A stretch of 64,000 nucleotides of DNA from positions 1,799,837 to 1,863,836 of the forward strand of contig NZ_JH976535.1 in NCBI RefSeq assembly GCF_000183545.2, in the 5' to 3' direction. A program made the position numbers and the translations under genes. A model generated the notes under the pieces. It ran no database searches, had not been told where the DNA came from, and was given only the letters and a program-made list of their open reading frames with translations. The first letter of the stretch is position 1; every line of letters begins with the position of its first letter. Origin of the DNA: Thermaerobacter subterraneus DSM 13965 (GTDB lineage Bacteria > Bacillota > Sulfobacillia > Thermaerobacterales > Thermaerobacteraceae). Of the stretch, positions 1-64,000 are shown piece after piece.

Positions 1-251
1 TTGATGATGGCCTTGACGTCGGGATCCCGCCAGAGGTCGTGCAGATCGCCCAGCCGTTGTTCGGGCGTCCCGGCGGTGTGGCCGTGGTGAGCCGTGACGT
101 GACAAGCCGGCCGGGGACGGAAACCCCGCCGTTCGAGTTCCGTAAGGCCGCGCTGATAGCGCCGCGGGCACTCGGCGGCCACCGGGGCCGACAGGGACAC
201 GACGCCGACGGTGTCTCCGGGACGCAACCGTGCGGGTTTACGCAGCGCCAT
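1..251 (-). CDS. Peptidase S66 (LD-carboxypeptidase / MccF family), N-terminal part, cut by window edge
   Basis: The first 83 codons of a minus-strand gene that runs out of the window at position 1. The translation opens MALRKPARLRPGDTVGVVS and ends at a DPDVKAII stretch. In S66 LD-carboxypeptidases and microcin C7 self-immunity proteins the N-terminus has this GDxVGVVSPS strand, followed by the DPxVKAI helix just before the catalytic serine region. The family removes the terminal D-alanine from muropeptide tetrapeptides during wall recycling. The start at 251 is chosen over an ATG at 257 because GGAGAGG sits six bases before it but touches the other. It has no visible signal peptide, which fits a cytoplasmic recycling enzyme. 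The catalytic Ser, Glu and His lie outside the window, so the exact subfamily is open. Confidence 0.75.
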   Translation of the reverse strand, partial: MALRKPARLRPGDTVGVVSLSAPVAAECPRRYQRGLTELERRGFRPRPACHVTAHHGHTAGTPEQRLGDLHDLWRDPDVKAII

Positions 252-600
252 CCCCATCCTCTCCACCAAGCCCCCTCCGACCTCCTGCAGGCCCCTCCAA
301 CCTCTGCGGGCCATGCGGCCAGCCCTGCTCGAGAGCCCGTGCACCGACCTGGTTGGCCGATGCGGTTCTTGCGGTAGGCGTTCTGGGTCCTGGCTCGGGT
401 CGCCCTTCTACCGCGCTGGCCCACGGGTCCGGCGCGCAGGCCCGCGGGTGCAGGGTGCTGGCCCGTAGGTTCGGCCGTCGGGTCCGGCCGTCGGGTGCGG
501 CCTCCGGGCCGGGCCAACGGGCCGGCCGGCGCACCCGGTCTACGGGACCAGCCTGCAGACACGTCCCTATCGGCGTTCGGGTCCGGCCGCGGCCGGCCGG
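252..600. other. Gene-free GC-rich gap
   Basis: About 350 bases between the S66 peptidase start and the stop of the small membrane protein. Composition is extreme GC, so several long open frames occur on both strands, but none has a recognisable domain or a good ribosome site. The only structure I see is a short tandem repeat at 472-496. Because the S66 gene reads away from here, its promoter should lie in this gap, but I cannot pick one out. Confidence 0.5.
472..496. repeat. Two-copy 12/13-bp tandem repeat
   Basis: CGGCCGTCGGGT occurs at 472-483 and again at 485-496, a 13-base period, with a degenerate further copy downstream. It lies in the non-coding gap upstream of the S66 peptidase gene. 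It looks like simple GC-rich slippage and no function is suggested. Confidence 0.6.
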
Positions 601-822
601 CTACCGCCCCCGGCGGGCCGCCGCCCGGCCGATGGCATAGCCGCCCCAGGCTACCAGGAACAGCACCAGACCCGTGGGCAGGACCCAGCCAAAGAAGCCG
701 GCCGCCGAACCGGCGCCGGCTGCACCAGCGGTCGCCGGCCCCTCTTCGGCCAGGTAACGGATCAGCAAAAAGGCGGCCAGCCACAAGAGGTTGACGGCGC
801 CCACCACTTCGATGCGGTGCAT
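601..822 (-). CDS. Small two-helix membrane protein, unknown function
   Basis: A 73-residue protein starting MHRIEVVGAVNLLWLAAFLL, with the start set at the ATG at 822 behind an AGGGGG site. Two hydrophobic segments are visible, roughly residues 5-24 and 44-68. The second ends in a basic tail (GRAAARRGR), which predicts both ends on the same side of the membrane with a cytoplasmic C-terminus. A Gly/Ala linker joins the helices. It lies 139 bases downstream of galU on the same strand and may be the tail of the manC-galU unit. I recognise no family. An upstream in-frame GTG at 903 would add 27 non-hydrophobic residues and is less likely. Confidence 0.6.
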   Translation of the reverse strand: MHRIEVVGAVNLLWLAAFLLIRYLAEEGPATAGAAGAGSAAGFFGWVLPTGLVLFLVAWGGYAIGRAAARRGR

Positions 823-961
823 GGAACGGCCCCCTGCCTTGCTGCTGCGCCGAGCGGGATCGGGGCGAGCCCATTCGCCTGGCGATCGATGTGCGCCCCC
901 CACTCACCGGCCTTTACGACGCGGTTAGCCCAGTCGGTCACTGCGTCGCCCGTTGCCCGCA

Positions 962-1915
962 TTACCGCTGCCGCTTGAGCGGCGCCGGCTGGGCCTGGCG
1001 CGTGGCCGCGGCCTGTTCGGCCCCCGGCCAGCGGCCGGTCCTGAGCTCGTCCACCAGGTTGAACAGGTAGTGGCGGAAGTCGGGGGCCAGCTCCGGCCGC
1101 ATCAGGGCAAACTCCACCGTGGCCTGCAGGAAGCCCAGCTTCTCCCCCACGTCATAGCGCCGGGACCGGGTCTGGTAGGCGTAGACCGCCTGGTCCCGGG
1201 CCAGCATCCGCAGGGCGTCGGTCAGCTGGATCTCGTCGTTCTTGCCGCGGCCCACCCGCTCCAGCAGGTCGAAGATCTCGGGCTCGATGATGTACCGGCC
1301 GACGATGGCCAGATTGGAGGGGGCCTCCGCCGGGTCGGGCTTTTCCACCATGTCCCGGACGCGGTAGAGGCCCTCCCCCACCGGCTCCCCCGCCACCACG
1401 CCATAGCGCCGCACCTGCTCCCGCGGCACCTCCCGCACGGCCACCACGCTGGCGCCCGTCTCGCGGTAGCGGGCCATCAGCTCCGCCAGGGCCGGTTCGT
1501 CCCCGATGAAGATCTCATCGCCCAGGAGCACGGCGAAGGGCTCGTCGCCCACGTGGCGGCGGGCCTGCAGCACCGCGTGGCCCAGTCCCAGCGGCTCCTT
1601 CTGCCGGACGAAGTGGACGTCGGCCAGGTCGGCGATGTAGCGCACCCACTCCAGCATCTCGTCCTTGTTGCCCCGCTCCAGGTGCCACTCCAGCTCGATG
1701 GAGCGGTCGAAGTGGTCTTCGATGGCACGCTTGCCGCGACCCGTGACGATCAGGATGTCGTCGATACCGGCCGCCACGGCCTCCTCCACCACATACTGGA
1801 TGATGGGCTTGTCGACCACGGGCAGCATTTCCTTGGGCTGGGCTTTGGTGGCCGGCAGGAAGCGCGTGCCCAGGCCGGCCGCCGGGATCACGGCCTTGCG
1901 GACGGTGCGTGGCAA
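962..1915 (-). CDS. galU: UTP--glucose-1-phosphate uridylyltransferase
   Basis: Makes UDP-glucose from UTP and glucose-1-phosphate for wall and capsule glycans (cytoplasm). The nucleotide-binding signature AAGLGTRFLPATKAQPK is at residues 12-28, followed by KEMLPVVDKPIIQYVVEEA, the family's sugar-phosphate loop. The rest, including VEKP and the EIQLTDAL segment, matches GalU along its length. At 317 residues it is close to the usual 290-310. A TTG start at 1915 is chosen because GGGGAGGG lies eight bases upstream. An ATG at 1993 would add 26 residues before the conserved first strand. It lies downstream of manC with a 176-base gap, so the two may be co-transcribed. Short basic/Ala-rich C-terminal tail. 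Identification is firm; the start is likely. Confidence 0.93.
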   Translation of the reverse strand: MPRTVRKAVIPAAGLGTRFLPATKAQPKEMLPVVDKPIIQYVVEEAVAAGIDDILIVTGRGKRAIEDHFDRSIELEWHLERGNKDEMLEWVRYIADLADVHFVRQKEPLGLGHAVLQARRHVGDEPFAVLLGDEIFIGDEPALAELMARYRETGASVVAVREVPREQVRRYGVVAGEPVGEGLYRVRDMVEKPDPAEAPSNLAIVGRYIIEPEIFDLLERVGRGKNDEIQLTDALRMLARDQAVYAYQTRSRRYDVGEKLGFLQATVEFALMRPELAPDFRHYLFNLVDELRTGRWPGAEQAAATRQAQPAPLKRQR

Positions 1916-2091
1916 GGGACGAACCCTCCCCAACTTCCGGCGACGGTGTCGCCGGCCCACGAGGCCGGCGTATCCGTTGGTTTCCTGTCCCACATGCTTG
2001 CAATTCGGGCGTCAAGCAGCAGTTCCTCTTGCCGGTTTTGCGTCCTCCAGTCGAAGCTTCATCATCCATCGGTGACATCTTGTAGACCGCG

Positions 2092-3258
2092 CTACCGCGG
2101 CTCCCGGCCGGCGGCCGCCGGTGCCGGCGCCTGGATCCCCGCACCGCCCCGGGCCAGTTCCTGCAGCTTCCGTTCCAGGATGCCCAGGGCCTGGCGGAGC
2201 CCCTCGATGCTGTCCTTTCCCGCCACCAGGACCCCGTCGCGGGTGGCCGCCAGGACCAGATCCCGAACCCCCATCACCACCGCGGGCAGTTCCTCGGTCA
2301 GGACCGTGACCCCGGAGGAACCTTGCACCACCGCGGGCGCCGTGCCCAGCACCACGTTGCCGTGTTCGTCCCGAATGCCGTGGCGGTCGACGGCCAGCCA
2401 GGATCCCAGGTCGTCCCATGCGAAGCCCGCGCGGATGCAGAGGATGCGGCGCGCCCGCTCCAGGACGGCGTAGTCGACGGAGATGGACGGGAGCGCCTGC
2501 CAGTCGGCCTCCCACGCCGACCGCGGCTCGCCGGCGGCCACCCTCGCCGCCAGGCGCCCGAGATCCGGCGCCACCCGCTGGAGTTCCGCGCAGAAGACCG
2601 TGTTGCGCCACGCGAACATCCCGCTGTTCCAGAGGTAGCGGCCCGAGGCCAGGAAGGCAGCCGCCTGTTCCGGTCCCGGTTTCTCGACGAACCGGCGAAC
2701 GGGCACGGCAGCCGGTCCGGCGACTCCCGCGGCCCTGGTGACGATGGGAACGCCGGGTCGCACCGCCCGTTGGTCGAGTTCAATGTAGCCGTACTGGGTT
2801 TCGGGCCGGGTGGGCTCGATGCCGAAGGTGACAAGCCCCTCCGTCGTCGCCGCGGCGTCCAGGGCGCGGTCCGCCGCCTCGACGAAGGCACGGACGTCGG
2901 GAACGTAATGGTCCGCGGGAAGAACCAACACCGCGGCGTCGCCGTAACGGCTCGCGACATGCCCCGCCACCAGGGCGAGCGCGGGCGCCGTGTTCTTCCC
3001 CGACGGCTCGATCACCAGGTGCTCGGCGGCGAGCCCCGGCAGGACCTGACGGGTCAGGCCGGCGTAAGGCGCCCCCGTGACCACCCACACGTCCCGGATC
3101 CCGGGCACCGCCCGGGCCCGCTCCCAGGTGGCTTCGAGCAGCGTTCGTCCGCCGAAGAGCCGCAGGAACTGCTTGGGGCGCTGGGGCGTGCTGGCCGGCC
3201 AGAGCCGGCGCCCTTCACCGCCCGCGAGGATGACGGCGATGCGTGGCAAAGCGGGCAT
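2092..3258 (-). CDS. manC: Mannose-1-phosphate guanylyltransferase
   Basis: Converts GTP and mannose-1-phosphate to GDP-mannose, a donor for surface polysaccharide. The pyrophosphorylase signature LAGGEGRRLWPASTPQRPKQF is complete at residues 11-30. Further family marks are VIEPSGKNTAPA, VLPADHYV, FVEKPGPEQA, YLWNSGMFAW and SVDYAVLERA, all in the expected order. The protein is 388 residues and ends after the nucleotidyltransferase and left-handed helix region, so it lacks the C-terminal phosphomannose isomerase domain of bifunctional ManC proteins. The start is the ATG at 3258 with GGGAGAGG upstream. First gene of the minus-strand group with galU. The C-terminal tail is Ala/Gly/Pro-rich, a habit shared with many proteins here. 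Confidence 0.93.
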   Translation of the reverse strand: MPALPRIAVILAGGEGRRLWPASTPQRPKQFLRLFGGRTLLEATWERARAVPGIRDVWVVTGAPYAGLTRQVLPGLAAEHLVIEPSGKNTAPALALVAGHVASRYGDAAVLVLPADHYVPDVRAFVEAADRALDAAATTEGLVTFGIEPTRPETQYGYIELDQRAVRPGVPIVTRAAGVAGPAAVPVRRFVEKPGPEQAAAFLASGRYLWNSGMFAWRNTVFCAELQRVAPDLGRLAARVAAGEPRSAWEADWQALPSISVDYAVLERARRILCIRAGFAWDDLGSWLAVDRHGIRDEHGNVVLGTAPAVVQGSSGVTVLTEELPAVVMGVRDLVLAATRDGVLVAGKDSIEGLRQALGILERKLQELARGGAGIQAPAPAAAGREPR

Positions 3259-3560
3259 CGTGCCTCTCCCTTCCGGTTCACGCCATCCCGCCACCTGGCT
3301 GTCGTGCGATGCGTCGATCCCGCCGGCTTTACCGGCCCGCATCGGGAGGTACGGCTGGAGGGATGCTCCGTTGGAAACCGTTCCTGGTCAAGTGTACCGT
3401 CGACTGGAATGACAGGCAACGTCATGGTGGTGGCCGAGAACCGGTCCCTTCACCGACGATACCCGCGGGAACCGGGTTACAATGTTAGCATAACCGGCCA
3501 GACGCTGCGGCACGTCTTTCATGGTGGGGGGCCGTCCATGAAGGGGGCGGGGAGTGCGGG
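3259..3560. other. Divergent intergenic region, manC / HEPN
   Basis: A 302-base divergent gap that should hold the promoter of manC (leftward) and of the HEPN-MNT pair (rightward). It is less GC-rich around 3395-3500. A TACAAT element at 3478-3483 reads rightward but has no good -35 box at 16-18 bases, so I do not call a promoter. No conserved coding frame is present. Confidence 0.4.
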
Positions 3561-3953
3561 ATGAACAGAGCCCGCGATTGGCTGGCCCAGGCGCGGCTGA
3601 ACTTGCGACATGCCAAGCATAGCTGCGACGTGGGAGACTATGCCTGGGCTTGCTTTGCGGCCCATCAAGCTGCCGAAGCAGCTCTCAAAGCACTGCACCT
3701 GGCCAAAGGCCAGGTAGCGTGGGGACATTCCGTTCGTCTCCTGCTCGACATGTTGCCGGATGAGGTCAAACCCGGCGACTCCTTCATCGAGCGCGTCGCA
3801 GTTCTTGACCGGCTGTATATCCCGACCCGCTACCCGGATGCCCACCCAGCGGGACCAGCCGGACAGCACTATGCTCTCAAGGATGCCGAGGAGGCGATCC
3901 AGCTCGCCGGCGAGGTGGTGGATTACTGTGCAGGTCAGGGTCTGGAAGATTGA
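3561..3953 (+). CDS. HEPN-domain protein, toxin of a HEPN/MNT pair
   Basis: A 130-residue all-helical protein of the HEPN family. In HEPN/MNT systems this protein is a ribonuclease-type toxin that the partner nucleotidyltransferase neutralises by AMP transfer. Visible marks are the N-terminal helix with ARLNLRHAKH, the central AWACFAAHQAAEAALKAL helix that forms the dimer face, and the catalytic R-X4-H motif as RYPDAH at residues 90-95. The usual tyrosine-rich stretch DRLYIPTRYPD precedes it. The start is an ATG with GGGGAG upstream. The MNT gene begins inside its last codons (26-base overlap), so the two are translated as a unit. It lies between the nucleotide-sugar genes and the pilus operon but on the opposite strand, as an independent module. 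HEPN function as RNase is family knowledge. Confidence 0.88.
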   Translation: MNRARDWLAQARLNLRHAKHSCDVGDYAWACFAAHQAAEAALKALHLAKGQVAWGHSVRLLLDMLPDEVKPGDSFIERVAVLDRLYIPTRYPDAHPAGPAGQHYALKDAEEAIQLAGEVVDYCAGQGLED

Positions 3954-4350
3954 CCGTGGTGCCGTCCTGGAACAGGTCAAGCGATGGGCGGACGACCTGC
4001 TCCGTCGCGTGGCGGATGTGGAGGCCGTCGTGCTCTTCGGCTCCATGGCGCGGGGCGATGCAACCGCCCACAGCGACGTCGACTTGCTCATCGTGTTGAG
4101 GCAATCGGACTTGCCCTTTCACGAGCGCCATCGGTCCATCCCGTACCCGCCCGTACCCGTACCTGTGGAACTCTTCCCTTACACGGTCGCTGAAGTCGAA
4201 ACGATGCTACGGGAGGGCTGGGGCATGGCGGGACCGGCGGCCCGCGACGGTTTGGTTCTGGCCGAACGCGACGGGGCGTGGAAAGCGTTAATCGATGGAC
4301 GGGGGCTCAGTTCCACGATCCCCCCTCGGGGCACAATCGGGAAGTCGTAA
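3928..4350 (+). CDS. MNT-type minimal nucleotidyltransferase, antitoxin of the HEPN pair
   Basis: A 140-residue nucleotidyltransferase of the MntA kind. In characterised pairs the MNT protein transfers AMP to a tyrosine near the HEPN RX4-6H motif and thereby inactivates the toxin. The GS-X10-DXD active site is complete: Gly38-Ser39, then ten residues, Asp50 and Asp52, in the string GSMARGDATAHSDVDLLIV. The GTG start at 3928 lies inside the HEPN gene with GAGGTGG upstream, giving a 26-base overlap. An ATG-initiated longer frame exists further upstream but would lie entirely inside the HEPN gene. The C-terminal third (VPVELFPYTVAEVETMLREG) fits family members. The last about 20 residues look unstructured. 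Confidence 0.85.
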   Translation: MQVRVWKIDRGAVLEQVKRWADDLLRRVADVEAVVLFGSMARGDATAHSDVDLLIVLRQSDLPFHERHRSIPYPPVPVPVELFPYTVAEVETMLREGWGMAGPAARDGLVLAERDGAWKALIDGRGLSSTIPPRGTIGKS

Positions 4351-4464
4351 GACGGTTCCCCCGCCCTACGTGCGGACCTGGTGCGTCAGGAGCCATCGCG
4401 CACGGGCAGTGCGCAGGGTGTGTCCCCGGTCAACTGGAAGAAACGGGCCCGATAGGGCGGTCAC

Positions 4465-5310
4465 TTACCGGCTCGCCCCGCCCTCCGCGTTGCCCGCGTT
4501 CCCACGGGACGACAAGGTGCTGGCCTGCCCCAGCTCCTCGACCGTCACGGGCGAGCCCTGGGACACAGGCGGCTGCCCCTTCAAGTAGAGGTCAGCCCGA
4601 AGGCTCATCTGGTAGGGCCCGCCCTGGGCTTTGGCGCTGATCGACCAGGCGTGAACCCGCAGGCCAGAGTCACGCACGACCGCACCAGCGAATTGGGCCA
4701 GCTGGCTCCACGTGCCGGTGGCGGTGACCTCGACCGTCACTCGGCCGTACAGCGTGTCGGTTGAAGGTCCCGGGTTTTGCGTTGCCTGACCTGAATCGCC
4801 GCCAGTCCCTTGCCGTGCCGCTGGATCTTCCCCCGACGCCGACACGTTCCCGGTCCCGCCACTTGCTGCCGCGGCCTCAACCGGCTGGTACGGTCCAAAC
4901 ACCATGGAGGTCAGGGACGCGCCCGTGGCCTCTGCCTGCTGTGCGAGCCATGTCACAACGCTTGGCAGTTCCTCGACGGTGACCAGGCCGCGCTCTTTTT
5001 CCTGTACCTGGGCCTGCAATTGCGGAAGCTCCCCTGCGAGTTGTGCGAGGGACTTCGCAACGGACTGGGCGTTATGAGCCGCCTGGAGGGCTGTGGCGCG
5101 CTCCTCTCGCAGCACAGTCCACCGCTGAATCTCCGGAATCACCATGAGGGGTAAGAAGGTCAAGGCGAAGACCACCGCGACGAGCAGGAGCCAGGGAGCC
5201 GTCCGCACCAGAGGTGAACGATGATTCAGGACGCCGGATCGCAAACCCACTGACAGGGGCGCCGAGGACGAACGCTGCGGACGCGCCGGCTCTTCAAACC
5301 CCACCGTCAT
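4465..5310 (-). CDS. pilO: Type IV pilus assembly protein PilO
   Basis: A bitopic inner-membrane protein of the pilus alignment complex. A cytoplasmic N-terminus of about 37 residues is followed by one transmembrane helix (residues about 38-58, APWLLLVAVVFALTFLPLMV). A coiled-coil segment rich in Q and A comes next (VAKSLAQLAGELPQLQAQVQ), then an alpha/beta domain ending near TADLYLKG. The order and position after PilN identify it, since sequence conservation of PilO is low. A Ser/Gly/Thr-rich linker of about 50 residues interrupts the extracellular part. The start ATG at 5310 has GAGGAGG nine bases upstream and overlaps the pilN stop by 17 bases. Last gene of the pilus operon, ending 114 bases from the convergent MNT gene. 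Confidence 0.78.
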   Translation of the reverse strand: MTVGFEEPARPQRSSSAPLSVGLRSGVLNHRSPLVRTAPWLLLVAVVFALTFLPLMVIPEIQRWTVLREERATALQAAHNAQSVAKSLAQLAGELPQLQAQVQEKERGLVTVEELPSVVTWLAQQAEATGASLTSMVFGPYQPVEAAAASGGTGNVSASGEDPAARQGTGGDSGQATQNPGPSTDTLYGRVTVEVTATGTWSQLAQFAGAVVRDSGLRVHAWSISAKAQGGPYQMSLRADLYLKGQPPVSQGSPVTVEELGQASTLSSRGNAGNAEGGASR

Positions 5311-5962
5311 CGCCGGCCGCCTCCTCAAGCCACGCTTCAACCTGGAAGGTTATAAGGCCTCCGCCCCCGGCCGCATCGGGGGAATCGCCCGCCAAAGCCT
5401 CGGGCCGCCCTGCCGTCGCCACGCGGACGTAACGGAACATTCCCCCGGCCTGAAGGGCTCGAACGTACCGCTCCACCCCGTCAAACGTCTGGGCCGTTCC
5501 CGTGATCAAGACGAACCCGTCTTCCGCGAGGTTGGCAGTCTGCACCGCCGCTCCCTCGGGCAGTGCTGCCGCCAGCTGCTCGGCCATTGCTTGGACGTTC
5601 GAATATCCCGTGGGTAGCGCGTTGAGGACTTCGAGCTGCCGAAGCAGGCGAGCCCGGTCCTGCGTGGTCCCTGCGTACCGTGCGGCTTCTGCCTGCCAGC
5701 GCGCCTCGTCCGACCGCAAGCCGTCGATTTGGCCCTGAATCCGGCTATTTTGAAGGGAAATCCCCAGCCATCCCAGCACCAAACAAACGTCGGTCAGAGC
5801 CACCAAGAGAAGGATGACCACCAGGAACCCTGCGACCCGCGCCCGGCGTGCCGGCAAAGCGGGGCGAAGGAGGTTCATGGCCGGAACGGTGGGTAGACCC
5901 CGGCGCGCCGCCCGGTGCGACCGGAGCCCGGTGGCCCGGGGTTCAAGGGCGGCGTTCTTCAC
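5294..5962 (-). CDS. pilN: Type IV pilus assembly protein PilN
   Basis: A 222-residue bitopic protein that pairs with PilO and holds PilM at the membrane. The short cytoplasmic N-terminus carries MNLLRPALPARR, matching the PilM-binding INLLP-type motif of PilN. One transmembrane segment (AGFLVVILLLVALTDVCLVLG) and a periplasm-side coiled coil and ferredoxin-like domain (VQAMAEQLAAALPEGAAV, VERYVRALQAGGMFRYV) follow. The GTG start at 5962 shares a GTGA overlap with the pilM stop and has GGAGGT upstream, so the two are translationally coupled. An upstream open frame to 6067 would run deep into pilM. The assignment rests on motif and operon order. Confidence 0.82.
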   Translation of the reverse strand: MKNAALEPRATGLRSHRAARRGLPTVPAMNLLRPALPARRARVAGFLVVILLLVALTDVCLVLGWLGISLQNSRIQGQIDGLRSDEARWQAEAARYAGTTQDRARLLRQLEVLNALPTGYSNVQAMAEQLAAALPEGAAVQTANLAEDGFVLITGTAQTFDGVERYVRALQAGGMFRYVRVATAGRPEALAGDSPDAAGGGGLITFQVEAWLEEAAGDDGGV

Positions 5963-7113
5963 GGCCTCACCTCCTGCATACCCACCGTCACCAAGTCGGG
6001 ATCGGCGAAGTCTTCCGATGCAGCTCCGCTCGATGCAGGCCAGGCCTGCCCCCGCGACGCCGCCCACCGTACGGCGTGCCAGAGAGCCAGGCCCGCAGCG
6101 AGAACCGACGGCGCATCACATCGAGCCAGCGTCACCGCGGTCTGGCTGGCCCACCGGGCATCGCTGCGGGGATCGACGTCGAACCTTGATACGAGTCGTT
6201 CCACACCTTCCGTACCGGGCACCATCACCACGGTCCCGGCGGTATCGGATAGCGCCGCGACCAGGGCCGGCCACGCTGCACCGCCGCCGATCGCCCACAC
6301 GTCGGCAGGCGTGCTCCCCGTTTCCTGCCGCGCCCGGCGGAAGAGTCGGGTCACGTCACCGATGAGCTCCGTCGCGGTCGCCGTCCTGACCAGGGCGGCG
6401 ACGTCATGGCGAAGTTCGGTGGCACGGAGCTGACGCAGCTGGGTGACGGAAACGCCCAGTTGGGCGGCGAGTTCCGTTTCCAGAGCTCCGCTGCCCGCGG
6501 CGGAGCGGTGAAAGGCCACCGGGGCCCCGTCCGGTCCGATGACTAGCAGCCGGGTCGACGTGTGGCCAAGGTCGATGACGGCACACGAACGCCCAGGATC
6601 GGCAAGGAGCTGGAGGAACCGGGTGATACGCCACAACGTGACCCATTCGGGCTCTAGCGCCATGGGCCGGATGCCCCGTCGCGCCAGCTGGCGGTAGCGG
6701 GCGTCGATGACGGCGACCGGAGCGCCGGCGACGACGACCTGATCGTCCCGCCCCTCCGCGACATCGAGCCGGCCCGCTCGACCCAAGGGGCCCCCGGACC
6801 CGCCAGCGGCACCGGTCCCTCCGCCTCTACCCGGTAAGATCACGTAGTCAAACACGGCGTCTTCCACGGAGAAGGGAAGGATCCGCTGAAGTTCCCACTT
6901 CAGGGCCAACGGGAGTTCCCGGCGCGGTACGGGAGGCGCCGGCATGATGCGAAGGATCGCCTCGTCCCCGGGAAGGTTTGCTGTCACTCGTCCCTTGCTC
7001 CCGGGAGACACCCCCTGGACTCCGTCTTCAGGCGACCACCGCGCCCAGCGCACTCCGGTGCTCCCGAGATCCACGCCGAGCCCCGCAGATCGTCCTACAT
7101 CGAGCCGGGTCAC
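5959..7113 (-). CDS. pilM: Type IV pilus assembly ATPase-like protein PilM
   Basis: An actin/FtsA-fold cytoplasmic protein of the pilus alignment complex. Phosphate-binding strands are visible as GLGVDLGSTGVRWARW near residue 11 and SCAVIDLGHTSTRLLVIG about 180 residues later. The adenosine motif is in ADVWAIGGGAAWPAL. The segment PRRELPLALKWELQRILPFS is the typical PilM helix. At 384 residues it is slightly longer than most PilM proteins because of a Gly-rich insertion (GRGGGTGAAGGSGGPLGRAG). The GTG start at 7113 overlaps the stop of the preceding minor-pilin gene as GTGA, with GGAGG just upstream. It is coupled to pilN in the same way downstream. Confidence 0.88.
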   Translation of the reverse strand: MTRLDVGRSAGLGVDLGSTGVRWARWSPEDGVQGVSPGSKGRVTANLPGDEAILRIMPAPPVPRRELPLALKWELQRILPFSVEDAVFDYVILPGRGGGTGAAGGSGGPLGRAGRLDVAEGRDDQVVVAGAPVAVIDARYRQLARRGIRPMALEPEWVTLWRITRFLQLLADPGRSCAVIDLGHTSTRLLVIGPDGAPVAFHRSAAGSGALETELAAQLGVSVTQLRQLRATELRHDVAALVRTATATELIGDVTRLFRRARQETGSTPADVWAIGGGAAWPALVAALSDTAGTVVMVPGTEGVERLVSRFDVDPRSDARWASQTAVTLARCDAPSVLAAGLALWHAVRWAASRGQAWPASSGAASEDFADPDLVTVGMQEVRP

Positions 7114-8477
7114 GATCCTCCGCCCGCCTCCTCCGTCCAGCCCAGTAGCACCAGCACTCCGGACCCGGGAACGTTGCCACCCAGATGAAAGAGAGGCCGC
7201 AGCGACCTCGGGTCCGTCGTGATCTCCCATGGCGCCTTCAGCAACCCGAGCCCTTCAAGTTCAATGTCCCCTGCAGAGACCAGAGAGCCCTCAATGGAGG
7301 TCTCCCCAACCGTCCCTACCACCCCACCGATTGCAAGGCGGATGTCCGGCGTCGGGTTATCTCGAGGGGGAACCCGGTACGGCGCCGCGAACACGGACAT
7401 TGTACGCGAAGTCGGCCCGCGCACGACCAGGCTGAATTCGGTGATGTGCACGTCGTTGGACGGATCGTTGGCGGCATCAGGCTTCCGCTGGTCGTAGGTA
7501 CAGCCCGGTAGAACCGGGGCGCAATCGGGCGTGTTCGTGTCCAGGGCGTAAAGCGCCATGGCACTGTTTGAATTCCAGTTGACCAAGTCCACGCTGGTCA
7601 GTTCGATACCCTTGCCCGCCACCACAATGCCGTCGCCCGTTCCACTTCCGCCATTGACGAACCGAAGCTGGTCCACGTTCACGCTTCCTGCGACGACCAG
7701 AACGGATCCCTGACTGACGTTCAACGTGCTGACGTCGACGTCACCGGTGATCCCTACCCACGGAGCGGTCACGTGGATGGATCGGCATTTGGGTTTGGAT
7801 CCGATGTCGTACCACCCGGATACCGACATTTGGCACTCTGCACCGCTCATCTTGATCGGATTCGCTGGATTGGGAACCCGGGATGCGACGGCGGCATACG
7901 ACAGCCGGGGCAAGGGAACCGCCCCCTGACGAACCCCCGTTAGTTGCTGTCGCCGGCTGACGTTTAGTTCTCTTCCATAAACGGCTTCGGGGGAAAACGT
8001 TACAGGTGCACAATAGAACGTAATGATGAAGTCGAAGCAGTTGTCGACCTTCAGGTCCCGACTGGCAACCGTTGGATGAAAGAAGGCCGAACCGACCGCG
8101 AGGCGAACGGTGCGGCGTTCCCCAGGTCGGCCCAGCGACCACCCCGTGCTCTCCAGCACGTAGGTTGTCTGCCCGCCGACCTCCCGGGACGCCAGCGTAA
8201 CCTGGTATGCGCCCCTGCCTAACTGCCCTGTAACGGGCTGGCCGGACAAGAAAGCCTGGTTACCCTTCAACAGCTGATCCAAGCCTTCGGCAATACCCGC
8301 CTCCGCCGCGTAAAGAGCCGTCTGGCGGTGGGCCCGCTGGGTGGCAAAGGCGGTCTGTCTCGCCCACAGGACCATGTTGACGGACGCGATCAGGCTCAGG
8401 ACGACCAGCGCGATGGCTGCCACCACGAGGGCCTGACCCTCCTGACCGCGCACCGCTCGCCTTCTGCGCCACGCCAC
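7110..8477 (-). CDS. Pilus-associated protein with PilX-like N-terminus
   Basis: A 455-residue protein inside the pilus operon. The N-terminus is a short basic stretch, EGQALVVAAIALVVLSLIAS, then a helix ending near ATQRAHRQTALYAAEAG. This is the layout of PilX/PilX_N proteins, which lack the canonical Gly-Phe processing site but keep the hydrophobic helix and the YAAEAG turn. The remainder is beta-rich with repeated VDVSTLNVSQGSVLVVAGSV strands and cysteine pairs, suggesting an extracellular beta-helix or tip domain, an inference. A GTG start at 8477 with GGGGGAG upstream is preferred over a longer frame. It overlaps pilM by four bases. The exact role is unknown; a minor-pilin or tip-adhesin role is the simplest guess. 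Confidence 0.65.
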   Translation of the reverse strand: MAWRRRRAVRGQEGQALVVAAIALVVLSLIASVNMVLWARQTAFATQRAHRQTALYAAEAGIAEGLDQLLKGNQAFLSGQPVTGQLGRGAYQVTLASREVGGQTTYVLESTGWSLGRPGERRTVRLAVGSAFFHPTVASRDLKVDNCFDFIITFYCAPVTFSPEAVYGRELNVSRRQQLTGVRQGAVPLPRLSYAAVASRVPNPANPIKMSGAECQMSVSGWYDIGSKPKCRSIHVTAPWVGITGDVDVSTLNVSQGSVLVVAGSVNVDQLRFVNGGSGTGDGIVVAGKGIELTSVDLVNWNSNSAMALYALDTNTPDCAPVLPGCTYDQRKPDAANDPSNDVHITEFSLVVRGPTSRTMSVFAAPYRVPPRDNPTPDIRLAIGGVVGTVGETSIEGSLVSAGDIELEGLGLLKAPWEITTDPRSLRPLFHLGGNVPGSGVLVLLGWTEEAGGGS

Positions 8478-8526
8478 CCCCGCTCCCCCTTTCCACGGCC
8501 ACTGCTGCCCGCTGGCACCCTTGCCA

Positions 8527-9141
8527 TCAGTTGCGGAGCGTGACCAGGCGCGACACCGGGTGCGGCACGATCCGCAGAACACCCTGGTGCGGCCCCGTGG
8601 GCGGCGCCGGGGTCAGGGTGAACTCTACGGCCACCACTTCGGCGCACGGCGGCAGGCCGTTTCCATTGCATCCGGACGCAGGTGCCGCTCCCTGGGCAGT
8701 GTGATACTGAAATTGCACGGTGGCAATCCGCACCTGGGAAACCAGCACCCGGGCGCCTGGGAGGTCCGATCCCTGGCAATCCGGCGGCGCCGGTGCCGCC
8801 AGCGGGACGACGACCAGCCTCCCGGCCCCGTCCACCTGAACCCGGCCCCGCCACGTGCGGGTGGTTTCCCGAACCCCGCACAGGACCAGCGAACTTCCGT
8901 TGCCTCCGCCAATGGCAGCCTGTCCCGCCCCACCGGCCTGGCGTATCAGGCGGGCCAGGGTGTCGGCTCCCAGATGGGAAGCCGCCACGTAATCCGAGGC
9001 GGCGCTGGTACGGGTTTCCACTGTAGCCGCCCAGATGAGCAAGGCGACGACGCCGGTGGCGATCACACCGGCGATGGCGATGGCGACAGCCACTTCGACC
9101 ATGAGAAAACCGCGCTCGAGACGCCGTCTCGGTTCGCCCAC
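8527..9141 (-). CDS. Type IV minor pilin, PilW-like
   Basis: A 204-residue prepilin. The leader ends RLERG and is cut before FLMVEVAVAIAIAGVIAT, with the required glutamate at mature position 5. The hydrophobic helix is followed by ASDYVAASHLGADTLARLIRQAGG, the arginine-rich turn typical of PilW/ComGF-like proteins, and a beta-rich C-terminal domain with three cysteines. It should be processed by the PilD of this operon. The GTG start at 9141 has only a weak GGGGCGATG site. It lies between the PilV-like and PilX-like genes, the usual minor-pilin block. The subclass name is by analogy. Confidence 0.78.
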   Translation of the reverse strand: MGEPRRRLERGFLMVEVAVAIAIAGVIATGVVALLIWAATVETRTSAASDYVAASHLGADTLARLIRQAGGAGQAAIGGGNGSSLVLCGVRETTRTWRGRVQVDGAGRLVVVPLAAPAPPDCQGSDLPGARVLVSQVRIATVQFQYHTAQGAAPASGCNGNGLPPCAEVVAVEFTLTPAPPTGPHQGVLRIVPHPVSRLVTLRN

Positions 9142-9218
9142 GGCTCATCGCCCCTACCACGCCACGGTTGGTGGCGGTTCCGTCGTCCAGACTCCGGGAC
9201 CGGCTTGGAGCTCGGACC

Positions 9219-9674
9219 TCAATGCAGAGTGACGGAGGCCGACGTGGTCAGTTCGTAGATCGCCGCACTTGCAATGCCGTGCTTGCTCGACGGGAAAACG
9301 GTAACCGAGATGGCCCGCCACGTGCTGTTGGGGTCGGCCGACCCTTCACCGCCACCGCCCGGCATTGCCACGAGGCGGTAACTGAGGTTGGGCCATCCTA
9401 CGGCGTCACAATTCCCGTCCACCGGCTGGTCTGGAATCGGGGTGAGCCCGCCGCGTACCCGTTCCACCACGTAGGAGGCGCAGGTTACCGCTCCTTGGAG
9501 CAGGTCGGACCGGACCGACCCCTGGCGAAATCCCGCCATCGCCGCCAAAAAGGCCGTGGCGACAACCGTGAGGAGAAGCAGGGCGACCAGGACCTCGATC
9601 AAGGCCATGCCCCGCTGGGAAGCCTGAAATCCGGGGGGCGGACTCGTGTGCCAGCCGCGCCATCGACGAAACAC
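9219..9674 (-). CDS. Type IV minor pilin, PilV-like
   Basis: A 151-residue prepilin. The basic leader FQASQRG is cut before MALIEVLVALLLLTVVAT; the mature residue 1 is Met and glutamate is at position 5, the usual PilV/PulI form. After the helix come RQGSVRSDLLQGAVTCASYV, where a helper cysteine lies, and a small beta domain with a second cysteine (DGNCDAV). The GTG start at 9674 has AAAGGGGG eight bases upstream. It follows the major pilin gene by 56 bases in the same direction. The long leader of about 22 residues suggests the true start may be slightly later, but no better candidate with a site is visible. Confidence 0.8.
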   Translation of the reverse strand: MFRRWRGWHTSPPPGFQASQRGMALIEVLVALLLLTVVATAFLAAMAGFRQGSVRSDLLQGAVTCASYVVERVRGGLTPIPDQPVDGNCDAVGWPNLSYRLVAMPGGGGEGSADPNSTWRAISVTVFPSSKHGIASAAIYELTTSASVTLH

Positions 9675-9730
9675 GGGTACCGCCCCCTTTCTGCCCTACC
9701 GATCACCGTGCTGCGATGGGTGCTGGTGAA

Positions 9731-10186
9731 TCATGAAGGGGGATTACAGGCGTCACCGCGATTCGTCGACACTTGCCCGTCCTGATCCAGCGTCCAACAG
9801 AGCGTCTCGCCACCGCTATTCAGATCTGTAGGCTGTGCGACAACGGTGATCTGCGTTCCGCCCCCTCGGGCCGTAAAGTCCCAGTTGGGCGGTGTGGGCT
9901 GGTCGATGCCGCTCGGCCACGTCCCGGATGGCTGAGGGAACTCGCCGTTTTGTAGGAAGTAACTCCATAACTCCGCCCTGACCATGCTCCACGCCTGTTG
10001 AGCCTCGGCTTCCCGGGCTCGAGCGACCATCCGCAGGTACGTGGGCACCGCTATGGCCACGAGGATGGCCAGAACCGCCAACACCACACCCAGCTCGATC
10101 AACGTGAAGCCCCGCTGTCGCCGAGTCCGGCACTCCTGCCGGCTACCGGCATCCCGGCCTGCACCCGGCCGGCTCATCCCCTTCAT
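9731..10186 (-). CDS. pilA: Major type IV pilin
   Basis: A 151-residue prepilin with the classical N-terminus. The basic leader ends RTRRQRG and is cut before FTLIELGVVLAVLAILVAI, with glutamate at mature position 5 and a proline kink further on (AVPTYLRMVARAREAEAQQ). The C-terminal globular part is small, about 90 residues, and ends with two cysteines (ETLCWTL and GDACNPPS) that probably form the D-region disulfide. The start ATG at 10186 has GGGAGGAGC in front. First of four prepilin genes after pilC and the best preserved, so taken as the major subunit. That choice is inferred from position and sequence, not proven. Confidence 0.87.
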   Translation of the reverse strand: MKGMSRPGAGRDAGSRQECRTRRQRGFTLIELGVVLAVLAILVAIAVPTYLRMVARAREAEAQQAWSMVRAELWSYFLQNGEFPQPSGTWPSGIDQPTPPNWDFTARGGGTQITVVAQPTDLNSGGETLCWTLDQDGQVSTNRGDACNPPS

Positions 10187-10363
10187 GCTCCTCCCTCCCC
10201 CAACGGTCTCCCCCGGGCCCGTCGCCCCGGCCGTACGGGCGGGTATCTGCACCCACTGGACCCGCCGCCCGGCAGAACGGGCCGATGTGCGGAACGGGGA
10301 TTCGCCGCGACGAATCGGGTTCCTTCCGTCCTGAAGGCGGAGGGACCCCATAACGAAAACTTT

Positions 10364-11590
10364 TTACCAGCCCACTTGCGTAACGCTCGACATAAGCGTG
10401 AACATTGGCAGGAAGACGGACAGGGCAATGAACCCCACCACGCCCCCCATGAGGACCACCAGCACCGGTTCCAGCAGCGACGTAAGGGCGGCCAGTCGGT
10501 TGTCGGTCTCCTCCTCGGCCAGCGCGGCGGCCCGGTCCAGCAACTCGTCCAAAGCGCCGCTCCGCTCGCCGATGGCCACCAGGTCGACCACCAGGGCCGG
10601 GAAGATTCCGGACACCCGGAGGGCGGCCGACAGGCTGGCACCCCGTTCCACCCCCTTTCGCGTTTCCTCCAGGGCGACGCGAAAAACCTGGTTCCCGGCC
10701 AGCCGGCCCGCCGCGTCAAGTGCCTCGAGCAGCGGAAAGCCGCTGCGTACCATGGAGGCCAACCCGCGGGTCACGCGGGCCACCACCAGCGCCCTGGCCA
10801 CCGGCCCGACCACGGGCGCCCGCAGGATCCAGCCGTCGACCCGCGCCCGGCCGGCGGGACTGCGGGCCCACAGCCAGGCCGCGGCGACCAGGGCCCCCAG
10901 AACCAGTACGGCGAGATATGCCGCGGCGGGCCGGTTCATCACCGTGACCCAAAAGCGGGTGGGCCACGGCAAGGGCACGTTGAACTGCTGGAAGATGCCC
11001 ACGAAGGTAGGAACGATGAACGTCACCATCACGGCCACCACCGCCGCGGCCACCAGCAGCACGAACGCCGGGTAGGCCAGGGCCGAGCGGACCTTGCCCT
11101 CGACCTTCAGGCGACGATCCTCGTCGGCCGCCAGCCGGGCCAGGACCTCGTCCAGGCGCCCGGACAGCTCCGCCGCCCGCACCATGGCAACGTGGACGTC
11201 GTCGAAGGCCCCGCGGGCATGGGCCATGGCCTCGTGGAGCAACCGCCCGGACTGAACGTCCCGCAGGATCCCGGCCGCCACCTGCCGCAGCCGTCCCCGG
11301 CCCTGTTCGACCAGCGACTCCATGCACGCGCTCAGAGGAAGACCGGCCCGGATCATGGTCGCCAGCTGGCGGAAGAACACGGCCCGGTCGCGGGTGGCCA
11401 GGCCCGTGCGGTTCAGCCCCAGCAGATCCCGCACGTCGGCATCCCGCCAGCGGCTCTCGCGGCGGATGACCAGCGGGATGTATCCCGAGGCGTGGAGCAG
11501 GCCAAGCACCTGGGACACCGAGTCGGCCTCGATGCGGCCCTGAACCTTGCGGCCGCTGGCGCCATGGCGCGCCACGTAGTAAAAGCCCAT
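10364..11590 (-). CDS. pilC: Type IV pilus inner-membrane platform protein PilC
   Basis: A polytopic membrane protein that couples the PilB/PilT motors to pilin assembly. Two T2SSF repeats are visible: FFRQLATMIRAGLPLSACMESLVEQ in the first half and ALVVARVTRGLASMVRSGFPLLEAL in the second. Each is followed by GAFDDVHVAMVRAAELSGRLDEVL or the equivalent FPALVVDLVAIGERSGALDELL. Three transmembrane segments are present (about 165-190, 215-235 and at the C-terminus before LPMFTLMSSV). At 408 residues it matches PilC length. The start ATG at 11590 has AAAGGAGG eleven bases upstream. A frame open to 11698 adds no conserved sequence. Confidence 0.95.
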   Translation of the reverse strand: MGFYYVARHGASGRKVQGRIEADSVSQVLGLLHASGYIPLVIRRESRWRDADVRDLLGLNRTGLATRDRAVFFRQLATMIRAGLPLSACMESLVEQGRGRLRQVAAGILRDVQSGRLLHEAMAHARGAFDDVHVAMVRAAELSGRLDEVLARLAADEDRRLKVEGKVRSALAYPAFVLLVAAAVVAVMVTFIVPTFVGIFQQFNVPLPWPTRFWVTVMNRPAAAYLAVLVLGALVAAAWLWARSPAGRARVDGWILRAPVVGPVARALVVARVTRGLASMVRSGFPLLEALDAAGRLAGNQVFRVALEETRKGVERGASLSAALRVSGIFPALVVDLVAIGERSGALDELLDRAAALAEEETDNRLAALTSLLEPVLVVLMGGVVGFIALSVFLPMFTLMSSVTQVGW

Positions 11591-11820
11591 AGCCGACCAG
11601 TCCTCCTTTCGATCCCAGGCGGTTCGCCCCCCGCTGGCGGGCGGGGCGGCCAGCCCCAATACAGCCATCCTGGAGGAGCCCCGGAGCAGCCGCCCCACGG
11701 GCGGCCCCGCGCAGCCCGTCCACGGGGCTGCGCCTGCCGATGGCCGCTGAAATCCGAGGCGGCATCTCCGTGAGGGAGATTCCCCCTTACGCCACCGGCG
11801 GCAGCCGATTCACGGCACCG

Positions 11821-14130
<2,310 letters not shown>

Positions 14131-14327
14131 GGTCCTCCCCCCACTCCCCACCGTCAAAGGCCTACCCCGTGCCGGGGCCGCCTCGGGCCTGCCGGTCCCT
14201 GTTCGTCTCGAGCCGGTCGTCCCGTCCGGGCCCGGGCCGCGCCCCCCTCGCAACCCGGGGTGCCTCACATCATCGCTTGGCACTGCTGCCTGCGGGGCGG
14301 GTCTTCAACCCGTGACCATGGCGGCGC

Positions 14328-15251
14328 CTACCCGGTCCCAAGCCCCAGGTACGCCTGCCACAGCCCCTCCCCAAAGAACCAGCCCACCAGCCCCCCGGCC
14401 GCCAGGAAGGGGCCGAAAGGGATCACGTCCCGGCGGCCCCGGCACCCGGTGAGCAGGAGAACGCCCGCCACCAGTCCGCCCAGGATCGCCGCGGTGAACA
14501 GGGCCACCGGCAGGGCCCGCGGCCCCAGGTAGAACCCGAGCCAGGCGGCCAGCTTGACGTCGCCGAAGCCCAGGCCGCCGCGGGAACCCCACCGCAAAAT
14601 TTGGAAGATGAGTCCGCCGACGGCCGCCGCTCCGAGGGCGCGGGCCCAGGGCGCCCATCCCGGTGCCACGGCCGGCGGGCGGATGAAAGGCGCCGAGGGC
14701 GTGGCCGCGGAGGCAGGAGCCGGTTCGTCCGCACTCGGGACGGCAAAGGCTCCAGGACCAGGCCCCTCAAGGGAGGCCGGCGCCACCGGCGCGGCCAGCC
14801 ACCCCGCCCACGGCCCGGGCACCACCAGGGCCAGGACCACCAGGGCCGCCCAGCCCAGCCCCGCCAGCAAGGCCACGTTGGGGATCAGCTGGCAGCGCAA
14901 GTCGACCCCGGTGACGGCGACCAGCACCGCGACAAACCCAAGGCCCAGCAACAGTTGCGCCGGGGTCCCGGCCGCTGCGGCGACGGCAGCGAAGAGCAAT
15001 CCCGTGACCGACTCCACCAGGGGCGCCTGCCAGCCGATGGCGCCGCCGCAGGTCCGGCACCGGCCCCGCAGCACGATCCAGCTGGCCACCGGCACCATCT
15101 CCAGGGGGCGGAGGCGCCGGCCGCAGTGCTCGCAGCGGGAAGGCGGAAAGGTGACCGGTTCTTCCCGCGGCCACCGGTCGATGAAGGTGTTGAGGAAGCT
15201 GCCCACCGCCAGGCCGACGACCCCGGCCAGGACCGTGACGGCCGGCCCCAC
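14328..15251 (-). CDS. pilD: Prepilin peptidase / N-methyltransferase PilD
   Basis: An integral-membrane aspartic protease that cuts and methylates the prepilins of this operon. The zinc-binding domain CEHCG...CRTCGGAIGW is intact. The two catalytic aspartates are in VTGVDLRCQLIPN (about residue 115) and GFGDVKLAAWLG (about 230), the GxGD motif. Around eight hydrophobic segments are visible. A 40-residue Pro/Ala-rich insertion (from ASLEGPGPG to PSAPF) separates the two halves. A GTG start at 15251 is chosen because GGGGAGGG lies six bases upstream and the first helix, with the GSFLNTFIDRWP motif, then begins at once. A GTG at 15320 lacks a ribosome site. It lies between pilT and pilB. Confidence 0.93.
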   Translation of the reverse strand: MGPAVTVLAGVVGLAVGSFLNTFIDRWPREEPVTFPPSRCEHCGRRLRPLEMVPVASWIVLRGRCRTCGGAIGWQAPLVESVTGLLFAAVAAAAGTPAQLLLGLGFVAVLVAVTGVDLRCQLIPNVALLAGLGWAALVVLALVVPGPWAGWLAAPVAPASLEGPGPGAFAVPSADEPAPASAATPSAPFIRPPAVAPGWAPWARALGAAAVGGLIFQILRWGSRGGLGFGDVKLAAWLGFYLGPRALPVALFTAAILGGLVAGVLLLTGCRGRRDVIPFGPFLAAGGLVGWFFGEGLWQAYLGLGTG

Positions 15252-15364
15252 CGCTTGCCCTCCCCCTCTAGCCCACCTGCGTCCCGGATTGGCGCCCCTG
15301 GCACCCGTCCCCCGGGCCACGGCCTGGCCCGCGCCGCCGCGGCCCGACGGCGGCGTGGGGAGGC

Positions 15365-16399
15365 CTACCGCACCCCCACCCGCAGCAGCGCCTCCCGGGT
15401 CACCAGCCCCCGGGAGAGCAACTGGCCCGCACTCTCCCGCAGGGTGACCATGCCGTACTGGCGGGAGGTCTCCATCACCGCCACCAGCTGGGCCGTCTTG
15501 CCCTCCCGGATCAGGTTCCGCACCGCCGCGGTCCCCACCAGCAACTCCGCCACGACCAACCGGCCCCGCCCGTCGGCGGCCGGGACCAGCCGCTGGGCGA
15601 TCACCCCTTCCAGCACCCCGGCCAGCTGGACCCGCACCTGGTTCTGCTGCTCCGCGGGGAAGACGTCGATGATCCGGTCGACGGCCTGGGGGGCGTTGGG
15701 GGTGTGCAGCGTGGCCAGCACCAGGTGCCCCGTCTCCGCGGCCGTCAGGGCGGTGGCGATGGTCTCCAGGTCCCGCATCTCCCCGACCATGATGACGTCG
15801 GGGTCTTCCCGCAGCGCCGCCCGCAGCCCGGTGGCGAAGGTGGGCACGTCGAGCCCCACCTCCCGCTGGTTGACCAGGCTCAGGCGGTGGCGGTGCAGGT
15901 ACTCGATGGGGTCTTCCAGCGTCACGATGTGGACCCGGCGGGTGCGGTTGATCCGGTCGACCATGGCCGCCAGGGTGGTCGACTTCCCGCTGCCCGTGGG
16001 CCCGGTGACCAGCACCAGCCCCTGGGACAGCTCGCAGAGGCCGGCCACGGCCGGCGGAAGGCCGAGTTCGTCCAGATCGGGGACGGTCATGGGGATTAAG
16101 CGGAAGGCCGCGGCCAGGCTCCCCCGCTGCCGGTAGACGTTGGCCCGAAACCGGCCCACGCCGGGCAGGCTGTAGGCGAAGTCGACCTGGCCGTCCCGCT
16201 CCAGCCGCTGCCGCAGCCCCTCATCCAGGATGGGACGAACCAGCGCCTCGATCTCCTCCGGGCGCAGCCGCGGCCCCTGCAGGTCCGTCAGCTCCCCGTT
16301 GACCCGCACGACGGGGGGCGATTCCACCGTCAGGTGAAGGTCCGAGGCGCCGTACTCGGCGGCGGTGCGGAGCCACAGGGCCAGCTCGGGTGCGTCCAC
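15365..16399 (-). CDS. pilT: Type IV pilus retraction ATPase PilT
   Basis: A hexameric motor for pilus retraction and twitching. The N-terminal PAS-like part begins ELALWLRTAAEYGASDLHLTV. The core has Walker A GPTGSGKSTTLAAMV near residue 135, Asp box TLEDPIEYLH, Walker B EDPDVIMVGEMRDLET, the His box LATLHTPNAPQAVDRIIDVFP, and the AIRNLIRE-like motif as AAVRNLIREGKTAQL, which marks retraction ATPases. At 344 residues it is standard length. The GTG start at 16399 has GGAGGT seven bases upstream. A longer frame to 16714 is open only because of base composition. First gene of the pilus operon. It makes retraction likely and separates the set from simple type II or Com pseudopili. Confidence 0.95.
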   Translation of the reverse strand: MDAPELALWLRTAAEYGASDLHLTVESPPVVRVNGELTDLQGPRLRPEEIEALVRPILDEGLRQRLERDGQVDFAYSLPGVGRFRANVYRQRGSLAAAFRLIPMTVPDLDELGLPPAVAGLCELSQGLVLVTGPTGSGKSTTLAAMVDRINRTRRVHIVTLEDPIEYLHRHRLSLVNQREVGLDVPTFATGLRAALREDPDVIMVGEMRDLETIATALTAAETGHLVLATLHTPNAPQAVDRIIDVFPAEQQNQVRVQLAGVLEGVIAQRLVPAADGRGRLVVAELLVGTAAVRNLIREGKTAQLVAVMETSRQYGMVTLRESAGQLLSRGLVTREALLRVGVR

Positions 16400-16683
16400 G
16401 TCTTCTACCTCCAGGTGCGAGCGGGTGGGGTCCGGGTCGAACCGGCGCCCTACCGGCCATCCGCCGTGACGTTCTACCGTGATGTAAGCAGCAGATGAAA
16501 GACGCTGGCGCCAAATATTCGGCGGCCGGCAGGGGGATTCCTGTCGAAACCAAGATGTAGCCAGCGAGATGGCCGGTGTTGGGACGATCGCGAATGGCAT
16601 CGCGCCAGCTCTTGGAGACCCCCCTTCCATGGCGATCGCCGGGTGGCTGGCGACCTTGGCCAGACTGGGCCAACCTAAACGGG
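16400..16683. other. Upstream region of the pilus operon
   Basis: About 280 bases ahead of pilT with no coding signal on either strand. It should contain the pilus operon promoter and leader, but no pair of boxes with acceptable spacing stands out. I looked for a c-di-GMP riboswitch, common before pilus genes, and did not find its conserved core. Confidence 0.4.
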
Positions 16684-16714
16684 TTGCGGGCGAGGGGTTA
16701 GCCCTCGCCCGCAA
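16684..16714 (-). terminator. Hairpin terminator after the large SLH gene
   Basis: A perfect 13-bp stem, TTGCGGGCGAGGG (16684-16696) with CCCTCGCCCGCAA (16702-16714), and a five-base loop. It lies 92 bases beyond the SLH stop in its direction of transcription. The following bases on that strand are CCCGTTTAGG, so the T-tract is weak. Confidence 0.6.
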
Positions 16715-16753
16715 TGCATGACCTCGGCCCGCCTCTCATCGTTGGCCTGTTAA

Positions 16754-16775
16754 CTTGTTCACCTCTTGTTCACCT
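16754..16775. repeat. Tandem 11-bp repeat
   Basis: CTTGTTCACCT occurs twice without a gap (16754-16764 and 16765-16775), in the 3' flank of the SLH gene. On the minus strand it reads AGGTGAACAAG twice. Exact tandem units of this size could be a binding site or a slippage scar. Nothing else supports either. Confidence 0.6.
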
Positions 16776-16805
16776 CACCCTTGCGATGCGACGGCCCTCG
16801 CGCCG

Positions 16806-19800
16806 TCATTGTTGATCTTCACGAAGCCACGCCTCGAGGAAGCGGACGACGATGGAGGCTGTTTCGGCGCGGGTCGCGGTGCGATCCAGCACCAGCTCGT
16901 CACGCCGCACGCCCCGAACGACCCCCGCCTTTACGGCCGTGGCCACTGCCTCGCGGGCCCACATCGGCACCGCAGAGCCGTCCTTGAACCGCGACAGGAT
17001 CTCGGCAACTTCCGCCTCACTCAAGCTGAATCCGTGGGTCTTCAGGGCTCGCCCGATCATCACCGCGAGCTCGAGGCGGCTCATCTGGCGATTCGGTTCG
17101 AACTGGGACGCGGAGACGCCACGCACGATGCCCGCCTTGTACGCCGCGCCCGCGACCCCTTCCCAAGCAGGGCTGAGGTCCTTGAACCGCTGCGCAGCCT
17201 GGGCGTCTGGCTCAAGACCCAGAGCCCTTGTCAACATGGCGACGAATTGGATCCGGTTCACGGCTCGGTCGGGCCCGAAGGTGGACGCGTCAAACCCGTT
17301 GATGATGCCATGGGCATACGCTGCTTCGATGTTCCGACGGGCCCAGTGCCCCTTGACGTCGGTAAAGGACGACTGTCGAGCCGCAACCACGTAGCGGCTG
17401 AAATGCCTGAGCGCAGCGGTCAAGCCCTGTTCACCCGACGGCCACGAGGGCACCGGAACCAGCGAACCATCGTCCTTCTGATACCAGAGCCCAACGACGA
17501 CGGGGTCGCCCGTCCAGGTAATCGGAACGGTGATCGTCACCGGTTCGGGCAGCTTGCTGACCGCTACCGGTTCACTGTCGGGTACCGCCACTTCAAGTTT
17601 AATCTCGTACAGACCGCCGGCTGCGGCAAATCCCGCAGGCAGACGGGCCGGTTCGGTCTCCTTCACCGTAAACCGGATCTGGGCATTGGCATTGCCGGCT
17701 ATAGCGGCGAGGTACGGATTCAGCTCGGCCAGCTGGCCGCGGTCCAGATTGGCCACAGGCAGGTTGACCTCAACCGCACCGTAGTCGAACCGGACGGCCT
17801 CCTTGCCGGAAGAAGCCAACAATTCGACTACGTTCGAGGGGATCACCACCGGCTGGTCCGCCGGGATCTCGAAGGAAACTTCGGTCCCCGGGGTGTCAAT
17901 CACCTCGGCGACACGATCCGGCTCGAGCAGCGTAACCTCGTCCGAACCCGTTCCGGGCGCCGGTGCCGGGGCCGGGGCCGGGGCCGGCGACGGTTGGGGA
18001 CCAGGTCCCGGTTGGGGCGTAGGACTCGGTTCAGGTTCCGGTTCAGGCTCGGTGTCGGTCACCGCCCGCGTGAGGTTGCCCAAGTCCACGTCGTCGCCCC
18101 AGCCAACGGAGAATACCTCACCGAGGGGCGTTTCATCCTCCAACTGGAGGTAGAAGGAGCCCGGCATGGTGTAGAGGGTGAACTGCCCTTCCTCATCCGT
18201 ATATGTCGTCTGGGTCCGCACCCATGGTTCATCAATGTCGGGCCATATTTCGACTCCAGCGCCTTGCACCGGCGCCCCATCCTCTTGCACGACACGCCCT
18301 GTGACCCGGGCCGGCTCCCTTAGCTCCAGATCGAAGCCCTCAACAGGATCCATCAGGTCAAGGTAATCAAAGTAGGTGTAGGAGATGTAGTCCCCATCAT
18401 CCAGCAGCTTGTAGGGATCGGTGAACACCATGTAGCGGCCACGCGGAAGCCCATTGAGTCGCCATTCACCCACGTCTCCTGGGTACCATACCGGCGCTTG
18501 CCAATACGGCTCATCCAAGGTATCTACGATCCAATCACACGGCGTTTCCTGACCGCCGTCGCCCTCCAAGCCCCGCACGAACTCCATGCGGACCCAGTCA
18601 GCCATCCACACGTTAGATACAGGGGGATCCGACCAGGGTTGTGCCCCGGTCACCTGACCGCTAGTCGTTAGACATTGGTCATCCCATGGGTATAGCTCCG
18701 GCAAGGTAACGGTTCCGTCCACATCCAGCTGGCCGCCAATCGATTGTATCCATCCTTGATCATCCCGGTAGTATAAGAACTCAACGTCGTACCTTCCTTC
18801 CGGAAGGAGGACAGAATAGAGGGCGGGTTCTGTGGCGTAGTCCACTGCGAACCACCATCGACGAATCAAGCCATCAGCACTTTCATCAAGAGGGGTAAAG
18901 AGGATACTGCCGGAATATTCCGCGAAACCAAGGCCAATCTCACCCTGCACACCGTCTTTGCCTTCAGGAATGTTCTCATCCACTACAACTTCCACTTGTT
19001 CGTCTTCATCGATCCAGAGTTCTTGTTCGAACCCAAGGCCATTGGCCCAGTCTCCGTCTTGATCCACGCTTATCCAGTAACGTCCTTGCGGCAGATCGTT
19101 GAAAATGGCGCGCCCATGGTCACCAGTCGTCGCCTCCTCCGCCACGATCCACCGCTCTTCGTCAGGGAGCCAATATTCCACCAAGACCCCGGCGCCGCCG
19201 ACCGGCTTCCCGAGACCGTCCTTTACATCAACGGTCAGGCTGCGATCCCCAGGCGGCAGAGGCTGCCGTCCTTCTTCGCCAGTGAGATCGACCTCTCCCA
19301 AGTCTACGACTTGGCCGGCCTGATCCCCTGTGACCGTGAGCGACTGGCACCCTGCGGCCTGAATGCAAATTTCGAGGTTTCCTTGCGGCACAGTCATCTC
19401 AAAGGCGCCGTTATCGTCAGTCTGTGCATAAGAAACCCCGATCCCAAAGCGATCGAACCTTTCCAGGACATATATCTGTCGCTCCACAGCCGGTTGACCG
19501 GCGATCATCGCGACACCCTTGACGGTGGCCGGCTGGGGAACCTCAAGGCTCACCTCGTTCTGCCCTTCCGCCAGATTCACTCCATCCGTCAGGACGTCGC
19601 TCCACCAAGGGCTCTCAGAGTCCTGGGTTCGAACTATCGCGGCGTACATGCCCGGAGCCAGGCCGTTGAGCACGACACGATGACTGGATGGGTCGACCGA
19701 ACCGGACCATGTTCCAGCATCTAAGATCCCGTCGTCTCCCGATGCTGCAAGGTTATGGCATGGCGATGCGGATGAGGTATTGACGGGCCATAACTCGACC

Positions 19801-20483
19801 ACAACACCGGAGCTTTTGAAGCCACTGGGAATTGCCACGGTGGCGTTAATGTCGCTACATCCCGCCACTCCTTCTTTTGCGTACACGGTCGGCATAGCGA
19901 CAATGTCCTGGTCGTGAAGACCAATAATCCTTGTGTATATCGTTGTCCCATATTCGACCCTATATTCGTAAACACGATTCTCCGCCAATGTTTGTAACTC
20001 AATGGAATAACTACTGATATCATTTGTGCTCCACCAATAGGATCCATCCGAAACGGTTAAAGTCGCGCTACCGTCAATTTCGCCTTCAATACCAGCCTTC
20101 TTGGCGCTATCGAGGACCAATACAACCTCGTTGCCTTCATCTAAATCCAACCAGACGTTTTTCCCAGCTGTCAAACCGAGATTTGTATCCGTGGCCGCAA
20201 CCCAATACGCGTCGCCTGCGATATTCTCAAAGACGACCAGCCCTTCGTCATTTGTAGTGGCCTCTTGCACAGCCTGGGCTGTTGTTCCTGGATTCACCCA
20301 GCCCTCACCAAGGCGTACAGGAACCTCGGGTCGCCCTTGCCCGTCCGCATCGACGACGCGAACGAGGAGGTTGGTCGGCGGGGCCACCTCCTCGGCGAAG
20401 GCCATGGGAATGGCCACATTGAGTGCCACGACGAGGATGGAGATGACCGACATGATCCCCATCCTGGTGCGCAACGTGAGCAC
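16806..20483 (-). CDS. Large secreted SLH-anchored surface protein with Ig/carboxypeptidase-regulatory-like repeats
   Basis: A 1,225-residue exported protein. The N-terminal signal peptide (MSVISILVVALNVAIPMAFA) is followed by about 780 residues of repeated beta-sandwich modules. Strands of the type VPVRLGEGWV, GRAIFNDLPQGRYWISV and APGMYAAIVR resemble carboxypeptidase-regulatory-like or Cna-B folds. A PEPEP/PAP-rich linker (about 813-850) and a further beta domain follow. Three SLH domains occupy about 1040-1225 (FTDVKGHWARRNIEAAYAHG, FKDLSPAWEGVAGAAYKAG, FKDGSAVPMWAREAVATAV). SLH domains bind pyruvylated wall polysaccharide, so the protein sits on the cell surface. The GTG start at 20483 has GGGAGGGGG upstream. 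The 5' half is clearly AT-richer than the SLH half and the surroundings, suggesting the outer modules were acquired or swapped. Confidence 0.88.
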   Translation of the reverse strand: MLTLRTRMGIMSVISILVVALNVAIPMAFAEEVAPPTNLLVRVVDADGQGRPEVPVRLGEGWVNPGTTAQAVQEATTNDEGLVVFENIAGDAYWVAATDTNLGLTAGKNVWLDLDEGNEVVLVLDSAKKAGIEGEIDGSATLTVSDGSYWWSTNDISSYSIELQTLAENRVYEYRVEYGTTIYTRIIGLHDQDIVAMPTVYAKEGVAGCSDINATVAIPSGFKSSGVVVELWPVNTSSASPCHNLAASGDDGILDAGTWSGSVDPSSHRVVLNGLAPGMYAAIVRTQDSESPWWSDVLTDGVNLAEGQNEVSLEVPQPATVKGVAMIAGQPAVERQIYVLERFDRFGIGVSYAQTDDNGAFEMTVPQGNLEICIQAAGCQSLTVTGDQAGQVVDLGEVDLTGEEGRQPLPPGDRSLTVDVKDGLGKPVGGAGVLVEYWLPDEERWIVAEEATTGDHGRAIFNDLPQGRYWISVDQDGDWANGLGFEQELWIDEDEQVEVVVDENIPEGKDGVQGEIGLGFAEYSGSILFTPLDESADGLIRRWWFAVDYATEPALYSVLLPEGRYDVEFLYYRDDQGWIQSIGGQLDVDGTVTLPELYPWDDQCLTTSGQVTGAQPWSDPPVSNVWMADWVRMEFVRGLEGDGGQETPCDWIVDTLDEPYWQAPVWYPGDVGEWRLNGLPRGRYMVFTDPYKLLDDGDYISYTYFDYLDLMDPVEGFDLELREPARVTGRVVQEDGAPVQGAGVEIWPDIDEPWVRTQTTYTDEEGQFTLYTMPGSFYLQLEDETPLGEVFSVGWGDDVDLGNLTRAVTDTEPEPEPEPSPTPQPGPGPQPSPAPAPAPAPAPGTGSDEVTLLEPDRVAEVIDTPGTEVSFEIPADQPVVIPSNVVELLASSGKEAVRFDYGAVEVNLPVANLDRGQLAELNPYLAAIAGNANAQIRFTVKETEPARLPAGFAAAGGLYEIKLEVAVPDSEPVAVSKLPEPVTITVPITWTGDPVVVGLWYQKDDGSLVPVPSWPSGEQGLTAALRHFSRYVVAARQSSFTDVKGHWARRNIEAAYAHGIINGFDASTFGPDRAVNRIQFVAMLTRALGLEPDAQAAQRFKDLSPAWEGVAGAAYKAGIVRGVSASQFEPNRQMSRLELAVMIGRALKTHGFSLSEAEVAEILSRFKDGSAVPMWAREAVATAVKAGVVRGVRRDELVLDRTATRAETASIVVRFLEAWLREDQQ

Positions 20484-20876
20484 CTTGCCTGGTCCCCCTC
20501 CCTGGGTGGATTTCGGGGGACATTATTCCACGGGGTTCGATAACCTCCTTCAGCCAATACTGATAGTTGATGGCTTGATCTGAAAATATTTTTAAATGGA
20601 TTGGACGAATTGTCTCGTTATGTCAGTCTTTTACTCTGCGGTCGAGGACTGTCGACCGCCATGATACATCGAGTGCCCCCTTGTCTTTCCTGCCGCCGAA
20701 CGAGCCAGGCGCTGGATCAGGATCGGCATCACGCGCCTCGTGCCCTTCAGGTAGGAGCCGACCGGTCAGGTCTCAAAAGCGACGGAGCCAGGCAACCTGT
20801 AACAACAGGTTGGCAACCCGGCTCCGTCCGTAGTAATAAACACATCCTGGTACGTACCCTGGCTGGTCGTCCGCCT
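20484..20876. other. AT-rich intergenic region upstream of the SLH gene
   Basis: A 393-base gap. The section 20530-20640 is AT-rich (ATTTTTAAATGG) and probably holds the SLH gene's promoter on the minus strand, but I could not fix the boxes. A perfect ribosome-site sequence (GAAGGAGGTTAT on the minus strand, about 20543-20555) lies some 60 bases ahead of the SLH start with no gene behind it. The DinB terminator is at 20782-20827. Confidence 0.45.
20782..20827 (-). terminator. Terminator after the DinB-family gene
   Basis: A two-part hairpin: outer stem ACGGAGCC (20782-20789) with GGCTCCGT (20820-20827), inner stem CAACCTGT with ACAGGTTG around an AACA loop. It is about 50 bases past the gene's TAA. 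On the minus strand it is followed by CGCTTTTGAG, giving a short T-run. Confidence 0.7.
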
Positions 20877-21383
20877 TTAGCGCTCATAAAACAGCGGCGG
20901 CTCAATGCCCAGCTCCCGCAAATACACGTACCCCTGCCCGCGGTGGTGGATCTCGTTCTCCAGGGCGTACACCAGCCGCTCGAAGTGGCTCTGCGGCGGT
21001 CCTCCGAAGAAGGGATCCGGTTCGACCTGCAACAGGCGCCCGGTCGTGATCCGGGGCCACAGTTCCCTCGTGCGGGCGCGGACCTGCTCGCAAACCGCTA
21101 GAAGTTCGGCCTTGGTACGGGCATTGTCCGCCACCTTGCCGAAAGACCACTCGCCCAGGGCGATGCCGCGCACGTAATCGTCCTCGATGTTGAGGATCTC
21201 CTGCACCATCTCGCCGAAGGGGCGCAGGACCTCCACGGGCTTGTAACTGAAGAGGGCGTCGTCGGGGAAGGCCTGGATCACCCGCAGGGTGAGGCGGCGA
21301 TTGCTCTCCAGGATGTCAAGCAAACCCGCGGGATCCAGCAGAGGAACGTGGTGCCGGCGGTCGTCCTGCCCTTCTTCCGTCAC
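20877..21383 (-). CDS. DinB/YfiT-family putative metal-dependent protein
   Basis: A 168-residue four-helix-bundle protein of the DinB superfamily. Members bind a divalent metal through three histidines. Several act as thiol-dependent S-transferases (bacillithiol, mycothiol), but most are uncharacterised. Visible marks are the first helix LLDILESNRRLTLRVIQAF, the segment RPFGEMVQEILNIEDDYVRG and the C-terminal metal helix YALENEIHHRGQGYVYLRELG, which supplies the last histidines. The first histidine of the usual triad (in xHxxxxE of helix 2) is not obvious: that position reads EMVQEILNIEDDY. Metal binding may therefore be altered. The GTG start at 21383 has GGGAGGGAAGG upstream. It ends in its own terminator and looks monocistronic. 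Confidence 0.75.
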   Translation of the reverse strand: MTEEGQDDRRHHVPLLDPAGLLDILESNRRLTLRVIQAFPDDALFSYKPVEVLRPFGEMVQEILNIEDDYVRGIALGEWSFGKVADNARTKAELLAVCEQVRARTRELWPRITTGRLLQVEPDPFFGGPPQSHFERLVYALENEIHHRGQGYVYLRELGIEPPLFYER

Positions 21384-21455
21384 GCCCTTCCCTCCCTTCC
21401 GGTTCGGCCCCGTTCCGGTTCAACCCCGTCACTGGCCCCCGCCACGGGGTCTGCG

Positions 21456-22277
21456 TCACTCGACCGGGTCACCGTTCGATCCCAGGCGGGCCAGTTCCTG
21501 GTCGACCTGTTCCAGAATGTCCCCGGCCACTCCGCGGAGGACGAGTCCCGCCTGCTCATCCAGGGGCGTCGGGTCGCGGTTGACGATGGCCAGCACAGCC
21601 TCGCCGGCGGCCGCCCGGCGTACCACCAGCTCGGGAAGGGACGCGGCGGGATAAACCTCAAGGGACGAACCCACCACCAGCATCAAGTCGCAGCGAAGGG
21701 CCTCCTGGTGGGACTGCTGCCACACCGCGGCAGGCAGGGACTCGCCAAACAGCACCACATTCGGCCGCAGGCGGCCCCCGCAATCGCAATAGGGCCGGCT
21801 GAGGAAGGCCTCCGAGGGCTGGGTTCGTCCGCAGCGCTGGCAGCGGCAGGTCCGCAGGTCACCGTGCAGCGGCAGCACCCGGCGCGATCCCGCCTGCTGG
21901 TGGAGGCCGTCGACGTTCTGGGTGATCACCGCCTTCAGCCATCCGGCCGCCTCCCAGCGGGCCAGAATCCGGTGGACCCGGCTGGGTTGCACCCCCTTCA
22001 GCGCCTCGATCCGCTGGCGGTAAAAGGCGACAAACTCGTCGAAGTGGCGTTCCATGAACGCCAGGCTGGCCATGTGCTGGGGCACCCGCCGCCACAGGCC
22101 CTGCGAAGAGCGGAAGTCGGGCAGGCCCGATTCGGTGCTGGCCCCGGCGCCGGTGAAGGCCACCATGTAGCGCGCCCTCCGGACGAGGGTCGCCAGGCGC
22201 TGGATGTCACCGGAAGAAGCCACGGCCTGCCCTCCGCTATGCCCAGACCCGACGGACGCCCCGTGGTCCTGGTCCAT
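21456..22277 (-). CDS. NAD-dependent protein deacylase, Sir2 family
   Basis: Removes acetyl or related acyl groups from lysines using NAD. The family motifs are complete: GAGASTESGLPDFRSSQGLW (NAD binding), TQNVDGLHQQAG, the catalytic histidine in LPLHGDL, zinc cysteines in CRCQRCG and YCDCGGRLRP, and VVGSSLEVYPAASLP with AIVNRDPTPLDEQA at the end. The second zinc pair is C-x-C rather than C-x2-C, which may be compensated by the extra cysteine in the first cluster. The ATG at 22277 with GGGAGG upstream is taken as start. A GTG at 22355 makes a GTGA overlap with the arginase-family gene and would add a 26-residue Gly-rich lead, so it cannot be excluded. Confidence 0.92.
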   Translation of the reverse strand: MDQDHGASVGSGHSGGQAVASSGDIQRLATLVRRARYMVAFTGAGASTESGLPDFRSSQGLWRRVPQHMASLAFMERHFDEFVAFYRQRIEALKGVQPSRVHRILARWEAAGWLKAVITQNVDGLHQQAGSRRVLPLHGDLRTCRCQRCGRTQPSEAFLSRPYCDCGGRLRPNVVLFGESLPAAVWQQSHQEALRCDLMLVVGSSLEVYPAASLPELVVRRAAAGEAVLAIVNRDPTPLDEQAGLVLRGVAGDILEQVDQELARLGSNGDPVE

Positions 22278-22351
22278 CCGCCCACCGCCTCCCACCGCAC
22301 GCCCCCTACCCCCGTCCGGGATCCCGTCCGGGCGGCTCGACCCCGGCCTGG

Positions 22352-23653
22352 TCACCCGTGGGGGAAAACCCAGGACCCCGGTGACGCCAGCGCACCATGG
22401 CTGAACGCCATGGCTTCGATGGCCAGGCGAGCCGCCAGGAGAGCCGTCATGCCCCCAGGGTCCAGGTACGGGTTGACCTCCACGATGTCGATGCCCACCA
22501 CCCGGGCGCGGCTCGCCGCTAGGCGCAGGATCTCGCGGACCTCTTCATAGGTCAAGCCGCCCGGTTCGGGGCTTGACGTGCCCGGGGCGACCGCCGGATC
22601 CAGGCCGTCGATGTCCAGGCTGATGTAGAGCGGCTCGCCGGGGGGAATGGCCGCCAGGAAGGGCACCAGCGGGTTCGCGTCGTCGCCTGGTGCGGGTGGC
22701 CGACCCAGCCGGCTGCCGGCCGGCTCCCCTCCGCCCGGGCTGGTCCGGCCGTGTGACCCTGTCCCTCCGGCCGGGCCGGCCCCGGCGCCAGAGCCTGTCG
22801 CTCCGCCCACCCTCGCCCCGGCGCCAGAGTCCGCCGCGGTACCCGGGTGCGGCCCACCGCTCGGCCCCACCCCCGCGGGGATGGCCGCTCGCCGGGCCCA
22901 CGCCGCCCGCCACTCCCCCATGGTCACGATGCGGTTGCCCCGCCGGGCGGCGGCCGCGTAGGCCTCGGGGCTCGTGCGGATGCCGCGGACGCCGATGACG
23001 GTGATGGTCCCCACGTACGGCAGTTCGGCCGCCCGGCGGAAGGGGCTCGAGTTGGACCGGAGGAACCCGGCCACATCGGCGGAGAAATCCAGGTGAGCAT
23101 CAATCTGGAGGATGTGCAGCCGTCCCCCGCCGTTCCCTTGGCTGCTCCCCAGGCCGCCCCCTTCATCCCCGTACCGCGCCGCCGACCCCGGACCGGCCGA
23201 AGCCTGCAGCAGCTCGCCGTACGCCCGCAACACAGGATAGGTGATGGAATGGTCACCCCCCAGCACCACCGGCACGGCGCCGGCCCGCAGGGCAGCCCCC
23301 ACCAGGGCGGCGACGCTGCGGTCCAGGTGCTCCAGGTCGGTGTAGAGCGGATCGGCGTCACCCAGGTCGACCAACCGGCAGCCCTCAAGATACCAGCGGT
23401 CGTCCTGGATGTCCCAGTAGCCGGGGTTGTCCGGCCCCCAGGGGAGGGCGTAACGGGTGGAAAGATCGCGGATGGCCCGGGGCGCCAGCCGCTGGCCCGG
23501 GCGGAAGCCTACGGCCGCGTCGAAGGGGACTCCGATGACGGCAAAATCGACCTGGCCGGCTTGCAGCGCCTCGGGGGGCACGTAGGGCGCCCGGGCAAAG
23601 GTGGCAATGCCGGTGAAGGGCATTCCGGCCCTTGGCTGCTGCGGCACCTGCAC
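22352..23653 (-). CDS. Arginase/agmatinase-family ureohydrolase with low-complexity insertion
   Basis: A binuclear manganese hydrolase that cleaves guanidino or formimino groups. The metal motifs are GGDHSIT, IDAHLDFSAD and SLDIDGLDPAVAPGTSSPEPGGL, in the right order. The N-terminal VIGVPFDAAVGFRPGQRLAPRAI is typical of the agmatinase branch. Between the third core strand (ITMGEWRAAWARRAA-type region) and NPLVPFLAAIPP lies a stretch of about 70 Gly/Ala/Thr/Pro-rich residues (about 254-322), absent from normal family members of about 300-330 residues; this one has 433. The GTG start at 23653 has GGGGGAG upstream. It overlaps or abuts the sir2 gene downstream. Substrate is uncertain: agmatine is most likely, but guanidinobutyrate or formiminoglutamate (hut genes lie nearby) are possible. 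Confidence 0.85.
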   Translation of the reverse strand: MQVPQQPRAGMPFTGIATFARAPYVPPEALQAGQVDFAVIGVPFDAAVGFRPGQRLAPRAIRDLSTRYALPWGPDNPGYWDIQDDRWYLEGCRLVDLGDADPLYTDLEHLDRSVAALVGAALRAGAVPVVLGGDHSITYPVLRAYGELLQASAGPGSAARYGDEGGGLGSSQGNGGGRLHILQIDAHLDFSADVAGFLRSNSSPFRRAAELPYVGTITVIGVRGIRTSPEAYAAAARRGNRIVTMGEWRAAWARRAAIPAGVGPSGGPHPGTAADSGAGARVGGATGSGAGAGPAGGTGSHGRTSPGGGEPAGSRLGRPPAPGDDANPLVPFLAAIPPGEPLYISLDIDGLDPAVAPGTSSPEPGGLTYEEVREILRLAASRARVVGIDIVEVNPYLDPGGMTALLAARLAIEAMAFSHGALASPGSWVFPHG

Positions 23654-23789
23654 CGCCGCTCCCCCCTCCTCTGCTTGCCCTCACCCCGCTACCGCCGGGC
23701 TGCGTAGCGTATGGTGGTAACACGCTAAGCATAGTCTCCTACTGCCTGTGAGTCGTAGGACTCGACAACTCGAGAAGGAGGAGGGTACC

Positions 23790-24113
23790 ATGAAGCCAGG
23801 AGGTGGCTCTCGGGTGGCCCTCGTCAAAGTCCTCCCGAAGGGACAGATTACCCTGCCGAAGATGGTCCGGGATCGGCTGGGCATCGCCAAAGGCGACCAC
23901 GTCCTCCTCGAAATCGTGGACGACCGGGAAGTGCGTCTTCGTGCGCTTCCCAGGCGCACCACCCTCCTCGACGTCGGCCAACTCGTCCGCGCGCAGCGGC
24001 TGCTGGATGACGGCGTCGTGCGCCGGGCCATCGAGGAGGGCCGGCGGGGAGCCGGCCACGACCGTGCCCGAGTGAAGTTGTCTTCGACGGGCCCGCAGGA
24101 GCCGTCCTCATAG
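23790..24113 (+). CDS. AbrB/SpoVT-type antitoxin
   Basis: A 107-residue DNA-binding antitoxin. The swapped-hairpin domain is at residues about 10-52 (VLPKGQITLPKMVRDRLGIAKGD, then VLLEIVDDREVRLR), the classical AbrB fold with its KGQITLPK signature. The C-terminal half contains a helix (LVRAQRLLDDGVVRRAIEEG) that in such pairs wraps and inhibits the PIN toxin. The ATG at 23790 is chosen because GGAGGAGGG lies just upstream. An ATG at 23748 would place that site inside the gene. The toxin ATG follows three bases after its stop, so they form a VapBC-like operon that probably represses itself. Confidence 0.88.
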   Translation: MKPGGGSRVALVKVLPKGQITLPKMVRDRLGIAKGDHVLLEIVDDREVRLRALPRRTTLLDVGQLVRAQRLLDDGVVRRAIEEGRRGAGHDRARVKLSSTGPQEPSS

Positions 24114-24116
24114 GTC

Positions 24117-24593
24117 ATGGCGACTTGGTTGCTTGATACCAACATCGTGCTATATCTCCTCACCCGCCAAGATCAGCTTGAGAAGGCGCGCCGACGCGGG
24201 TCCGAGGCAGAAGCCCACCTGCGTGCTCTTTACACTGCCCTTGATCAATTCATTGCAGACCGGCTTGCCGCCGGGGACCGGTTCGTCCTGACCCCTGTGG
24301 TCATCCAGGAGACGCTGAACGTCTTGCAGTACTCCGAAGTCTTCGGGCTTCAGGCTCAGGAGGCTGCACAAGTCGTTCTCGCACTGGTGCAAGCCCGAGA
24401 GCTTGAGTGCGAGGAACGGGAGTGCATCGTGGTCGCCCTGGGGCGCCAGGCCTCCGGCGAGGAGCCGTTCCCCGACGCCTATCTCGCCTGCCGTACGCAG
24501 GAGGACGAAGTGCACCTGTTGACCAACGATCGGCGGCTGCACGAGGCGATGGGGCAAAAGTCCGTCCTCCTGCGAGAATTGATCGGTGGGTAG
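24117..24593 (+). CDS. PIN-domain ribonuclease toxin (VapC-like)
   Basis: A 158-residue PIN-domain protein, in such pairs an endoribonuclease that cleaves tRNA or rRNA. The acidic active-site residues are visible: Asp in WLLDTNIVLYLL, Glu in VVIQETLNVL, Asp in FPDAYLACR and Asp in LLTNDRRL. The core is of usual length plus a short helical insertion (LEKARRRGSEAEAHLRALYTALDQ). It starts at the ATG three bases after the AbrB gene. Its stop codon lies inside a hairpin that also faces hutI from the other side. An unusual pair of cysteines (ELECEERECIVV) precedes the third acidic residue. Confidence 0.88.
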   Translation: MATWLLDTNIVLYLLTRQDQLEKARRRGSEAEAHLRALYTALDQFIADRLAAGDRFVLTPVVIQETLNVLQYSEVFGLQAQEAAQVVLALVQARELECEERECIVVALGRQASGEEPFPDAYLACRTQEDEVHLLTNDRRLHEAMGQKSVLLRELIGG

Positions 24594-24608
24594 GGGCCTA
24601 CTTCCACC
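24585..24608. terminator. Shared hairpin between convergent PIN and hutI genes
   Basis: GGTGG (24585-24589) and GTAGG (24590-24594) pair with CCTAC (24597-24601) and CCACC (24604-24608), with a GG turn and a TT bulge. It overlaps the PIN stop codon and lies 30 bases past the hutI stop, so it can serve both genes. No T-tract. Confidence 0.5.
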
Positions 24609-24637
24609 CCGCCTTGGCATCCGGCCCGTCCCTGCCA

Positions 24638-26284
24638 CTACACCCCCACCACCCGCCCCGCCTTGACCACCGCCACCACCGGCACCGTCCCCAGCCGGTA
24701 GGCCAGGTGCTGGTACGACGACGCCTCGATCACCACCAGGTCGGCCTGCTTCCCGGGCTCCAGGCTTCCCAGGCGCCGGGCCCGTTCCACCGCCCAGGCG
24801 CCGCCCAGGGTCGATGCCACCAGGGCCTCGGCAGGGGTCATCCCCATCCCCACGCAGGCGATGGCCATCACCAGAGGCATGCTGCCGGCCGGGTGGCTGC
24901 CCGGATTGTAGTCCGTGGCCAGGGCGACGGGAACGCCCGCCTCGATGAGCTTGCGGGCGGGGGCGTACGGCTCCCGCAAAAAGAAAGCCGTACCCGGCAG
25001 CAGGGTGGCGATGGTGCCCGCCTCCCGCAGCCGGGGGATGTCCTCGTCCCGCACGTGGAGCAGGTGGTCCGCCGATACCGCCCCCACTTCGGCCGCAAGC
25101 CCCGCTCCGCCCAAGGGGGTGAGCTCATCCACGTGGAGGCGGATGCGGAAGCCCAGCCGCCGGGCCGCCTCCACGATCCGCCGGGTCTGTTCCAGGTCGA
25201 ACACGCCCTGCTCGCAGAAGACGTCGGCATACTCGGCCAGGCCTTCCCGCGCCACCGCGGGCAGCATCTCCTCCACGATCCGGTCGACGTACTCGTCCGG
25301 ACGGCCCCGGTACTCCGGGGGCACCGCGTGGGCCCCCAGGAAGGTGGCCACCACCTCGGGAAGAACCAGCCCCCCGGCGCAGCCGGTGCCGGGCACCCGG
25401 GCGGCAGCCGGTCCGGCGGCCACGGGTCCAGCGGCAGGAGCGGCTACGGGGGCGGCAGATCCGGCAGCCGCACGTGCCCGGGGGGTGCCGGTAGTCGGTC
25501 GGGCATGGCCCGGACCGGCAGCGGTCCAGGTTGCGGCCGCACCGGCCGTGCCGGCAGCTGCCCCGCGACCAGCAGTTCCGCCACCAGTGAATCCAGCGCC
25601 AGCCGCGCCGTCGCCGGCGTGAACGTCGCTGCCCCTACCCGGCCCCCCGCTTCCTGTGGCGCCGGGCCGGTTCGTTCGGAGCCGCGGGCCATGAGCAGGC
25701 TCGCCTGCCCCGCCCCCCAGGGGCCAGGTGCCGTCCAGGTCGTCGGCCGGATCGGCGGCCCGGCGGATGGCCCGCAGCATCTTCAGCTCGTCGGCGGTGG
25801 TCAGGCCGTAGCCGCTCTTGACTTCCACGGTCGTCGTGCCCATCCGAAGCACCTCGAGGAGCCGCCGGCGCAGGGCGACGGCGAGCTCGACCTCCGACGC
25901 GGTCCGGGTCTTTCGCACCGTGTCGAGGATGCCGCCCCCCGCCGCCAGGATCTCTTGGTAGCTGGCCCCGGCCAGGCGCCGCTCGAACTCCTCCGCCCGC
26001 CAGCCGGCAAAGCAGAGGTGGGTGTGGGGGTCGACGAACCCCGGCAACACGGTGCAGCCCGATGCGTCCAGCACCTCGGCCGGGTCGAATCGCCGCGCCA
26101 GGTCGGCGTAAGGCCCCACGGCCACGATCCGCCCGTCCCGGACGGCCACGGCGCCCTCCGGGATCACCTGCAGGCGACCCTGCTCGGGTCCGGCCGGCGG
26201 GCAGCCCGTTCCCACCGGCGTGGCCACCTGGGCCGCCGGGCCGACCAAGAGATCGACGGGTTCGCGGGGTTGTCGCACGACCAT
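24638..26284 (-). CDS. hutI: Imidazolonepropionase with large insertion
   Basis: Opens imidazolone-5-propanoate to N-formimino-L-glutamate in histidine breakdown (cytoplasm). Amidohydrolase marks: metal-binding HTH in VDPHTHLCFAGWR, the substrate loop VEVKSGYGLTTADELKML, the histidine in RIRLHVDELTPLGGAGLAAE, SADHLLH, and the catalytic Asp in ATDYNPGSHPAGSMPL. At 548 residues it is about 130 longer than usual. The excess is mostly one Ala/Gly/Pro/Thr-rich block at about 185-303, between the IRRAADPADD helix and LPEVVATFLGAHAVPPEYRGR. The ATG at 26284 has AAAGGAG upstream; longer frames run through tandem repeats. The next hut gene, hutU, lies upstream on the same strand across a 360-base gap. 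Confidence 0.9.
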   Translation of the reverse strand: MVVRQPREPVDLLVGPAAQVATPVGTGCPPAGPEQGRLQVIPEGAVAVRDGRIVAVGPYADLARRFDPAEVLDASGCTVLPGFVDPHTHLCFAGWRAEEFERRLAGASYQEILAAGGGILDTVRKTRTASEVELAVALRRRLLEVLRMGTTTVEVKSGYGLTTADELKMLRAIRRAADPADDLDGTWPLGGGAGEPAHGPRLRTNRPGATGSGGPGRGSDVHAGDGAAGAGFTGGGTAGRGAAAGTAGAAATWTAAGPGHARPTTGTPRARAAAGSAAPVAAPAAGPVAAGPAAARVPGTGCAGGLVLPEVVATFLGAHAVPPEYRGRPDEYVDRIVEEMLPAVAREGLAEYADVFCEQGVFDLEQTRRIVEAARRLGFRIRLHVDELTPLGGAGLAAEVGAVSADHLLHVRDEDIPRLREAGTIATLLPGTAFFLREPYAPARKLIEAGVPVALATDYNPGSHPAGSMPLVMAIACVGMGMTPAEALVASTLGGAWAVERARRLGSLEPGKQADLVVIEASSYQHLAYRLGTVPVVAVVKAGRVVGV

Positions 26285-26409
26285 CGCTCCTTTGTGGCCA
26301 ACGTTCCTTTGTGAGGCGTTCCCGGTGCGGCCGGGCGGCAAGAGCAGAACCGCAGGCGCTTCGACCAGCGAACGCACCACCCGGACGGGTCGCCGCTGCC
26401 CAGCCGGGG

Positions 26410-26482
26410 CCCAGGCCTGGTCGCATGCCGGGACCCAGGCCTGGTCGGATGCCGCGGCGCAGCCCTGGTCGCATGCCAGGCG
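26410..26482. repeat. Three-copy imperfect tandem repeat upstream of hutI
   Basis: Three units of about 24 bases sharing the core CCTGGTCGCATGCC (one with GGATGCC) run from 26410 to 26482. They lie between hutU and the hutI ribosome site, outside both genes. In the minus-strand frame continuous with hutI they would read as repeats of DQAW, but the hutI start at 26284 excludes them from the protein. Confidence 0.6.
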
Positions 26483-26644
26483 CATGCCCAAGCGCACTCC
26501 TGGTAGGTACGATGAGCCGGCAAAGCCATCCTAACGGAACACGTGTTCGCCATCAACGGTCCGATCAACCGAACCGTGAACCATGAACGGCCCGTCGCTT
26601 GTCGCCCGGCGGCTGGCCCCGCAAGAACGCCAAGCCCGCTCCCT

Positions 26645-28330
<1,686 letters not shown>

Positions 28331-28601
28331 GGCGGCACCTCCCCAGGGGGCTCGGCCGGGCTCCGGCCTGTAGATCCGTCCACGGGCTGTGGCTTCGCAA
28401 GGCACACCGGCACTTCCTTCGTAAACAAGTATTCACAACGAGCGTTCCCCACGGCCTTCCCGATCCAGCCCCACGGGGCGGGGGCGTCAACCGCCCGGGC
28501 AACGCCTATCCCGCTCCAATCTGGTATCGAATCTCAATTGTCAACCGATCCCTCTTTTCCAACCCCGTACGAATTCTTCTACACAAGGGCAGAAAACTAC
28601 C
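28331..28601. other. Divergent region hutU / livJ with operator-like palindrome
   Basis: An AT-richer 270-base divergent gap. An imperfect palindrome GTAAACAAGTATTCAC at 28421-28436, about 90 bases ahead of hutU, is well placed for a repressor or activator of the hut genes. A TTGACA on the minus strand near 28535 lacks a clear -10 partner. The livJ promoter lies at the right end. Confidence 0.35.
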
Positions 28602-28629
28602 TGGACATCCCCAAACAAGGCGTTAGAAT
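28602..28629 (+). promoter_or_regulatory. Sigma-A-type promoter of the liv operon
   Basis: -35 TGGACA (28602-28607), a 16-base spacer and -10 TAGAAT (28624-28629), one mismatch from consensus in each box. The livJ ribosome site begins about 35 bases downstream. This is one of the clearest promoters in the window. Confidence 0.55.
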
Positions 28630-28677
28630 AGGAGCTACCTGGCGCATTCAGCCAGTATCGAAAGAGGAGGTATGGCC

Positions 28678-29880
28678 GTGTTTCGTTCCAAATCAGTTTT
28701 TGCCTCTCTTCTTCTGATTCTCGGCCTGTCGCTGTCTGCCTGTGGGCCCGCCGGCACCGGCTCGGGCGCCGGCTCCGGCACCGGGGACGGTGACGGCGGG
28801 GTCATCAAGGTGGGCATCAACGCCGAGCTCTCCGGCGATGTGGCCTCCTACGGCCAGTCCTTCGCCCAGGGTGCGGAGCTGGCGGCCGCCAAGATCAACG
28901 AGGAAGGCGGGCTGCTGGACGGTCGGAAGATCGAGTTCGTCAAGGCGGACAACAAGTCCGACGCCGCGGAGTCGACCAACGCCGCCCTCAAGCTGATGAC
29001 CCAGGACCAGGTGGTCGCCATCATCGGCGCCGCCACCTCGGGCAACACCCTGGCCATGGTCGACCTGGCCAACGAGAACCAGATCCCCGTCATCGCGCCC
29101 ACGGCCACCAGCCCCCTCGTGACCGTCGATCCGGAGACCGGTGAGACCCACGAATTCATCTTCCGCGTGTGCTTCATCGACCCGTTCCAGGGCCAGGTGG
29201 CGGCCAAGTTCGCGCTGGAAGAACTCGGCGCCCAGCGGGCGGCCATCTTCGCCGATTCGTCCAGCGACTACGCCAAGGGCCTGGCTGCGGCCTTCAAGGA
29301 GGCGTTCACCGCCGGCGGCGGCCAGATCGTGGCGGAAGAGTCCTACGTCAAGGACGACACCGACTTCAAGGCCCAGCTCACCCGGATCAAGGCGGCCAAC
29401 CCCGACTTCCTGTTCATCCCCGGCTACTATGAGGAGGTCGGCCTGATCGTCAAGCAGGCCCGGGAAGACGCGGGTCTCACCATCCCGATGATGGGCGGCG
29501 ACGGTTGGGATTCGCCCAAGATGGTCGAACTGGCCGGTGCGGAGAACTTGAACAACACCTTCTTCACCAACCACTACTCCGCCGGCGACCCCGACCCCAA
29601 GATCCAGGAGTTCATCAAGGCCTTCCAGGCCGAGTACAACAAGGTGCCCGACGGCTTCGCCGCCCTGGGCTACGATGCCGTGATGCTCCTGGCGGACGCC
29701 ATCAAGCGGGCCGGTTCGTCCGACCCGGTGGCCATCAAGGACGCCCTGGAGCAGTCGAAGGACGTCCAGCTGGTCACGGGCACCATCTCGATCAACGAGC
29801 AGCACAACCCGGTCAAGGCCGCCGTGGTCATCGAGTTCAAGGACGGCCAGCAGGTCTTCCGGACCAAGGTGAACCCGTAA
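28678..29880 (+). CDS. livJ: Branched-chain amino acid ABC transporter, substrate-binding lipoprotein
   Basis: An extracellular solute receptor for leucine, isoleucine and valine or similar amino acids. A lipoprotein signal (SVFASLLLILGLSLSACGPAG) with lipobox LSAC anchors it by the cysteine near residue 22, followed by a Gly/Ser linker. The mature part has the type I periplasmic-binding fold of LivK: VKVGINAELSGDVASYGQSF, VVAIIGAATSGNTLAM, DYAKGLAAAFKEAF, IKAANPDFLFIPGYY and FAALGYDAVMLLADAI. The AGGAGGT site touches the ATG at 28672 but stands six bases before the GTG at 28678, so the GTG is the start. First gene of livJHMGF. A strong hairpin separates it from livH. Confidence 0.95.
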   Translation: MFRSKSVFASLLLILGLSLSACGPAGTGSGAGSGTGDGDGGVIKVGINAELSGDVASYGQSFAQGAELAAAKINEEGGLLDGRKIEFVKADNKSDAAESTNAALKLMTQDQVVAIIGAATSGNTLAMVDLANENQIPVIAPTATSPLVTVDPETGETHEFIFRVCFIDPFQGQVAAKFALEELGAQRAAIFADSSSDYAKGLAAAFKEAFTAGGGQIVAEESYVKDDTDFKAQLTRIKAANPDFLFIPGYYEEVGLIVKQAREDAGLTIPMMGGDGWDSPKMVELAGAENLNNTFFTNHYSAGDPDPKIQEFIKAFQAEYNKVPDGFAALGYDAVMLLADAIKRAGSSDPVAIKDALEQSKDVQLVTGTISINEQHNPVKAAVVIEFKDGQQVFRTKVNP

Positions 29881-30277
29881 AGCCCGGCCGTCAGCGCGGG
29901 CGGCCCGGCGCGAGCCGCACGGATCACCCGGCTGCCAAGCCCGCTCAGCGACCCGGGCCCGGGGCGTCAAGACCGTAACCAAGACACCGCCAAGTTACCA
30001 CCCGGCGAGCGTTGAAGAACAGCCCGATCAGAGCCGGTCCCGCGGCAGGAGGGGGTTCTGCCCTCCTGCCGCGGCTGGCGCTGGCTGAGGCGCCGCCGGC
30101 GACTCCGAAACTCCGATCGCGACCGCTCGCCGTTAGAGCCGGCCTCCCAAGGCCTGAAGCCGGCCGCCGGGGCGGCTCCGGCCCGCGCCGCCGCAGGGCT
30201 CCGGCACGCGCCGCCGGCTGGCCCTGGCACGCGGGACAGCCTACCGGCACCGGCCACCACAAGGGGATACCACAGCC
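29881..30277 (+). other. livJ-livH intercistronic region
   Basis: A 397-base GC-rich spacer without a credible gene. Its only clear structure is the hairpin at 30040-30074. livH has a weak ribosome site (AAGGGG 13 bases ahead of its ATG), which fits lower expression of the membrane part than of the receptor. Confidence 0.5.
30040..30074 (+). terminator. Strong intercistronic hairpin (attenuator or processing stem)
   Basis: A perfect 14-bp stem: CCGCGGCAGGAGGG (30040-30053), loop of seven, CCCTCCTGCCGCGG (30061-30074). There is no T-tract. Located between livJ and livH, it probably works as a partial terminator or as a 3' stabiliser of a separate livJ transcript, as known for many binding-protein operons. 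Confidence 0.55.
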
Positions 30278-31156
30278 ATGGACATCTGGCTCCAGCAGCT
30301 TTTGATCGGCCTTTCCGTGGGCACCATCTACGCCCTGATCGCCCTGGGCTACACCATGGTCTACGGCATCATCAAGCTCATCAACTTCGCCCACGGGGAG
30401 GTCTTCATGATCGGGGCCTTCACCGGGTACTACGCCCTCACCGCCTGGGGGCTCGGTTTCATTCCCGCCCTGCTCCTGGCCATGGGGGTCTCGGCCCTGC
30501 TGGGGGTCACCATCGAGCGGGTGGCCTACCGGCGGCTGCGCAACTTTCCCCGGCTGGCGGCCCTGACCACCGCCATCGGCGTCTCCCTGTTCATCCAGTA
30601 CACTACGATCTACCTGCGGGGGGCCCAGTCGGAGGCTTATCCCAGCCTCTTCCCCAACCGGCGGCTGGAGATCCTGGGCGCGGGCATCAACCTGGACGCC
30701 CTGGTGATCCTGGCCGTGTCCGTGGCGCTGATGGCCATCCTCCAGTTCATCGTGCAGAAGACCCGCACCGGCAAGGCGATGCGGGCGGTCAGCTTCGACC
30801 TGGAGGCGGCCCGGCTCATGGGCATCCCGGTGAACCGCACCATCTCCATCACTTTCGCCATCGGCTCGGCGCTGGGTGGTGCGGCGGGGGTGGTCTATGG
30901 GCTCTACTACACCCGCATCGACCCCCTGATGGGGGTGCTGCCGGGACTCAAGGCCTTCGTGGCCGCCGTGGTAGGCGGCATCGGCTCCATCCCGGGGGCC
31001 ATGGTGGGGGGCCTGGTCATCGGCATGGTCGAAACCCTGGTCAGCGCAGCCGGCCTCTCCCTGTTCCGTGACGCCGCCGCGTTCCTCATCCTGATCCTCA
31101 TCCTGCTGTTCCGGCCGGAGGGCCTCTTCGGGCGGCACACCACGGAAAAGGTCTGA
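30278..31156 (+). CDS. livH: Branched-chain amino acid ABC transporter, permease LivH
   Basis: A 292-residue membrane permease with about eight helices. Family marks: QQLLIGLSVGTIYALIALGYTMVYGI at the start, INFAHGEVFMIGAF, RNFPRLAALTTAIGVSLF, the EAA-like coupling region AVSFDLEAARLMGIPVN, and GLKAFVAAVVGGIGSIPGAMVGGL near the end. It pairs with LivM to form the channel. Positioned directly ahead of livM (18 bases). Start ATG at 30278; its ribosome site is weak. Firm identification; the transported amino acid is inferred from the family. Confidence 0.95.
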   Translation: MDIWLQQLLIGLSVGTIYALIALGYTMVYGIIKLINFAHGEVFMIGAFTGYYALTAWGLGFIPALLLAMGVSALLGVTIERVAYRRLRNFPRLAALTTAIGVSLFIQYTTIYLRGAQSEAYPSLFPNRRLEILGAGINLDALVILAVSVALMAILQFIVQKTRTGKAMRAVSFDLEAARLMGIPVNRTISITFAIGSALGGAAGVVYGLYYTRIDPLMGVLPGLKAFVAAVVGGIGSIPGAMVGGLVIGMVETLVSAAGLSLFRDAAAFLILILILLFRPEGLFGRHTTEKV

Positions 31157-31174
31157 GCGGCAAGGAGGGGCAGC

Positions 31175-32215
31175 ATGGTCAAACCCCAACCCCGGCGGGC
31201 GGCTGCCGTGGCGGCCGGCCTGATCCTGATCTACGCCGTGGTGCAGTTCCTGCTCACGGCCCGCATCCTGGACCGGTTCTACGAGAACGTGTTGATGAAC
31301 ATCGGCATCAATGTGCTGGCGGCCGTCAGCCTGCACATCGTGCTGGGCCTGGCAGGGCAGTTCTCCATCGGCCACGCGGGCTTTCTGGCCGTGGGGGCCT
31401 ACACGTCGGCGGTGCTGACCCAGAAGCTGGACATGCCCTTCGCCGTGGCCCTGCTGGCGGGGGCCCTGGCCGCCCTGCTGGTGGGCCTGGTGGTCGGCAT
31501 CCCGTCCCTGCGGCTGCGGGGCGACTATCTGGCCATCGTCACCCTGGGCTTTGCCGAGATCGTCCGCATCATCTTGCTCAACGTGGAGTACGTGGGGGGC
31601 GCCGCGGGCATGCGGGTCTCCCACCTGACCAGCTGGACCGCCCTGTACGTCAGCGTGGTGGCCGCCATCCTGGTCACCGTGCACTTCACCCGCTCCGCCC
31701 ACGGCCGGGCCACCCTGGCCCTGCGGGAAGACGAGATCGCCGCCGCCGCCATGGGCGTCAACACCACGACCTACAAGGTCATGGCCTTTGCCCTGAGCGC
31801 CTTCTTCGCCGGGCTGGCAGGGGGGCTGCACGCCCACAACTTCTACGTCATCCAGCCGAGCAACTTCGGGTTTCTCAAGTCCTTCGAGATCCTGGTGTTC
31901 GTGGTCCTGGGCGGCATCGGCAGCCTGCCCGGCGCGATCCTGGCGGCCACCTTCCTCACCCTGGTCTCCATCGGCCTGCAGGCGTACCCCGAGGTGCGGA
32001 TGATCCTCTACAGCCTGGTGCTGATCCTGGTCATGCTGTTCCGGCCCCAGGGGCTTTGGGGGACCCGGTCCATTACCGGGTTCTTCCCCGGGTTCCGCAG
32101 CGAGGACGACGGAGCCACGGAGGAAACCGCGGCGGAGGCCGCTGCGGGGGCCGGGGTCGGGCTGGGGACCGGGATCGGGACCGGTTCGACCCCCGGCCAA
32201 GGAGGTGCCCGCTGA
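31175..32215 (+). CDS. livM: Branched-chain amino acid ABC transporter, permease LivM
   Basis: A 346-residue second permease. Typical LivM segments: LGLAGQFSIGHAGFLAVGAY, IPSLRLRGDYLAIVTLGFAEI, ALREDEIAAAAMGVNTTTYKVMAFALSAF and GGIGSLPGAILAATFLTL, then a last helix ending in the FRPQGLWG motif. The C-terminal 45 residues are an acidic then Gly/Thr-rich cytoplasmic tail not seen in standard LivM. The start ATG at 31175 has AAGGAGGGG upstream. The stop TGA shares one base with the livG start (TGATG), so translation is coupled. Confidence 0.95.
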   Translation: MVKPQPRRAAAVAAGLILIYAVVQFLLTARILDRFYENVLMNIGINVLAAVSLHIVLGLAGQFSIGHAGFLAVGAYTSAVLTQKLDMPFAVALLAGALAALLVGLVVGIPSLRLRGDYLAIVTLGFAEIVRIILLNVEYVGGAAGMRVSHLTSWTALYVSVVAAILVTVHFTRSAHGRATLALREDEIAAAAMGVNTTTYKVMAFALSAFFAGLAGGLHAHNFYVIQPSNFGFLKSFEILVFVVLGGIGSLPGAILAATFLTLVSIGLQAYPEVRMILYSLVLILVMLFRPQGLWGTRSITGFFPGFRSEDDGATEETAAEAAAGAGVGLGTGIGTGSTPGQGGAR

Positions 32216-32981
32216 TGCCGCTGCTGCAGATGGAGAAGGTAGGAATCCGCTTCGGCGGCCTCAAGGCCGTGGACGGGCTCGATCTAGCGGTCGAACCCGG
32301 CGAGCTGGTGGGCCTGATCGGCCCCAACGGGGCGGGCAAGACCACCGTGTTCAACCTGCTGACGGGCGTCTACACGCCCACCGAAGGGACCATCACCTAC
32401 GCTGGCCGGCGGATCAACGGGCTCAAGCCCCACGTTCTGGCCCGGCTGGGCATCGCCCGGACCTTCCAGAACATCCGGCTGTTCCCCAGCCTGACGGTCT
32501 TCGACAACGTGCGGGTGGCCTACCAGGTCAACACCCGCCACACGCCGCTGGACTCCATCCTGCGGCTGCCCCGCTTCTTTGCCGAAGAGAGCCGCATGGC
32601 CGAGGAGAGCCTGGAGCTGCTCGGCCGCCTGGACCTCCTGGCCCACAAGGACGAGCTGGCCCGCAACCTGCCCTACGGCCTGCAGCGGCGCCTGGAGATC
32701 GCCCGGGCCCTGGCCCTCAAGCCCCGGCTCCTCCTCCTGGACGAACCGGCCGCCGGCATGAACCCCCAGGAGTCCCGCCAGCTCATGGAGCTGATCGCCG
32801 CCGTGCGGCGGGACTTCGACCTGACGGTGCTTCTGATCGAGCACGACATGTCGGTGGTGATGGGCATCTGCGAGCGGATCTACGTCCTCGACCACGGCGT
32901 GCTCATCGCCACCGGGACCCCGGCGGAGATCCGCCGCAACCCTCGGGTGATCGAGGCCTACCTGGGGGAGGAGGCATCGTG

Positions 32982-32982
<1 letters not shown>
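32215..32982 (+). CDS. livG: Branched-chain amino acid ABC transporter, ATPase LivG
   Basis: A 255-residue ABC ATPase. Walker A GPNGAGKTTVFNLLTG, the LivG-specific loop GLKPHVLARLGIARTFQNIRLF, a signature of degenerate form (NLPYGLQRRLEIARAL), Walker B LLLLDEPAAGMN and the switch histidine in LLIEHDMSVVM are present. The signature reads LPYGLQ rather than LSGGQ, as is normal in LivG. It starts on the TGATG overlap with livM behind AAGGAGGTG and ends on a similar overlap with livF. Confidence 0.96.
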
Positions 32983-33688
<706 letters not shown>

Positions 33689-33695
<7 letters not shown>

Positions 33696-33721
33696 GCGTT
33701 ATATGACCTCGCCCCTACCCC
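33689..33721 (+). terminator. liv operon terminator
   Basis: GGGGTAGG (33689-33696) pairs with CCTACCCC (33714-33721), and GCG/CGC extends the stem inward with a bulge. The livF TAG stop lies in the left arm. There is no clear T-tract. Confidence 0.5.
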
Positions 33722-33756
33722 GGCTCGTACATTACACGAAGGCATGAAGACGTGGC

Positions 33757-35318
33757 CTAGCAGCCCGTGTGAATAACGCTGCATCAGCCAGGCGATCGGG
33801 CAGTATTTTTCGGCTGACATGCCGAAGAAGAAAGACTATGAACAGGAAGAAGTTTCGGGACTACCAACCCCATCAGCTCATGATCCTGCCTCCTGCGCTG
33901 GACGAGTGGCTCCCGGAGGATCACCCGGTCCATTTCATCAGCCAGGTGGTCGACCAGTTCGACCTGTCAGCGGTCTACAACGACTACACCGAGCGCCGGG
34001 GCCAGCCCCCTTACGAACCGCGCATGATGGTCAAGGTGTGGGTGTACGCGTACATGCGGGGCATCCGCTCCTCACGGCGCCTGGAGCGGGCCCTGTACGA
34101 AGACGTGGGCTTCCGGGTGCTTGCGGCGAATCAGCAGCCCGACCACTGGACGCTGTCGAATTTCCGGCGCCGGCACCATGAAGCCCTGGCCCGGCTGTTT
34201 GTCCAGTCGGTTCGCCTGGCCCAGGAGGCGGGGCTGGTGAAGCTCCGGCACGTGGCGGTGGACGGGACCAAGCTCAAGGCCTACGCCTCCAAGCACAGCG
34301 CCATGAGCTACGGCCGGATGAAGGAGGAGGAACGGCGCCTGACGGAGGAGATCCGGCGCTACTTGGAAGAGGTTGAGGCCAACGACCGGGCGGAGGATGA
34401 CGAACACGGCTCCGACAGTGGCTGGCGCCTGCCTCCCGAGCTGGCCACGGCGGAAAAGCGGCTGAAGGCGATTCAGGCGGCCAAGGCCCGGCTGGAGCAG
34501 CGGGCCCGGGCCGAGGCCGAAGCCAAGGAAGCGGCGCGGGAGGCGGAGGCGGCGAAGAAGGGGCGCCGCTCCCGCCGCAAGCAAGCCCCGTCCGACCCCC
34601 TCCCGGCCGACAAGGATCAAATCAACTTCACCGACCCCGAGTCGCGGATCCTGCGCAGCGCCGACAAGGCCTTCATCCAGGGTTACAACGCCCAACTGGC
34701 CGTGGACGCGGAAACGCACGTCATCGTGGCGGCGGACCTGACGAACCAGGCCGCCGACGCGCCTCATCTCCTGGGCCAGCTGCAACAAGTCGAGGTCAAC
34801 ACCGGGTGCCACCCCAGGGAGCTTTCCGCCGACGCCGGTTATTACAGCGACGCCAACCTCCAGGCTCTGGAGGAGCGGGGTGTCGAAGCCTTCATCCCGC
34901 CGGATAAGATCCGTCATACGGAATGGCGCCAACGCCAGCCACCCCGGGGGCGGATGCCAAAACACATGACGGCCAGGGACCGGATGCGCCGCAAACTGCG
35001 AACCGTTCGGGGGCGCCGCCGCTACAAACTCCGCCAGTGCTCGGTGGAGCCGGTCATTGGGCACCTCAAAGAAGCTATGGGACTCCGGCAGCTGCTTCTC
35101 CGTGGGCTGTCGAAAGCCCGCTTCGAGTGGCTCTTCAGTTGTACCGCTTTCAACCTCATGAAGCTCTGGCGCCACCACGCGCTTGCCCGCCGGATGGAGG
35201 CGATCGCCACCTCCTGAGCAAGGGGTACCGACCGCTCCCATGCCTGGGCGCGGCCGTCTGACGTTTTCAAAGACCAGCGACTTCGAGGGCCAACGGCATT
35301 ACCAACACGGGCTGCTAG
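33757..35318 (+). mobile_element. IS1182-like insertion sequence, complete
   Basis: A 1.56-kb element with one transposase gene. The ends are perfect 14-bp inverted copies, CTAGCAGCCCGTGT at 33757-33770 and ACACGGGCTGCTAG at 35305-35318. Similarity continues inward more loosely (GAATAACG against GGTAATGCC). CTAG at both extremes is itself a palindrome. It may be a 4-bp target duplication flanking 10-bp inverted repeats, or part of the repeats. It lies between the liv operon and the helicase-nuclease gene. The intact open frame and ends suggest it may still be mobile. Confidence 0.8.
33838..35217 (+). CDS. Transposase, IS1182 / DDE_Tnp_1 family
   Basis: A 459-residue DDE transposase. The N-terminal DNA-binding domain (DEWLPEDHPVHFISQVVDQF through YEPRMMVKVWVYAYMRGIRS) is typical of IS1182 and IS5-like enzymes. 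The catalytic residues are in HVAVDGTKLKAYASKH (first D), LSADAGYYSDANLQALEE (second D) and SVEPVIGHLKEAMGL (E). A charged Glu/Ala/Lys-rich coiled-coil insertion of about 120 residues lies between the first and second D, as usual in the group. Start ATG at 33838; an ATG in another frame just upstream is not used. The gene fills the IS between its inverted ends and appears intact. Confidence 0.92.
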   Translation: MNRKKFRDYQPHQLMILPPALDEWLPEDHPVHFISQVVDQFDLSAVYNDYTERRGQPPYEPRMMVKVWVYAYMRGIRSSRRLERALYEDVGFRVLAANQQPDHWTLSNFRRRHHEALARLFVQSVRLAQEAGLVKLRHVAVDGTKLKAYASKHSAMSYGRMKEEERRLTEEIRRYLEEVEANDRAEDDEHGSDSGWRLPPELATAEKRLKAIQAAKARLEQRARAEAEAKEAAREAEAAKKGRRSRRKQAPSDPLPADKDQINFTDPESRILRSADKAFIQGYNAQLAVDAETHVIVAADLTNQAADAPHLLGQLQQVEVNTGCHPRELSADAGYYSDANLQALEERGVEAFIPPDKIRHTEWRQRQPPRGRMPKHMTARDRMRRKLRTVRGRRRYKLRQCSVEPVIGHLKEAMGLRQLLLRGLSKARFEWLFSCTAFNLMKLWRHHALARRMEAIATS

Positions 35319-35375
35319 CCGCTTGACGCCACACGTGTTTCCATCCAACACCGCGGGCTGGCGCACGACCGGTGC

Positions 35376-38300
35376 TCAATCCGCAGCCATTTCAGAATCC
35401 ATCATGTCCCGTTCGATTTCCTGAGCCATACGGCGAATCTCATCAACAAGCGCATATGGCGATGCCGTGACGTCCGCTGAGGCGACGTCCGCCTGGCGAA
35501 CGCTCGGTTCGATCCCGAGGGCTTTAATCTGGCGAATGACTCGCTCCATCGTTCCCGTCTTGTTACGGAAAAACTCCGAACCGCGAATCCGGATAAACCT
35601 CCACCCCATGCGTTCCAGCACCGCCTGCCGCGCTAGGTCGTAGGGAATCTGCTCCAAAGTGTGGTAACGATCCCCGTCACACTCAATAGCAACACGGCCC
35701 CCATCGCCCTCAACTACTAGATCAATGCGATAGCATCCCGCGGCATATTGAGACCGCACATGATAGCCGGCACGCACGAGCCATTCAAAAACCTCCCTTT
35801 CAAAGGGCGACTCGACCCTCTCTTCCTCAATTTCGACCATCCGCAGAACAGCAGCCGGATTGGAATACGCAGTCACCGCATATTCAATCAGTCGTCGGCG
35901 CAGATCGTCCTCTCTCAAGTCACGAGCCGGATCCAGTGAATAAACGACCCAGAGCTGATCCCGGGCTCGACTGGCGGCTACATTGAAACGCTGCTTGAAT
36001 CGCTCGTCGCTTCTTAGCGGCAGCTGCTTCCCAGGTTGCGGGCTATCAACCATTGAGAGCAACACAACGTCTCTCTCATCGCCCTGAAACTGAGCAGGTG
36101 TACCGCATAGTAGTTTACACCCCTCAAATTCTTTCGGCCTCTCAATCCGAAAGCGACGAAGCAATTGTTCTATGTAACGGGCTTGTTCCTCACCCACCAT
36201 CGAAATAACACCAATGGTTTTGCCCTTGTACGCGGGGTGCTGCATCATCGCCAATACGAGGGACACAATGGCCCGCGCTTCCGATTCGTTACGCAACTTA
36301 TCTGATGTTCCATTCACCCGATGAGGAACAACCGGCGGCTTGATCCGCACGTTGGCAGACTCGCGAAGTGGCCTAATCCTTCCCTGATAAGAGAGAACGT
36401 TACTAAATTGAATGATCTCTGGAACACATCTGAAGTGCTCCGTTAGCAGAACGCCACCTCCGAACGACTCTCTTGCAATGTCGTAGATGGAGCGGCGACC
36501 ATCGTACAGGTGGTCATTTGGAATTCCTGCCAAGTATTCGCGCTGAAGCTGTTCGAGCACTCCAAGATCCATCCCTACCCCTTCGGGACTGACCTGTTCA
36601 TGGTCACCAACAACCACTACCTGGTCTGCTAGGTACAGTGCAATTAATGCAAGTGCATCACATTGGCTGGCCTCATCAATAATGACCACATCAAAATGGG
36701 TTTTGGCTGGATTGATTTGTTCTGCCACACGAGCAAGGGGCATGACCCACACGGGAACAGCGTCTTTGGCTTCCGACAGCAATTCCGCAGCCCTTGCGCG
36801 AAGGCGAGGTGCCGATTTACCAGTTCCCTTTCCAATCCGACGTACCGTATTTAGCCAACCAACTAGCGCTTGTTTCTGCTCAGGAGTCGTTTGTTGAATT
36901 CGATATCCCCATGTTCGCTTCTCCACAATCCGTGAAGTCATCTCATACAGGTGCTGCATCCGCGCTTGTAAACGGGCCTGCAGTTCCTCAACGGAACGGT
37001 CCGACCGGCGCAGGATCTCTTCGTACAGCTGACGCCACAACCAGGCCTTCGTAACATCACCGGGAACTTGGGTCTGACCGTGAAGACCTTCTCGTTTGCG
37101 AATCGCTGCGGCCCAAGCCGGCGCCACAGCCTCCAGCCGCTTGAGGAGTTCCTGACGCCGGTAGATATCCTTCTGACGCCGGTGAAGTTCTGACAGTCGA
37201 TCGTACGCCTTTCTGTATGCCGCGCCATCCAGCCGGCTCAAAGAATCCCGGAGCTCGACTATAAGCTGGCCATCCCCCAGCTCCTCAAGACGCGCCCGGG
37301 CATCAAGAATCAACTTCCTCGCCTCATTCTGACGGCCAACCATTGCGGCGGCTCGCACGGCTTCCGCGATAGGGCCAGCAAGAAACTCTCCCAAGGCGCG
37401 CCATCGTTCCGCCATATCCGTTACAAGACCAACGTCGGCCGTTGTCGGTCCGACAAAGCCGCGTTCGCGGAGATCACTCCATAGACGCTGAATGGTTTCG
37501 TTATAGTGCAACCAGCGGCGCAGCTCCGGGGCGACGTGGCGCAAGGTCCGTTCAGGTTCCGTACCTAGCGACTCTGGTGAAGGACCGCCTTTTGCCGTGA
37601 TTAAGTATTCCCAAGAGTGCAGTAGACGCTGCCTATCGCGCATTAGGCGAGATTGCGCCGCCAGCGCTTTAAAATGATCCGCCGTCGTTGGAACACCCGC
37701 TGCCACTCGAGCAGCCTGAATAAAGCGCCGGTACCTTATCCGTTGCGCAAACGTAATCCGGCCACCCGACGCTTCGGCAAGGCGGGCAATCTCGTTTGCC
37801 AGGTGCTCAGCTTCTTCTAAAGTCCACCCCGAAGGCAACACCGGCCGGTGCTCAACGAGTAGACGGGCGTTGATTGCGAGTTTACGCTCAATATCGTCGA
37901 CCTGCTCCAAGAGTTCCTCAATGACCCCAGAAAAAGTTCCAATTTGGCCTTCTTCCACCAGAGCAATTTGCCAGTTCTGAGCTTCACACAGGTTTTTGCC
38001 GATGGACTCCGCGTGGGCAGCAAGATCCTCAAACACTGCACTCTCGGCGCCCTGGTGTTCTCGAGACCACCACTCCGGCCGGTGTCCTTCAACGGGGCGT
38101 TCCAGTACGCCCAGCGCCGCGTTAAACTGTTCAGGTGTTATCAGATCGTCCGGATCCGGTAACGTTTCGGCCACCGCGCGCTCGTCGTTCGGCGATACAG
38201 ACTCGTTCGAGTAATACAGTTCAATCAGTTCATCTTGTCGAAGTGGCAGCGCGGCGCCGGGAATAACAGGACCAGGTATCCAATCATGGCGACCTGTCCC

Positions 38301-39884
38301 CTCGGCTATTAAGCGGGCAGCTTGAGAAGGCGTATAGGAGTTCCCACCAACAACGATGTCCCGGTATTCACCTGCGACCGCATCGGCCAGTTCCAATCTT
38401 AGACTCTTTATCTCTTGGATGAGCTTCTTCCGTTGTTGATCGAGAGTCTCGGCTTCTCGCAATAGGCCAGGTGCGTAATCATTTAATCTCTCGGTGATTG
38501 CGTAAACAGCATCCTCAAGCTCTCGTCTGCTGGCCAAATCGTTGTCCAGCAAGGACACGACCAAGCTTCGTAGAGCTTCCGGGATGTGGTTCCGGACAAC
38601 GTTCAACGCTTTGGATGTGTGGGCCGTGACAAGAACCGACTTCCCTTGGGCCAACAAGTGCCCGATCAAGTTCGCGATAGTGTGTGTCTTTCCCGTGCCC
38701 GGCGGACCCTGGACTACAACACAGCCGTACCGGTCAAGACGGGATGCAATCTGAACTTGCTCCTGGTTCCATGGTTTGGTAAACAATATATCTTCCGAGA
38801 GATCGACTTCGAGAGGGTTAGGTGGTTCAACTTGGTCATGTGCTCGCGAGTTACGTTGTTCGTCGCCTCCTAACCCAATGACATAAGATAGTGCTGACGG
38901 GATCGACTCTCGATTTTGGAGATCAGCGATAATGCGTTCAATTGACCTGGCGTAAGTTTGTGCCCGGGGCCGTAAGAATAACACGGCCGAGCGCCAGATA
39001 TGGGGAGCATGTCCCTGAACAGACCGGGGGTCCACCGGACGGTCAAGAAACTCACCATCGGCAGACAACGAGCGGGCAACCCTCTTCAAAAACGCACTTG
39101 TTTCCAACGTCTCCAGCGGATGGCATACAACACGGCCGCGGGCGATATCATCACGTATGGAGGCTGGAACATCAGGGTTTGTAACAGGAGTATCACGCAG
39201 AAGTGCTGAATAAAAGTCGGGATTTTGGCCTGTCTCGCGCACAACAAACTCCGGGACGTTTGGATCAAAGTCCAGTTGAACGGGCAAGGTAATCAGCGGG
39301 AAATAGATCGACCCGGTACCCCATCTCCAAAAGAGGATACCGTCACCCAGAATCAATTCATATCGTTCGCCTTCTCTCTGTCGCACGCCATAGAGTTCGT
39401 GGAAGCGCTCATATACCTTCATGGCCTGCCTAGCAGGCTGCTCCTTCTTTGCCCATTCCCTCCATTCCGCCATCCAGTTCTTCAAAGCCCTTTGGCGCGC
39501 AGGATCGCTTTCAAAGCGAACCACAAGGGACCGCCCATCAGTCCCCTGAAAGGTCTTCTCAGTATGGACCTGCGGTTCTTTAAAGGGGTCATCGTACGGA
39601 TCTTTGATCCAGTCTTGGAGAACGTGGGGTGGCGCAGGTGGCCTGGTGATCCGCGGCCTGCGGATTCTCACCAGTACGTCTGAACGCGGGGCCCCTTCCT
39701 CCGTGTCGTCGCTGCCAGCCACCCACCAGTTGACGTTTAAAGACGGGTGGTTCGGTAGTTCGTTCAGAAACAACTTCCACTGTAGTTCGTCTAGGTGTCG
39801 TGCATAGGGGAAGCGGACCATGGCGAATTCCAGTAAGAACTTAAACAGGCGCAACGCTCGCTGCCGTACCTCATTATGGCCCAC
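35376..39884 (-). CDS. Large SF1 helicase with C-terminal PD-(D/E)XK nuclease, putative antiphage defence
   Basis: A 1,502-residue protein. The N-terminal about 370 residues resemble no domain I know. The UPF1-like helicase core is split: Walker A VVQGPPGTGKTHTIANLIG (about 390-410) and Walker B VVIIDEASQCDALAL (about 1065) are separated by a largely helical block of some 600 residues. Then follow GDHEQVSPEG, TPAQFQGDERDVV and FNVAASRARDQLWVV. The last about 140 residues are a nuclease of the Vsr/MTES_1575 kind (ESPFEREVFEWL, YRIDLVVEGDGG, AIECDGDRYH, MGWRFIRIRGSEFF). This architecture is typical of single-protein defence systems. The GTG start at 39884 has AGAGGAGGG nine bases upstream. GC is far below neighbours and an IS abuts it, indicating transfer. 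Confidence 0.82.
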   Translation of the reverse strand: MGHNEVRQRALRLFKFLLEFAMVRFPYARHLDELQWKLFLNELPNHPSLNVNWWVAGSDDTEEGAPRSDVLVRIRRPRITRPPAPPHVLQDWIKDPYDDPFKEPQVHTEKTFQGTDGRSLVVRFESDPARQRALKNWMAEWREWAKKEQPARQAMKVYERFHELYGVRQREGERYELILGDGILFWRWGTGSIYFPLITLPVQLDFDPNVPEFVVRETGQNPDFYSALLRDTPVTNPDVPASIRDDIARGRVVCHPLETLETSAFLKRVARSLSADGEFLDRPVDPRSVQGHAPHIWRSAVLFLRPRAQTYARSIERIIADLQNRESIPSALSYVIGLGGDEQRNSRAHDQVEPPNPLEVDLSEDILFTKPWNQEQVQIASRLDRYGCVVVQGPPGTGKTHTIANLIGHLLAQGKSVLVTAHTSKALNVVRNHIPEALRSLVVSLLDNDLASRRELEDAVYAITERLNDYAPGLLREAETLDQQRKKLIQEIKSLRLELADAVAGEYRDIVVGGNSYTPSQAARLIAEGTGRHDWIPGPVIPGAALPLRQDELIELYYSNESVSPNDERAVAETLPDPDDLITPEQFNAALGVLERPVEGHRPEWWSREHQGAESAVFEDLAAHAESIGKNLCEAQNWQIALVEEGQIGTFSGVIEELLEQVDDIERKLAINARLLVEHRPVLPSGWTLEEAEHLANEIARLAEASGGRITFAQRIRYRRFIQAARVAAGVPTTADHFKALAAQSRLMRDRQRLLHSWEYLITAKGGPSPESLGTEPERTLRHVAPELRRWLHYNETIQRLWSDLRERGFVGPTTADVGLVTDMAERWRALGEFLAGPIAEAVRAAAMVGRQNEARKLILDARARLEELGDGQLIVELRDSLSRLDGAAYRKAYDRLSELHRRQKDIYRRQELLKRLEAVAPAWAAAIRKREGLHGQTQVPGDVTKAWLWRQLYEEILRRSDRSVEELQARLQARMQHLYEMTSRIVEKRTWGYRIQQTTPEQKQALVGWLNTVRRIGKGTGKSAPRLRARAAELLSEAKDAVPVWVMPLARVAEQINPAKTHFDVVIIDEASQCDALALIALYLADQVVVVGDHEQVSPEGVGMDLGVLEQLQREYLAGIPNDHLYDGRRSIYDIARESFGGGVLLTEHFRCVPEIIQFSNVLSYQGRIRPLRESANVRIKPPVVPHRVNGTSDKLRNESEARAIVSLVLAMMQHPAYKGKTIGVISMVGEEQARYIEQLLRRFRIERPKEFEGCKLLCGTPAQFQGDERDVVLLSMVDSPQPGKQLPLRSDERFKQRFNVAASRARDQLWVVYSLDPARDLREDDLRRRLIEYAVTAYSNPAAVLRMVEIEEERVESPFEREVFEWLVRAGYHVRSQYAAGCYRIDLVVEGDGGRVAIECDGDRYHTLEQIPYDLARQAVLERMGWRFIRIRGSEFFRNKTGTMERVIRQIKALGIEPSVRQADVASADVTASPYALVDEIRRMAQEIERDMMDSEMAAD

Positions 39885-40358
39885 CTGCTGAGTCCCTCCT
39901 CTTTGGGCCAAGGTTGCCCCCCGCCACTTCTGGCTTGTGCTAATTCGAGTCTGTTCTACCAGACAGTCTCAATAAGTTAATTTACACCTTATCCCACGGG
40001 CAATGACAAGTAGCGTCATGGTAATGGCTCCTACCGCTGACGCTCGCTCAAGCGAACCGTACAGGCACCTCCTGCCAGAACAAGAACCCCGCCCTGCCCG
40101 CGGGACGAATCCCTGGTGGGGGCTTGACGGAATTCAACAGCGTGTCTGAGGCAGGCGCTTCCCTCAATAGGCGCCTAACCGTCCTCGGGCGGCCACTCCC
40201 TGCTCCGCGACCTCGATGACGTCGTCGTGCCGCGCTCCGGTGGAGACCTTGGCCAACAACTCTGGCAGGCGGTGTCCGACGGCGAGGGCCCCGAAGCTTA
40301 CGCAGTGGGCAGGCACCAGGAGCCGGTGCTGTGGGCTGGTGGTGGGGTCTGGCGCTGG
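39885..40358. other. Intergenic region upstream of the helicase-nuclease
   Basis: A 474-base gap. The left part is AT-rich and carries the helicase-nuclease promoter. The right part (about 40180-40350) is GC-rich and has an open plus-strand frame reading LLRDLDDVVVPRSGGDLGQQ. This could be the remnant of a gene, but I recognise nothing and no start is present. Confidence 0.35.
39981..40009 (-). promoter_or_regulatory. Candidate promoter of the helicase-nuclease gene
   Basis: On the minus strand: -35 TTGTCA (40009-40004), 17-base spacer, -10 TGTAAA (39986-39981). It would give a leader of about 90 bases ahead of the GTG at 39884. It lies in the AT-rich flank, so chance matches are more likely than elsewhere. 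Confidence 0.4.
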
Positions 40359-40871
40359 TTACCGCTCCACTCGCGCGACGCGGCGGCTCGGTTCCATGGC
40401 CCATGTTTCGTACGGAACGACCGTTGCCCCCTTCATCGCATCGAGCACCCGGGATTTCAAGTGCGGCCATGTGAGATACTGATCAACGTTGGACGCGTCG
40501 AGCAGCACAAACCGTGCCGCTTGAATCTCTTCGGGCTGGGGAGAAAGGCTGCCCCTAACATATTCCGCCCGGAATACAATATTGATGACATTCTTGGTCT
40601 CATTGTAATAAACGCCGCTGATTCCGATGAGGCGGATGGCAACACCTGTCTCTTCTAGTACCTCGCGTTGGATCGCCTGGTCGAGCGCCTCCCCCGCCTC
40701 GACCTGCCCGCCCGGCAACTCCCAGGTGCCGGCACGGGCATGACTCTTTACCAGCAGAACCTCTCCCTTGTCATTCGTAATGTAGGCGGAGACGGCGACA
40801 ATGGCTGGCCGGTTCTTCTGCACCACCCTCGCCTCCTGCACCGCGTTCCGAAGCGGAAGCCTCCTATCCAT
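40359..40871 (-). CDS. Nudix hydrolase
   Basis: A 170-residue hydrolase that cleaves a nucleoside diphosphate linked to another moiety. The Nudix box is perfect: GQVEAGEALDQAIQREVLEETGV matches GX5EX7REUXEEXGU. It is preceded by LLVKSHARAGTWELPGG and followed by the strand GVYYNETKNVINIVFRAEYV. The C-terminal part is more than usual and ends in an Arg-rich tail. An ATG at 40871 is used; a TTG at 40883 is an alternative, and ribosome sites are poor for both. It lies 15 bases downstream of the reductase gene and is probably the last gene of the envelope cluster. Substrate unknown; a CDP-alcohol or nucleotide sugar would fit the context. Confidence 0.88.
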   Translation of the reverse strand: MDRRLPLRNAVQEARVVQKNRPAIVAVSAYITNDKGEVLLVKSHARAGTWELPGGQVEAGEALDQAIQREVLEETGVAIRLIGISGVYYNETKNVINIVFRAEYVRGSLSPQPEEIQAARFVLLDASNVDQYLTWPHLKSRVLDAMKGATVVPYETWAMEPSRRVARVER

Positions 40872-40886
40872 CGCCCTCGCCAAGCC

Positions 40887-42032
40887 TCACACCCCCACCC
40901 CCAGCGCCGCCTTCAGCGGCTCCACATCGGGGAACGAACCGCGGCCGAAAAACACCTGCCAGGCCAGCCGGCGCAAAGGCGTGCGACGAAAGGCAGCGCA
41001 GGCCAGCTCATACCACAGGGGATGCCGGAAGGTCGCCAGGACCCGCCGCATCCAGCGCCGGGAGAGGAAGCGGGGCTGGAAGGCGCCGCCGTGGTAGTGC
41101 CCCAGAATGCGGGGGTCGCCCCGGTCCAGGTAGGCCGCCACCACGTGGGCCGCCAGGTCGGACAGCCGCAGGCACGGATCGAGACCGCCGGCCGTCAGGG
41201 GCGACACGGCTCCGGCCGCATCGCCCACTAAAAGCCCCCGCGGGCAGGCGATGCGCCGCAGAACACCGCCCACGGGGATGCGGCCGCCCCGCCGCTCCAC
41301 CATCCGGCCCCTCTTGAGGCCCAAACGGGGAGCCACGCGTTCTTTGAAGGCCGCCAGGGCGGTGGTGACGTGCAAGCGGTCGGGATAGCCCCCCGTGCCC
41401 ACGTGGACCTCCTCCCCGTCGTGGACCACCCAGGCCAGATACCCCGGCGCCAGCCGCGGGTCGAGGTAGCAGTGGAAGGCGGGCGGGCCGTCCAGCGGCA
41501 CGCCCCGGTAGACTTCCTCCGCGCCCACGATCCACTCCCGGTTCACGTCAAGTCCCAGGTCCCGGGCCACCGCCGACTGGCAGCCGTCGGCGCCAATGAG
41601 AAACCGGGCCCCCACCGCCCAGCGGCGCCCTCCCGTCTCCAGGTGGACCCGGCTGGTTCGACCCGGTTCGGAGCCCAGAAACCGTGTGCCGCCGGCCCAG
41701 TGGGCGCCGGCCCCCACCGCCTCGTCGAGCCACCGGGCGTACAGGCGCCGCAGCCGGCCCACGCGGAACTCGTCATGGGGGCTCGACAGGTGAAGGGCCC
41801 GCCCCGCCGGGGAATACAGCACCACGTCCCGCACCACCGGCCCGAGGCAATCGGCGGGCAGGTCAAAGCTCTCCAGCGTCTTCCGCACGAAAATGCCTGT
41901 GGTGTGGACGAACCGGTCCACCCGGGGCTTGCGGTCGAGCAGCAGGACCTTGAGGCCTCGCCCCGCCAGCAGGCGGGCGCTCTGCAGCCCCGCCAGCCCG
42001 GCCCCCACCACGACCACGTCGTACAGGTTCAT
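40887..42032 (-). CDS. FAD-dependent oxidoreductase, geranylgeranyl reductase family
   Basis: A 381-residue flavoprotein. The dinucleotide-binding start VVVVGAGLAGLQSARLLAGRGLKVLLLDRKP, the middle motif FLIGADGCQSAVARDLGL and the second FAD motif GLLVGDAAGAVSPLTAGGLDPCLRLSDLAA mark the geranylgeranyl-reductase branch of the PHBH fold. Those enzymes saturate isoprenoid chains of archaeal lipids, chlorophyll or quinones; other members act on unrelated substrates. The ATG at 42032 has GGGAGGCG upstream. It follows the CDP-alcohol phosphatidyltransferase gene on the same strand, in a cluster with glycerol-1-phosphate dehydrogenase, which makes a lipid role attractive. The substrate is an inference. 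Confidence 0.82.
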   Translation of the reverse strand: MNLYDVVVVGAGLAGLQSARLLAGRGLKVLLLDRKPRVDRFVHTTGIFVRKTLESFDLPADCLGPVVRDVVLYSPAGRALHLSSPHDEFRVGRLRRLYARWLDEAVGAGAHWAGGTRFLGSEPGRTSRVHLETGGRRWAVGARFLIGADGCQSAVARDLGLDVNREWIVGAEEVYRGVPLDGPPAFHCYLDPRLAPGYLAWVVHDGEEVHVGTGGYPDRLHVTTALAAFKERVAPRLGLKRGRMVERRGGRIPVGGVLRRIACPRGLLVGDAAGAVSPLTAGGLDPCLRLSDLAAHVVAAYLDRGDPRILGHYHGGAFQPRFLSRRWMRRVLATFRHPLWYELACAAFRRTPLRRLAWQVFFGRGSFPDVEPLKAALGVGV

Positions 42033-42145
42033 GGCTTCGCCTCCCTGCGCTGGTGCGATGCCCCACCGCGCCCCAGCCCAACCGAACCGTACCTGCACGG
42101 CGGGCCATGGCTTTGACCGGTGTGTTCTGTGGCTTGTTCTCCGCC

Positions 42146-42922
42146 CTAATGGGCGGCCTCCTGCCTCGCCACCCTCCCCAGCTCCTTCAGCACTGTGCGG
42201 AGCCCCGTCACCGAGAGGAAGGCAAAGGCGGCCGCCCCCAGCGCAAACCCCCACAAAGGCCGGTTCAAGAGCGGAAACACGGTGAAGGTCACCAGGAAGA
42301 TCTCGATGTTGCTCGGCACGGGGTAGAGCCGGTGGCGCCGGCAAAACTCCAGCCAGCGGCGCCCCAAACCCCCGCGGGCCACGGACTGCCGGACCGATTC
42401 CTCCGGCTCCCGGCCAAAGCCCAGCAGCACGTGCCGCCGCTGCACCATCAGGTAACGAATGCAGAAGAGACCGAGCCAGATGAGCCCGGCGATGAGCAGG
42501 CTGTCGTCGCCCGCCTGCCGCCAACCACCCACGGCCAGGGTCACCGCGGCGTAGACGTCCATGGACCGGTCGAAGATCCAGTCGAGGAATGCGCCCACCG
42601 GCGAGCTCATCCGCTTGTAGCGCGCCAGCTTGCCGTCGATGCAATCGAAAAGGAAGGCCACCTGGTAGAGCAGGGCCCCAAGCCACAGCATCCCGCCCAG
42701 AAAGGCAAGGCCGGCCCCCAGGCCGATGACGTTGGCGATGGCGGTCACGGCGTTGGGCGTCAGCCGGGTATGCCGGGCGATCCATACGGTCATGGGCACC
42801 GCCAGGGGATCGATCACCAGCACCGTCCACCAGCTGTCGACGGCCTTGACCATGGCCCGGCGGCGTTCCGCCTCGGTCTCCCTCGGCGTGCCCTGTCCTC
42901 CCGAGACGTTCTCCCGCTCCAC
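42146..42922 (-). CDS. CDP-alcohol phosphatidyltransferase family membrane enzyme
   Basis: Transfers a phospho-alcohol from or to a CDP-linked substrate in the membrane. The signature DGX2ARX8GX3DX3D is complete: DGKLARYKRMSSPVGAFLDWIFD. It starts with a loop-helix TRLTPNAVTAIANVIGLGAGL. About six hydrophobic segments follow. At 258 residues it is longer than PgsA-type enzymes, with a central soluble loop (RHVLLGFGREPEESVRQSVARG) after helix four, a form seen in DIPP-synthase-like and undefined members. The GTG start at 42922 has AAGGAGG ten bases upstream. It lies between murJ and the reductase gene. The alcohol acceptor cannot be told from sequence. Confidence 0.88.
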   Translation of the reverse strand: MERENVSGGQGTPRETEAERRRAMVKAVDSWWTVLVIDPLAVPMTVWIARHTRLTPNAVTAIANVIGLGAGLAFLGGMLWLGALLYQVAFLFDCIDGKLARYKRMSSPVGAFLDWIFDRSMDVYAAVTLAVGGWRQAGDDSLLIAGLIWLGLFCIRYLMVQRRHVLLGFGREPEESVRQSVARGGLGRRWLEFCRRHRLYPVPSNIEIFLVTFTVFPLLNRPLWGFALGAAAFAFLSVTGLRTVLKELGRVARQEAAH

Positions 42923-42995
42923 CCCACCCTTGCCTCCTTGTCAGGCCTCGCCCTCGGTTCCGGCGCGGCGGCTGGGTTCGCCCGGCCGAGCAGCC

Positions 42996-44756
42996 TCAGT
43001 CGCGGTCGTCCGACCGAGCGGCCTCAGCCGCGGCCCCGGGAGCCACCTCCTGGCCGCCGCTGCCGGTGCCGCTGGCGCCGCGGCTCGGGTGGCTGCCCCG
43101 GCCCCGGCGCCGCACCAGATCGAGCACGTAGGTCCGCTCTTCCACCCGGAGTAGAACCAGCATCAAAGCATACACGGCAGCCCCCACCGCGACCAGCACC
43201 AGGGTGCCGGCAAGGCGTGGCAAAAACCCTAGGGCGGCGATGTCGACCGCTCCCGGCGCCACGGATGCCCCTGGTGCCACGACCGCCAACGCGGCCCCGG
43301 CGGCCCCCGGCGCTCCGGCCGCACCGTGGGTCGCTGCCCCCAGCCACCGGCCGGCAGCAGCCAGCACCGGCACCCGCAGCAGGGCGATCGCCCCACCCAT
43401 CACCGCCGTGGCCACTGCCGCCTGCAGCACCCCGACGGCCAGGGAGCGGAACCGCAGGTCGCGGTACCGGCGCTGCAGCCGCAGGATCAGGACCACGGCC
43501 GCCCACCAGGTGGCCAGCGCCGTCGCCAGGGCGATGCCGCCGTGGTCCAGGAACCGTACCAGCACCAGGGCGAGGACGATGCTCAGCCCCATGGACATCA
43601 TGCCGTTGGTGGCGGGTGTCCGGGTATCGCCCAGGCTGTACATGGCCCGCGCCAGAAGCTCGCGCCAGGCGAAGGGCACCATCCCCAACCCGTAGAAACA
43701 CAGGGCCGTGGCCGTCATCAGGGTGTCCATGCGGTCGAAGGCGCCCCGCTGGTACACCAGGGCGGTGATGTCCTCCCGCAGCAGCACCGTCCCCACGGTG
43801 ATGGGCGCCATGACGAAGGTCAAGAGGCGCAGGGCGCGGTTCATGGTGGACGAAAGGGCCCTGAGGCGCTGCTGGGAGCCCTGCTCGGCCATCTCCGGGT
43901 ACAGCACCGTCACCAGGGGGATGGCCAGCAGGCCCAGGGGCAGCTGGTAGACCCGGTACGCGAAGGACAGGGCCGCGGCGCTGCCGGCGGGAAGGCCCGA
44001 GGCCAGGGCCCGGTTCACCACCTGACTGGCCTGGCGGGTCGCCGTGGCCAGCAGCACGGGCAGGGTCCTCCGCCCCGCCACCCGCAGCTCGGGGTCACCC
44101 AGATCCAGGACGGGCAGGTAGCCCACACCCGCCCGGCGCAGGGCCCCCCACTGGAGCAGCACCTGCGAAGCAAAGCCCGCCAGGCTTCCCCAGGCCACCG
44201 CCTCGATGCCGTAGCGGGTGCCGAGGAACCAGGTGGCGCCGATCAGCACCAGGTTCATGGGGATGGAGGCGGCGGCGGGCGCGGTGAAGCGCTTGCTGGC
44301 GTTGAGGACCCCCTCCATCCACCCCTCCATGCCCATGAAGACGATGCCGGGCAGCATGATCAGGGTGAGCCGCCGGGCCAGTTCAAACTGCTCGCCGGTG
44401 AACCCCGGCGCGAAGATCCGCACCAGCCACCCCGACCCCAGCATCGCCACGGCCAGGAGGATGAGAAGCAGCAGGAGCAGGGTGTGGAACAGGGTCCAGG
44501 CCAGCCGCCGGAACCGGTCCAGGTCGCCCCGCCCCCGGTGGGCCGCCAGCATGGGCACCATCACCGTGGTGATGGCCGTGCCGAAGGCGACGAACAGCAC
44601 CCCGGGAATCGAGAAGCTGATGGTGTAGGCGTCGCTGACGTCGCTGGCGCCGAAGACGGCGGCCAGCGCCATCTCCCGGCCGAACCCCAGCAGGCGGCCG
44701 ATGGTGGTCAGCAGGACGAACAGGCCCACGGAACGGGCCAGCCGCTGTCGCGACAA
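42996..44756 (-). CDS. murJ: Lipid II / lipid-linked polymer flippase, MurJ family
   Basis: A MOP-superfamily flippase with about 14 helices. The N-terminus SVGLFVLLTTIGRLLGFGREMALAAVFG, then SDAYTISFSIPGVLF and the central ELARRLTLIMLPGIVFMGMEG and ASGLPAGSAAALSFAYRVYQLPLGLLAI are MurJ hallmarks, not Wzx. A Gly/Ala/Pro-rich stretch of about 45 residues lies before the last two helices, and the C-terminal tail is Ser/Gly-rich. The TTG at 44756 is taken as start because GGAGG lies seven bases upstream. TTG at 44762 and GTG at 44792 are alternatives. It may be the cell's general MurJ or one dedicated to this cluster's polymer; context favours the second. Confidence 0.85.
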   Translation of the reverse strand: MSRQRLARSVGLFVLLTTIGRLLGFGREMALAAVFGASDVSDAYTISFSIPGVLFVAFGTAITTVMVPMLAAHRGRGDLDRFRRLAWTLFHTLLLLLLILLAVAMLGSGWLVRIFAPGFTGEQFELARRLTLIMLPGIVFMGMEGWMEGVLNASKRFTAPAAASIPMNLVLIGATWFLGTRYGIEAVAWGSLAGFASQVLLQWGALRRAGVGYLPVLDLGDPELRVAGRRTLPVLLATATRQASQVVNRALASGLPAGSAAALSFAYRVYQLPLGLLAIPLVTVLYPEMAEQGSQQRLRALSSTMNRALRLLTFVMAPITVGTVLLREDITALVYQRGAFDRMDTLMTATALCFYGLGMVPFAWRELLARAMYSLGDTRTPATNGMMSMGLSIVLALVLVRFLDHGGIALATALATWWAAVVLILRLQRRYRDLRFRSLAVGVLQAAVATAVMGGAIALLRVPVLAAAGRWLGAATHGAAGAPGAAGAALAVVAPGASVAPGAVDIAALGFLPRLAGTLVLVAVGAAVYALMLVLLRVEERTYVLDLVRRRGRGSHPSRGASGTGSGGQEVAPGAAAEAARSDDRD

Positions 44757-44798
44757 GGTCAAGCCTCCGTCCCCATGCCAAGGCCCCTCCACAGGGCC

Positions 44799-45905
44799 CT
44801 AGCCGTGCAACCACCGCACCGCTTCGGCGGGTTCCACCACGTCGAGGACCGTGAACCGGCCCGGGCGCATGGCCGGCGCCTGGGCCACGACCCGGGCGAT
44901 GGCCTCTTGGTCCAGGCCCAGGGCTGCCAGGTTGCCCGGGATGCCCAGACGCCGGTAGACCGCCTCCACCTCGCGGGCCAGCTCGTCCTGCCCCTGAAGC
45001 CGCAGCATGGGCGCCGTAGCCGCCGCCACCTGCAAGCCGTGGGCCGCCACGCCGCCCAGCAGGTAGTCGATGGCGTGGCTCACCAGATGCTCGCTGCCGC
45101 TGCAGGGGCGGCTTGTCCCCGCGATGGCCATGGCCAGGCCGCTCAGCATCAGGCCCTCCAGGAGCTCGACGACGAAGGCGGGGTCGTCGATGGCCTGCCC
45201 CGCGGCCAGCACCCGCAGCACCGAGCGGGCGGCGTGGCGCGCCAGGAAGGCGGAGAAGTCGTCGAACTGATCGCGGCCCCGGTCGGCGGCCAGCCGCCAG
45301 TCCTCCACGGCGGACAGGTTGGAAAGCAGGTCGCCGATGCCCGCCAGGACCATAGCCCGCGGCGCCTGGCCGATCCAGTGCAGCGGCGCGATGACGGCCG
45401 CCGGCATGGCGGCCGCCAGGCTGTGCTTGCGGTTGTCGTCGCCCCGCAGCACCGCCACCGGCGAGACGATGCCGTCGTGGGAGATCTGGGTCGGCACCGC
45501 CACCAGCGGCAGGTCCAGCTGGGCCGCCACGTGCTTGCCGGTGTCCAGCACACTGCCGCCCCCGATGGCCACCAGGCCGTCCGCCGCCACCTCCCGCACC
45601 GCGGCAGCCAGGCGGGCGCTTTCGGCCTGGGTCGGGGCGGCGGCCACCCAGGGCCCCACCAGCCTCCGAAAGCCGTCGCCGCCTGCGGGCTCGCCCGCTG
45701 CACGGCTCCCGTGGCCCCATCCGGCCCGGGCCAGGTCCGCCAGCAGGGCTTCGGCCAGGAGCCGGGTTCGTCCGGGTCCCGCCAGCACGACCGCCCGGGT
45801 CACGCCCAGCAGGTCCAGGGCCTCGGCCAGCCGCCGCGCCGCCTCGGCGGTCGACTCCACCACCTTGAGGACCCGGCTGACCTCAATGCGCCGAGCCGGC
45901 CGCAC
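44799..45905 (-). CDS. sn-Glycerol-1-phosphate dehydrogenase (AraM/EgsA family)
   Basis: Reduces dihydroxyacetone phosphate to sn-glycerol-1-phosphate, the enantiomer used in archaeal lipids. It is of the iron-containing alcohol dehydrogenase fold. NAD-binding GLVAIGGGSVLDTGKHVAAQ, the family-specific VAVPTQISHDGIVSPVAVL, metal-site GIGDLLSNLSAVEDWRLA and SGSEHLVSHAIDYLL follow EgsA/AraM order closely. At 368 residues it has usual length, with a Gly/Arg-rich insertion near 70-80. The GTG start at 45905 overlaps the nucleotidyltransferase stop by 23 bases, with GGAGGG upstream, so the two are translated together. Bacterial homologues are known from Bacillus, where the product feeds archaeal-type ether lipids. 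A dedicated prenyltransferase (PcrB) is not seen in the window. Confidence 0.88.
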   Translation of the reverse strand: MRPARRIEVSRVLKVVESTAEAARRLAEALDLLGVTRAVVLAGPGRTRLLAEALLADLARAGWGHGSRAAGEPAGGDGFRRLVGPWVAAAPTQAESARLAAAVREVAADGLVAIGGGSVLDTGKHVAAQLDLPLVAVPTQISHDGIVSPVAVLRGDDNRKHSLAAAMPAAVIAPLHWIGQAPRAMVLAGIGDLLSNLSAVEDWRLAADRGRDQFDDFSAFLARHAARSVLRVLAAGQAIDDPAFVVELLEGLMLSGLAMAIAGTSRPCSGSEHLVSHAIDYLLGGVAAHGLQVAAATAPMLRLQGQDELAREVEAVYRRLGIPGNLAALGLDQEAIARVVAQAPAMRPGRFTVLDVVEPAEAVRWLHG

Positions 45906-46914
45906 CGGCGCCGCCCTCCCCGCTTTCCGCGAAGGACGCGTACACCGCCTGGGCGCGCCGGTAGTCCTCGGGCGTGTCGACCTCCGTCCAGGGCAACCCG
46001 TCGATAAACAGCGGCCGCAGCCGGATCGCCCCCAGGCAGCGGTGGATCGCGTCTTCGTAATAAAGGTGGGTGGTACCGGCCGCCAGCACCTGGGCGGTCA
46101 GGTCAAGGACCCGGGCGGCGTCGGCCGGCGTCAGGTAAAGGATGCCGATGTACTCGCCCGCCGACTCCCCCGGCGGCAGCTGCTTGCTCACCGCCCGGAT
46201 GAACCCGGCCCCGTCCAGCGCCACCTTCATCTCCTCTTCCGCCAGGTGGACGGTGCCGTCGACCACCATGAAGGACTGATCCGGCTCCGCCAGCACCTGG
46301 GCCACGGCCCGCGCCAGAATGGCCGGGTGGTAGACGATGTCCGAGTTCAGCAGCAGGCAGGGCTGCTCGAAGGCCTCCCGGGCGAAGTACACGGTGCCCG
46401 CATTGTTCACCGTCTGGTAATCGGGGAACCGGCGCAGGACGATCCGGCCTGCCCGCAGCGCCTCCCCCCACCGAGCCTGCACGTGGGCCTCCAGGGCGCC
46501 GAAGGCGTGGCCGCCCACGATGTAGACCCGCTCCACCGGATGGGCGGCGAGGCACGCCAGGGAGTGGTCGAGGAAGGTCACCGGACGGGGTGGCACGGCG
46601 GCTGTGGCCGCCGCCGGCTCCGGCGGCGCCCCGGTCCCCGGAGGGTCCCCCGCGGTCCCCGGGGCAGCCGCCGCGGTCGCCGAAGCGGCCTCACCGGTCC
46701 CCGGGGCAGCCGTCGCAGTCCCGGCAGCGGCCTCCGCCAGTTCCAAGGCGGTCCGGTCGCCACAGCTCGCCGCCGGTCCGGACGGGGCCGGGTTCCCATC
46801 CCCTCTGCCCACCGCCCCACCCTCTGCACCCAGGGGCAACAGCGCCTTGGGTCGCTCCCGGGTCAGCTCGCCCAGGCGGCTGCCCACGCCTGCCGCCAGG
46901 ATCAGCGCATTCAT
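45883..46914 (-). CDS. Sugar/alcohol-phosphate nucleotidyltransferase, LicC/IPCT-like
   Basis: A Rossmann-type nucleotidyltransferase of the cytidylyltransferase branch. It opens MNALILAAGVGSRLGELT with RPKALLPLG. An 80-residue Ala/Gly/Thr/Pro-rich block follows (about 26-107), then VTFLDHSLACLAAH resumes the fold. Downstream, VNNAGTVYFAREAF, LLNSDIVYHPAIL, EEEMKVAL, GEYIGILYL and WTEVDTPEDYRRAQ match LicC and inositol-1-phosphate cytidylyltransferases. The start ATG at 46914 shares an ATGA overlap with the upstream glycerophosphotransferase stop. An in-frame ATG at 46947 lies inside that gene. Its overlap with the glycerol-1-phosphate dehydrogenase gene suggests glycerol-1-phosphate as substrate, giving a CDP-glycerol; that is inference. 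Confidence 0.8.
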   Translation of the reverse strand: MNALILAAGVGSRLGELTRERPKALLPLGAEGGAVGRGDGNPAPSGPAASCGDRTALELAEAAAGTATAAPGTGEAASATAAAAPGTAGDPPGTGAPPEPAAATAAVPPRPVTFLDHSLACLAAHPVERVYIVGGHAFGALEAHVQARWGEALRAGRIVLRRFPDYQTVNNAGTVYFAREAFEQPCLLLNSDIVYHPAILARAVAQVLAEPDQSFMVVDGTVHLAEEEMKVALDGAGFIRAVSKQLPPGESAGEYIGILYLTPADAARVLDLTAQVLAAGTTHLYYEDAIHRCLGAIRLRPLFIDGLPWTEVDTPEDYRRAQAVYASFAESGEGGAGAAGSAH

Positions 46915-48113
46915 CGGCGGGTGGATCCCGCCCGTCTCGGTGGCCATCGCCGGTTCATCAGCTCCTCGATCCGCCCTGCCAGCCGGGCACAGGCCTGACC
47001 CGGCGGCTGGGCAAAGTAGCGCGCATAAAGCTCCTCCTGGCGGCGGGCCCCCGCCTCCGTCAGGCGCCCGTGGAGCAGGACGTGCTCCAGGACGGCGGCC
47101 AGTTCGTCCATGGTCCGCGCCACGTCGCCGGGAAACCCGTCGGGAAAGGGCCAGTGGACGCCGCGAGCCTCATCGTACTCGTGCAGGTCGGGCACGTAGA
47201 AGATGATGGGCCGGCGCAGCACGAGAAGATCAACGCCGAGGCTCGAGTAGTCGGTGATCAGCACGTCGACCCCGGCCAGGTACTCGTAGATGTCGGGCGC
47301 CACATCCCGGTGGAAAGGCCGCAGCCGCCCGCCCACCCGGGCGGGCCGCCAGCGGGAATAAAGCGGGTGGGTCCGCAGGAGAACCAGCGCCCCGGCCCGC
47401 TCCAGCAGCGGCGCCAGCCGGTCCCAGTCGGGCTCCGCTTCGATCCCCTGCTCCCGCCAGGTGGGTGCGTAGAGCACCACCGGCTCGGGCAGCGCCTCGG
47501 CCGCCATGCCCAGCGCCCGGGCGATCCGGGCGCGGGCAGCCTCCCGCGTGTCGCGCAGCAAGGCATCGTGGCGCGGGTAGCCGTCCAGCACCAGGGCGCC
47601 CGGCTTCAGGGGGATGGTGGTCCCCCACTCGGGGGCCACTTCCCGGGAAGGGGTGGTGACCAGGTCGTACCGGGCGAAGAACTCCCGCTGCTTGCGCACC
47701 ACCCGCTCGGGCGCCGTGCGGGCGGGTTCCCGCTTGGGTCCCACCCCGTGCCAGAGCTGGACGGTGATCCGCCGGCGCGGATCCCAGGCTGGGAGCAGCG
47801 GTCCGTGGTCCATCACCCACACGCCGCTGCGCAGGGCGGTCCACAGGCCCCGCAGGCTGCGGGCGAAGACCGCCTCCATGCCCCGCTGCTCCGCCCACCG
47901 GACCAGGTCCCGATCATGGAACCACCAGATCAGGCGCTCGCCCCCGCGGGCCGCCATGTATTCATAGAGGTACCGGGCGTTGTCCGAATAGGTCCACCCG
48001 TTGCTGGCCGAAAAGAGCACCTGGCGCTTTTTCGGCACCAGGGCATCCAGGAGCACCAGCAACCGTTCGGCCACCCCGGCCAGCCGCCGCCCCACCCGCC
48101 AGATCCAGGACAT
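46911..48113 (-). CDS. CDP-glycerol:glycerophosphotransferase family protein
   Basis: A 400-residue GT-B-like transferase of the TagB/TagF family, which adds phosphoglycerol from CDP-glycerol to wall polymers. Family motifs: ITVQLWHGVGPKRE, DLVTTPSREVAPEWG, LDGYPRHDALL, VLYAPTWREQG, LLRTHPLYSR, ITDYSSLGVDLLVLRRPIIFYV and the following YDEARGVHW. It lies at the head of the coupled set: its stop overlaps the nucleotidyltransferase start as ATGA. The ATG at 48113 has no strong ribosome site nearby (GGAGGGAG is some 15 bases off). It is peripheral to the cytoplasmic membrane in the family. Length favours a TagB-like single-transfer enzyme or a short polymerase. Confidence 0.88.
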   Translation of the reverse strand: MSWIWRVGRRLAGVAERLLVLLDALVPKKRQVLFSASNGWTYSDNARYLYEYMAARGGERLIWWFHDRDLVRWAEQRGMEAVFARSLRGLWTALRSGVWVMDHGPLLPAWDPRRRITVQLWHGVGPKREPARTAPERVVRKQREFFARYDLVTTPSREVAPEWGTTIPLKPGALVLDGYPRHDALLRDTREAARARIARALGMAAEALPEPVVLYAPTWREQGIEAEPDWDRLAPLLERAGALVLLRTHPLYSRWRPARVGGRLRPFHRDVAPDIYEYLAGVDVLITDYSSLGVDLLVLRRPIIFYVPDLHEYDEARGVHWPFPDGFPGDVARTMDELAAVLEHVLLHGRLTEAGARRQEELYARYFAQPPGQACARLAGRIEELMNRRWPPRRAGSTRR

Positions 48114-48281
48114 CCCCGCCGGTCGTCTCCCTCCGGCTCTCCGACCTGCTGCTTCTCCGGCCCACCGGCTGCGGCCTCTCGGAAGGCGAAGTCCCTTCAG
48201 GGCCTGCTGCGAAACGGGATCCAGCCCAGGCCTACGGGAGCTACCCTGGGGCCCGCCGTTCGCGGGCCGCCCTGGGACGTT

Positions 48282-49958
48282 TCAGGCCCGCTCCCGCTGG
48301 CGCTGCAGCATCCACGCCGCTCCGAGCACGAGCCAGTATACCGAGGCCAGGGGCTGATTTTCCCAGGAATTCTGACCCAAGCCAAAGCTTACCATCGCCA
48401 CGACCACCGCCGTCCCCGCCGCTCCCAGGAGCCAATCGAAGGCCACCGCCCGGTAGGCCAGGGCCAGCGTCGACAGGATGATGGCGCCCAAACCCAGCAG
48501 ACCCAGTCCGCCCAGCTCCATGGCCGTGCGCACGTACTGGTTGTCCGCATAGGCGTAGTCGGGCATCTGGTAACGTTCGCGGATCTCGGGATCCGGCCGC
48601 AGCGCCCCCGCGCCCCCCACCCGGCCCGGCCCCACGCCAAAGACCGGGTGATCGCGGAGCATCGCCATGGCATAGCGCACCATGGCCAGCCGTCCCGACG
48701 CCCGGGACAACTCCACCGTTTCCTCGTCGAAGGTCTCCCGCAGGCGCTCGATCTGCAGGCCCCGGGTCGCCCCGGCGCCACCTTCGCCGCCGCGGGCCAG
48801 CACGCTCCAGATGGGGACCGGCAACACCGTGGCGATCACCGTCACCACCAGGGTGACGGCCAAAAGTACCGCGGTGACCCGGAGGGGGATCACCCGGCGC
48901 GCCAGCCAGCCCGCAGCCACCAGGGCCAGTGCCAGGGCCAGCCAGCCCTGGCGCGAGTAGGTCAAGGCCAGCCCCACGATCAGCAGGATGGCGATCCCCC
49001 ACGCGCCCCAGTCCCGCCGCCGCTCGGCCACCGCCGTGGCCCAGCGCGGCCAGTGCAGGATCAAGCCCAGCACCAGAAAGCACCCCAGGGTGTTGGGGTT
49101 CTTCATCAAGCCGACGGCCCGCCCCACGTTGGACCCGGTGAGGGTGACCACCCACTTCCACGGCCCGAACCAGCCCGCCAGCAGCACCCCGGCCACCTCG
49201 ACGGCCGCCATGAACACCGCCAGCCCGATCATCCAGCGCCAGAGGGAGCTCATCCACGCGCCGGACGAACCGGCCAGGGCCGCCACACCCTCGGCGGTGG
49301 GCTCGCCAGCCACCCGCCGCGGCGCCCCTACAGCCCCCGCGCTCCATCCGGTGGCGGCGCCGGCCTGAGCCCTGGAGGCGGCCCGATTCCGGTTCCGGCC
49401 CCCGCCCTGCGATCCCGCACCCGCCGCGGCCCCGCGGCTGCGGCTCCGCTCCGGCCCCCGCGTCCACGGCCCGTGGGCGGCTTCCCAAGCCTCCACGGTG
49501 GCCGCGCCGAGCAGCAGGGTGGACCATAGGACCAGGCTGCGGATGCCGGTGGCCAGGTCCATCAGGCCCCGGCCATTCACCACCGACGAGGCCACCACGG
49601 CCAGGACCGCCAGGCCGACGGCCCCGACCAGCGCCCAGGCCAGCCGGTTCGTCCCGCCCCGGGCGGGCCAGAAGGATCGCCGCAACGCGGGATCCGACAG
49701 CAGGGCCAGGACGGCCAGGCCGCCAAGACCCGCGGAGAAGAGGTCGCTCAGCCAGCGCAGGGGCGACCACACGAAATCGACCAGAACGAAGCGAAAGGCC
49801 AGGTAGGGGATGGCCACCGCCATCAGCAGGCGGATGCCCTGGACCGCCAGGTGCGACGGTCCCCGGGGCTGGGCGCGGCGGGCGCCCGCCACGGCCGGCC
49901 CGCGCCGGCCTTCGCCTTTTCCGTAGGACATCGCTGTTGCCGTCCGGTGCCGGGCCAT
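48282..49958 (-). CDS. O-antigen ligase / polymerase family membrane protein (Wzy_C)
   Basis: A 558-residue multi-helix membrane protein. The Wzy_C signature region is present: LTGSNVGRAVGLMKNPNTLG, IVGLALTYSRQGWLALAL and, after a large outer loop, MLRDHPVFGVGPGRVGGAGA. The outer-loop arginine and histidine (LRDHPVFGVG) are the usual active-site region. About eleven hydrophobic segments are visible. A 70-residue basic, Gly/Ala-rich block (about 160-232) interrupts the N-terminal half. The ATG at 49958 has AAAGGGTGAG upstream. It lies between the GT4 gene and the glycerophosphotransferase gene. It probably polymerises or transfers a lipid-linked glycan to the wall. Confidence 0.85.
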   Translation of the reverse strand: MARHRTATAMSYGKGEGRRGPAVAGARRAQPRGPSHLAVQGIRLLMAVAIPYLAFRFVLVDFVWSPLRWLSDLFSAGLGGLAVLALLSDPALRRSFWPARGGTNRLAWALVGAVGLAVLAVVASSVVNGRGLMDLATGIRSLVLWSTLLLGAATVEAWEAAHGPWTRGPERSRSRGAAAGAGSQGGGRNRNRAASRAQAGAATGWSAGAVGAPRRVAGEPTAEGVAALAGSSGAWMSSLWRWMIGLAVFMAAVEVAGVLLAGWFGPWKWVVTLTGSNVGRAVGLMKNPNTLGCFLVLGLILHWPRWATAVAERRRDWGAWGIAILLIVGLALTYSRQGWLALALALVAAGWLARRVIPLRVTAVLLAVTLVVTVIATVLPVPIWSVLARGGEGGAGATRGLQIERLRETFDEETVELSRASGRLAMVRYAMAMLRDHPVFGVGPGRVGGAGALRPDPEIRERYQMPDYAYADNQYVRTAMELGGLGLLGLGAIILSTLALAYRAVAFDWLLGAAGTAVVVAMVSFGLGQNSWENQPLASVYWLVLGAAWMLQRQRERA

Positions 49959-50101
49959 AGGCTCACCCTTTCCCGTGGTGGATGGGCGTCAGGCAAGAAC
50001 GCAACAAATCAAGAAGATCGATTTCGCCCCGGCCTTGCCCGGTCCCTGTCGATCGGCCGGCAGCCGGGATTCCAGTTTCAGGAAAGGTCAGGGCGCCGGA
50101 G

Positions 50102-51283
50102 TCACCCCAGCCAGCGGCGGTACAACTCGACGAACCGGCGCGCCGCCGCCAGGTGGGAATGGTGCTCCAGCACGTAGTCCCGGCCGGCGGCGCCCAGGGC
50201 CCGGGCCCGCGCGGGCTCGGCCGCCAGCTGGGCCAGGGCCCGGGCGATGGCCAGGGGGTTCCGGTCGGGCACCAGCCTCCCCGTCACCCCATCGCGGACG
50301 ATCTCCTTGAGCCCGCCCACGGCCGACGCCACCACCGGCCGCCCGAAGACCATGGCCTCCAGGGCGCTGATGGAGGTGGCCTCCTCCACTCCCGCCTCGT
50401 GCACCGAGGGGATGACCACGGCGTCGGCGGCGGCGTAGTACGCCGGCATCGCCTCATGGGGCCGGCCGCCTTCCAGCCGGCAGAGGTCGTCCAGCCGCCC
50501 GCCCTGGACCGCGGCCCGCAGCTCCGCCCACTGGGGACCGTGGCCCACCACCAGCAGCAGCGGGCGCGAGCCCTCCGGCCAGGGCACCCGCCCGTCCCGC
50601 ACCGCCGCCATGGCCTGAACGGCATAGGCCACCCCGTTCTTGGGGGTCAGGCGCCGGGGGCAGAGGACCACGAAGACTCCGTCCGGAATCCCCAGCCTCC
50701 GCCGGGCCTCCGCGGGCGGCGGCGCCTGGTCGGGCCAGCTGCCGTCGACGAAGTTGGGGATCACCGTCACCCGGCCGGCTGCGCCCAGCTGCTCCACGTG
50801 GCGGCGCAGCCGCTCGTCCACGGTGACCACGTGGGCCGCCCCCGCTAGGGCCCGCCTCTCCAGATCCAGGTGCCACGCTTCGGGGCGCGTCCCCGGCCGG
50901 ATGCGGCGCGCGGCCAGGTGCTCGCCCGTGGCGTAGCCGTGCACGGTGTAGACGTAAGGCAGACCGGCCCGCTGGGCCGCAACGGCCGCCATGGGATCCT
51001 CCACGTTCAGGGCGTCGAGCCAGCCCGCCTCCCGGCGCAGGAGATGGGTGAGGAACCGGGCACGCATGGCGCTGCTCCAGGTGGTGCCCCAGCCGCGGCG
51101 CAGGCGGTTGAGCACCCACGAGGGCCCCCGGGTGGCCACGTGGTGTAGCGGCGGGAAGTTGTTGAAGGACAGGATGCGGACCTCATGCCCCTGGGCAGCC
51201 AGGCCCCGGGAGAGCAGCTCCACATGGGTCGACAGCCCGCCCTGGTGGGGAAACTGGTAACTGGTGGCGAGGACAATCCGCAA
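50102..51283 (-). CDS. Glycosyltransferase, GT4 family
   Basis: A 393-residue GT-B glycosyltransferase. The N-terminal domain opens LRIVLATSYQFPHQGGLSTHV with the Gly-rich acceptor loop. The middle has YVYTVHGYATGEHLA and VIPNFVDGSWP. The donor-site motif is HEAGVEEATSISALEAMVFG with ASAVGGLKEIVRDGVTGRLV, the E-x7-E pattern of retaining GT4 enzymes. The TTG at 51283 is taken as start: GGGAGG stands eight bases upstream and the first strand begins at once. It is the first gene of the envelope cluster. It probably builds the glycan part of the polymer from galU/manC-type nucleotide sugars; the donor is not predictable. Confidence 0.88.
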   Translation of the reverse strand: MRIVLATSYQFPHQGGLSTHVELLSRGLAAQGHEVRILSFNNFPPLHHVATRGPSWVLNRLRRGWGTTWSSAMRARFLTHLLRREAGWLDALNVEDPMAAVAAQRAGLPYVYTVHGYATGEHLAARRIRPGTRPEAWHLDLERRALAGAAHVVTVDERLRRHVEQLGAAGRVTVIPNFVDGSWPDQAPPPAEARRRLGIPDGVFVVLCPRRLTPKNGVAYAVQAMAAVRDGRVPWPEGSRPLLLVVGHGPQWAELRAAVQGGRLDDLCRLEGGRPHEAMPAYYAAADAVVIPSVHEAGVEEATSISALEAMVFGRPVVASAVGGLKEIVRDGVTGRLVPDRNPLAIARALAQLAAEPARARALGAAGRDYVLEHHSHLAAARRFVELYRRWLG

Positions 51284-51692
51284 TCCTCGAACCTCCCGCC
51301 CATACCCTTCGTGTCGAACGGGCGCGAACTGGCCCGCCGGAGGCGCAGGGCCAGGGACCAGTGACTTAAGGTAGCGCGGCACGGAGGCGACGGCCTAGCC
51401 GCTTCACGGTGGCGGCGTGCCGGCGGCGCGTGCCGGTCCCGGCCGGGACGGCACTCGGCCATGCCCCGCCTGCTTCACAAGGGCGCCATGACCGTGGCCC
51501 CCCACCGCAGCCGGCGTGCGCCATGCCGGTTGCGCCCTCAGGGTACCATGCCGGCCGCCTGGGCGCGAAGGTCAACATGCCCAGCGTCCCCTGGGTCCGT
51601 GTTCATGCCACGAGGGAGGCCGGGTTTGGCCTCCCTCGTGGTGATCGCACCCGCGGCGGCAAGGGGCGGAAGCCCATCTCCAGCGTGCGCGG
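51284..51692. other. Gap upstream of the GT4 gene
   Basis: About 410 bases between the GT4 gene and the SpoIID-SLH stop, both on the minus strand. It contains the hairpin at 51608-51641 and presumably the promoter of the envelope cluster. No promoter boxes or coding frame could be supported. Confidence 0.45.
51608..51641 (-). terminator. Hairpin terminator after the SpoIID-SLH gene
   Basis: A perfect 14-bp stem CCACGAGGGAGGCC (51608-51621), loop of six, GGCCTCCCTCGTGG (51628-51641). It lies about 50 bases past the stop codon. No T-tract follows. Confidence 0.6.
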
Positions 51693-54314
51693 TCAAGGCT
51701 GGCAGTTGCCCGCCCAGCAGTACTCGAACCCCCGCACCGCCACCGCCGCCGCCATGGCCCGCGTCATGGTCTCACCGGGTGCGAACCTGGTGTCGCTGAT
51801 GCCCTTCATGATCCCGGCCGCCGAGACAGCACCGATGGCTCCGGCAAAGGCGCCGTTATCCGGCACATCCTTGAAGGATTCGGGCTGCACGGGCAAGCCA
51901 AACGCCCGCTTCAGGATGGCCGCCGCCTCCTGGCGGTTGATCGGCTTGTCGTAGCCGAAGCTGCCGTCGCTGTAACCGTTGATGATCCCCGCCGTATAGG
52001 CCTTCAAGATGTAGTCATAGAACGCCTGGCCGGGCTGCACATCGGAGAAGTTCGGCGGCTCTTCACCCTTGGGCAGTGGGCCGCCGCGCAGCCTCTCCAG
52101 CGCCTCCACGATCATCTTGGTGAAGGCACCCCGGGTCAGCTTCTCCTCGGGGTAGAACCGGGCCCACAGGTCCCCGTCCACCAGCCCCGCCTGGTAGGCG
52201 CGGTTGACATCCTCCTTCAGAGCGCCCGCCACGTCGGTGAACTCCCGGGGGTAGAGCTTGTCCGGCAAGAGGAAGGCCGAAGGCAGGCCCACCCGCGACC
52301 GGAAGACCCGGGCCAGGACCTCCACGCTGCCCGCACTGCCGGTGATCCGAATAACCCTCGGCGTCATGCTGTCGGGGTTTCGCGCCCCCTCGGGGACTTC
52401 GATGCGCTGCAGCGTACCGATCTCGGGCCACAACTTCTCGATCACCGTGAGGGACACGTCCCGGCGCCAGCGGAAGTAGGTGTCCTCATAGCTTGTCCCT
52501 TTATATTGGTAGAACTCCGGCGTGATGGCGGTGCCGTCGGCCAGGACGAACCGGTCTTCCCGGCCGCGCAGGTAGGGCAGAGGCTCTCCCGTCCCGTCGC
52601 CGAAGGCCTCGGTGTTGGACGCCACGTACCCGCCGTTGCCCGCGGTAAAGTTGGCAGAGATCAGCGCCCCGCCGTACATCAAGACCTGGGCGTCGGTGGC
52701 CTGGACCACCTGCTCGATCTTCGGCCGGTAGGTCTTGTCGCTGTACCGCCCATAGAAGACCTGGTCGTACGTCGAATCCACCAGGTTCGTGGTCAGGCCG
52801 AAGTTCTGCCGGGCGGCATAGGTCCGGGCCGCCACCGCCTGCGCCTTCAGGGCCTCGACGGACCAGGACGCCGGCGACTCGTGGGGCACCACCCCGACCA
52901 GGTAGTCGTAGAGGCTCACCTTGTTCCGGACGATGATGCCCGCATTGCTGCTCCCCACCTTCTTCGGCGCCTCAAACTCCAGTCGCCCTTCGTAATCGCG
53001 GCAGCCGCGGAAGGCGTGTTCGGACTTTACGTCACAATTCGTCAGCGGGTAGTGCAGCTGGGCCGTCTTGCCCTGGGGAATCACCAGCTCGAGTCGCTCG
53101 GTGGTCGAACCCGAGGAGGCGGGCTTGCCGCGGAGCTCGAACACCGGCCCGCCGGTCGCCTGCGATGCCCAGCGGAATCCTACGGCTGCATCGAAGGTCA
53201 CGTTGTACGTGCCGGCCGGTAGCGCTTGGGTGCTCGCCCCTTCCAGGGTCGCACCATCCGGCACGTCGACCACCCAAAGCAGACGTGGCTGGGGCGAACC
53301 GCTCTGGACACCGTTTTCATCCAAAGAGAGCCCAACCCGCACCTGCTGCTTGGCGTCGGCCGTATTACGCTTGACCAGCTCAGCCCCGGGGTAGTAGTGG
53401 GCCAGAATGTCCCGATAAGGCACCCCCAGCTTTCCAAGCCCCTGGGCACCCCGCTGGGACATCCCGGTCCGGTGGCCGTACCCCCCGCCGAAGAACCGCA
53501 CCCAGTCCGTGTTGGGGTTCGGCTGGGTCGATGTCGCCGTGGCGGACGCCCCGGACGCCGATGCGTCAGTCCCCGTGGCCGTGGCGCCCGTCCCCTCCCC
53601 CGACCCGCCCGCAGGGGTGGTACCCGAATCGGCCGTGGCACCCGATTCTGCGGTGGTCGCCGAACCGGCCGCCGCGTCCCCGCCACCACCCGGATTTGTC
53701 CCGGAATCACTTCCACCGGTGCTCGTCGACGCGTCCCCATTGGTGCCCGTGACCTGGGAATCGCCGCTCGCCTGAAGCGTCCAACCGGCGGTCTTAGCGG
53801 AGACTTTCGTAGCAGCACCCCCGGCCGTCCCCACCACGACGGGCCCCACCCGAGGCTGGGTGGTTTCGCCGGGCACCTCTGCGAAGGCGAGGGTGACCTC
53901 CGCCGCCCCGGGCGGAACGACCACCTCATGGACCAGCCCGCCCGGAACGACATCCACGATCCGAACCTCGGCCCCCTGTGGTACCTGCAGAACGGGCCCA
54001 CCCTGCGGGACCACGAACTGTACGGCCTGCGCCCCCTCAGGCAGGGCCAGCCTCATGCGACCCTCAGGAGCGGTGAGTTCCCAGGCCTGCCCCGTCCATA
54101 CCAATCCATGGGCCTGGAGTACGGGACTACCCACTGCCTTGGGGGACACCTTGGCGGAAGTGGAGGGAACATGCGAGCTGGCGCCCGCGAGCGGACCGAA
54201 GCTGAGCATGAGGGACACCGAGACTGCCGACGCAAGCCAGGCAAGCCTTCCGCCCGAACGCCGTTGCCGCTGGCAGCCCAGCCGGCCGTGCGGCCCTGTA
54301 AGCATACAACGCAT
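51693..54314 (-). CDS. Secreted SpoIID/LytB-domain protein with three SLH domains
   Basis: An 873-residue exported protein. A signal peptide (LAWLASAVSVSLMLSFGPLAGA) is followed by a beta-rich N-terminal domain and a Ser/Thr/Gly/Ala-rich linker. The SpoIID domain comes next (FFGGGYGHRTGMSQRGAQGL, VSLYDYLVGVVPHESPASWS, LKAQAVAARTYAARQ), and three SLH domains occupy the last about 190 residues (FTDVAGALKEDVNRAYQAGL, FSDVQPGQAFYDYILKAYTAG, FKDVPDNGAFAGAIGAVSAAG). SpoIID proteins cut denuded glycan strands of peptidoglycan. SLH anchoring keeps this one at the wall, so it is likely a vegetative wall hydrolase rather than a sporulation factor. The ATG at 54314 has GGAGGG exactly six bases upstream; earlier frames start inside intron-derived sequence. 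Confidence 0.9.
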   Translation of the reverse strand: MRCMLTGPHGRLGCQRQRRSGGRLAWLASAVSVSLMLSFGPLAGASSHVPSTSAKVSPKAVGSPVLQAHGLVWTGQAWELTAPEGRMRLALPEGAQAVQFVVPQGGPVLQVPQGAEVRIVDVVPGGLVHEVVVPPGAAEVTLAFAEVPGETTQPRVGPVVVGTAGGAATKVSAKTAGWTLQASGDSQVTGTNGDASTSTGGSDSGTNPGGGGDAAAGSATTAESGATADSGTTPAGGSGEGTGATATGTDASASGASATATSTQPNPNTDWVRFFGGGYGHRTGMSQRGAQGLGKLGVPYRDILAHYYPGAELVKRNTADAKQQVRVGLSLDENGVQSGSPQPRLLWVVDVPDGATLEGASTQALPAGTYNVTFDAAVGFRWASQATGGPVFELRGKPASSGSTTERLELVIPQGKTAQLHYPLTNCDVKSEHAFRGCRDYEGRLEFEAPKKVGSSNAGIIVRNKVSLYDYLVGVVPHESPASWSVEALKAQAVAARTYAARQNFGLTTNLVDSTYDQVFYGRYSDKTYRPKIEQVVQATDAQVLMYGGALISANFTAGNGGYVASNTEAFGDGTGEPLPYLRGREDRFVLADGTAITPEFYQYKGTSYEDTYFRWRRDVSLTVIEKLWPEIGTLQRIEVPEGARNPDSMTPRVIRITGSAGSVEVLARVFRSRVGLPSAFLLPDKLYPREFTDVAGALKEDVNRAYQAGLVDGDLWARFYPEEKLTRGAFTKMIVEALERLRGGPLPKGEEPPNFSDVQPGQAFYDYILKAYTAGIINGYSDGSFGYDKPINRQEAAAILKRAFGLPVQPESFKDVPDNGAFAGAIGAVSAAGIMKGISDTRFAPGETMTRAMAAAVAVRGFEYCWAGNCQP

Positions 54315-54399
54315 CCTATACCCTCCGTGACCCGTTCCGGCGCACGCTGTGCGCCTCCCCTGCACCGTTCCCCCTTTCTTTCCACCCTTCGACAAGAAG

Positions 54400-54713
54400 G
54401 TCCTGCCGCGCCTCGTAATGACCCGTACCCAGTTGCAAGAACATCGCGGCCTTCCTGAAACTACGTTCCTCGGACAGCCGCCGCGATTGCAGAGCCGCGT
54501 TTACGCGTATCTCGGGCTTGGGCGTGTGCTGTGCACTCGCCCAAACGAGGCTGCGCCGCTCGCGGTTCCTGATGATCTGGTCACGACGTTGCGTCCGACT
54601 GCCTTCGCAACCCTCGTCGCCGCGGACAACCCTTGCCTTCGGTTAGCGGTTATACGCAGCACTCTTCGTCGGGGACTTTCACCCCTTAACGCTCGCCCAT
54701 ATCAGGGCCACAC
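54400..54713 (-). mobile_element. Group IIC intron, 5' fragment (domain I and part of II-III), no ORF
   Basis: On the minus strand the sequence starting at 54713 reads GTGTGGCCCTGATATGGGCG, then GGTGAAAGTCCCC (54683-54671), CTAACCGAAGGCAAGGG (54646-54630), a TGTCCGCGGCGACG stretch, GAAGGCAGTCGGACGCAA and, later, GTAAACGCGG. These are the GUGYG 5' end and the conserved domain I strings of bacterial group II introns, closest in my memory to the class IIC intron of Oceanobacillus. No reverse-transcriptase gene and no domain V (the AGC...GUUC hairpin) follow before the next gene, so the 3' part is lost. The right-hand (3') limit at 54400 is approximate. The fragment starts five bases after a terminator hairpin, the known target of class IIC introns. 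Confidence 0.75.
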
Positions 54714-54718
54714 GACAG

Positions 54719-54746
54719 TTGGGCCCGGGTTCAAACCCGGGCCCAA
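54719..54746 (-). terminator. S-layer gene terminator hairpin
   Basis: TTGGGCCCGGGTT with AACCCGGGCCCAA forms a near-perfect stem of 12-13 bp around a tiny loop. It lies 40 bases after the reading frame's presumed original stop at 54786 but overlaps the present stop at 54731. The T-tract is missing because the intron fragment begins right after it. Confidence 0.65.
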
Positions 54747-57376
54747 CCCACCGGTACGTAACTAGGCTCCGCCAGGCCGATCATCTCAAGGCAGGCTGAC
54801 CTCAACCGTCTCTGCGGCCGCGTACCGGCCGCGTCAGCGTAGACACCGGCCTTGATCGTCGCCTTGAAGGTGTCGCCGGACTTCGTCAGCGACGGAGTGA
54901 AGGTCACTGTCGCAGTATTGCCGGATACCTGGACACCCGACACGGAGCCTGTAGCGCCAGCCACGGTGACGTTCGCAAAGTCGTTAACGTCAAGGTTCGC
55001 GATGTTCTCGCTAAACGTCAGCACCACAGTATTGATGCCAGTCAACTTCGCCGACACCAGCTTGGGCGCGACGTTCTCCTTGAAGTTGAAGACCTTCTCG
55101 TAGGGCTTCATCACGTTGCCGGCAAGATCCGCGATGTTCTCAATCCGGAACGTCATCGGACCGCTGGCCGTGATGGCCCCGTCCTTGAGGGTCAGCCGAA
55201 CGGTCTTCTTCGCCGCATCGAGGAAGACCGCCTTGGTAAACACGGCGTTCCCCTCGACAGTGTAGTTGTTGACATTCAGCGCAGTGGCGTCTGTCACCCG
55301 CTCGGTGAAGATGACCTCAACCGTATTGTTGTTGAGCCGCTGGACAAAGACTGCGTCTTCGGCCGTGTTGGTATCGTTGTCGAAGTCGTTCGCGTCAGCC
55401 GCCACAGCCGGCTTGGTCGTGTCACCACTGGCACCGATAGTAACCTGGACCGTCGTCACAGCATTCTGGTTGGGCTGGCCAGTCAGCCCGTCGTCGGCCA
55501 GGTCGACAACATAACCAGCAGTAAGCTCAATGGTCCAGTCACCAGCGGCCATCCCGGCCCCTGCGATGTCGATGCGAAGCGCGTCGGTCTGGTTATCCTC
55601 GTCCGGGTCGTAGACCGACACCGCGGAGCCGGGAATCGTCACGTTCTCATGGAGAACGCCGTCCGCGATGTACGACCCAGTCAAGTCCCCTGCCGGGCTG
55701 GTCGCCAGGGCTACGGGCTCATCGAAGCGAATGACCACGTAGGCCTTGCCCTGAATCGTCTCCACGCTGGCCGACTTGACCTTCGGAGCCGTCAGATCCG
55801 CCTTGAAGTAGACGAAGGCGCTGTACTTGTCGCCCTTGTTGCCTGCGAGATCCTCGAAGCCAGAGATCTCGACCTGGTGAGTCTCGTCCTTGGAGTATGG
55901 GATACCGATGTCAACGGTGGCAACCGTGCGGGTGCTGTTCCAGGTTACGCTCGCCGGGGTTACGGAAGCGCCGTCCACCTTGACGACGAAGTCATCCTTC
56001 GCGTCGTTAGCCGTGGCCAGATCCTTGATCGGCTCGGAGAACGTCACCTTGAACTCATCGCGGTCGACGCCCGTGATGCTGGTAACGGAAGGCTTGCCGG
56101 AGTCCTCAGGGACCTGGACATTCTTGACGGTCGGATTCGGCGAGATCAGGTTACCCGCGTAGTCGGTCACGGTGCCATTGATGGTAACCGAGTAGGTCTT
56201 CCCCGGCTCCGCGCCGTCGATGGTAAACCGCACCTTCGTGTAGTCGGTATCTGGGACGTAATCAAGGCCGCTGATGGTCTTGCTCGCCCCCTCCAGGGTG
56301 ACGGCGTAGGCGCCGGTGTTCTTGGCGCCCTTGACCGGCTCGCTAAAGGTCAGGGTCACCTGGCCGGTGACGTTGACCTCGGCGGCCGTCACCGTGGGCC
56401 GAACCGTGTCGGTCAGATCGAGCACCGCGGAGTAAGCCGGCAGGCTCGCGCCGGAGGTGCTCTTCACAGTGTTGGCGATGGACACAGCGTAACGGCCCTG
56501 GAAGTACTCATCGCCATCCTGAGTGGTACCGCTCTTCGGGGTGATGGTCAGCACCTTGCCGTCGCCGCTGAGCTCAGCCGCGGCCTCATTGGCGGTAACA
56601 GGATGGCCGTCAAGGCTCTTGAACTCGAAGACATCGTCGGCCAGGGTCTTGTCGTAGCCGATGACGGTCTTCGCATCAACAGCTTTGGTGAAGGTGATCT
56701 TCAGCTGGCGGGCGTTGACCAGGCTGATGGACGCAACCTTGAACGGCTGCGCGTAGTCATACGCCCGGTACGCCGTCGCGGCCGCCTGGCCACGGGTGAT
56801 GTTGTCTGCCGGGCCGAAGGTCGTGCTGTTGTAGCCGTTCATGATGCCGGCAGCGGCCACGGCGCCGATGGCCTTGGCGAAGGCACTGTTGTCCGGCACG
56901 TCGGCGAAGCTCTCAGCAGCATCGGCCAGCTTCAGGGCCCGCTGCAGGATGGCCGCGGCCTCCTGGCGGTTGATGGGCTTGTTGTAGCCGAAGGTCCCGT
57001 CGGCGTAGCCGTTGATGAGCTTCGCGTTGTACGCCTTCACCACGTAGCTGTACAGGGCCTGGCTGGGGTTGACGTCGCTGAAGGGCTCGCTGCCGCCCTG
57101 CAGCTCCTGGCCCGAAGCCTTCTCGAGCGCCAGGACCACCATCTTGGCGAAGGCAGCCCGGGTCACATTCTCATTGGGCCGGAAGGAGCCGTCTTCGTAA
57201 CCGTCGACGAGACCGGCATTGTGCGCCGCCAGGATCTCGTCCGCCAGCGTGCCGCTCACATCCGTGAACTGGCCGTGGCTAGCAAAAGCGGCCATCGGGA
57301 ACAGCGCCAGCACCATGGCCAGCACCACCAGGATGGCCGCCGTCTTGCGCGAGTACTGCAAATAAGCGGTACTCAA
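54731..57376 (-). CDS. Main S-layer protein with three SLH and Ig-like domains; 3' end probably frameshifted
   Basis: An 881-residue exported surface-lattice protein. A signal peptide (KTAAILVVLAMVLALFPMAAFA) is followed by three SLH domains (FTDVSGTLADEILAAHNAGL, FSDVNPSQALYSYVVKAYNA, FADVPDNSAFAKAIGAVAAAG) and about 650 residues of Ig-like repeats (VTLTFSEPVKGAKN, FKVTFSEPIKDLA, VVLTFSENIANLDVNDF). The TTG start at 57376 has GGAGGAGGT six bases upstream. The last about 25 residues after ADAAGTR are Arg-rich and run through the terminator hairpin. In the +1 frame the same DNA reads AETVEVSLP and stops at 54786, a normal end of a last beta strand. A one-base deletion near 54820 is likely. Lower GC and regular codon use suit a very highly expressed gene. 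Confidence 0.88.
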   Translation of the reverse strand: MSTAYLQYSRKTAAILVVLAMVLALFPMAAFASHGQFTDVSGTLADEILAAHNAGLVDGYEDGSFRPNENVTRAAFAKMVVLALEKASGQELQGGSEPFSDVNPSQALYSYVVKAYNAKLINGYADGTFGYNKPINRQEAAAILQRALKLADAAESFADVPDNSAFAKAIGAVAAAGIMNGYNSTTFGPADNITRGQAAATAYRAYDYAQPFKVASISLVNARQLKITFTKAVDAKTVIGYDKTLADDVFEFKSLDGHPVTANEAAAELSGDGKVLTITPKSGTTQDGDEYFQGRYAVSIANTVKSTSGASLPAYSAVLDLTDTVRPTVTAAEVNVTGQVTLTFSEPVKGAKNTGAYAVTLEGASKTISGLDYVPDTDYTKVRFTIDGAEPGKTYSVTINGTVTDYAGNLISPNPTVKNVQVPEDSGKPSVTSITGVDRDEFKVTFSEPIKDLATANDAKDDFVVKVDGASVTPASVTWNSTRTVATVDIGIPYSKDETHQVEISGFEDLAGNKGDKYSAFVYFKADLTAPKVKSASVETIQGKAYVVIRFDEPVALATSPAGDLTGSYIADGVLHENVTIPGSAVSVYDPDEDNQTDALRIDIAGAGMAAGDWTIELTAGYVVDLADDGLTGQPNQNAVTTVQVTIGASGDTTKPAVAADANDFDNDTNTAEDAVFVQRLNNNTVEVIFTERVTDATALNVNNYTVEGNAVFTKAVFLDAAKKTVRLTLKDGAITASGPMTFRIENIADLAGNVMKPYEKVFNFKENVAPKLVSAKLTGINTVVLTFSENIANLDVNDFANVTVAGATGSVSGVQVSGNTATVTFTPSLTKSGDTFKATIKAGVYADAAGTRPQRRLRSACLEMIGLAEPSYVPVGWARV

Positions 57377-57541
57377 CTCCGGACCTCCTCCTCTGTCCCT
57401 AATGGACGGGGACTTGGTGGGCTCTGCACCCACCCCCCGCGGCATCCACCGGGCCCCGAAAGGATCGGTGGCTTCCGCGGGTATCGCGCCGGGACGACCA
57501 ACGGGACCCGTATGTATCGGCCTTCCGTGGTCCCCGCGGCG

Positions 57542-57841
57542 CTAAAGCGAATCCGCCGCGTCATCCCCTTCGGGATCCGGCTCCCCGGGATCCGGTTCGT
57601 CCGGAACCGGGCCAGCCGGGCGGCCGTTGCTGCGCGGCACCCCTTCCGGGTGACCGCCGGCGGTCAGCATCCGCAGGAGCTCCTCTATCTCGTCGCGCCT
57701 GTACCTGTACTGGCCACCCAGCGTCTGGATCGGATGCACGCCGTACTCCGCCAGCTTGCCGGATGATTGCCAGTTCAGAAAGGTACTGCGTGATACGCCG
57801 AGGAGGCGTGCCGCCTGCGAGCTGGTTAGATACTCACTCAC
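57542..57841 (-). CDS. Small helix-turn-helix (excisionase/MerR-like) DNA-binding protein
   Basis: A 99-residue protein. The first about 60 residues form an HTH_17-type winged helix: EYLTSSQAARLLGVSRSTFLNW, then LAEYGVHPIQTLGGQYRYRRDEIEELL, which is nearly textbook for the excisionase family. The remaining 40 residues are Pro/Asp/Glu-rich and disordered. The GTG at 57841 has GGAGGGGGG upstream; a frame open to 57856 has its first codons inside that site. It lies 165 bases upstream of the S-layer gene on the same strand and might regulate it, but no operator is visible. Excisionase function is not implied: such domains also serve as single-gene regulators. Confidence 0.82.
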   Translation of the reverse strand: MSEYLTSSQAARLLGVSRSTFLNWQSSGKLAEYGVHPIQTLGGQYRYRRDEIEELLRMLTAGGHPEGVPRSNGRPAGPVPDEPDPGEPDPEGDDAADSL

Positions 57842-58730
57842 CTTCCCCCCCTCCATCCGGCGGTGCGCCTTGGCTCAGCGGCCTTCGACCTGTTCCGCTG
57901 GGGAACGGGCCTCCTCGGCCGCGGGGCGACCCTTTGCGGGCCGCGCACCGGGATCCGGCACCCCTTGGGGTACCGGAAGGGCCAGCCGCTCGCTGACGGC
58001 TGGATCGGCGCGTGGTCCAACCCCTTCCTGCCGCCCCGCCCATCCCACCGTCCGACGGGCCGGCGGCCCTGTCACCCCCCTTGCCGGGTTCCAGGGCATC
58101 CCGTTGGCCCTTCGGGATTCCCAGCCGCCTTACCAGCGCCCAAGGGCCGTTTCCATGGATGCACCCGACAAAACTGAATAAACGTCCAAACTGCTCAAAC
58201 TGACCAATTTGCATTGTGTGGGATCATTGGGTACTTCTTTCATACAGTCCGAATCGAACAATCCTTATAGGAAGGCTCATCTGTGGGGTTCGAAGAGTGT
58301 CGAATCGGCTTACAGCATGGTGTTTTCTCCGCCGATTCGTCCATTCCTCCTGTCCTACGTTAGAATTGTCCAACCCGACTAAAGACGCCCAAGCTGTATT
58401 TTTGGCAACTTTGTTGGGAGGCTTCAAACCGTATGACACCGGTATAATTGGATCCTATCAGCAAGTTTCCTGCCGCAGCTCGCGATAGCTCTTCCAATCG
58501 CCCTCGTCCATTTTCCATGGAAGGAACGTACCACGGCAAGACGTGGAACGGGCGCCAAGGGCCCGGCGGGGTTCCGGGCCCTTGGGCTCGACCTGATGGG
58601 ATGGGGGGCTCGGGAAGGGACACCCGGGAAGCAGCGCCTGGGGTTAAGAACAGCTAACGCGCTTCTTATCGTTTCTCGCCCAACGTCATCAAATCTTCGC
58701 ATCCCCTCCCCTCCGCTCCTCGGCCGCTCT
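57842..58730. other. 890-base gap without a gene
   Basis: The first 300 bases are GC-rich; 58140-58490 is markedly AT-rich; then GC-rich again. Open frames of 70-140 codons occur but none has a recognisable fold or a ribosome site. A TATAAT element at 58443-58448 reads rightward without a good -35. The AT-rich patch may be the remains of a transposon end, since tnpB follows, but no tnpA sequence is visible. Confidence 0.4.
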
Positions 58731-58759
58731 TTGACACGGAACATATGTTCTGATATGCT
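58731..58759 (+). promoter_or_regulatory. Promoter of tnpB
   Basis: -35 TTGACA (perfect, 58731-58736), a 17-base spacer and -10 TATGCT (58754-58759). The start point would be near 58766, leaving a very short leader before the ATG at 58768 or about 20 bases before the GTG at 58789. The best promoter match in the window. Confidence 0.7.
58739..58750. promoter_or_regulatory. LexA (SOS) box-like operator inside the tnpB promoter
   Basis: GAACATATGTTC is a perfect 12-bp palindrome located between the -35 and -10 boxes. It fits the Gram-positive LexA consensus core GAACRNRYGTTC at every position; the flanking bases are G and T rather than C and G. A repressor bound here would block RNA polymerase directly. 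Confidence 0.55.
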
Positions 58760-58788
58760 GTCCTTGGATGATTTTGGGGGGCCTGCCC

Positions 58789-60057
58789 GTGCGTGTGTTG
58801 CAGGCGTACCGCTTCGCCCTCGACCCCACACCCCGCCAGGAACGGGCGCTGGCCTCCCACGTGGGCGCCCGCCGCTTCGCCTTCAACTGGGGTTTGGCCC
58901 TGGTGAAGGAGCGCCTGGAAGCCCGCGACCGGGGCGAGGATGTGGAGGTGCCATGGACCCTTCCGGCCCTGCGGCGGGAGTGGAACCGGCAAAAGCACCT
59001 CGTCGCCCCCTGGTGGCGGGAGAACTCGAAGGAAGCCTATTCCTCCGGGCTGGACGGGCTGGCTCGGGCCCTTCAGAACGGGTCCAGAAGCCGCAAGGGT
59101 GAACGCAAGGGGCGCCGGGTGGGGTTTCCCCGGTTCCGGAAAAAGGGCCGAGGGCGGGAGTCGGTGCGGTTCACCACCGGCGCGATCCGGGTAGACGACA
59201 AGAGCCACGTCGTCCTGCCCCGGATCGGGCGGGTGAAGACCCACGAACCGGCCACGGCCCTGCTCCGGCGCATCGAAGCGGGAACGGCCCGCATCCTGTC
59301 CGCCACGGTGTCACGGGAAGGGGGCCGGTGGTTCGTCAGCTTCACCTGCGAGGTGGAGCGGCAGCCGGGCCGCCCCCGGTTCCCCTGGAAGGTCGTCGGC
59401 GTCGATGCAGGCGTCAAGCACCTGGCGGTGCTCTCCACCGGGGAGGTCTTGCCCAATCCCCGAGCGCTGGAGAAGAACCTGAAACAGCTGGCCCGGTCCA
59501 ACCGCGCCCTGGCCCGCCGCCAAAAGGGCAGCCGGGGGTGGCAAAAGGCCCGCCGCCGGCTGGCCCAGATCCATGCGCGAGCCCGGAACCTCCGCCAGGA
59601 TGCCCTTCACAAGCTGACGCACCACCTGGCGAGCACCTATGGCGTAGTGGTGGTCGAACAACTGCACGTGGCGGGCATGTTGAAGAACCGGCGGCTCGCC
59701 CGGGCGCTGGCCGATGCCGCCCTGGCGGAGATCCGCCGCCAGCTCAGCTACAAGTGTCCTTGGCACGGCGCGGTCCTGGTCGAAGCGCCGCCCTTCCATC
59801 CCAGCAGCAAGCGTTGCTCGCGGTGCGGTGCGGTCAAGCCGTCGCTGCCGCTTTCGCAGCGCGTTTTCCGCTGTGAGGAATGCGGGCTCGTACTCGACCG
59901 GGACGAGAACGCCGCCCGCAATCTCGCGGCCCTTGTGGCCGCCGTCGCCGGGAGTGGCCCGGAGACGGAAAACGCCCGTGGACGGGATGGAAGACCTGCC
60001 GCAAGGCAGGCAATCCCGGAGGAAGCGGGAAGCCGGCACCGGCGCATCGCTGGGTAA
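58789..60057 (+). CDS. tnpB: TnpB RNA-guided nuclease (IS200/IS605-type OrfB)
   Basis: A 422-residue transposon-encoded nuclease, ancestor of Cas12. The N-terminal domain begins LQAYRFALDPTPRQERALASH with RRFAFNWGLAL. The split RuvC site is intact: Asp in VVGVDAGVKHLAVLS, Glu in VVVEQLHVAGMLKNRRLA, Asp in LDRDENAARNLAALV. The zinc ribbon CSRCGA...FRCEECG precedes the last. In the family the protein cuts DNA guided by a structured RNA from the element's right end. No tnpA lies beside it, so it is a stand-alone (IS1341-type) element. The GTG at 58789 (GGGGGG upstream) is chosen; the ATG at 58768 would be almost leaderless. The C-terminal about 35 residues are encoded by DNA that also forms the guide-RNA hairpins. 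Confidence 0.92.
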   Translation: MRVLQAYRFALDPTPRQERALASHVGARRFAFNWGLALVKERLEARDRGEDVEVPWTLPALRREWNRQKHLVAPWWRENSKEAYSSGLDGLARALQNGSRSRKGERKGRRVGFPRFRKKGRGRESVRFTTGAIRVDDKSHVVLPRIGRVKTHEPATALLRRIEAGTARILSATVSREGGRWFVSFTCEVERQPGRPRFPWKVVGVDAGVKHLAVLSTGEVLPNPRALEKNLKQLARSNRALARRQKGSRGWQKARRRLAQIHARARNLRQDALHKLTHHLASTYGVVVVEQLHVAGMLKNRRLARALADAALAEIRRQLSYKCPWHGAVLVEAPPFHPSSKRCSRCGAVKPSLPLSQRVFRCEECGLVLDRDENAARNLAALVAAVAGSGPETENARGRDGRPAARQAIPEEAGSRHRRIAG

Positions 60058-60128
60058 GACCGGCACCGCCGATCCGCAAGGATCGGCTGCCTGAAACAGA
60101 TGACGATGTTTCAGGTAACGGTTTCAGG
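59960..60128 (+). ncRNA. Candidate omega RNA (reRNA) scaffold and right end of the tnpB element
   Basis: A series of hairpins overlaps the 3' end of tnpB and continues past it: CCCGT-gg-ACGGG (59975-59986), CCTGCC-GCAA-GGCAGG (59995-60010), GCCGATCC-GCAA-GGATCGGC (60068-60087) and CCTGAAACA with TGTTTCAGG (60090-60115). A direct copy of GTTTCAGG at 60121-60128 reaches the csaB stop codon. TnpB guide RNAs are known to come from exactly this place, with the guide just beyond the element's right end. The exact 3' boundary is not certain. Confidence 0.55.
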
Positions 60129-62193
60129 CCTCCCCGGACCAGCGGCGGCTGGCGGCGTCGGCGTAGTCCAGGTGGGCCGAGGCCAGGGCGGCCAGGGGGC
60201 GGGTGGCTCCGGCGATCCGGCGGCGGAGGGCATCGTAGCCGGCCTCGACCGCCTCCAGGCCGGCCTTAAGGTCCTTCGCGGAGACGGTCTCCAGGTCATA
60301 CACGTACCGGTCCAGCCCCAGCCGGCCCAGCACGCCCGCCACCTTGGGATCGTAGTTCAAGGCCAGGACGGGGACGCCCGCCCGGACGGCGAAGATCAAG
60401 AAGTGCAGCCGCATGCCCACGGCCAGCCACGAGCCGGCGACAACCGCCTCAATCTCGGCCGGAGTCAGGGTGGCCGGCAGGATGCGGACGCGGGGGCCAT
60501 GGCCACCCGCAGGCCCTTCTTCGATCAGGTCAGCCAGGCGCTGGGAGGCCTCGTGGTCGAGCCGGCCTTCCATGGGCACCAGGACCACCTCCACATCCGG
60601 GCGGGTGGCCAGCACGTGGCTCAGGAAAGCCGCCAGTTCCGGGAAGAAGCGGTCCTGGCCGGGCCAGCTGCGCACCGACACGGTGATCAGGCGCCTGGCT
60701 GGCCCCGCCCCCCGGCCGAGTCCGGAGGGATCGAAAGGCGGATCGAAAATTTGGGCGAGGGGCTTCGCGCCCGCCCCGGGCCGGGGCAAGCTGAACACGA
60801 AGTCCGCCAGCAGCTCCCGCACCGGACGGCGGACCCCCACCTGCTCAAGAAGGTGGAGGGAGCCCTCGTCCCGGGTGGTGATGACATCAGCCTGGGACGC
60901 CAGCCAGCGGGTGAGGAAACGGGCCCAGCGGCCCCGCAGGGGCCCGACGCCATGGCCCAGGAACAGCACCCAGCAGCCCGCCAGGCGGGCCCAGCTGGCG
61001 ATCATTAAATAATAAGGAACGGGACCGCGCAGCAGGAAGGTGCGGGAGGTATCCTGCAAAAGGCCCCCACCGCCCGAGATGAACACCCCCGCCCGCCCCA
61101 GGGCCCGCGCCTTGGCCAGAAGATCCCTTCGCCAACCCCGGTATACACTCTTCACCCCGTGGGTACGAGCGGTTTCTTCCGGGCGGATGGAGAAGACCGT
61201 GATATCTTCATACCCGCGCTGGCGCAGCTGCCTCAGGACCGCGTCCAGGATCGCCTCATCCCCTGCGTTGCCCGCCCCGTAGAAGCCGGAAAGAACCACC
61301 GGTGGCCGGCGCGCCGGCCGGGGAGGAACCTGCGCACCGGCACGGTGGACGGCCGCCGGCTCGAGCCGCCAGCGGGCAGAGGCGTAGGCGGAAAGGCGGG
61401 CCAGGGTGAGCTGGTAATCCCACAGGGCAACAAGGACACCAAAATCGTACCATGGCCCTGGGCCGGCGTCGTGCCATCCCCCTCCGGTGCCCTGTTCCAC
61501 CAGTGGTCCTGAGACCAATCCGGCGACCGCCAGAAAGAAGGTGGCAAGGAGCAGACGCCCGGCGGCAGGCCGCAACCGCGCGTCCCGGCGGGCCATTTGC
61601 CAGAGCGCCAGGGCTGAAACGGCCGCCAGGGGCCAGGCCATCCCCCAGCGTAAGACCGGTGCAGCCACGGGCCGGTCCCGGCTGGCGACGGCGGGGAGTG
61701 CCGCACCGGTGGAGGCGGTCCCGTTGCCGGGTTCCGACGACACGCCCACCCCCGCCTCGCCCACGAGTCCCGCAGCGGCCACCAGCAACAGCAGGAGGCT
61801 TAGCAGCGCAACCCCCGTGGCGGCAGCCCCCAGCCAGGGTGAGGGGACTGGTACGGGTTCTTGGGGAGATCCCGCGGCCGGGGGACGCCACCGGCGCAGC
61901 AGGGCATAGACGCCCCAACCGGCCAGGACCGGCTCTAGCGGCAGCGGCCGCCCGCCGAGACGCGCCCACAAAGCGGCGGCGGCCACCAGGACCACCGCCG
62001 CTTCCACCAGGTTGATCGGATCGGCGAACCACCGGTTCCGGAAGCCACCCCTCCGTGAACCTTGCGGGTCTGCGCGACGCCTCACGACGTACCATCCTCT
62101 GGCCTGCGACATCGTCTCCAACCCGGGCCCGCCCATCACCGCACCACCCGCGCAAGGACATGGATGCGGCGTGACCGCTAGGCGAACCATCAC
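60124..62193 (-). CDS. csaB: CsaB-type polysaccharide pyruvyltransferase with N-terminal membrane domain
   Basis: Adds pyruvate ketals to wall polysaccharide, creating the ligand for SLH domains. The catalytic part is residues about 295-689: PVVLSGFYGAGNAGDEAILDA, VKSVYRG, GVFISGGGGLLQDTSRTF, FLGHGVGPLRGRWARF, SVRSWPGQDRFFPEL and VAGSWLAVGMRLHFLIFAVRAGVPVLALNYDPKV match CsaB closely. Standard CsaB has about 370 residues; here about 290 additional N-terminal residues carry five or so hydrophobic segments, so the enzyme is tethered in the membrane. The GTG at 62193 overlaps the amidase stop (GTGA) and is coupled to it; ATGs at 62190, 62136 and 62112 are alternatives. The tnpB element ends at its stop codon. 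Confidence 0.9.
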   Translation of the reverse strand: MMVRLAVTPHPCPCAGGAVMGGPGLETMSQARGWYVVRRRADPQGSRRGGFRNRWFADPINLVEAAVVLVAAAALWARLGGRPLPLEPVLAGWGVYALLRRWRPPAAGSPQEPVPVPSPWLGAAATGVALLSLLLLLVAAAGLVGEAGVGVSSEPGNGTASTGAALPAVASRDRPVAAPVLRWGMAWPLAAVSALALWQMARRDARLRPAAGRLLLATFFLAVAGLVSGPLVEQGTGGGWHDAGPGPWYDFGVLVALWDYQLTLARLSAYASARWRLEPAAVHRAGAQVPPRPARRPPVVLSGFYGAGNAGDEAILDAVLRQLRQRGYEDITVFSIRPEETARTHGVKSVYRGWRRDLLAKARALGRAGVFISGGGGLLQDTSRTFLLRGPVPYYLMIASWARLAGCWVLFLGHGVGPLRGRWARFLTRWLASQADVITTRDEGSLHLLEQVGVRRPVRELLADFVFSLPRPGAGAKPLAQIFDPPFDPSGLGRGAGPARRLITVSVRSWPGQDRFFPELAAFLSHVLATRPDVEVVLVPMEGRLDHEASQRLADLIEEGPAGGHGPRVRILPATLTPAEIEAVVAGSWLAVGMRLHFLIFAVRAGVPVLALNYDPKVAGVLGRLGLDRYVYDLETVSAKDLKAGLEAVEAGYDALRRRIAGATRPLAALASAHLDYADAASRRWSGEA

Positions 62194-64000
62194 CGTCGCA
62201 GGTACTCATGCAACCGGACCAGGGTCGCTGCGGCCTGATCCCGCTGGATCGCTTGACCGTATCCGAAGTGCTCCTCCGAGTAGCCTACCATGATCTGCGC
62301 TGCGCCCACCGCACCGATGGCGTCCGCAAAGGCACTGTCCCGGGGCACGTCGCGGAAGCGGATGGCCGAGGGCTCCAGCTGCCCGGCCCGCCGCAGGATG
62401 GCCGCCGCTTCTTCCCGGCGGATGGGCCGGTCGGGTTCGAAGGTGCCGGCCGGCGTTCCCCGGATGTACCCTTGCCCGGCCGCCTTGAGCACGTATTCAT
62501 AGAGGGCCTGGCGCGGCGACACGTCCGGGAAGCCCTTGCCCTCGGGCAGCGGCAGCCGCTGGCCCCGGGCCGCCTCCACGGCCCGGACCACCATGGCCGC
62601 GAATTCAGCCCGGGACACGGGGTCCTTGGGCCGGAACAGGTTGCCGTCATAGCCCTTCACCAGCCCCAGCTGGCGGGCCTGCTCCACCTCGCCGGCCAGG
62701 GTGCCGCTGACATCCCGGAAGGGCGGACCCGCCACCGGCGGAGCCTGGGGTGCCGGCGGGTTGGGAGCAGGTGCCGGAGCCCCTCCCGGATCCTCGGAAC
62801 CGGGCGTCCCACCGGGGGTGTCCGGGGTGCTGCCGCTGCCGTCACCCGGTGAGCCGGGGGCCGGGGAGGTACCGTCGCCGGTGCCCGGGGCAGGGCTTCC
62901 GCCGGTGCCGTCGCCCGGAGGCTGGGTTCCTCCGTCGCCGGGTGCCGAGGGATCGCCGCCCGGGTTCGCGGGGTTTCCGCTGCCGCCCTCCGCCGGCTGG
63001 CGGCCGGGGACCACGGGCCCGTCGGGCAGCCGGGCCAGGAGGAACGCGCCCGCGCCGTCGGCGATGCCCTTGGCAGCCGCCCGGAGGAAGCTCGCGTCCT
63101 TCAGCAGGGCCGCATCGTCCTTGTTGGTGACGAAGGCCACTTCGACGATGGTGGCCGGTACCAGGGACCGGTTCGTGATGGCCAGGGTGTGGCCGCGGAT
63201 GGCGGTATCCCGATACACGCCCTGGCCTGCACTTCGGTGGTCGAAACCCTGGCGGGTGGCGGTCCAGTAGAGGGTCCGGTCGTGGATGGCCTGGGCCAGG
63301 GTCTGGGACTCGGGGGCGTTGCCCCAGATGGCCATGAGGCCGCGGGTGCCGGTGTTGGCGCTGGCGTTGTTGTGGACGCTGATCAGCATGTCCGCCGGCC
63401 AGCTGTTGGCCATGCCGGTGCGGGTGCCAGGATCGTACGGATTGTCCCGGTTCCAGAGGGGCAGATTGGGCTCCCGCGCCTCCCGGGTCATGCGCACCTC
63501 CGCGCCCCGGGCCACCAGGATGTCGCGGAGGGGCAGGGCGATGGCCAGGTTCGCCTCCCGCTCCACCACGCCATTGGCATAGGCGCCCCCGTCGATGCCG
63601 CCGTGGCCGGGGTCGACCACGATCCGCACGCCCGTCAGGTCGGCGGTGATGTAATCGCCCGCCACCCAGCCCACGGTACCGCTGGGCGCCTGGACCTCGA
63701 ACCAGCCGCCCTGCTTGGTCCGCAGAGTCACCACGGTGCCTTCGGGCAGCCGGTCGATGACGTCAAACCCCGTGCCGGGCCCCGACCGCACGTTGAGCAG
63801 GGTACCGGTGACGATGGCCCGCGCCGGGACCGGGCCCGCCGCCTCGGCCGGCCGCAGGCCGGCGCCGGCCCCCGCCACCAGTACCATGAGCGACGCCACG
63901 GCCAGGATGGACAGGGCACGGCGAAGGGGGCGCCAGTCGGGGCGCCAGCGTCCCCAGCCGGATCGGCGGCGGCTTCCGGACCGTCCCGGGCTCCCGCCGG
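62190..64000 (-). CDS. N-acetylmuramoyl-L-alanine amidase with SH3 and three SLH domains, start beyond window
   Basis: A secreted wall hydrolase. After a signal peptide come a bacterial SH3 domain (TLLNVRSGPGTGFDVIDRLP, GWFEVQAPSGTVGWV), an amidase_3 domain with the zinc and catalytic residues (VVDPGHGGIDGGA, VVEREANLAIALPLRD, LISVHNNASANTG, IVEVAFVTNKDDAALL), a Gly/Pro/Ser linker of about 90 residues, and three SLH domains (FRDVSGTLAGEVEQARQLGL and following). The first GTG visible is at 63899, but the frame stays open to the window end and there encodes RLAPLRRALSILAVASLMVL, a proper signal-peptide start with its basic residues. The true start is therefore probably beyond 64000. The stop overlaps csaB. 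Confidence 0.9.
   Translation of the reverse strand, partial: GGSPGRSGSRRRSGWGRWRPDWRPLRRALSILAVASLMVLVAGAGAGLRPAEAAGPVPARAIVTGTLLNVRSGPGTGFDVIDRLPEGTVVTLRTKQGGWFEVQAPSGTVGWVAGDYITADLTGVRIVVDPGHGGIDGGAYANGVVEREANLAIALPLRDILVARGAEVRMTREAREPNLPLWNRDNPYDPGTRTGMANSWPADMLISVHNNASANTGTRGLMAIWGNAPESQTLAQAIHDRTLYWTATRQGFDHRSAGQGVYRDTAIRGHTLAITNRSLVPATIVEVAFVTNKDDAALLKDASFLRAAAKGIADGAGAFLLARLPDGPVVPGRQPAEGGSGNPANPGGDPSAPGDGGTQPPGDGTGGSPAPGTGDGTSPAPGSPGDGSGSTPDTPGGTPGSEDPGGAPAPAPNPPAPQAPPVAGPPFRDVSGTLAGEVEQARQLGLVKGYDGNLFRPKDPVSRAEFAAMVVRAVEAARGQRLPLPEGKGFPDVSPRQALYEYVLKAAGQGYIRGTPAGTFEPDRPIRREEAAAILRRAGQLEPSAIRFRDVPRDSAFADAIGAVGAAQIMVGYSEEHFGYGQAIQRDQAAATLVRLHEYLRR

Follow-up and report, generated by a model that had tools for sequence, protein, structure and literature searches.

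A gene set of Thermaerobacter subterraneus that probably activates the 'archaeal' enantiomer of glycerol phosphate and attaches it to a surface polymer

The known wall teichoic acid (WTA) consists of sn-glycerol-3-phosphate, and the opposite enantiomer, sn-glycerol-1-phosphate (G1P), has so far been known from lipoteichoic acid (PMC7086022). The activated 'archaeal' form, CDP-1-glycerol, has been regarded as absent from bacteria, with the ether lipid of Bacillales as the named exception (PMC8262930). The established bacterial use of G1P is by AraM and PcrB (PMC13400652). An archaeal cytidylyltransferase activity prefers G1P, but the gene behind this activity is unidentified (PMC8262930). In pneumococcal type 23F, the gene order is wchX (glycerol phosphotransferase), gtp1 (dehydrogenase), gtp2 (nucleotidyl transferase), and gtp3 (phosphotransferase) (PMC3493582). 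The initial annotation of the locus studied here held that no described pathway has its combination of genes. This was too strong, given the pneumococcal wchX-gtp1-gtp2-gtp3 genes and the archaeal synthesis of glycerophosphoinositol via CDP-1-glycerol (PMC8262930).

The locus lies in a stretch of 64,000 nucleotides from T. subterraneus DSM 13965, hereafter the window. The following features were considered.

46911..48113, minus strand: TagB/TagF-family (PF04464) glycerophosphotransferase (Pfam PF04464, E=2e-55)
45883..46914, minus strand: LicC/PntC-type nucleotidyltransferase, proposed CTP:sn-glycerol-1-phosphate cytidylyltransferase (PF12804/PF00483)
44799..45905, minus strand: G1P dehydrogenase (G1PDH)-family protein, proposed to convert dihydroxyacetone phosphate (DHAP) to G1P (NF002022, 221 bits; SRPxSGSEH; tree)
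42996..44792, minus strand: MurJ-family flippase (TIGR01695, 339 bits, above cut-off)
42146..42922, minus strand: CDP-alcohol phosphotransferase, membrane type (PF01066, E=4e-13)
40887..42032, minus strand: geranylgeranyl-reductase-like flavoprotein, border gene (TIGR02032, 132.7 bits, below cut-off)
48282..49958, minus strand: Wzy_C/O-antigen-ligase-like membrane protein of the polymer locus (PF04932; counterpart in congener G002)
50102..51382, minus strand: GT4 glycosyltransferase of the polymer locus (PF00534/PF13439; 67% identity in G003, 59% in G002)
51693..54395, minus strand: SLH and SpoIID protein bordering the polymer locus (PF00395, PF08486; 80% in G002)
60124..62193, minus strand: CsaB-like polysaccharide pyruvyltransferase, possible modifier of the polymer (PF04230, E=5e-37)

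The genes for the TagF-type protein, the nucleotidyltransferase, and the dehydrogenase are co-directional and overlap each other, by an ATGA at 46911-46914 and by 23 bases at 45883-45905, respectively, and are followed by those for MurJ and the CDP-alcohol phosphotransferase. Profile matches and ORF coordinates placed all genes and overlaps named in the initial annotation where it had put them, on the minus strand; the reductase-like gene (40887-42032) falls outside its range of 42146-48113.

In our preferred reading, the dehydrogenase would reduce DHAP to G1P, and the adjacent LicC/PntC-type enzyme would use CTP to turn this into CDP-1-glycerol. Transfer of the G1P group to a lipid-linked glycan, which the neighbouring glycosyltransferase would assemble, would fall to the TagF-type enzyme and probably also to the membrane CDP-alcohol phosphotransferase. 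MurJ and the Wzy-like proteins would then export and join this glycan to form an S-layer-associated wall polymer. Such a route would replace TagD and sn-glycerol-3-phosphate. Taken as a whole, from DHAP via G1P and CDP-1-glycerol to the glycan, we consider this reading moderately probable. That CTP and a glycerol phosphate are the substrates, that the product has sn-1 chirality, that a glycan is the acceptor and that both transferases use the product is what we infer. The gene identities, the conserved coupling of the pair to surface-polymer transferases, the absence of TagD, the place of the dehydrogenase beside EgsA/AraM and the catalytic motifs can be read from the sequence itself.

The known donors of PF04464 transferases are CDP-polyols. 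The TagF-type protein of the window is encoded by the only PF04464 gene of the genome, is 74% identical to its counterpart in congener G003 and carries all of the catalytic motifs WHGxxxK, RTHP, and TDYSS. The initial annotation had stated that TagD is missing, and this was borne out by a search of the whole genome, which gave no match at E <= 0.001. The same search was positive in 12 of 14 control genomes. Likewise, no TagD match above 45 bits was found in any of the eight genomes that carry the nucleotidyltransferase-dehydrogenase pair (see below). Among genomes with PF04464, the mutual exclusion of TagD and the pair had a p of 0.03 at a threshold chosen post hoc and of 0.17 at the curated cut-off. 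The locus thus shares a PF04464 transferase with the poly(glycerol phosphate) WTA system of Bacillus subtilis (TagO, TagA, TagB, TagD, TagF), and TagO-, TagA-, and TagB-like genes stand beside the pair in G107-type relatives. It differs by the lack of TagD, by a donor that would come from the dehydrogenase and the LicC/PntC-type enzyme, and by the expected sn-1 instead of sn-glycerol-3-phosphate configuration of the polymer.

The best NCBIfam match of the dehydrogenase is NF002022, glycerol-1-phosphate dehydrogenase, with 221 bits against a cut-off of 413 bits that no genome of the phylum sample reaches. Its metal ligands D192, H273, and H289 are intact, and it contains the G1PDH-only motif SRPxSGSEH, which is absent from eight GldA/Fe-ADH rows. 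In a tree built without DL011 (long branch), the dehydrogenase groups with EgsA/AraM, as the initial annotation had assumed, and not with polyol dehydrogenases; a 100/100 branch splits it from the GldA-type glycerol dehydrogenases. It lies outside the AraM rows, which form a 100/100 clade. Solitary dehydrogenases (Nitratidesulfovibrio and Cytobacillus plasmids, gut scaffolds labelled as phage) branch off as a separate clade that includes the solved structure 3ce9, and no such nucleotidyltransferase was found within the stretches examined around them. By its place in the tree, the dehydrogenase belongs neither to AraM nor to the solitary bacterial type. A single-protein search of the genome contig collection returned only an unrelated Fe-ADH, and viral contigs gave no match.

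Since AraM with PcrB is the known bacterial consumer of G1P and PcrB is present in this genome, the dehydrogenase could mainly feed PcrB for a heptaprenylglyceryl phosphate ether lipid, with polymer genes as accidental neighbours and a nucleotidyltransferase that activates something else. But PcrB is encoded about 450 kb from the dehydrogenase and occurs in all four congeners, only two of which have the dehydrogenase. Therefore, the supply of G1P is not tied to PcrB, and its lipid is a weak reason for the dehydrogenase. Moreover, the conserved partner of the dehydrogenase is the nucleotidyltransferase and not PcrB. Compared to the AraM/PcrB ether lipid system of Bacillales, the locus has a G1PDH-family dehydrogenase and a genome with PcrB in common with it, but this dehydrogenase falls outside the AraM clade, is unlinked to PcrB and is absent from congeners that have PcrB. 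We regard a main role in feeding PcrB as very unlikely.

Translation of the nucleotidyltransferase from the start within the ATGA overlap gives MNALILAAG, which aligns with its relatives; behind this N-terminal motif follows an Ala/Pro/Gly-rich low-complexity insert of about 70 amino acids. The motifs of the enzyme are common to all pair relatives in the alignment. Its structure, predicted from one sequence, had a pLDDT of 42. The nearest solved relative is PntC, and for the nucleotidyltransferases of related clusters the best solved matches are LicC and PntC. LicC (phosphocholine) and PntC are CTP enzymes that act on small phosphorylated or phosphonated compounds. The match to LicC, together with NCBIfam matches that all stay below the cut-off, would also suit an enzyme for phosphocholine or a sugar phosphate and a polymer that carries choline or sugar phosphate. 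However, no LicA or LicD domain was found among the polymer-locus genes scanned, and the constant partner of the nucleotidyltransferase in two bacterial phyla is a G1PDH-family dehydrogenase, which makes such a substrate highly improbable.

This partnership was followed through other genomes. The pair is adjacent in 8 of 398 genomes of the phylum, from five genera (G000, G003, G148, G107, G179, G145, G088 with two copies, and G372), and both gene orders occur. In the class of G372, 1 of 37 genomes has the pair and no further one was found. It was also found in three actinomycetes, Streptomyces fungicidicus, Streptomyces sp. BHT-5-2, and Nonomuraea gerenzanensis. PF04464 genes are present in seven of the eight pair genomes versus 36 of the 390 others (Fisher p = 8e-7), or, counted by genus, in 4/5 versus 29/261 (p 9e-4). 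Each of the eight PF04464 genes in these seven genomes has a pair within about 4 kb. Relatives of the pair are located in tag-like clusters: in the G107-type cluster, genes similar to WecA/TagO, TagB, and TagA stand beside it, and L061 is the one relative in which TagO- and TagA-like genes were seen. Across the clusters outside the window, the pair is accompanied by TagO/TagA/TagB-like genes, by CDP-alcohol phosphotransferases, or by an ABC exporter. The initial annotation had read the three overlapping genes as part of a coupled set, and the linkage check, which found them kept in congener G003 and in other genera, supports them as a conserved functional unit. Judged by this distribution, their linkage is more than chance, because it is kept in the congener (63-74% identity), other genera and other phyla. 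A literature search for DUF5941 gave no paper.

Two copies in G088 bring the pneumococcal genes back into consideration, since TagF, dehydrogenase, nucleotidyltransferase, and HAD genes occur there twice in the order of type 23F. In a route of this type, the dehydrogenase would reduce dihydroxyacetone to glycerol, the HAD protein would form glycerol-2-phosphate, and the nucleotidyltransferase would make CDP-2-glycerol for the TagF-type enzyme; the biochemical roles in the pneumococcal route were reportedly worked out by Wang and coworkers (J Bacteriol, 2010; cited in PMC3716944). Because a homologue of the same paired type resides in such a CDP-2-glycerol-shaped cluster, the product cannot be read from family membership. 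The locus and the 23F genes have a glycerol phosphotransferase, a dehydrogenase, and a nucleotidyltransferase in common, a likeness by gene kind alone (PMC3493582), but the locus lacks a gtp3-like HAD gene and has an additional CDP-alcohol phosphotransferase. Such a HAD gene was found only in G088 (L064, L065) and neither in the window nor in the G003, G148, G107-type, G372, and actinomycete clusters. Therefore, CDP-2-glycerol is an unlikely product here.

The initial annotation had also suggested that the phosphatidyltransferase and the reductase build a lipid anchor. Only the first of these is probably a part of the system: in this genus, the CDP-alcohol phosphotransferase occurs only together with the cassette (in two of four congeners), and in L060 and the three actinomycetes (L091-L093) its gene comes immediately after the pair. 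The distribution of PcrB lends no support to an ether-lipid anchor. The phosphotransferase has a complete D..DG..AR motif and is a likely second user of the CDP-alcohol. Its best family matches are archaetidylinositol- and phosphatidylinositol-phosphate synthases, and its nearest structures are AF2299 and an inositol-phosphate cytidylyltransferase/phosphotransferase. These matches would fit a route in which the phosphotransferase joins CDP-1-glycerol with inositol phosphate or a lipid to a soluble or lipid phosphodiester, while the TagF-type neighbour has another role. Glycerophosphoinositol would require a CDP-alcohol phosphotransferase as well as a supply of inositol-1-phosphate; the genome encodes such a phosphotransferase and an inositol-1-phosphate synthase, besides a separate nucleotidyltransferase/CDP-alcohol phosphotransferase fusion. 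In addition, a trio without TagF beside the pair is seen in G148 and the three actinomycetes. However, the TagF-type gene overlaps that of the nucleotidyltransferase both here and in G003, PF04464 genes accompany the pair in all but one of the pair genomes, and in S. fungicidicus the cluster also encodes a glycosyltransferase and an ABC-2 exporter, which suits an exported glycan. The synthesis in Archaeoglobus and Aquifex likewise combines CDP-glycerol with a CDP-alcohol phosphotransferase, but its product is a soluble solute and neither a TagF nor an exporter is involved (PMC8262930). Overall, we consider a phosphodiester of this kind improbable as the product. The di-myo-inositol-phosphate solute pathway was rejected as a role of the window genes, as the separate fusion lies with the inositol-phosphate synthase elsewhere in the genome (L087).

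If our preferred reading of a G1P-decorated glycan holds, it would represent a second bacterial route to a glycerol-phosphate polymer, found in Firmicutes-type and actinomycete genomes, and the nucleotidyltransferase-dehydrogenase pair would be a source of candidate genes for the archaeal G1P cytidylyltransferase. More tentatively, bacteria may possess a dedicated cytoplasmic CDP-1-glycerol pathway, consisting of a non-AraM G1PDH and a LicC/PntC-type cytidylyltransferase, for building G1P surface polymers, with this nucleotidyltransferase family as the missing archaeal enzyme; we would place this broader proposal somewhat below an even chance.

The two remaining genes next to the cassette also occur without it. 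The reductase is 94-95% identical in two congeners; in one of these, G002 (94.5%), it adjoins a MurJ/Wzy locus without the cassette and was therefore rejected as a member of the module. A MurJ homologue of 52% identity is encoded at the same cassette-free locus, and MurJ is the flippase of the locus and not specific to the glycerol-phosphate module.

The genes of the locus are read on the minus strand, from a pyruvyltransferase to a reductase.

Genes of the locus in the window, in minus-strand reading order
60124-62193 (-), CsaB-like pyruvyltransferase
54731-57445 (-), SLH protein
51693-54395 (-), SLH-SpoIID protein
50102-51382 (-), GT4 glycosyltransferase
48282-49958 (-), Wzy_C-like membrane protein
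46911-48113 (-), TagB/F-family (TagF-type) transferase
45883-46914 (-), nucleotidyltransferase
44799-45905 (-), glycerol-1-phosphate dehydrogenase (G1PDH)-family dehydrogenase
42996-44792 (-), MurJ
42146-42922 (-), CDP-alcohol phosphotransferase
40887-42032 (-), reductase

The overlaps between the TagF-type, nucleotidyltransferase and dehydrogenase genes described in the initial annotation were confirmed in the window sequence. The catalytic motifs of the TagF-type enzyme (WHGxxxK, RTHP, TDYSS) are intact, as is the motif D..DG..AR...G...D...D of the CDP-alcohol phosphotransferase. An Ala/Pro/Gly-rich low-complexity insert of ~70 codons (about 46600-46830, minus strand) inside the nucleotidyltransferase is found neither in the congener's gene nor in any relative. 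An IS605-type TnpB/OrfB gene (58768-60057) on the plus strand separates the SLH genes from the pyruvyltransferase gene.

The family assignment of the dehydrogenase held up in phylogenetic trees: it did not group with other polyol dehydrogenases, and GldA was separated from the G1PDH-type enzymes at 100/100. The AraM-type enzymes make up a 100/100 clade of their own and solitary short dehydrogenases another with the solved 3ce9 (100/98), and dehydrogenases adjoining a nucleotidyltransferase gene fall outside both; a single clade of these paired enzymes was not rejected (p-AU 0.50 and 0.36). They share with the window protein the signature DGxxSP, AGxGDxxSN...DW and SRPxSGxEHxxSH, which GldA-type enzymes do not have. 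Asp192, His273 and His289, which we take from the family alignment to be metal ligands, are intact. Many genomes of the phylum sample encode long AraM-like dehydrogenases, apparently a wider distribution than the restriction to Bacillales given in PMC8262930.

In a sample of 398 phylum genomes, we examined the best G1PDH-family matches and their surroundings. The same type of nucleotidyltransferase adjoins the dehydrogenase in G148, G107, G179, G145, G088 (two loci) and G372. Because both gene orders occur, this argues for functional coupling of the pair rather than one inherited arrangement.

Surroundings of the pair in other genomes
G148: MurJ, nucleotidyltransferase, dehydrogenase, CDP-alcohol phosphotransferase, then SLH protein and CsaB-like gene
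G107, G179, G145: WecA/TagO-like, TagB-like (PF04464), DUF5693, TagA-like, nucleotidyltransferase, dehydrogenase
G088: TagF, dehydrogenase, nucleotidyltransferase, HAD
G372: TagF, dehydrogenase, nucleotidyltransferase
Streptomyces fungicidicus (annotated plasmid record): DUF5941-CDP-alcohol phosphotransferase fusion, nucleotidyltransferase, dehydrogenase, CDP-alcohol phosphotransferase, glycosyltransferase, ABC-2 exporter

The first four genes of the S. fungicidicus cluster recur in Streptomyces sp. BHT-5-2 and Nonomuraea gerenzanensis. In these actinomycete loci (L091 6432-13487, L092, L093), the pair is flanked by two CDP-alcohol phosphotransferases, of which one is a DUF5941 fusion; the S. 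fungicidicus cluster, with its ABC-2 exporter, adjoins hopanoid genes. The DUF5693 protein lies at 8436-10388 of L061, a G107-type cluster, between the TagB-like and TagA-like genes.

PF04464 is present in 43 of the 398 genomes and in 7 of the 8 with the pair (Fisher p = 8e-7), an association that is not built in, since these genomes were found via the dehydrogenase. The genus-level count (4/5 pair genera vs 29/261 others, p = 9e-4) is the safer figure, because three pair genomes are congeners and two more belong to the window's genus. In the seven genomes, every one of the eight PF04464 genes has a pair no more than about 4 kb away. No TagD match above 45 bits was found in pair genomes, and such matches exceed 75 bits in 16 of the 36 PF04464 genomes that lack the pair; the test for exclusion is weak (p = 0.03 with a threshold picked after the scores were seen, 0.17 with the curated cut-off).

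Of the four genus genomes, only G000 (the source genome) and G003 have the TagF-type gene, dehydrogenase and window-type CDP-alcohol phosphotransferase, in both adjoined by the nucleotidyltransferase. The corresponding place in G002 holds SLH-SpoIID (80%), GT (59%), Wzy_C, MurJ (52%), a glycosyltransferase and the reductase (94.5% identity); this place yielded no relative for any of the TagF, nucleotidyltransferase, dehydrogenase and phosphotransferase genes. With these shared borders and the glycerol-phosphate genes missing, the locus looks like a variable surface-polymer region in which those genes would form one exchangeable module. The reductase, initially counted with the set, is a border gene.

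The paired nucleotidyltransferases share the residues NN, NxD, ExMKV, SK and WxExD. Their solved relatives, LicC (phosphocholine) and PntC (aminoethylphosphonate), are both CTP enzymes, so CTP is the likely nucleotide. PF04464 transferases are known to use CDP-polyols as donors, and the coupling to these transferases and to the dehydrogenase suggests glycerol phosphate as the other substrate. In the best reading, DHAP would be converted to sn-glycerol-1-phosphate and this to CDP-1-glycerol, from which the TagF-type enzyme, and probably also the membrane CDP-alcohol phosphotransferase, would transfer the glycerol phosphate to a lipid-linked glycan; MurJ and Wzy-like proteins would then export and join the product. 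Some TagF-like enzymes tolerate such a donor: Cps7D, but not Cps3D, made polymer from pure CDP-1-glycerol (PMC8262930). In B. subtilis, WTA is sn-3 and LTA sn-1 (PMC7086022). From gene position, the same polymer may be the target of the pyruvyltransferase and SLH proteins.

The pneumococcal CDP-2-glycerol route uses the same kinds of genes plus gtp3. Of the pair clusters, that of G088 alone carries a HAD gene where gtp3 would stand, and therefore G088 is probably of this type and the window probably not. Because the source genome has inositol-phosphate synthase, the window CDP-alcohol phosphotransferase may instead yield a glycerophosphoinositol-like product. Elsewhere in this genome (L087, G000:C1 about 30-33 kb), a nucleotidyltransferase/CDP-alcohol phosphotransferase fusion adjoins inositol-1-phosphate synthase, probably a di-myo-inositol-phosphate solute pathway; related phosphotransferases occur in 4/4 congeners. 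PcrB is likewise present in 4/4 (G000:C1:2295098-2295757, L020, in G000), but its link to the dehydrogenase is weak, as two of the four have no G1PDH-family match; there, PcrB has either another G1P source or a different substrate.

The component genes are of known kinds, and the pneumococcal genes are already a precedent for a dehydrogenase and nucleotidyltransferase that feed a glycerol-phosphate transferase. No published description of the present arrangement was found in the open-licence literature. What is new is an arrangement that has neither TagD nor HAD and includes a G1PDH outside the AraM type, and that it recurs beside TagO/TagA/TagB-like genes and beside CDP-alcohol phosphotransferases and an ABC exporter. 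Also new is the prediction of CDP-1-glycerol in bacteria, where the open-licence literature consulted regards it as probably absent. Elsewhere in the window, a helicase of 1511 aa with an MTES_1575 endonuclease domain (35376-39911, minus strand) has PADLOC matches to the candidate defence families PDC-S37 and Hhe.
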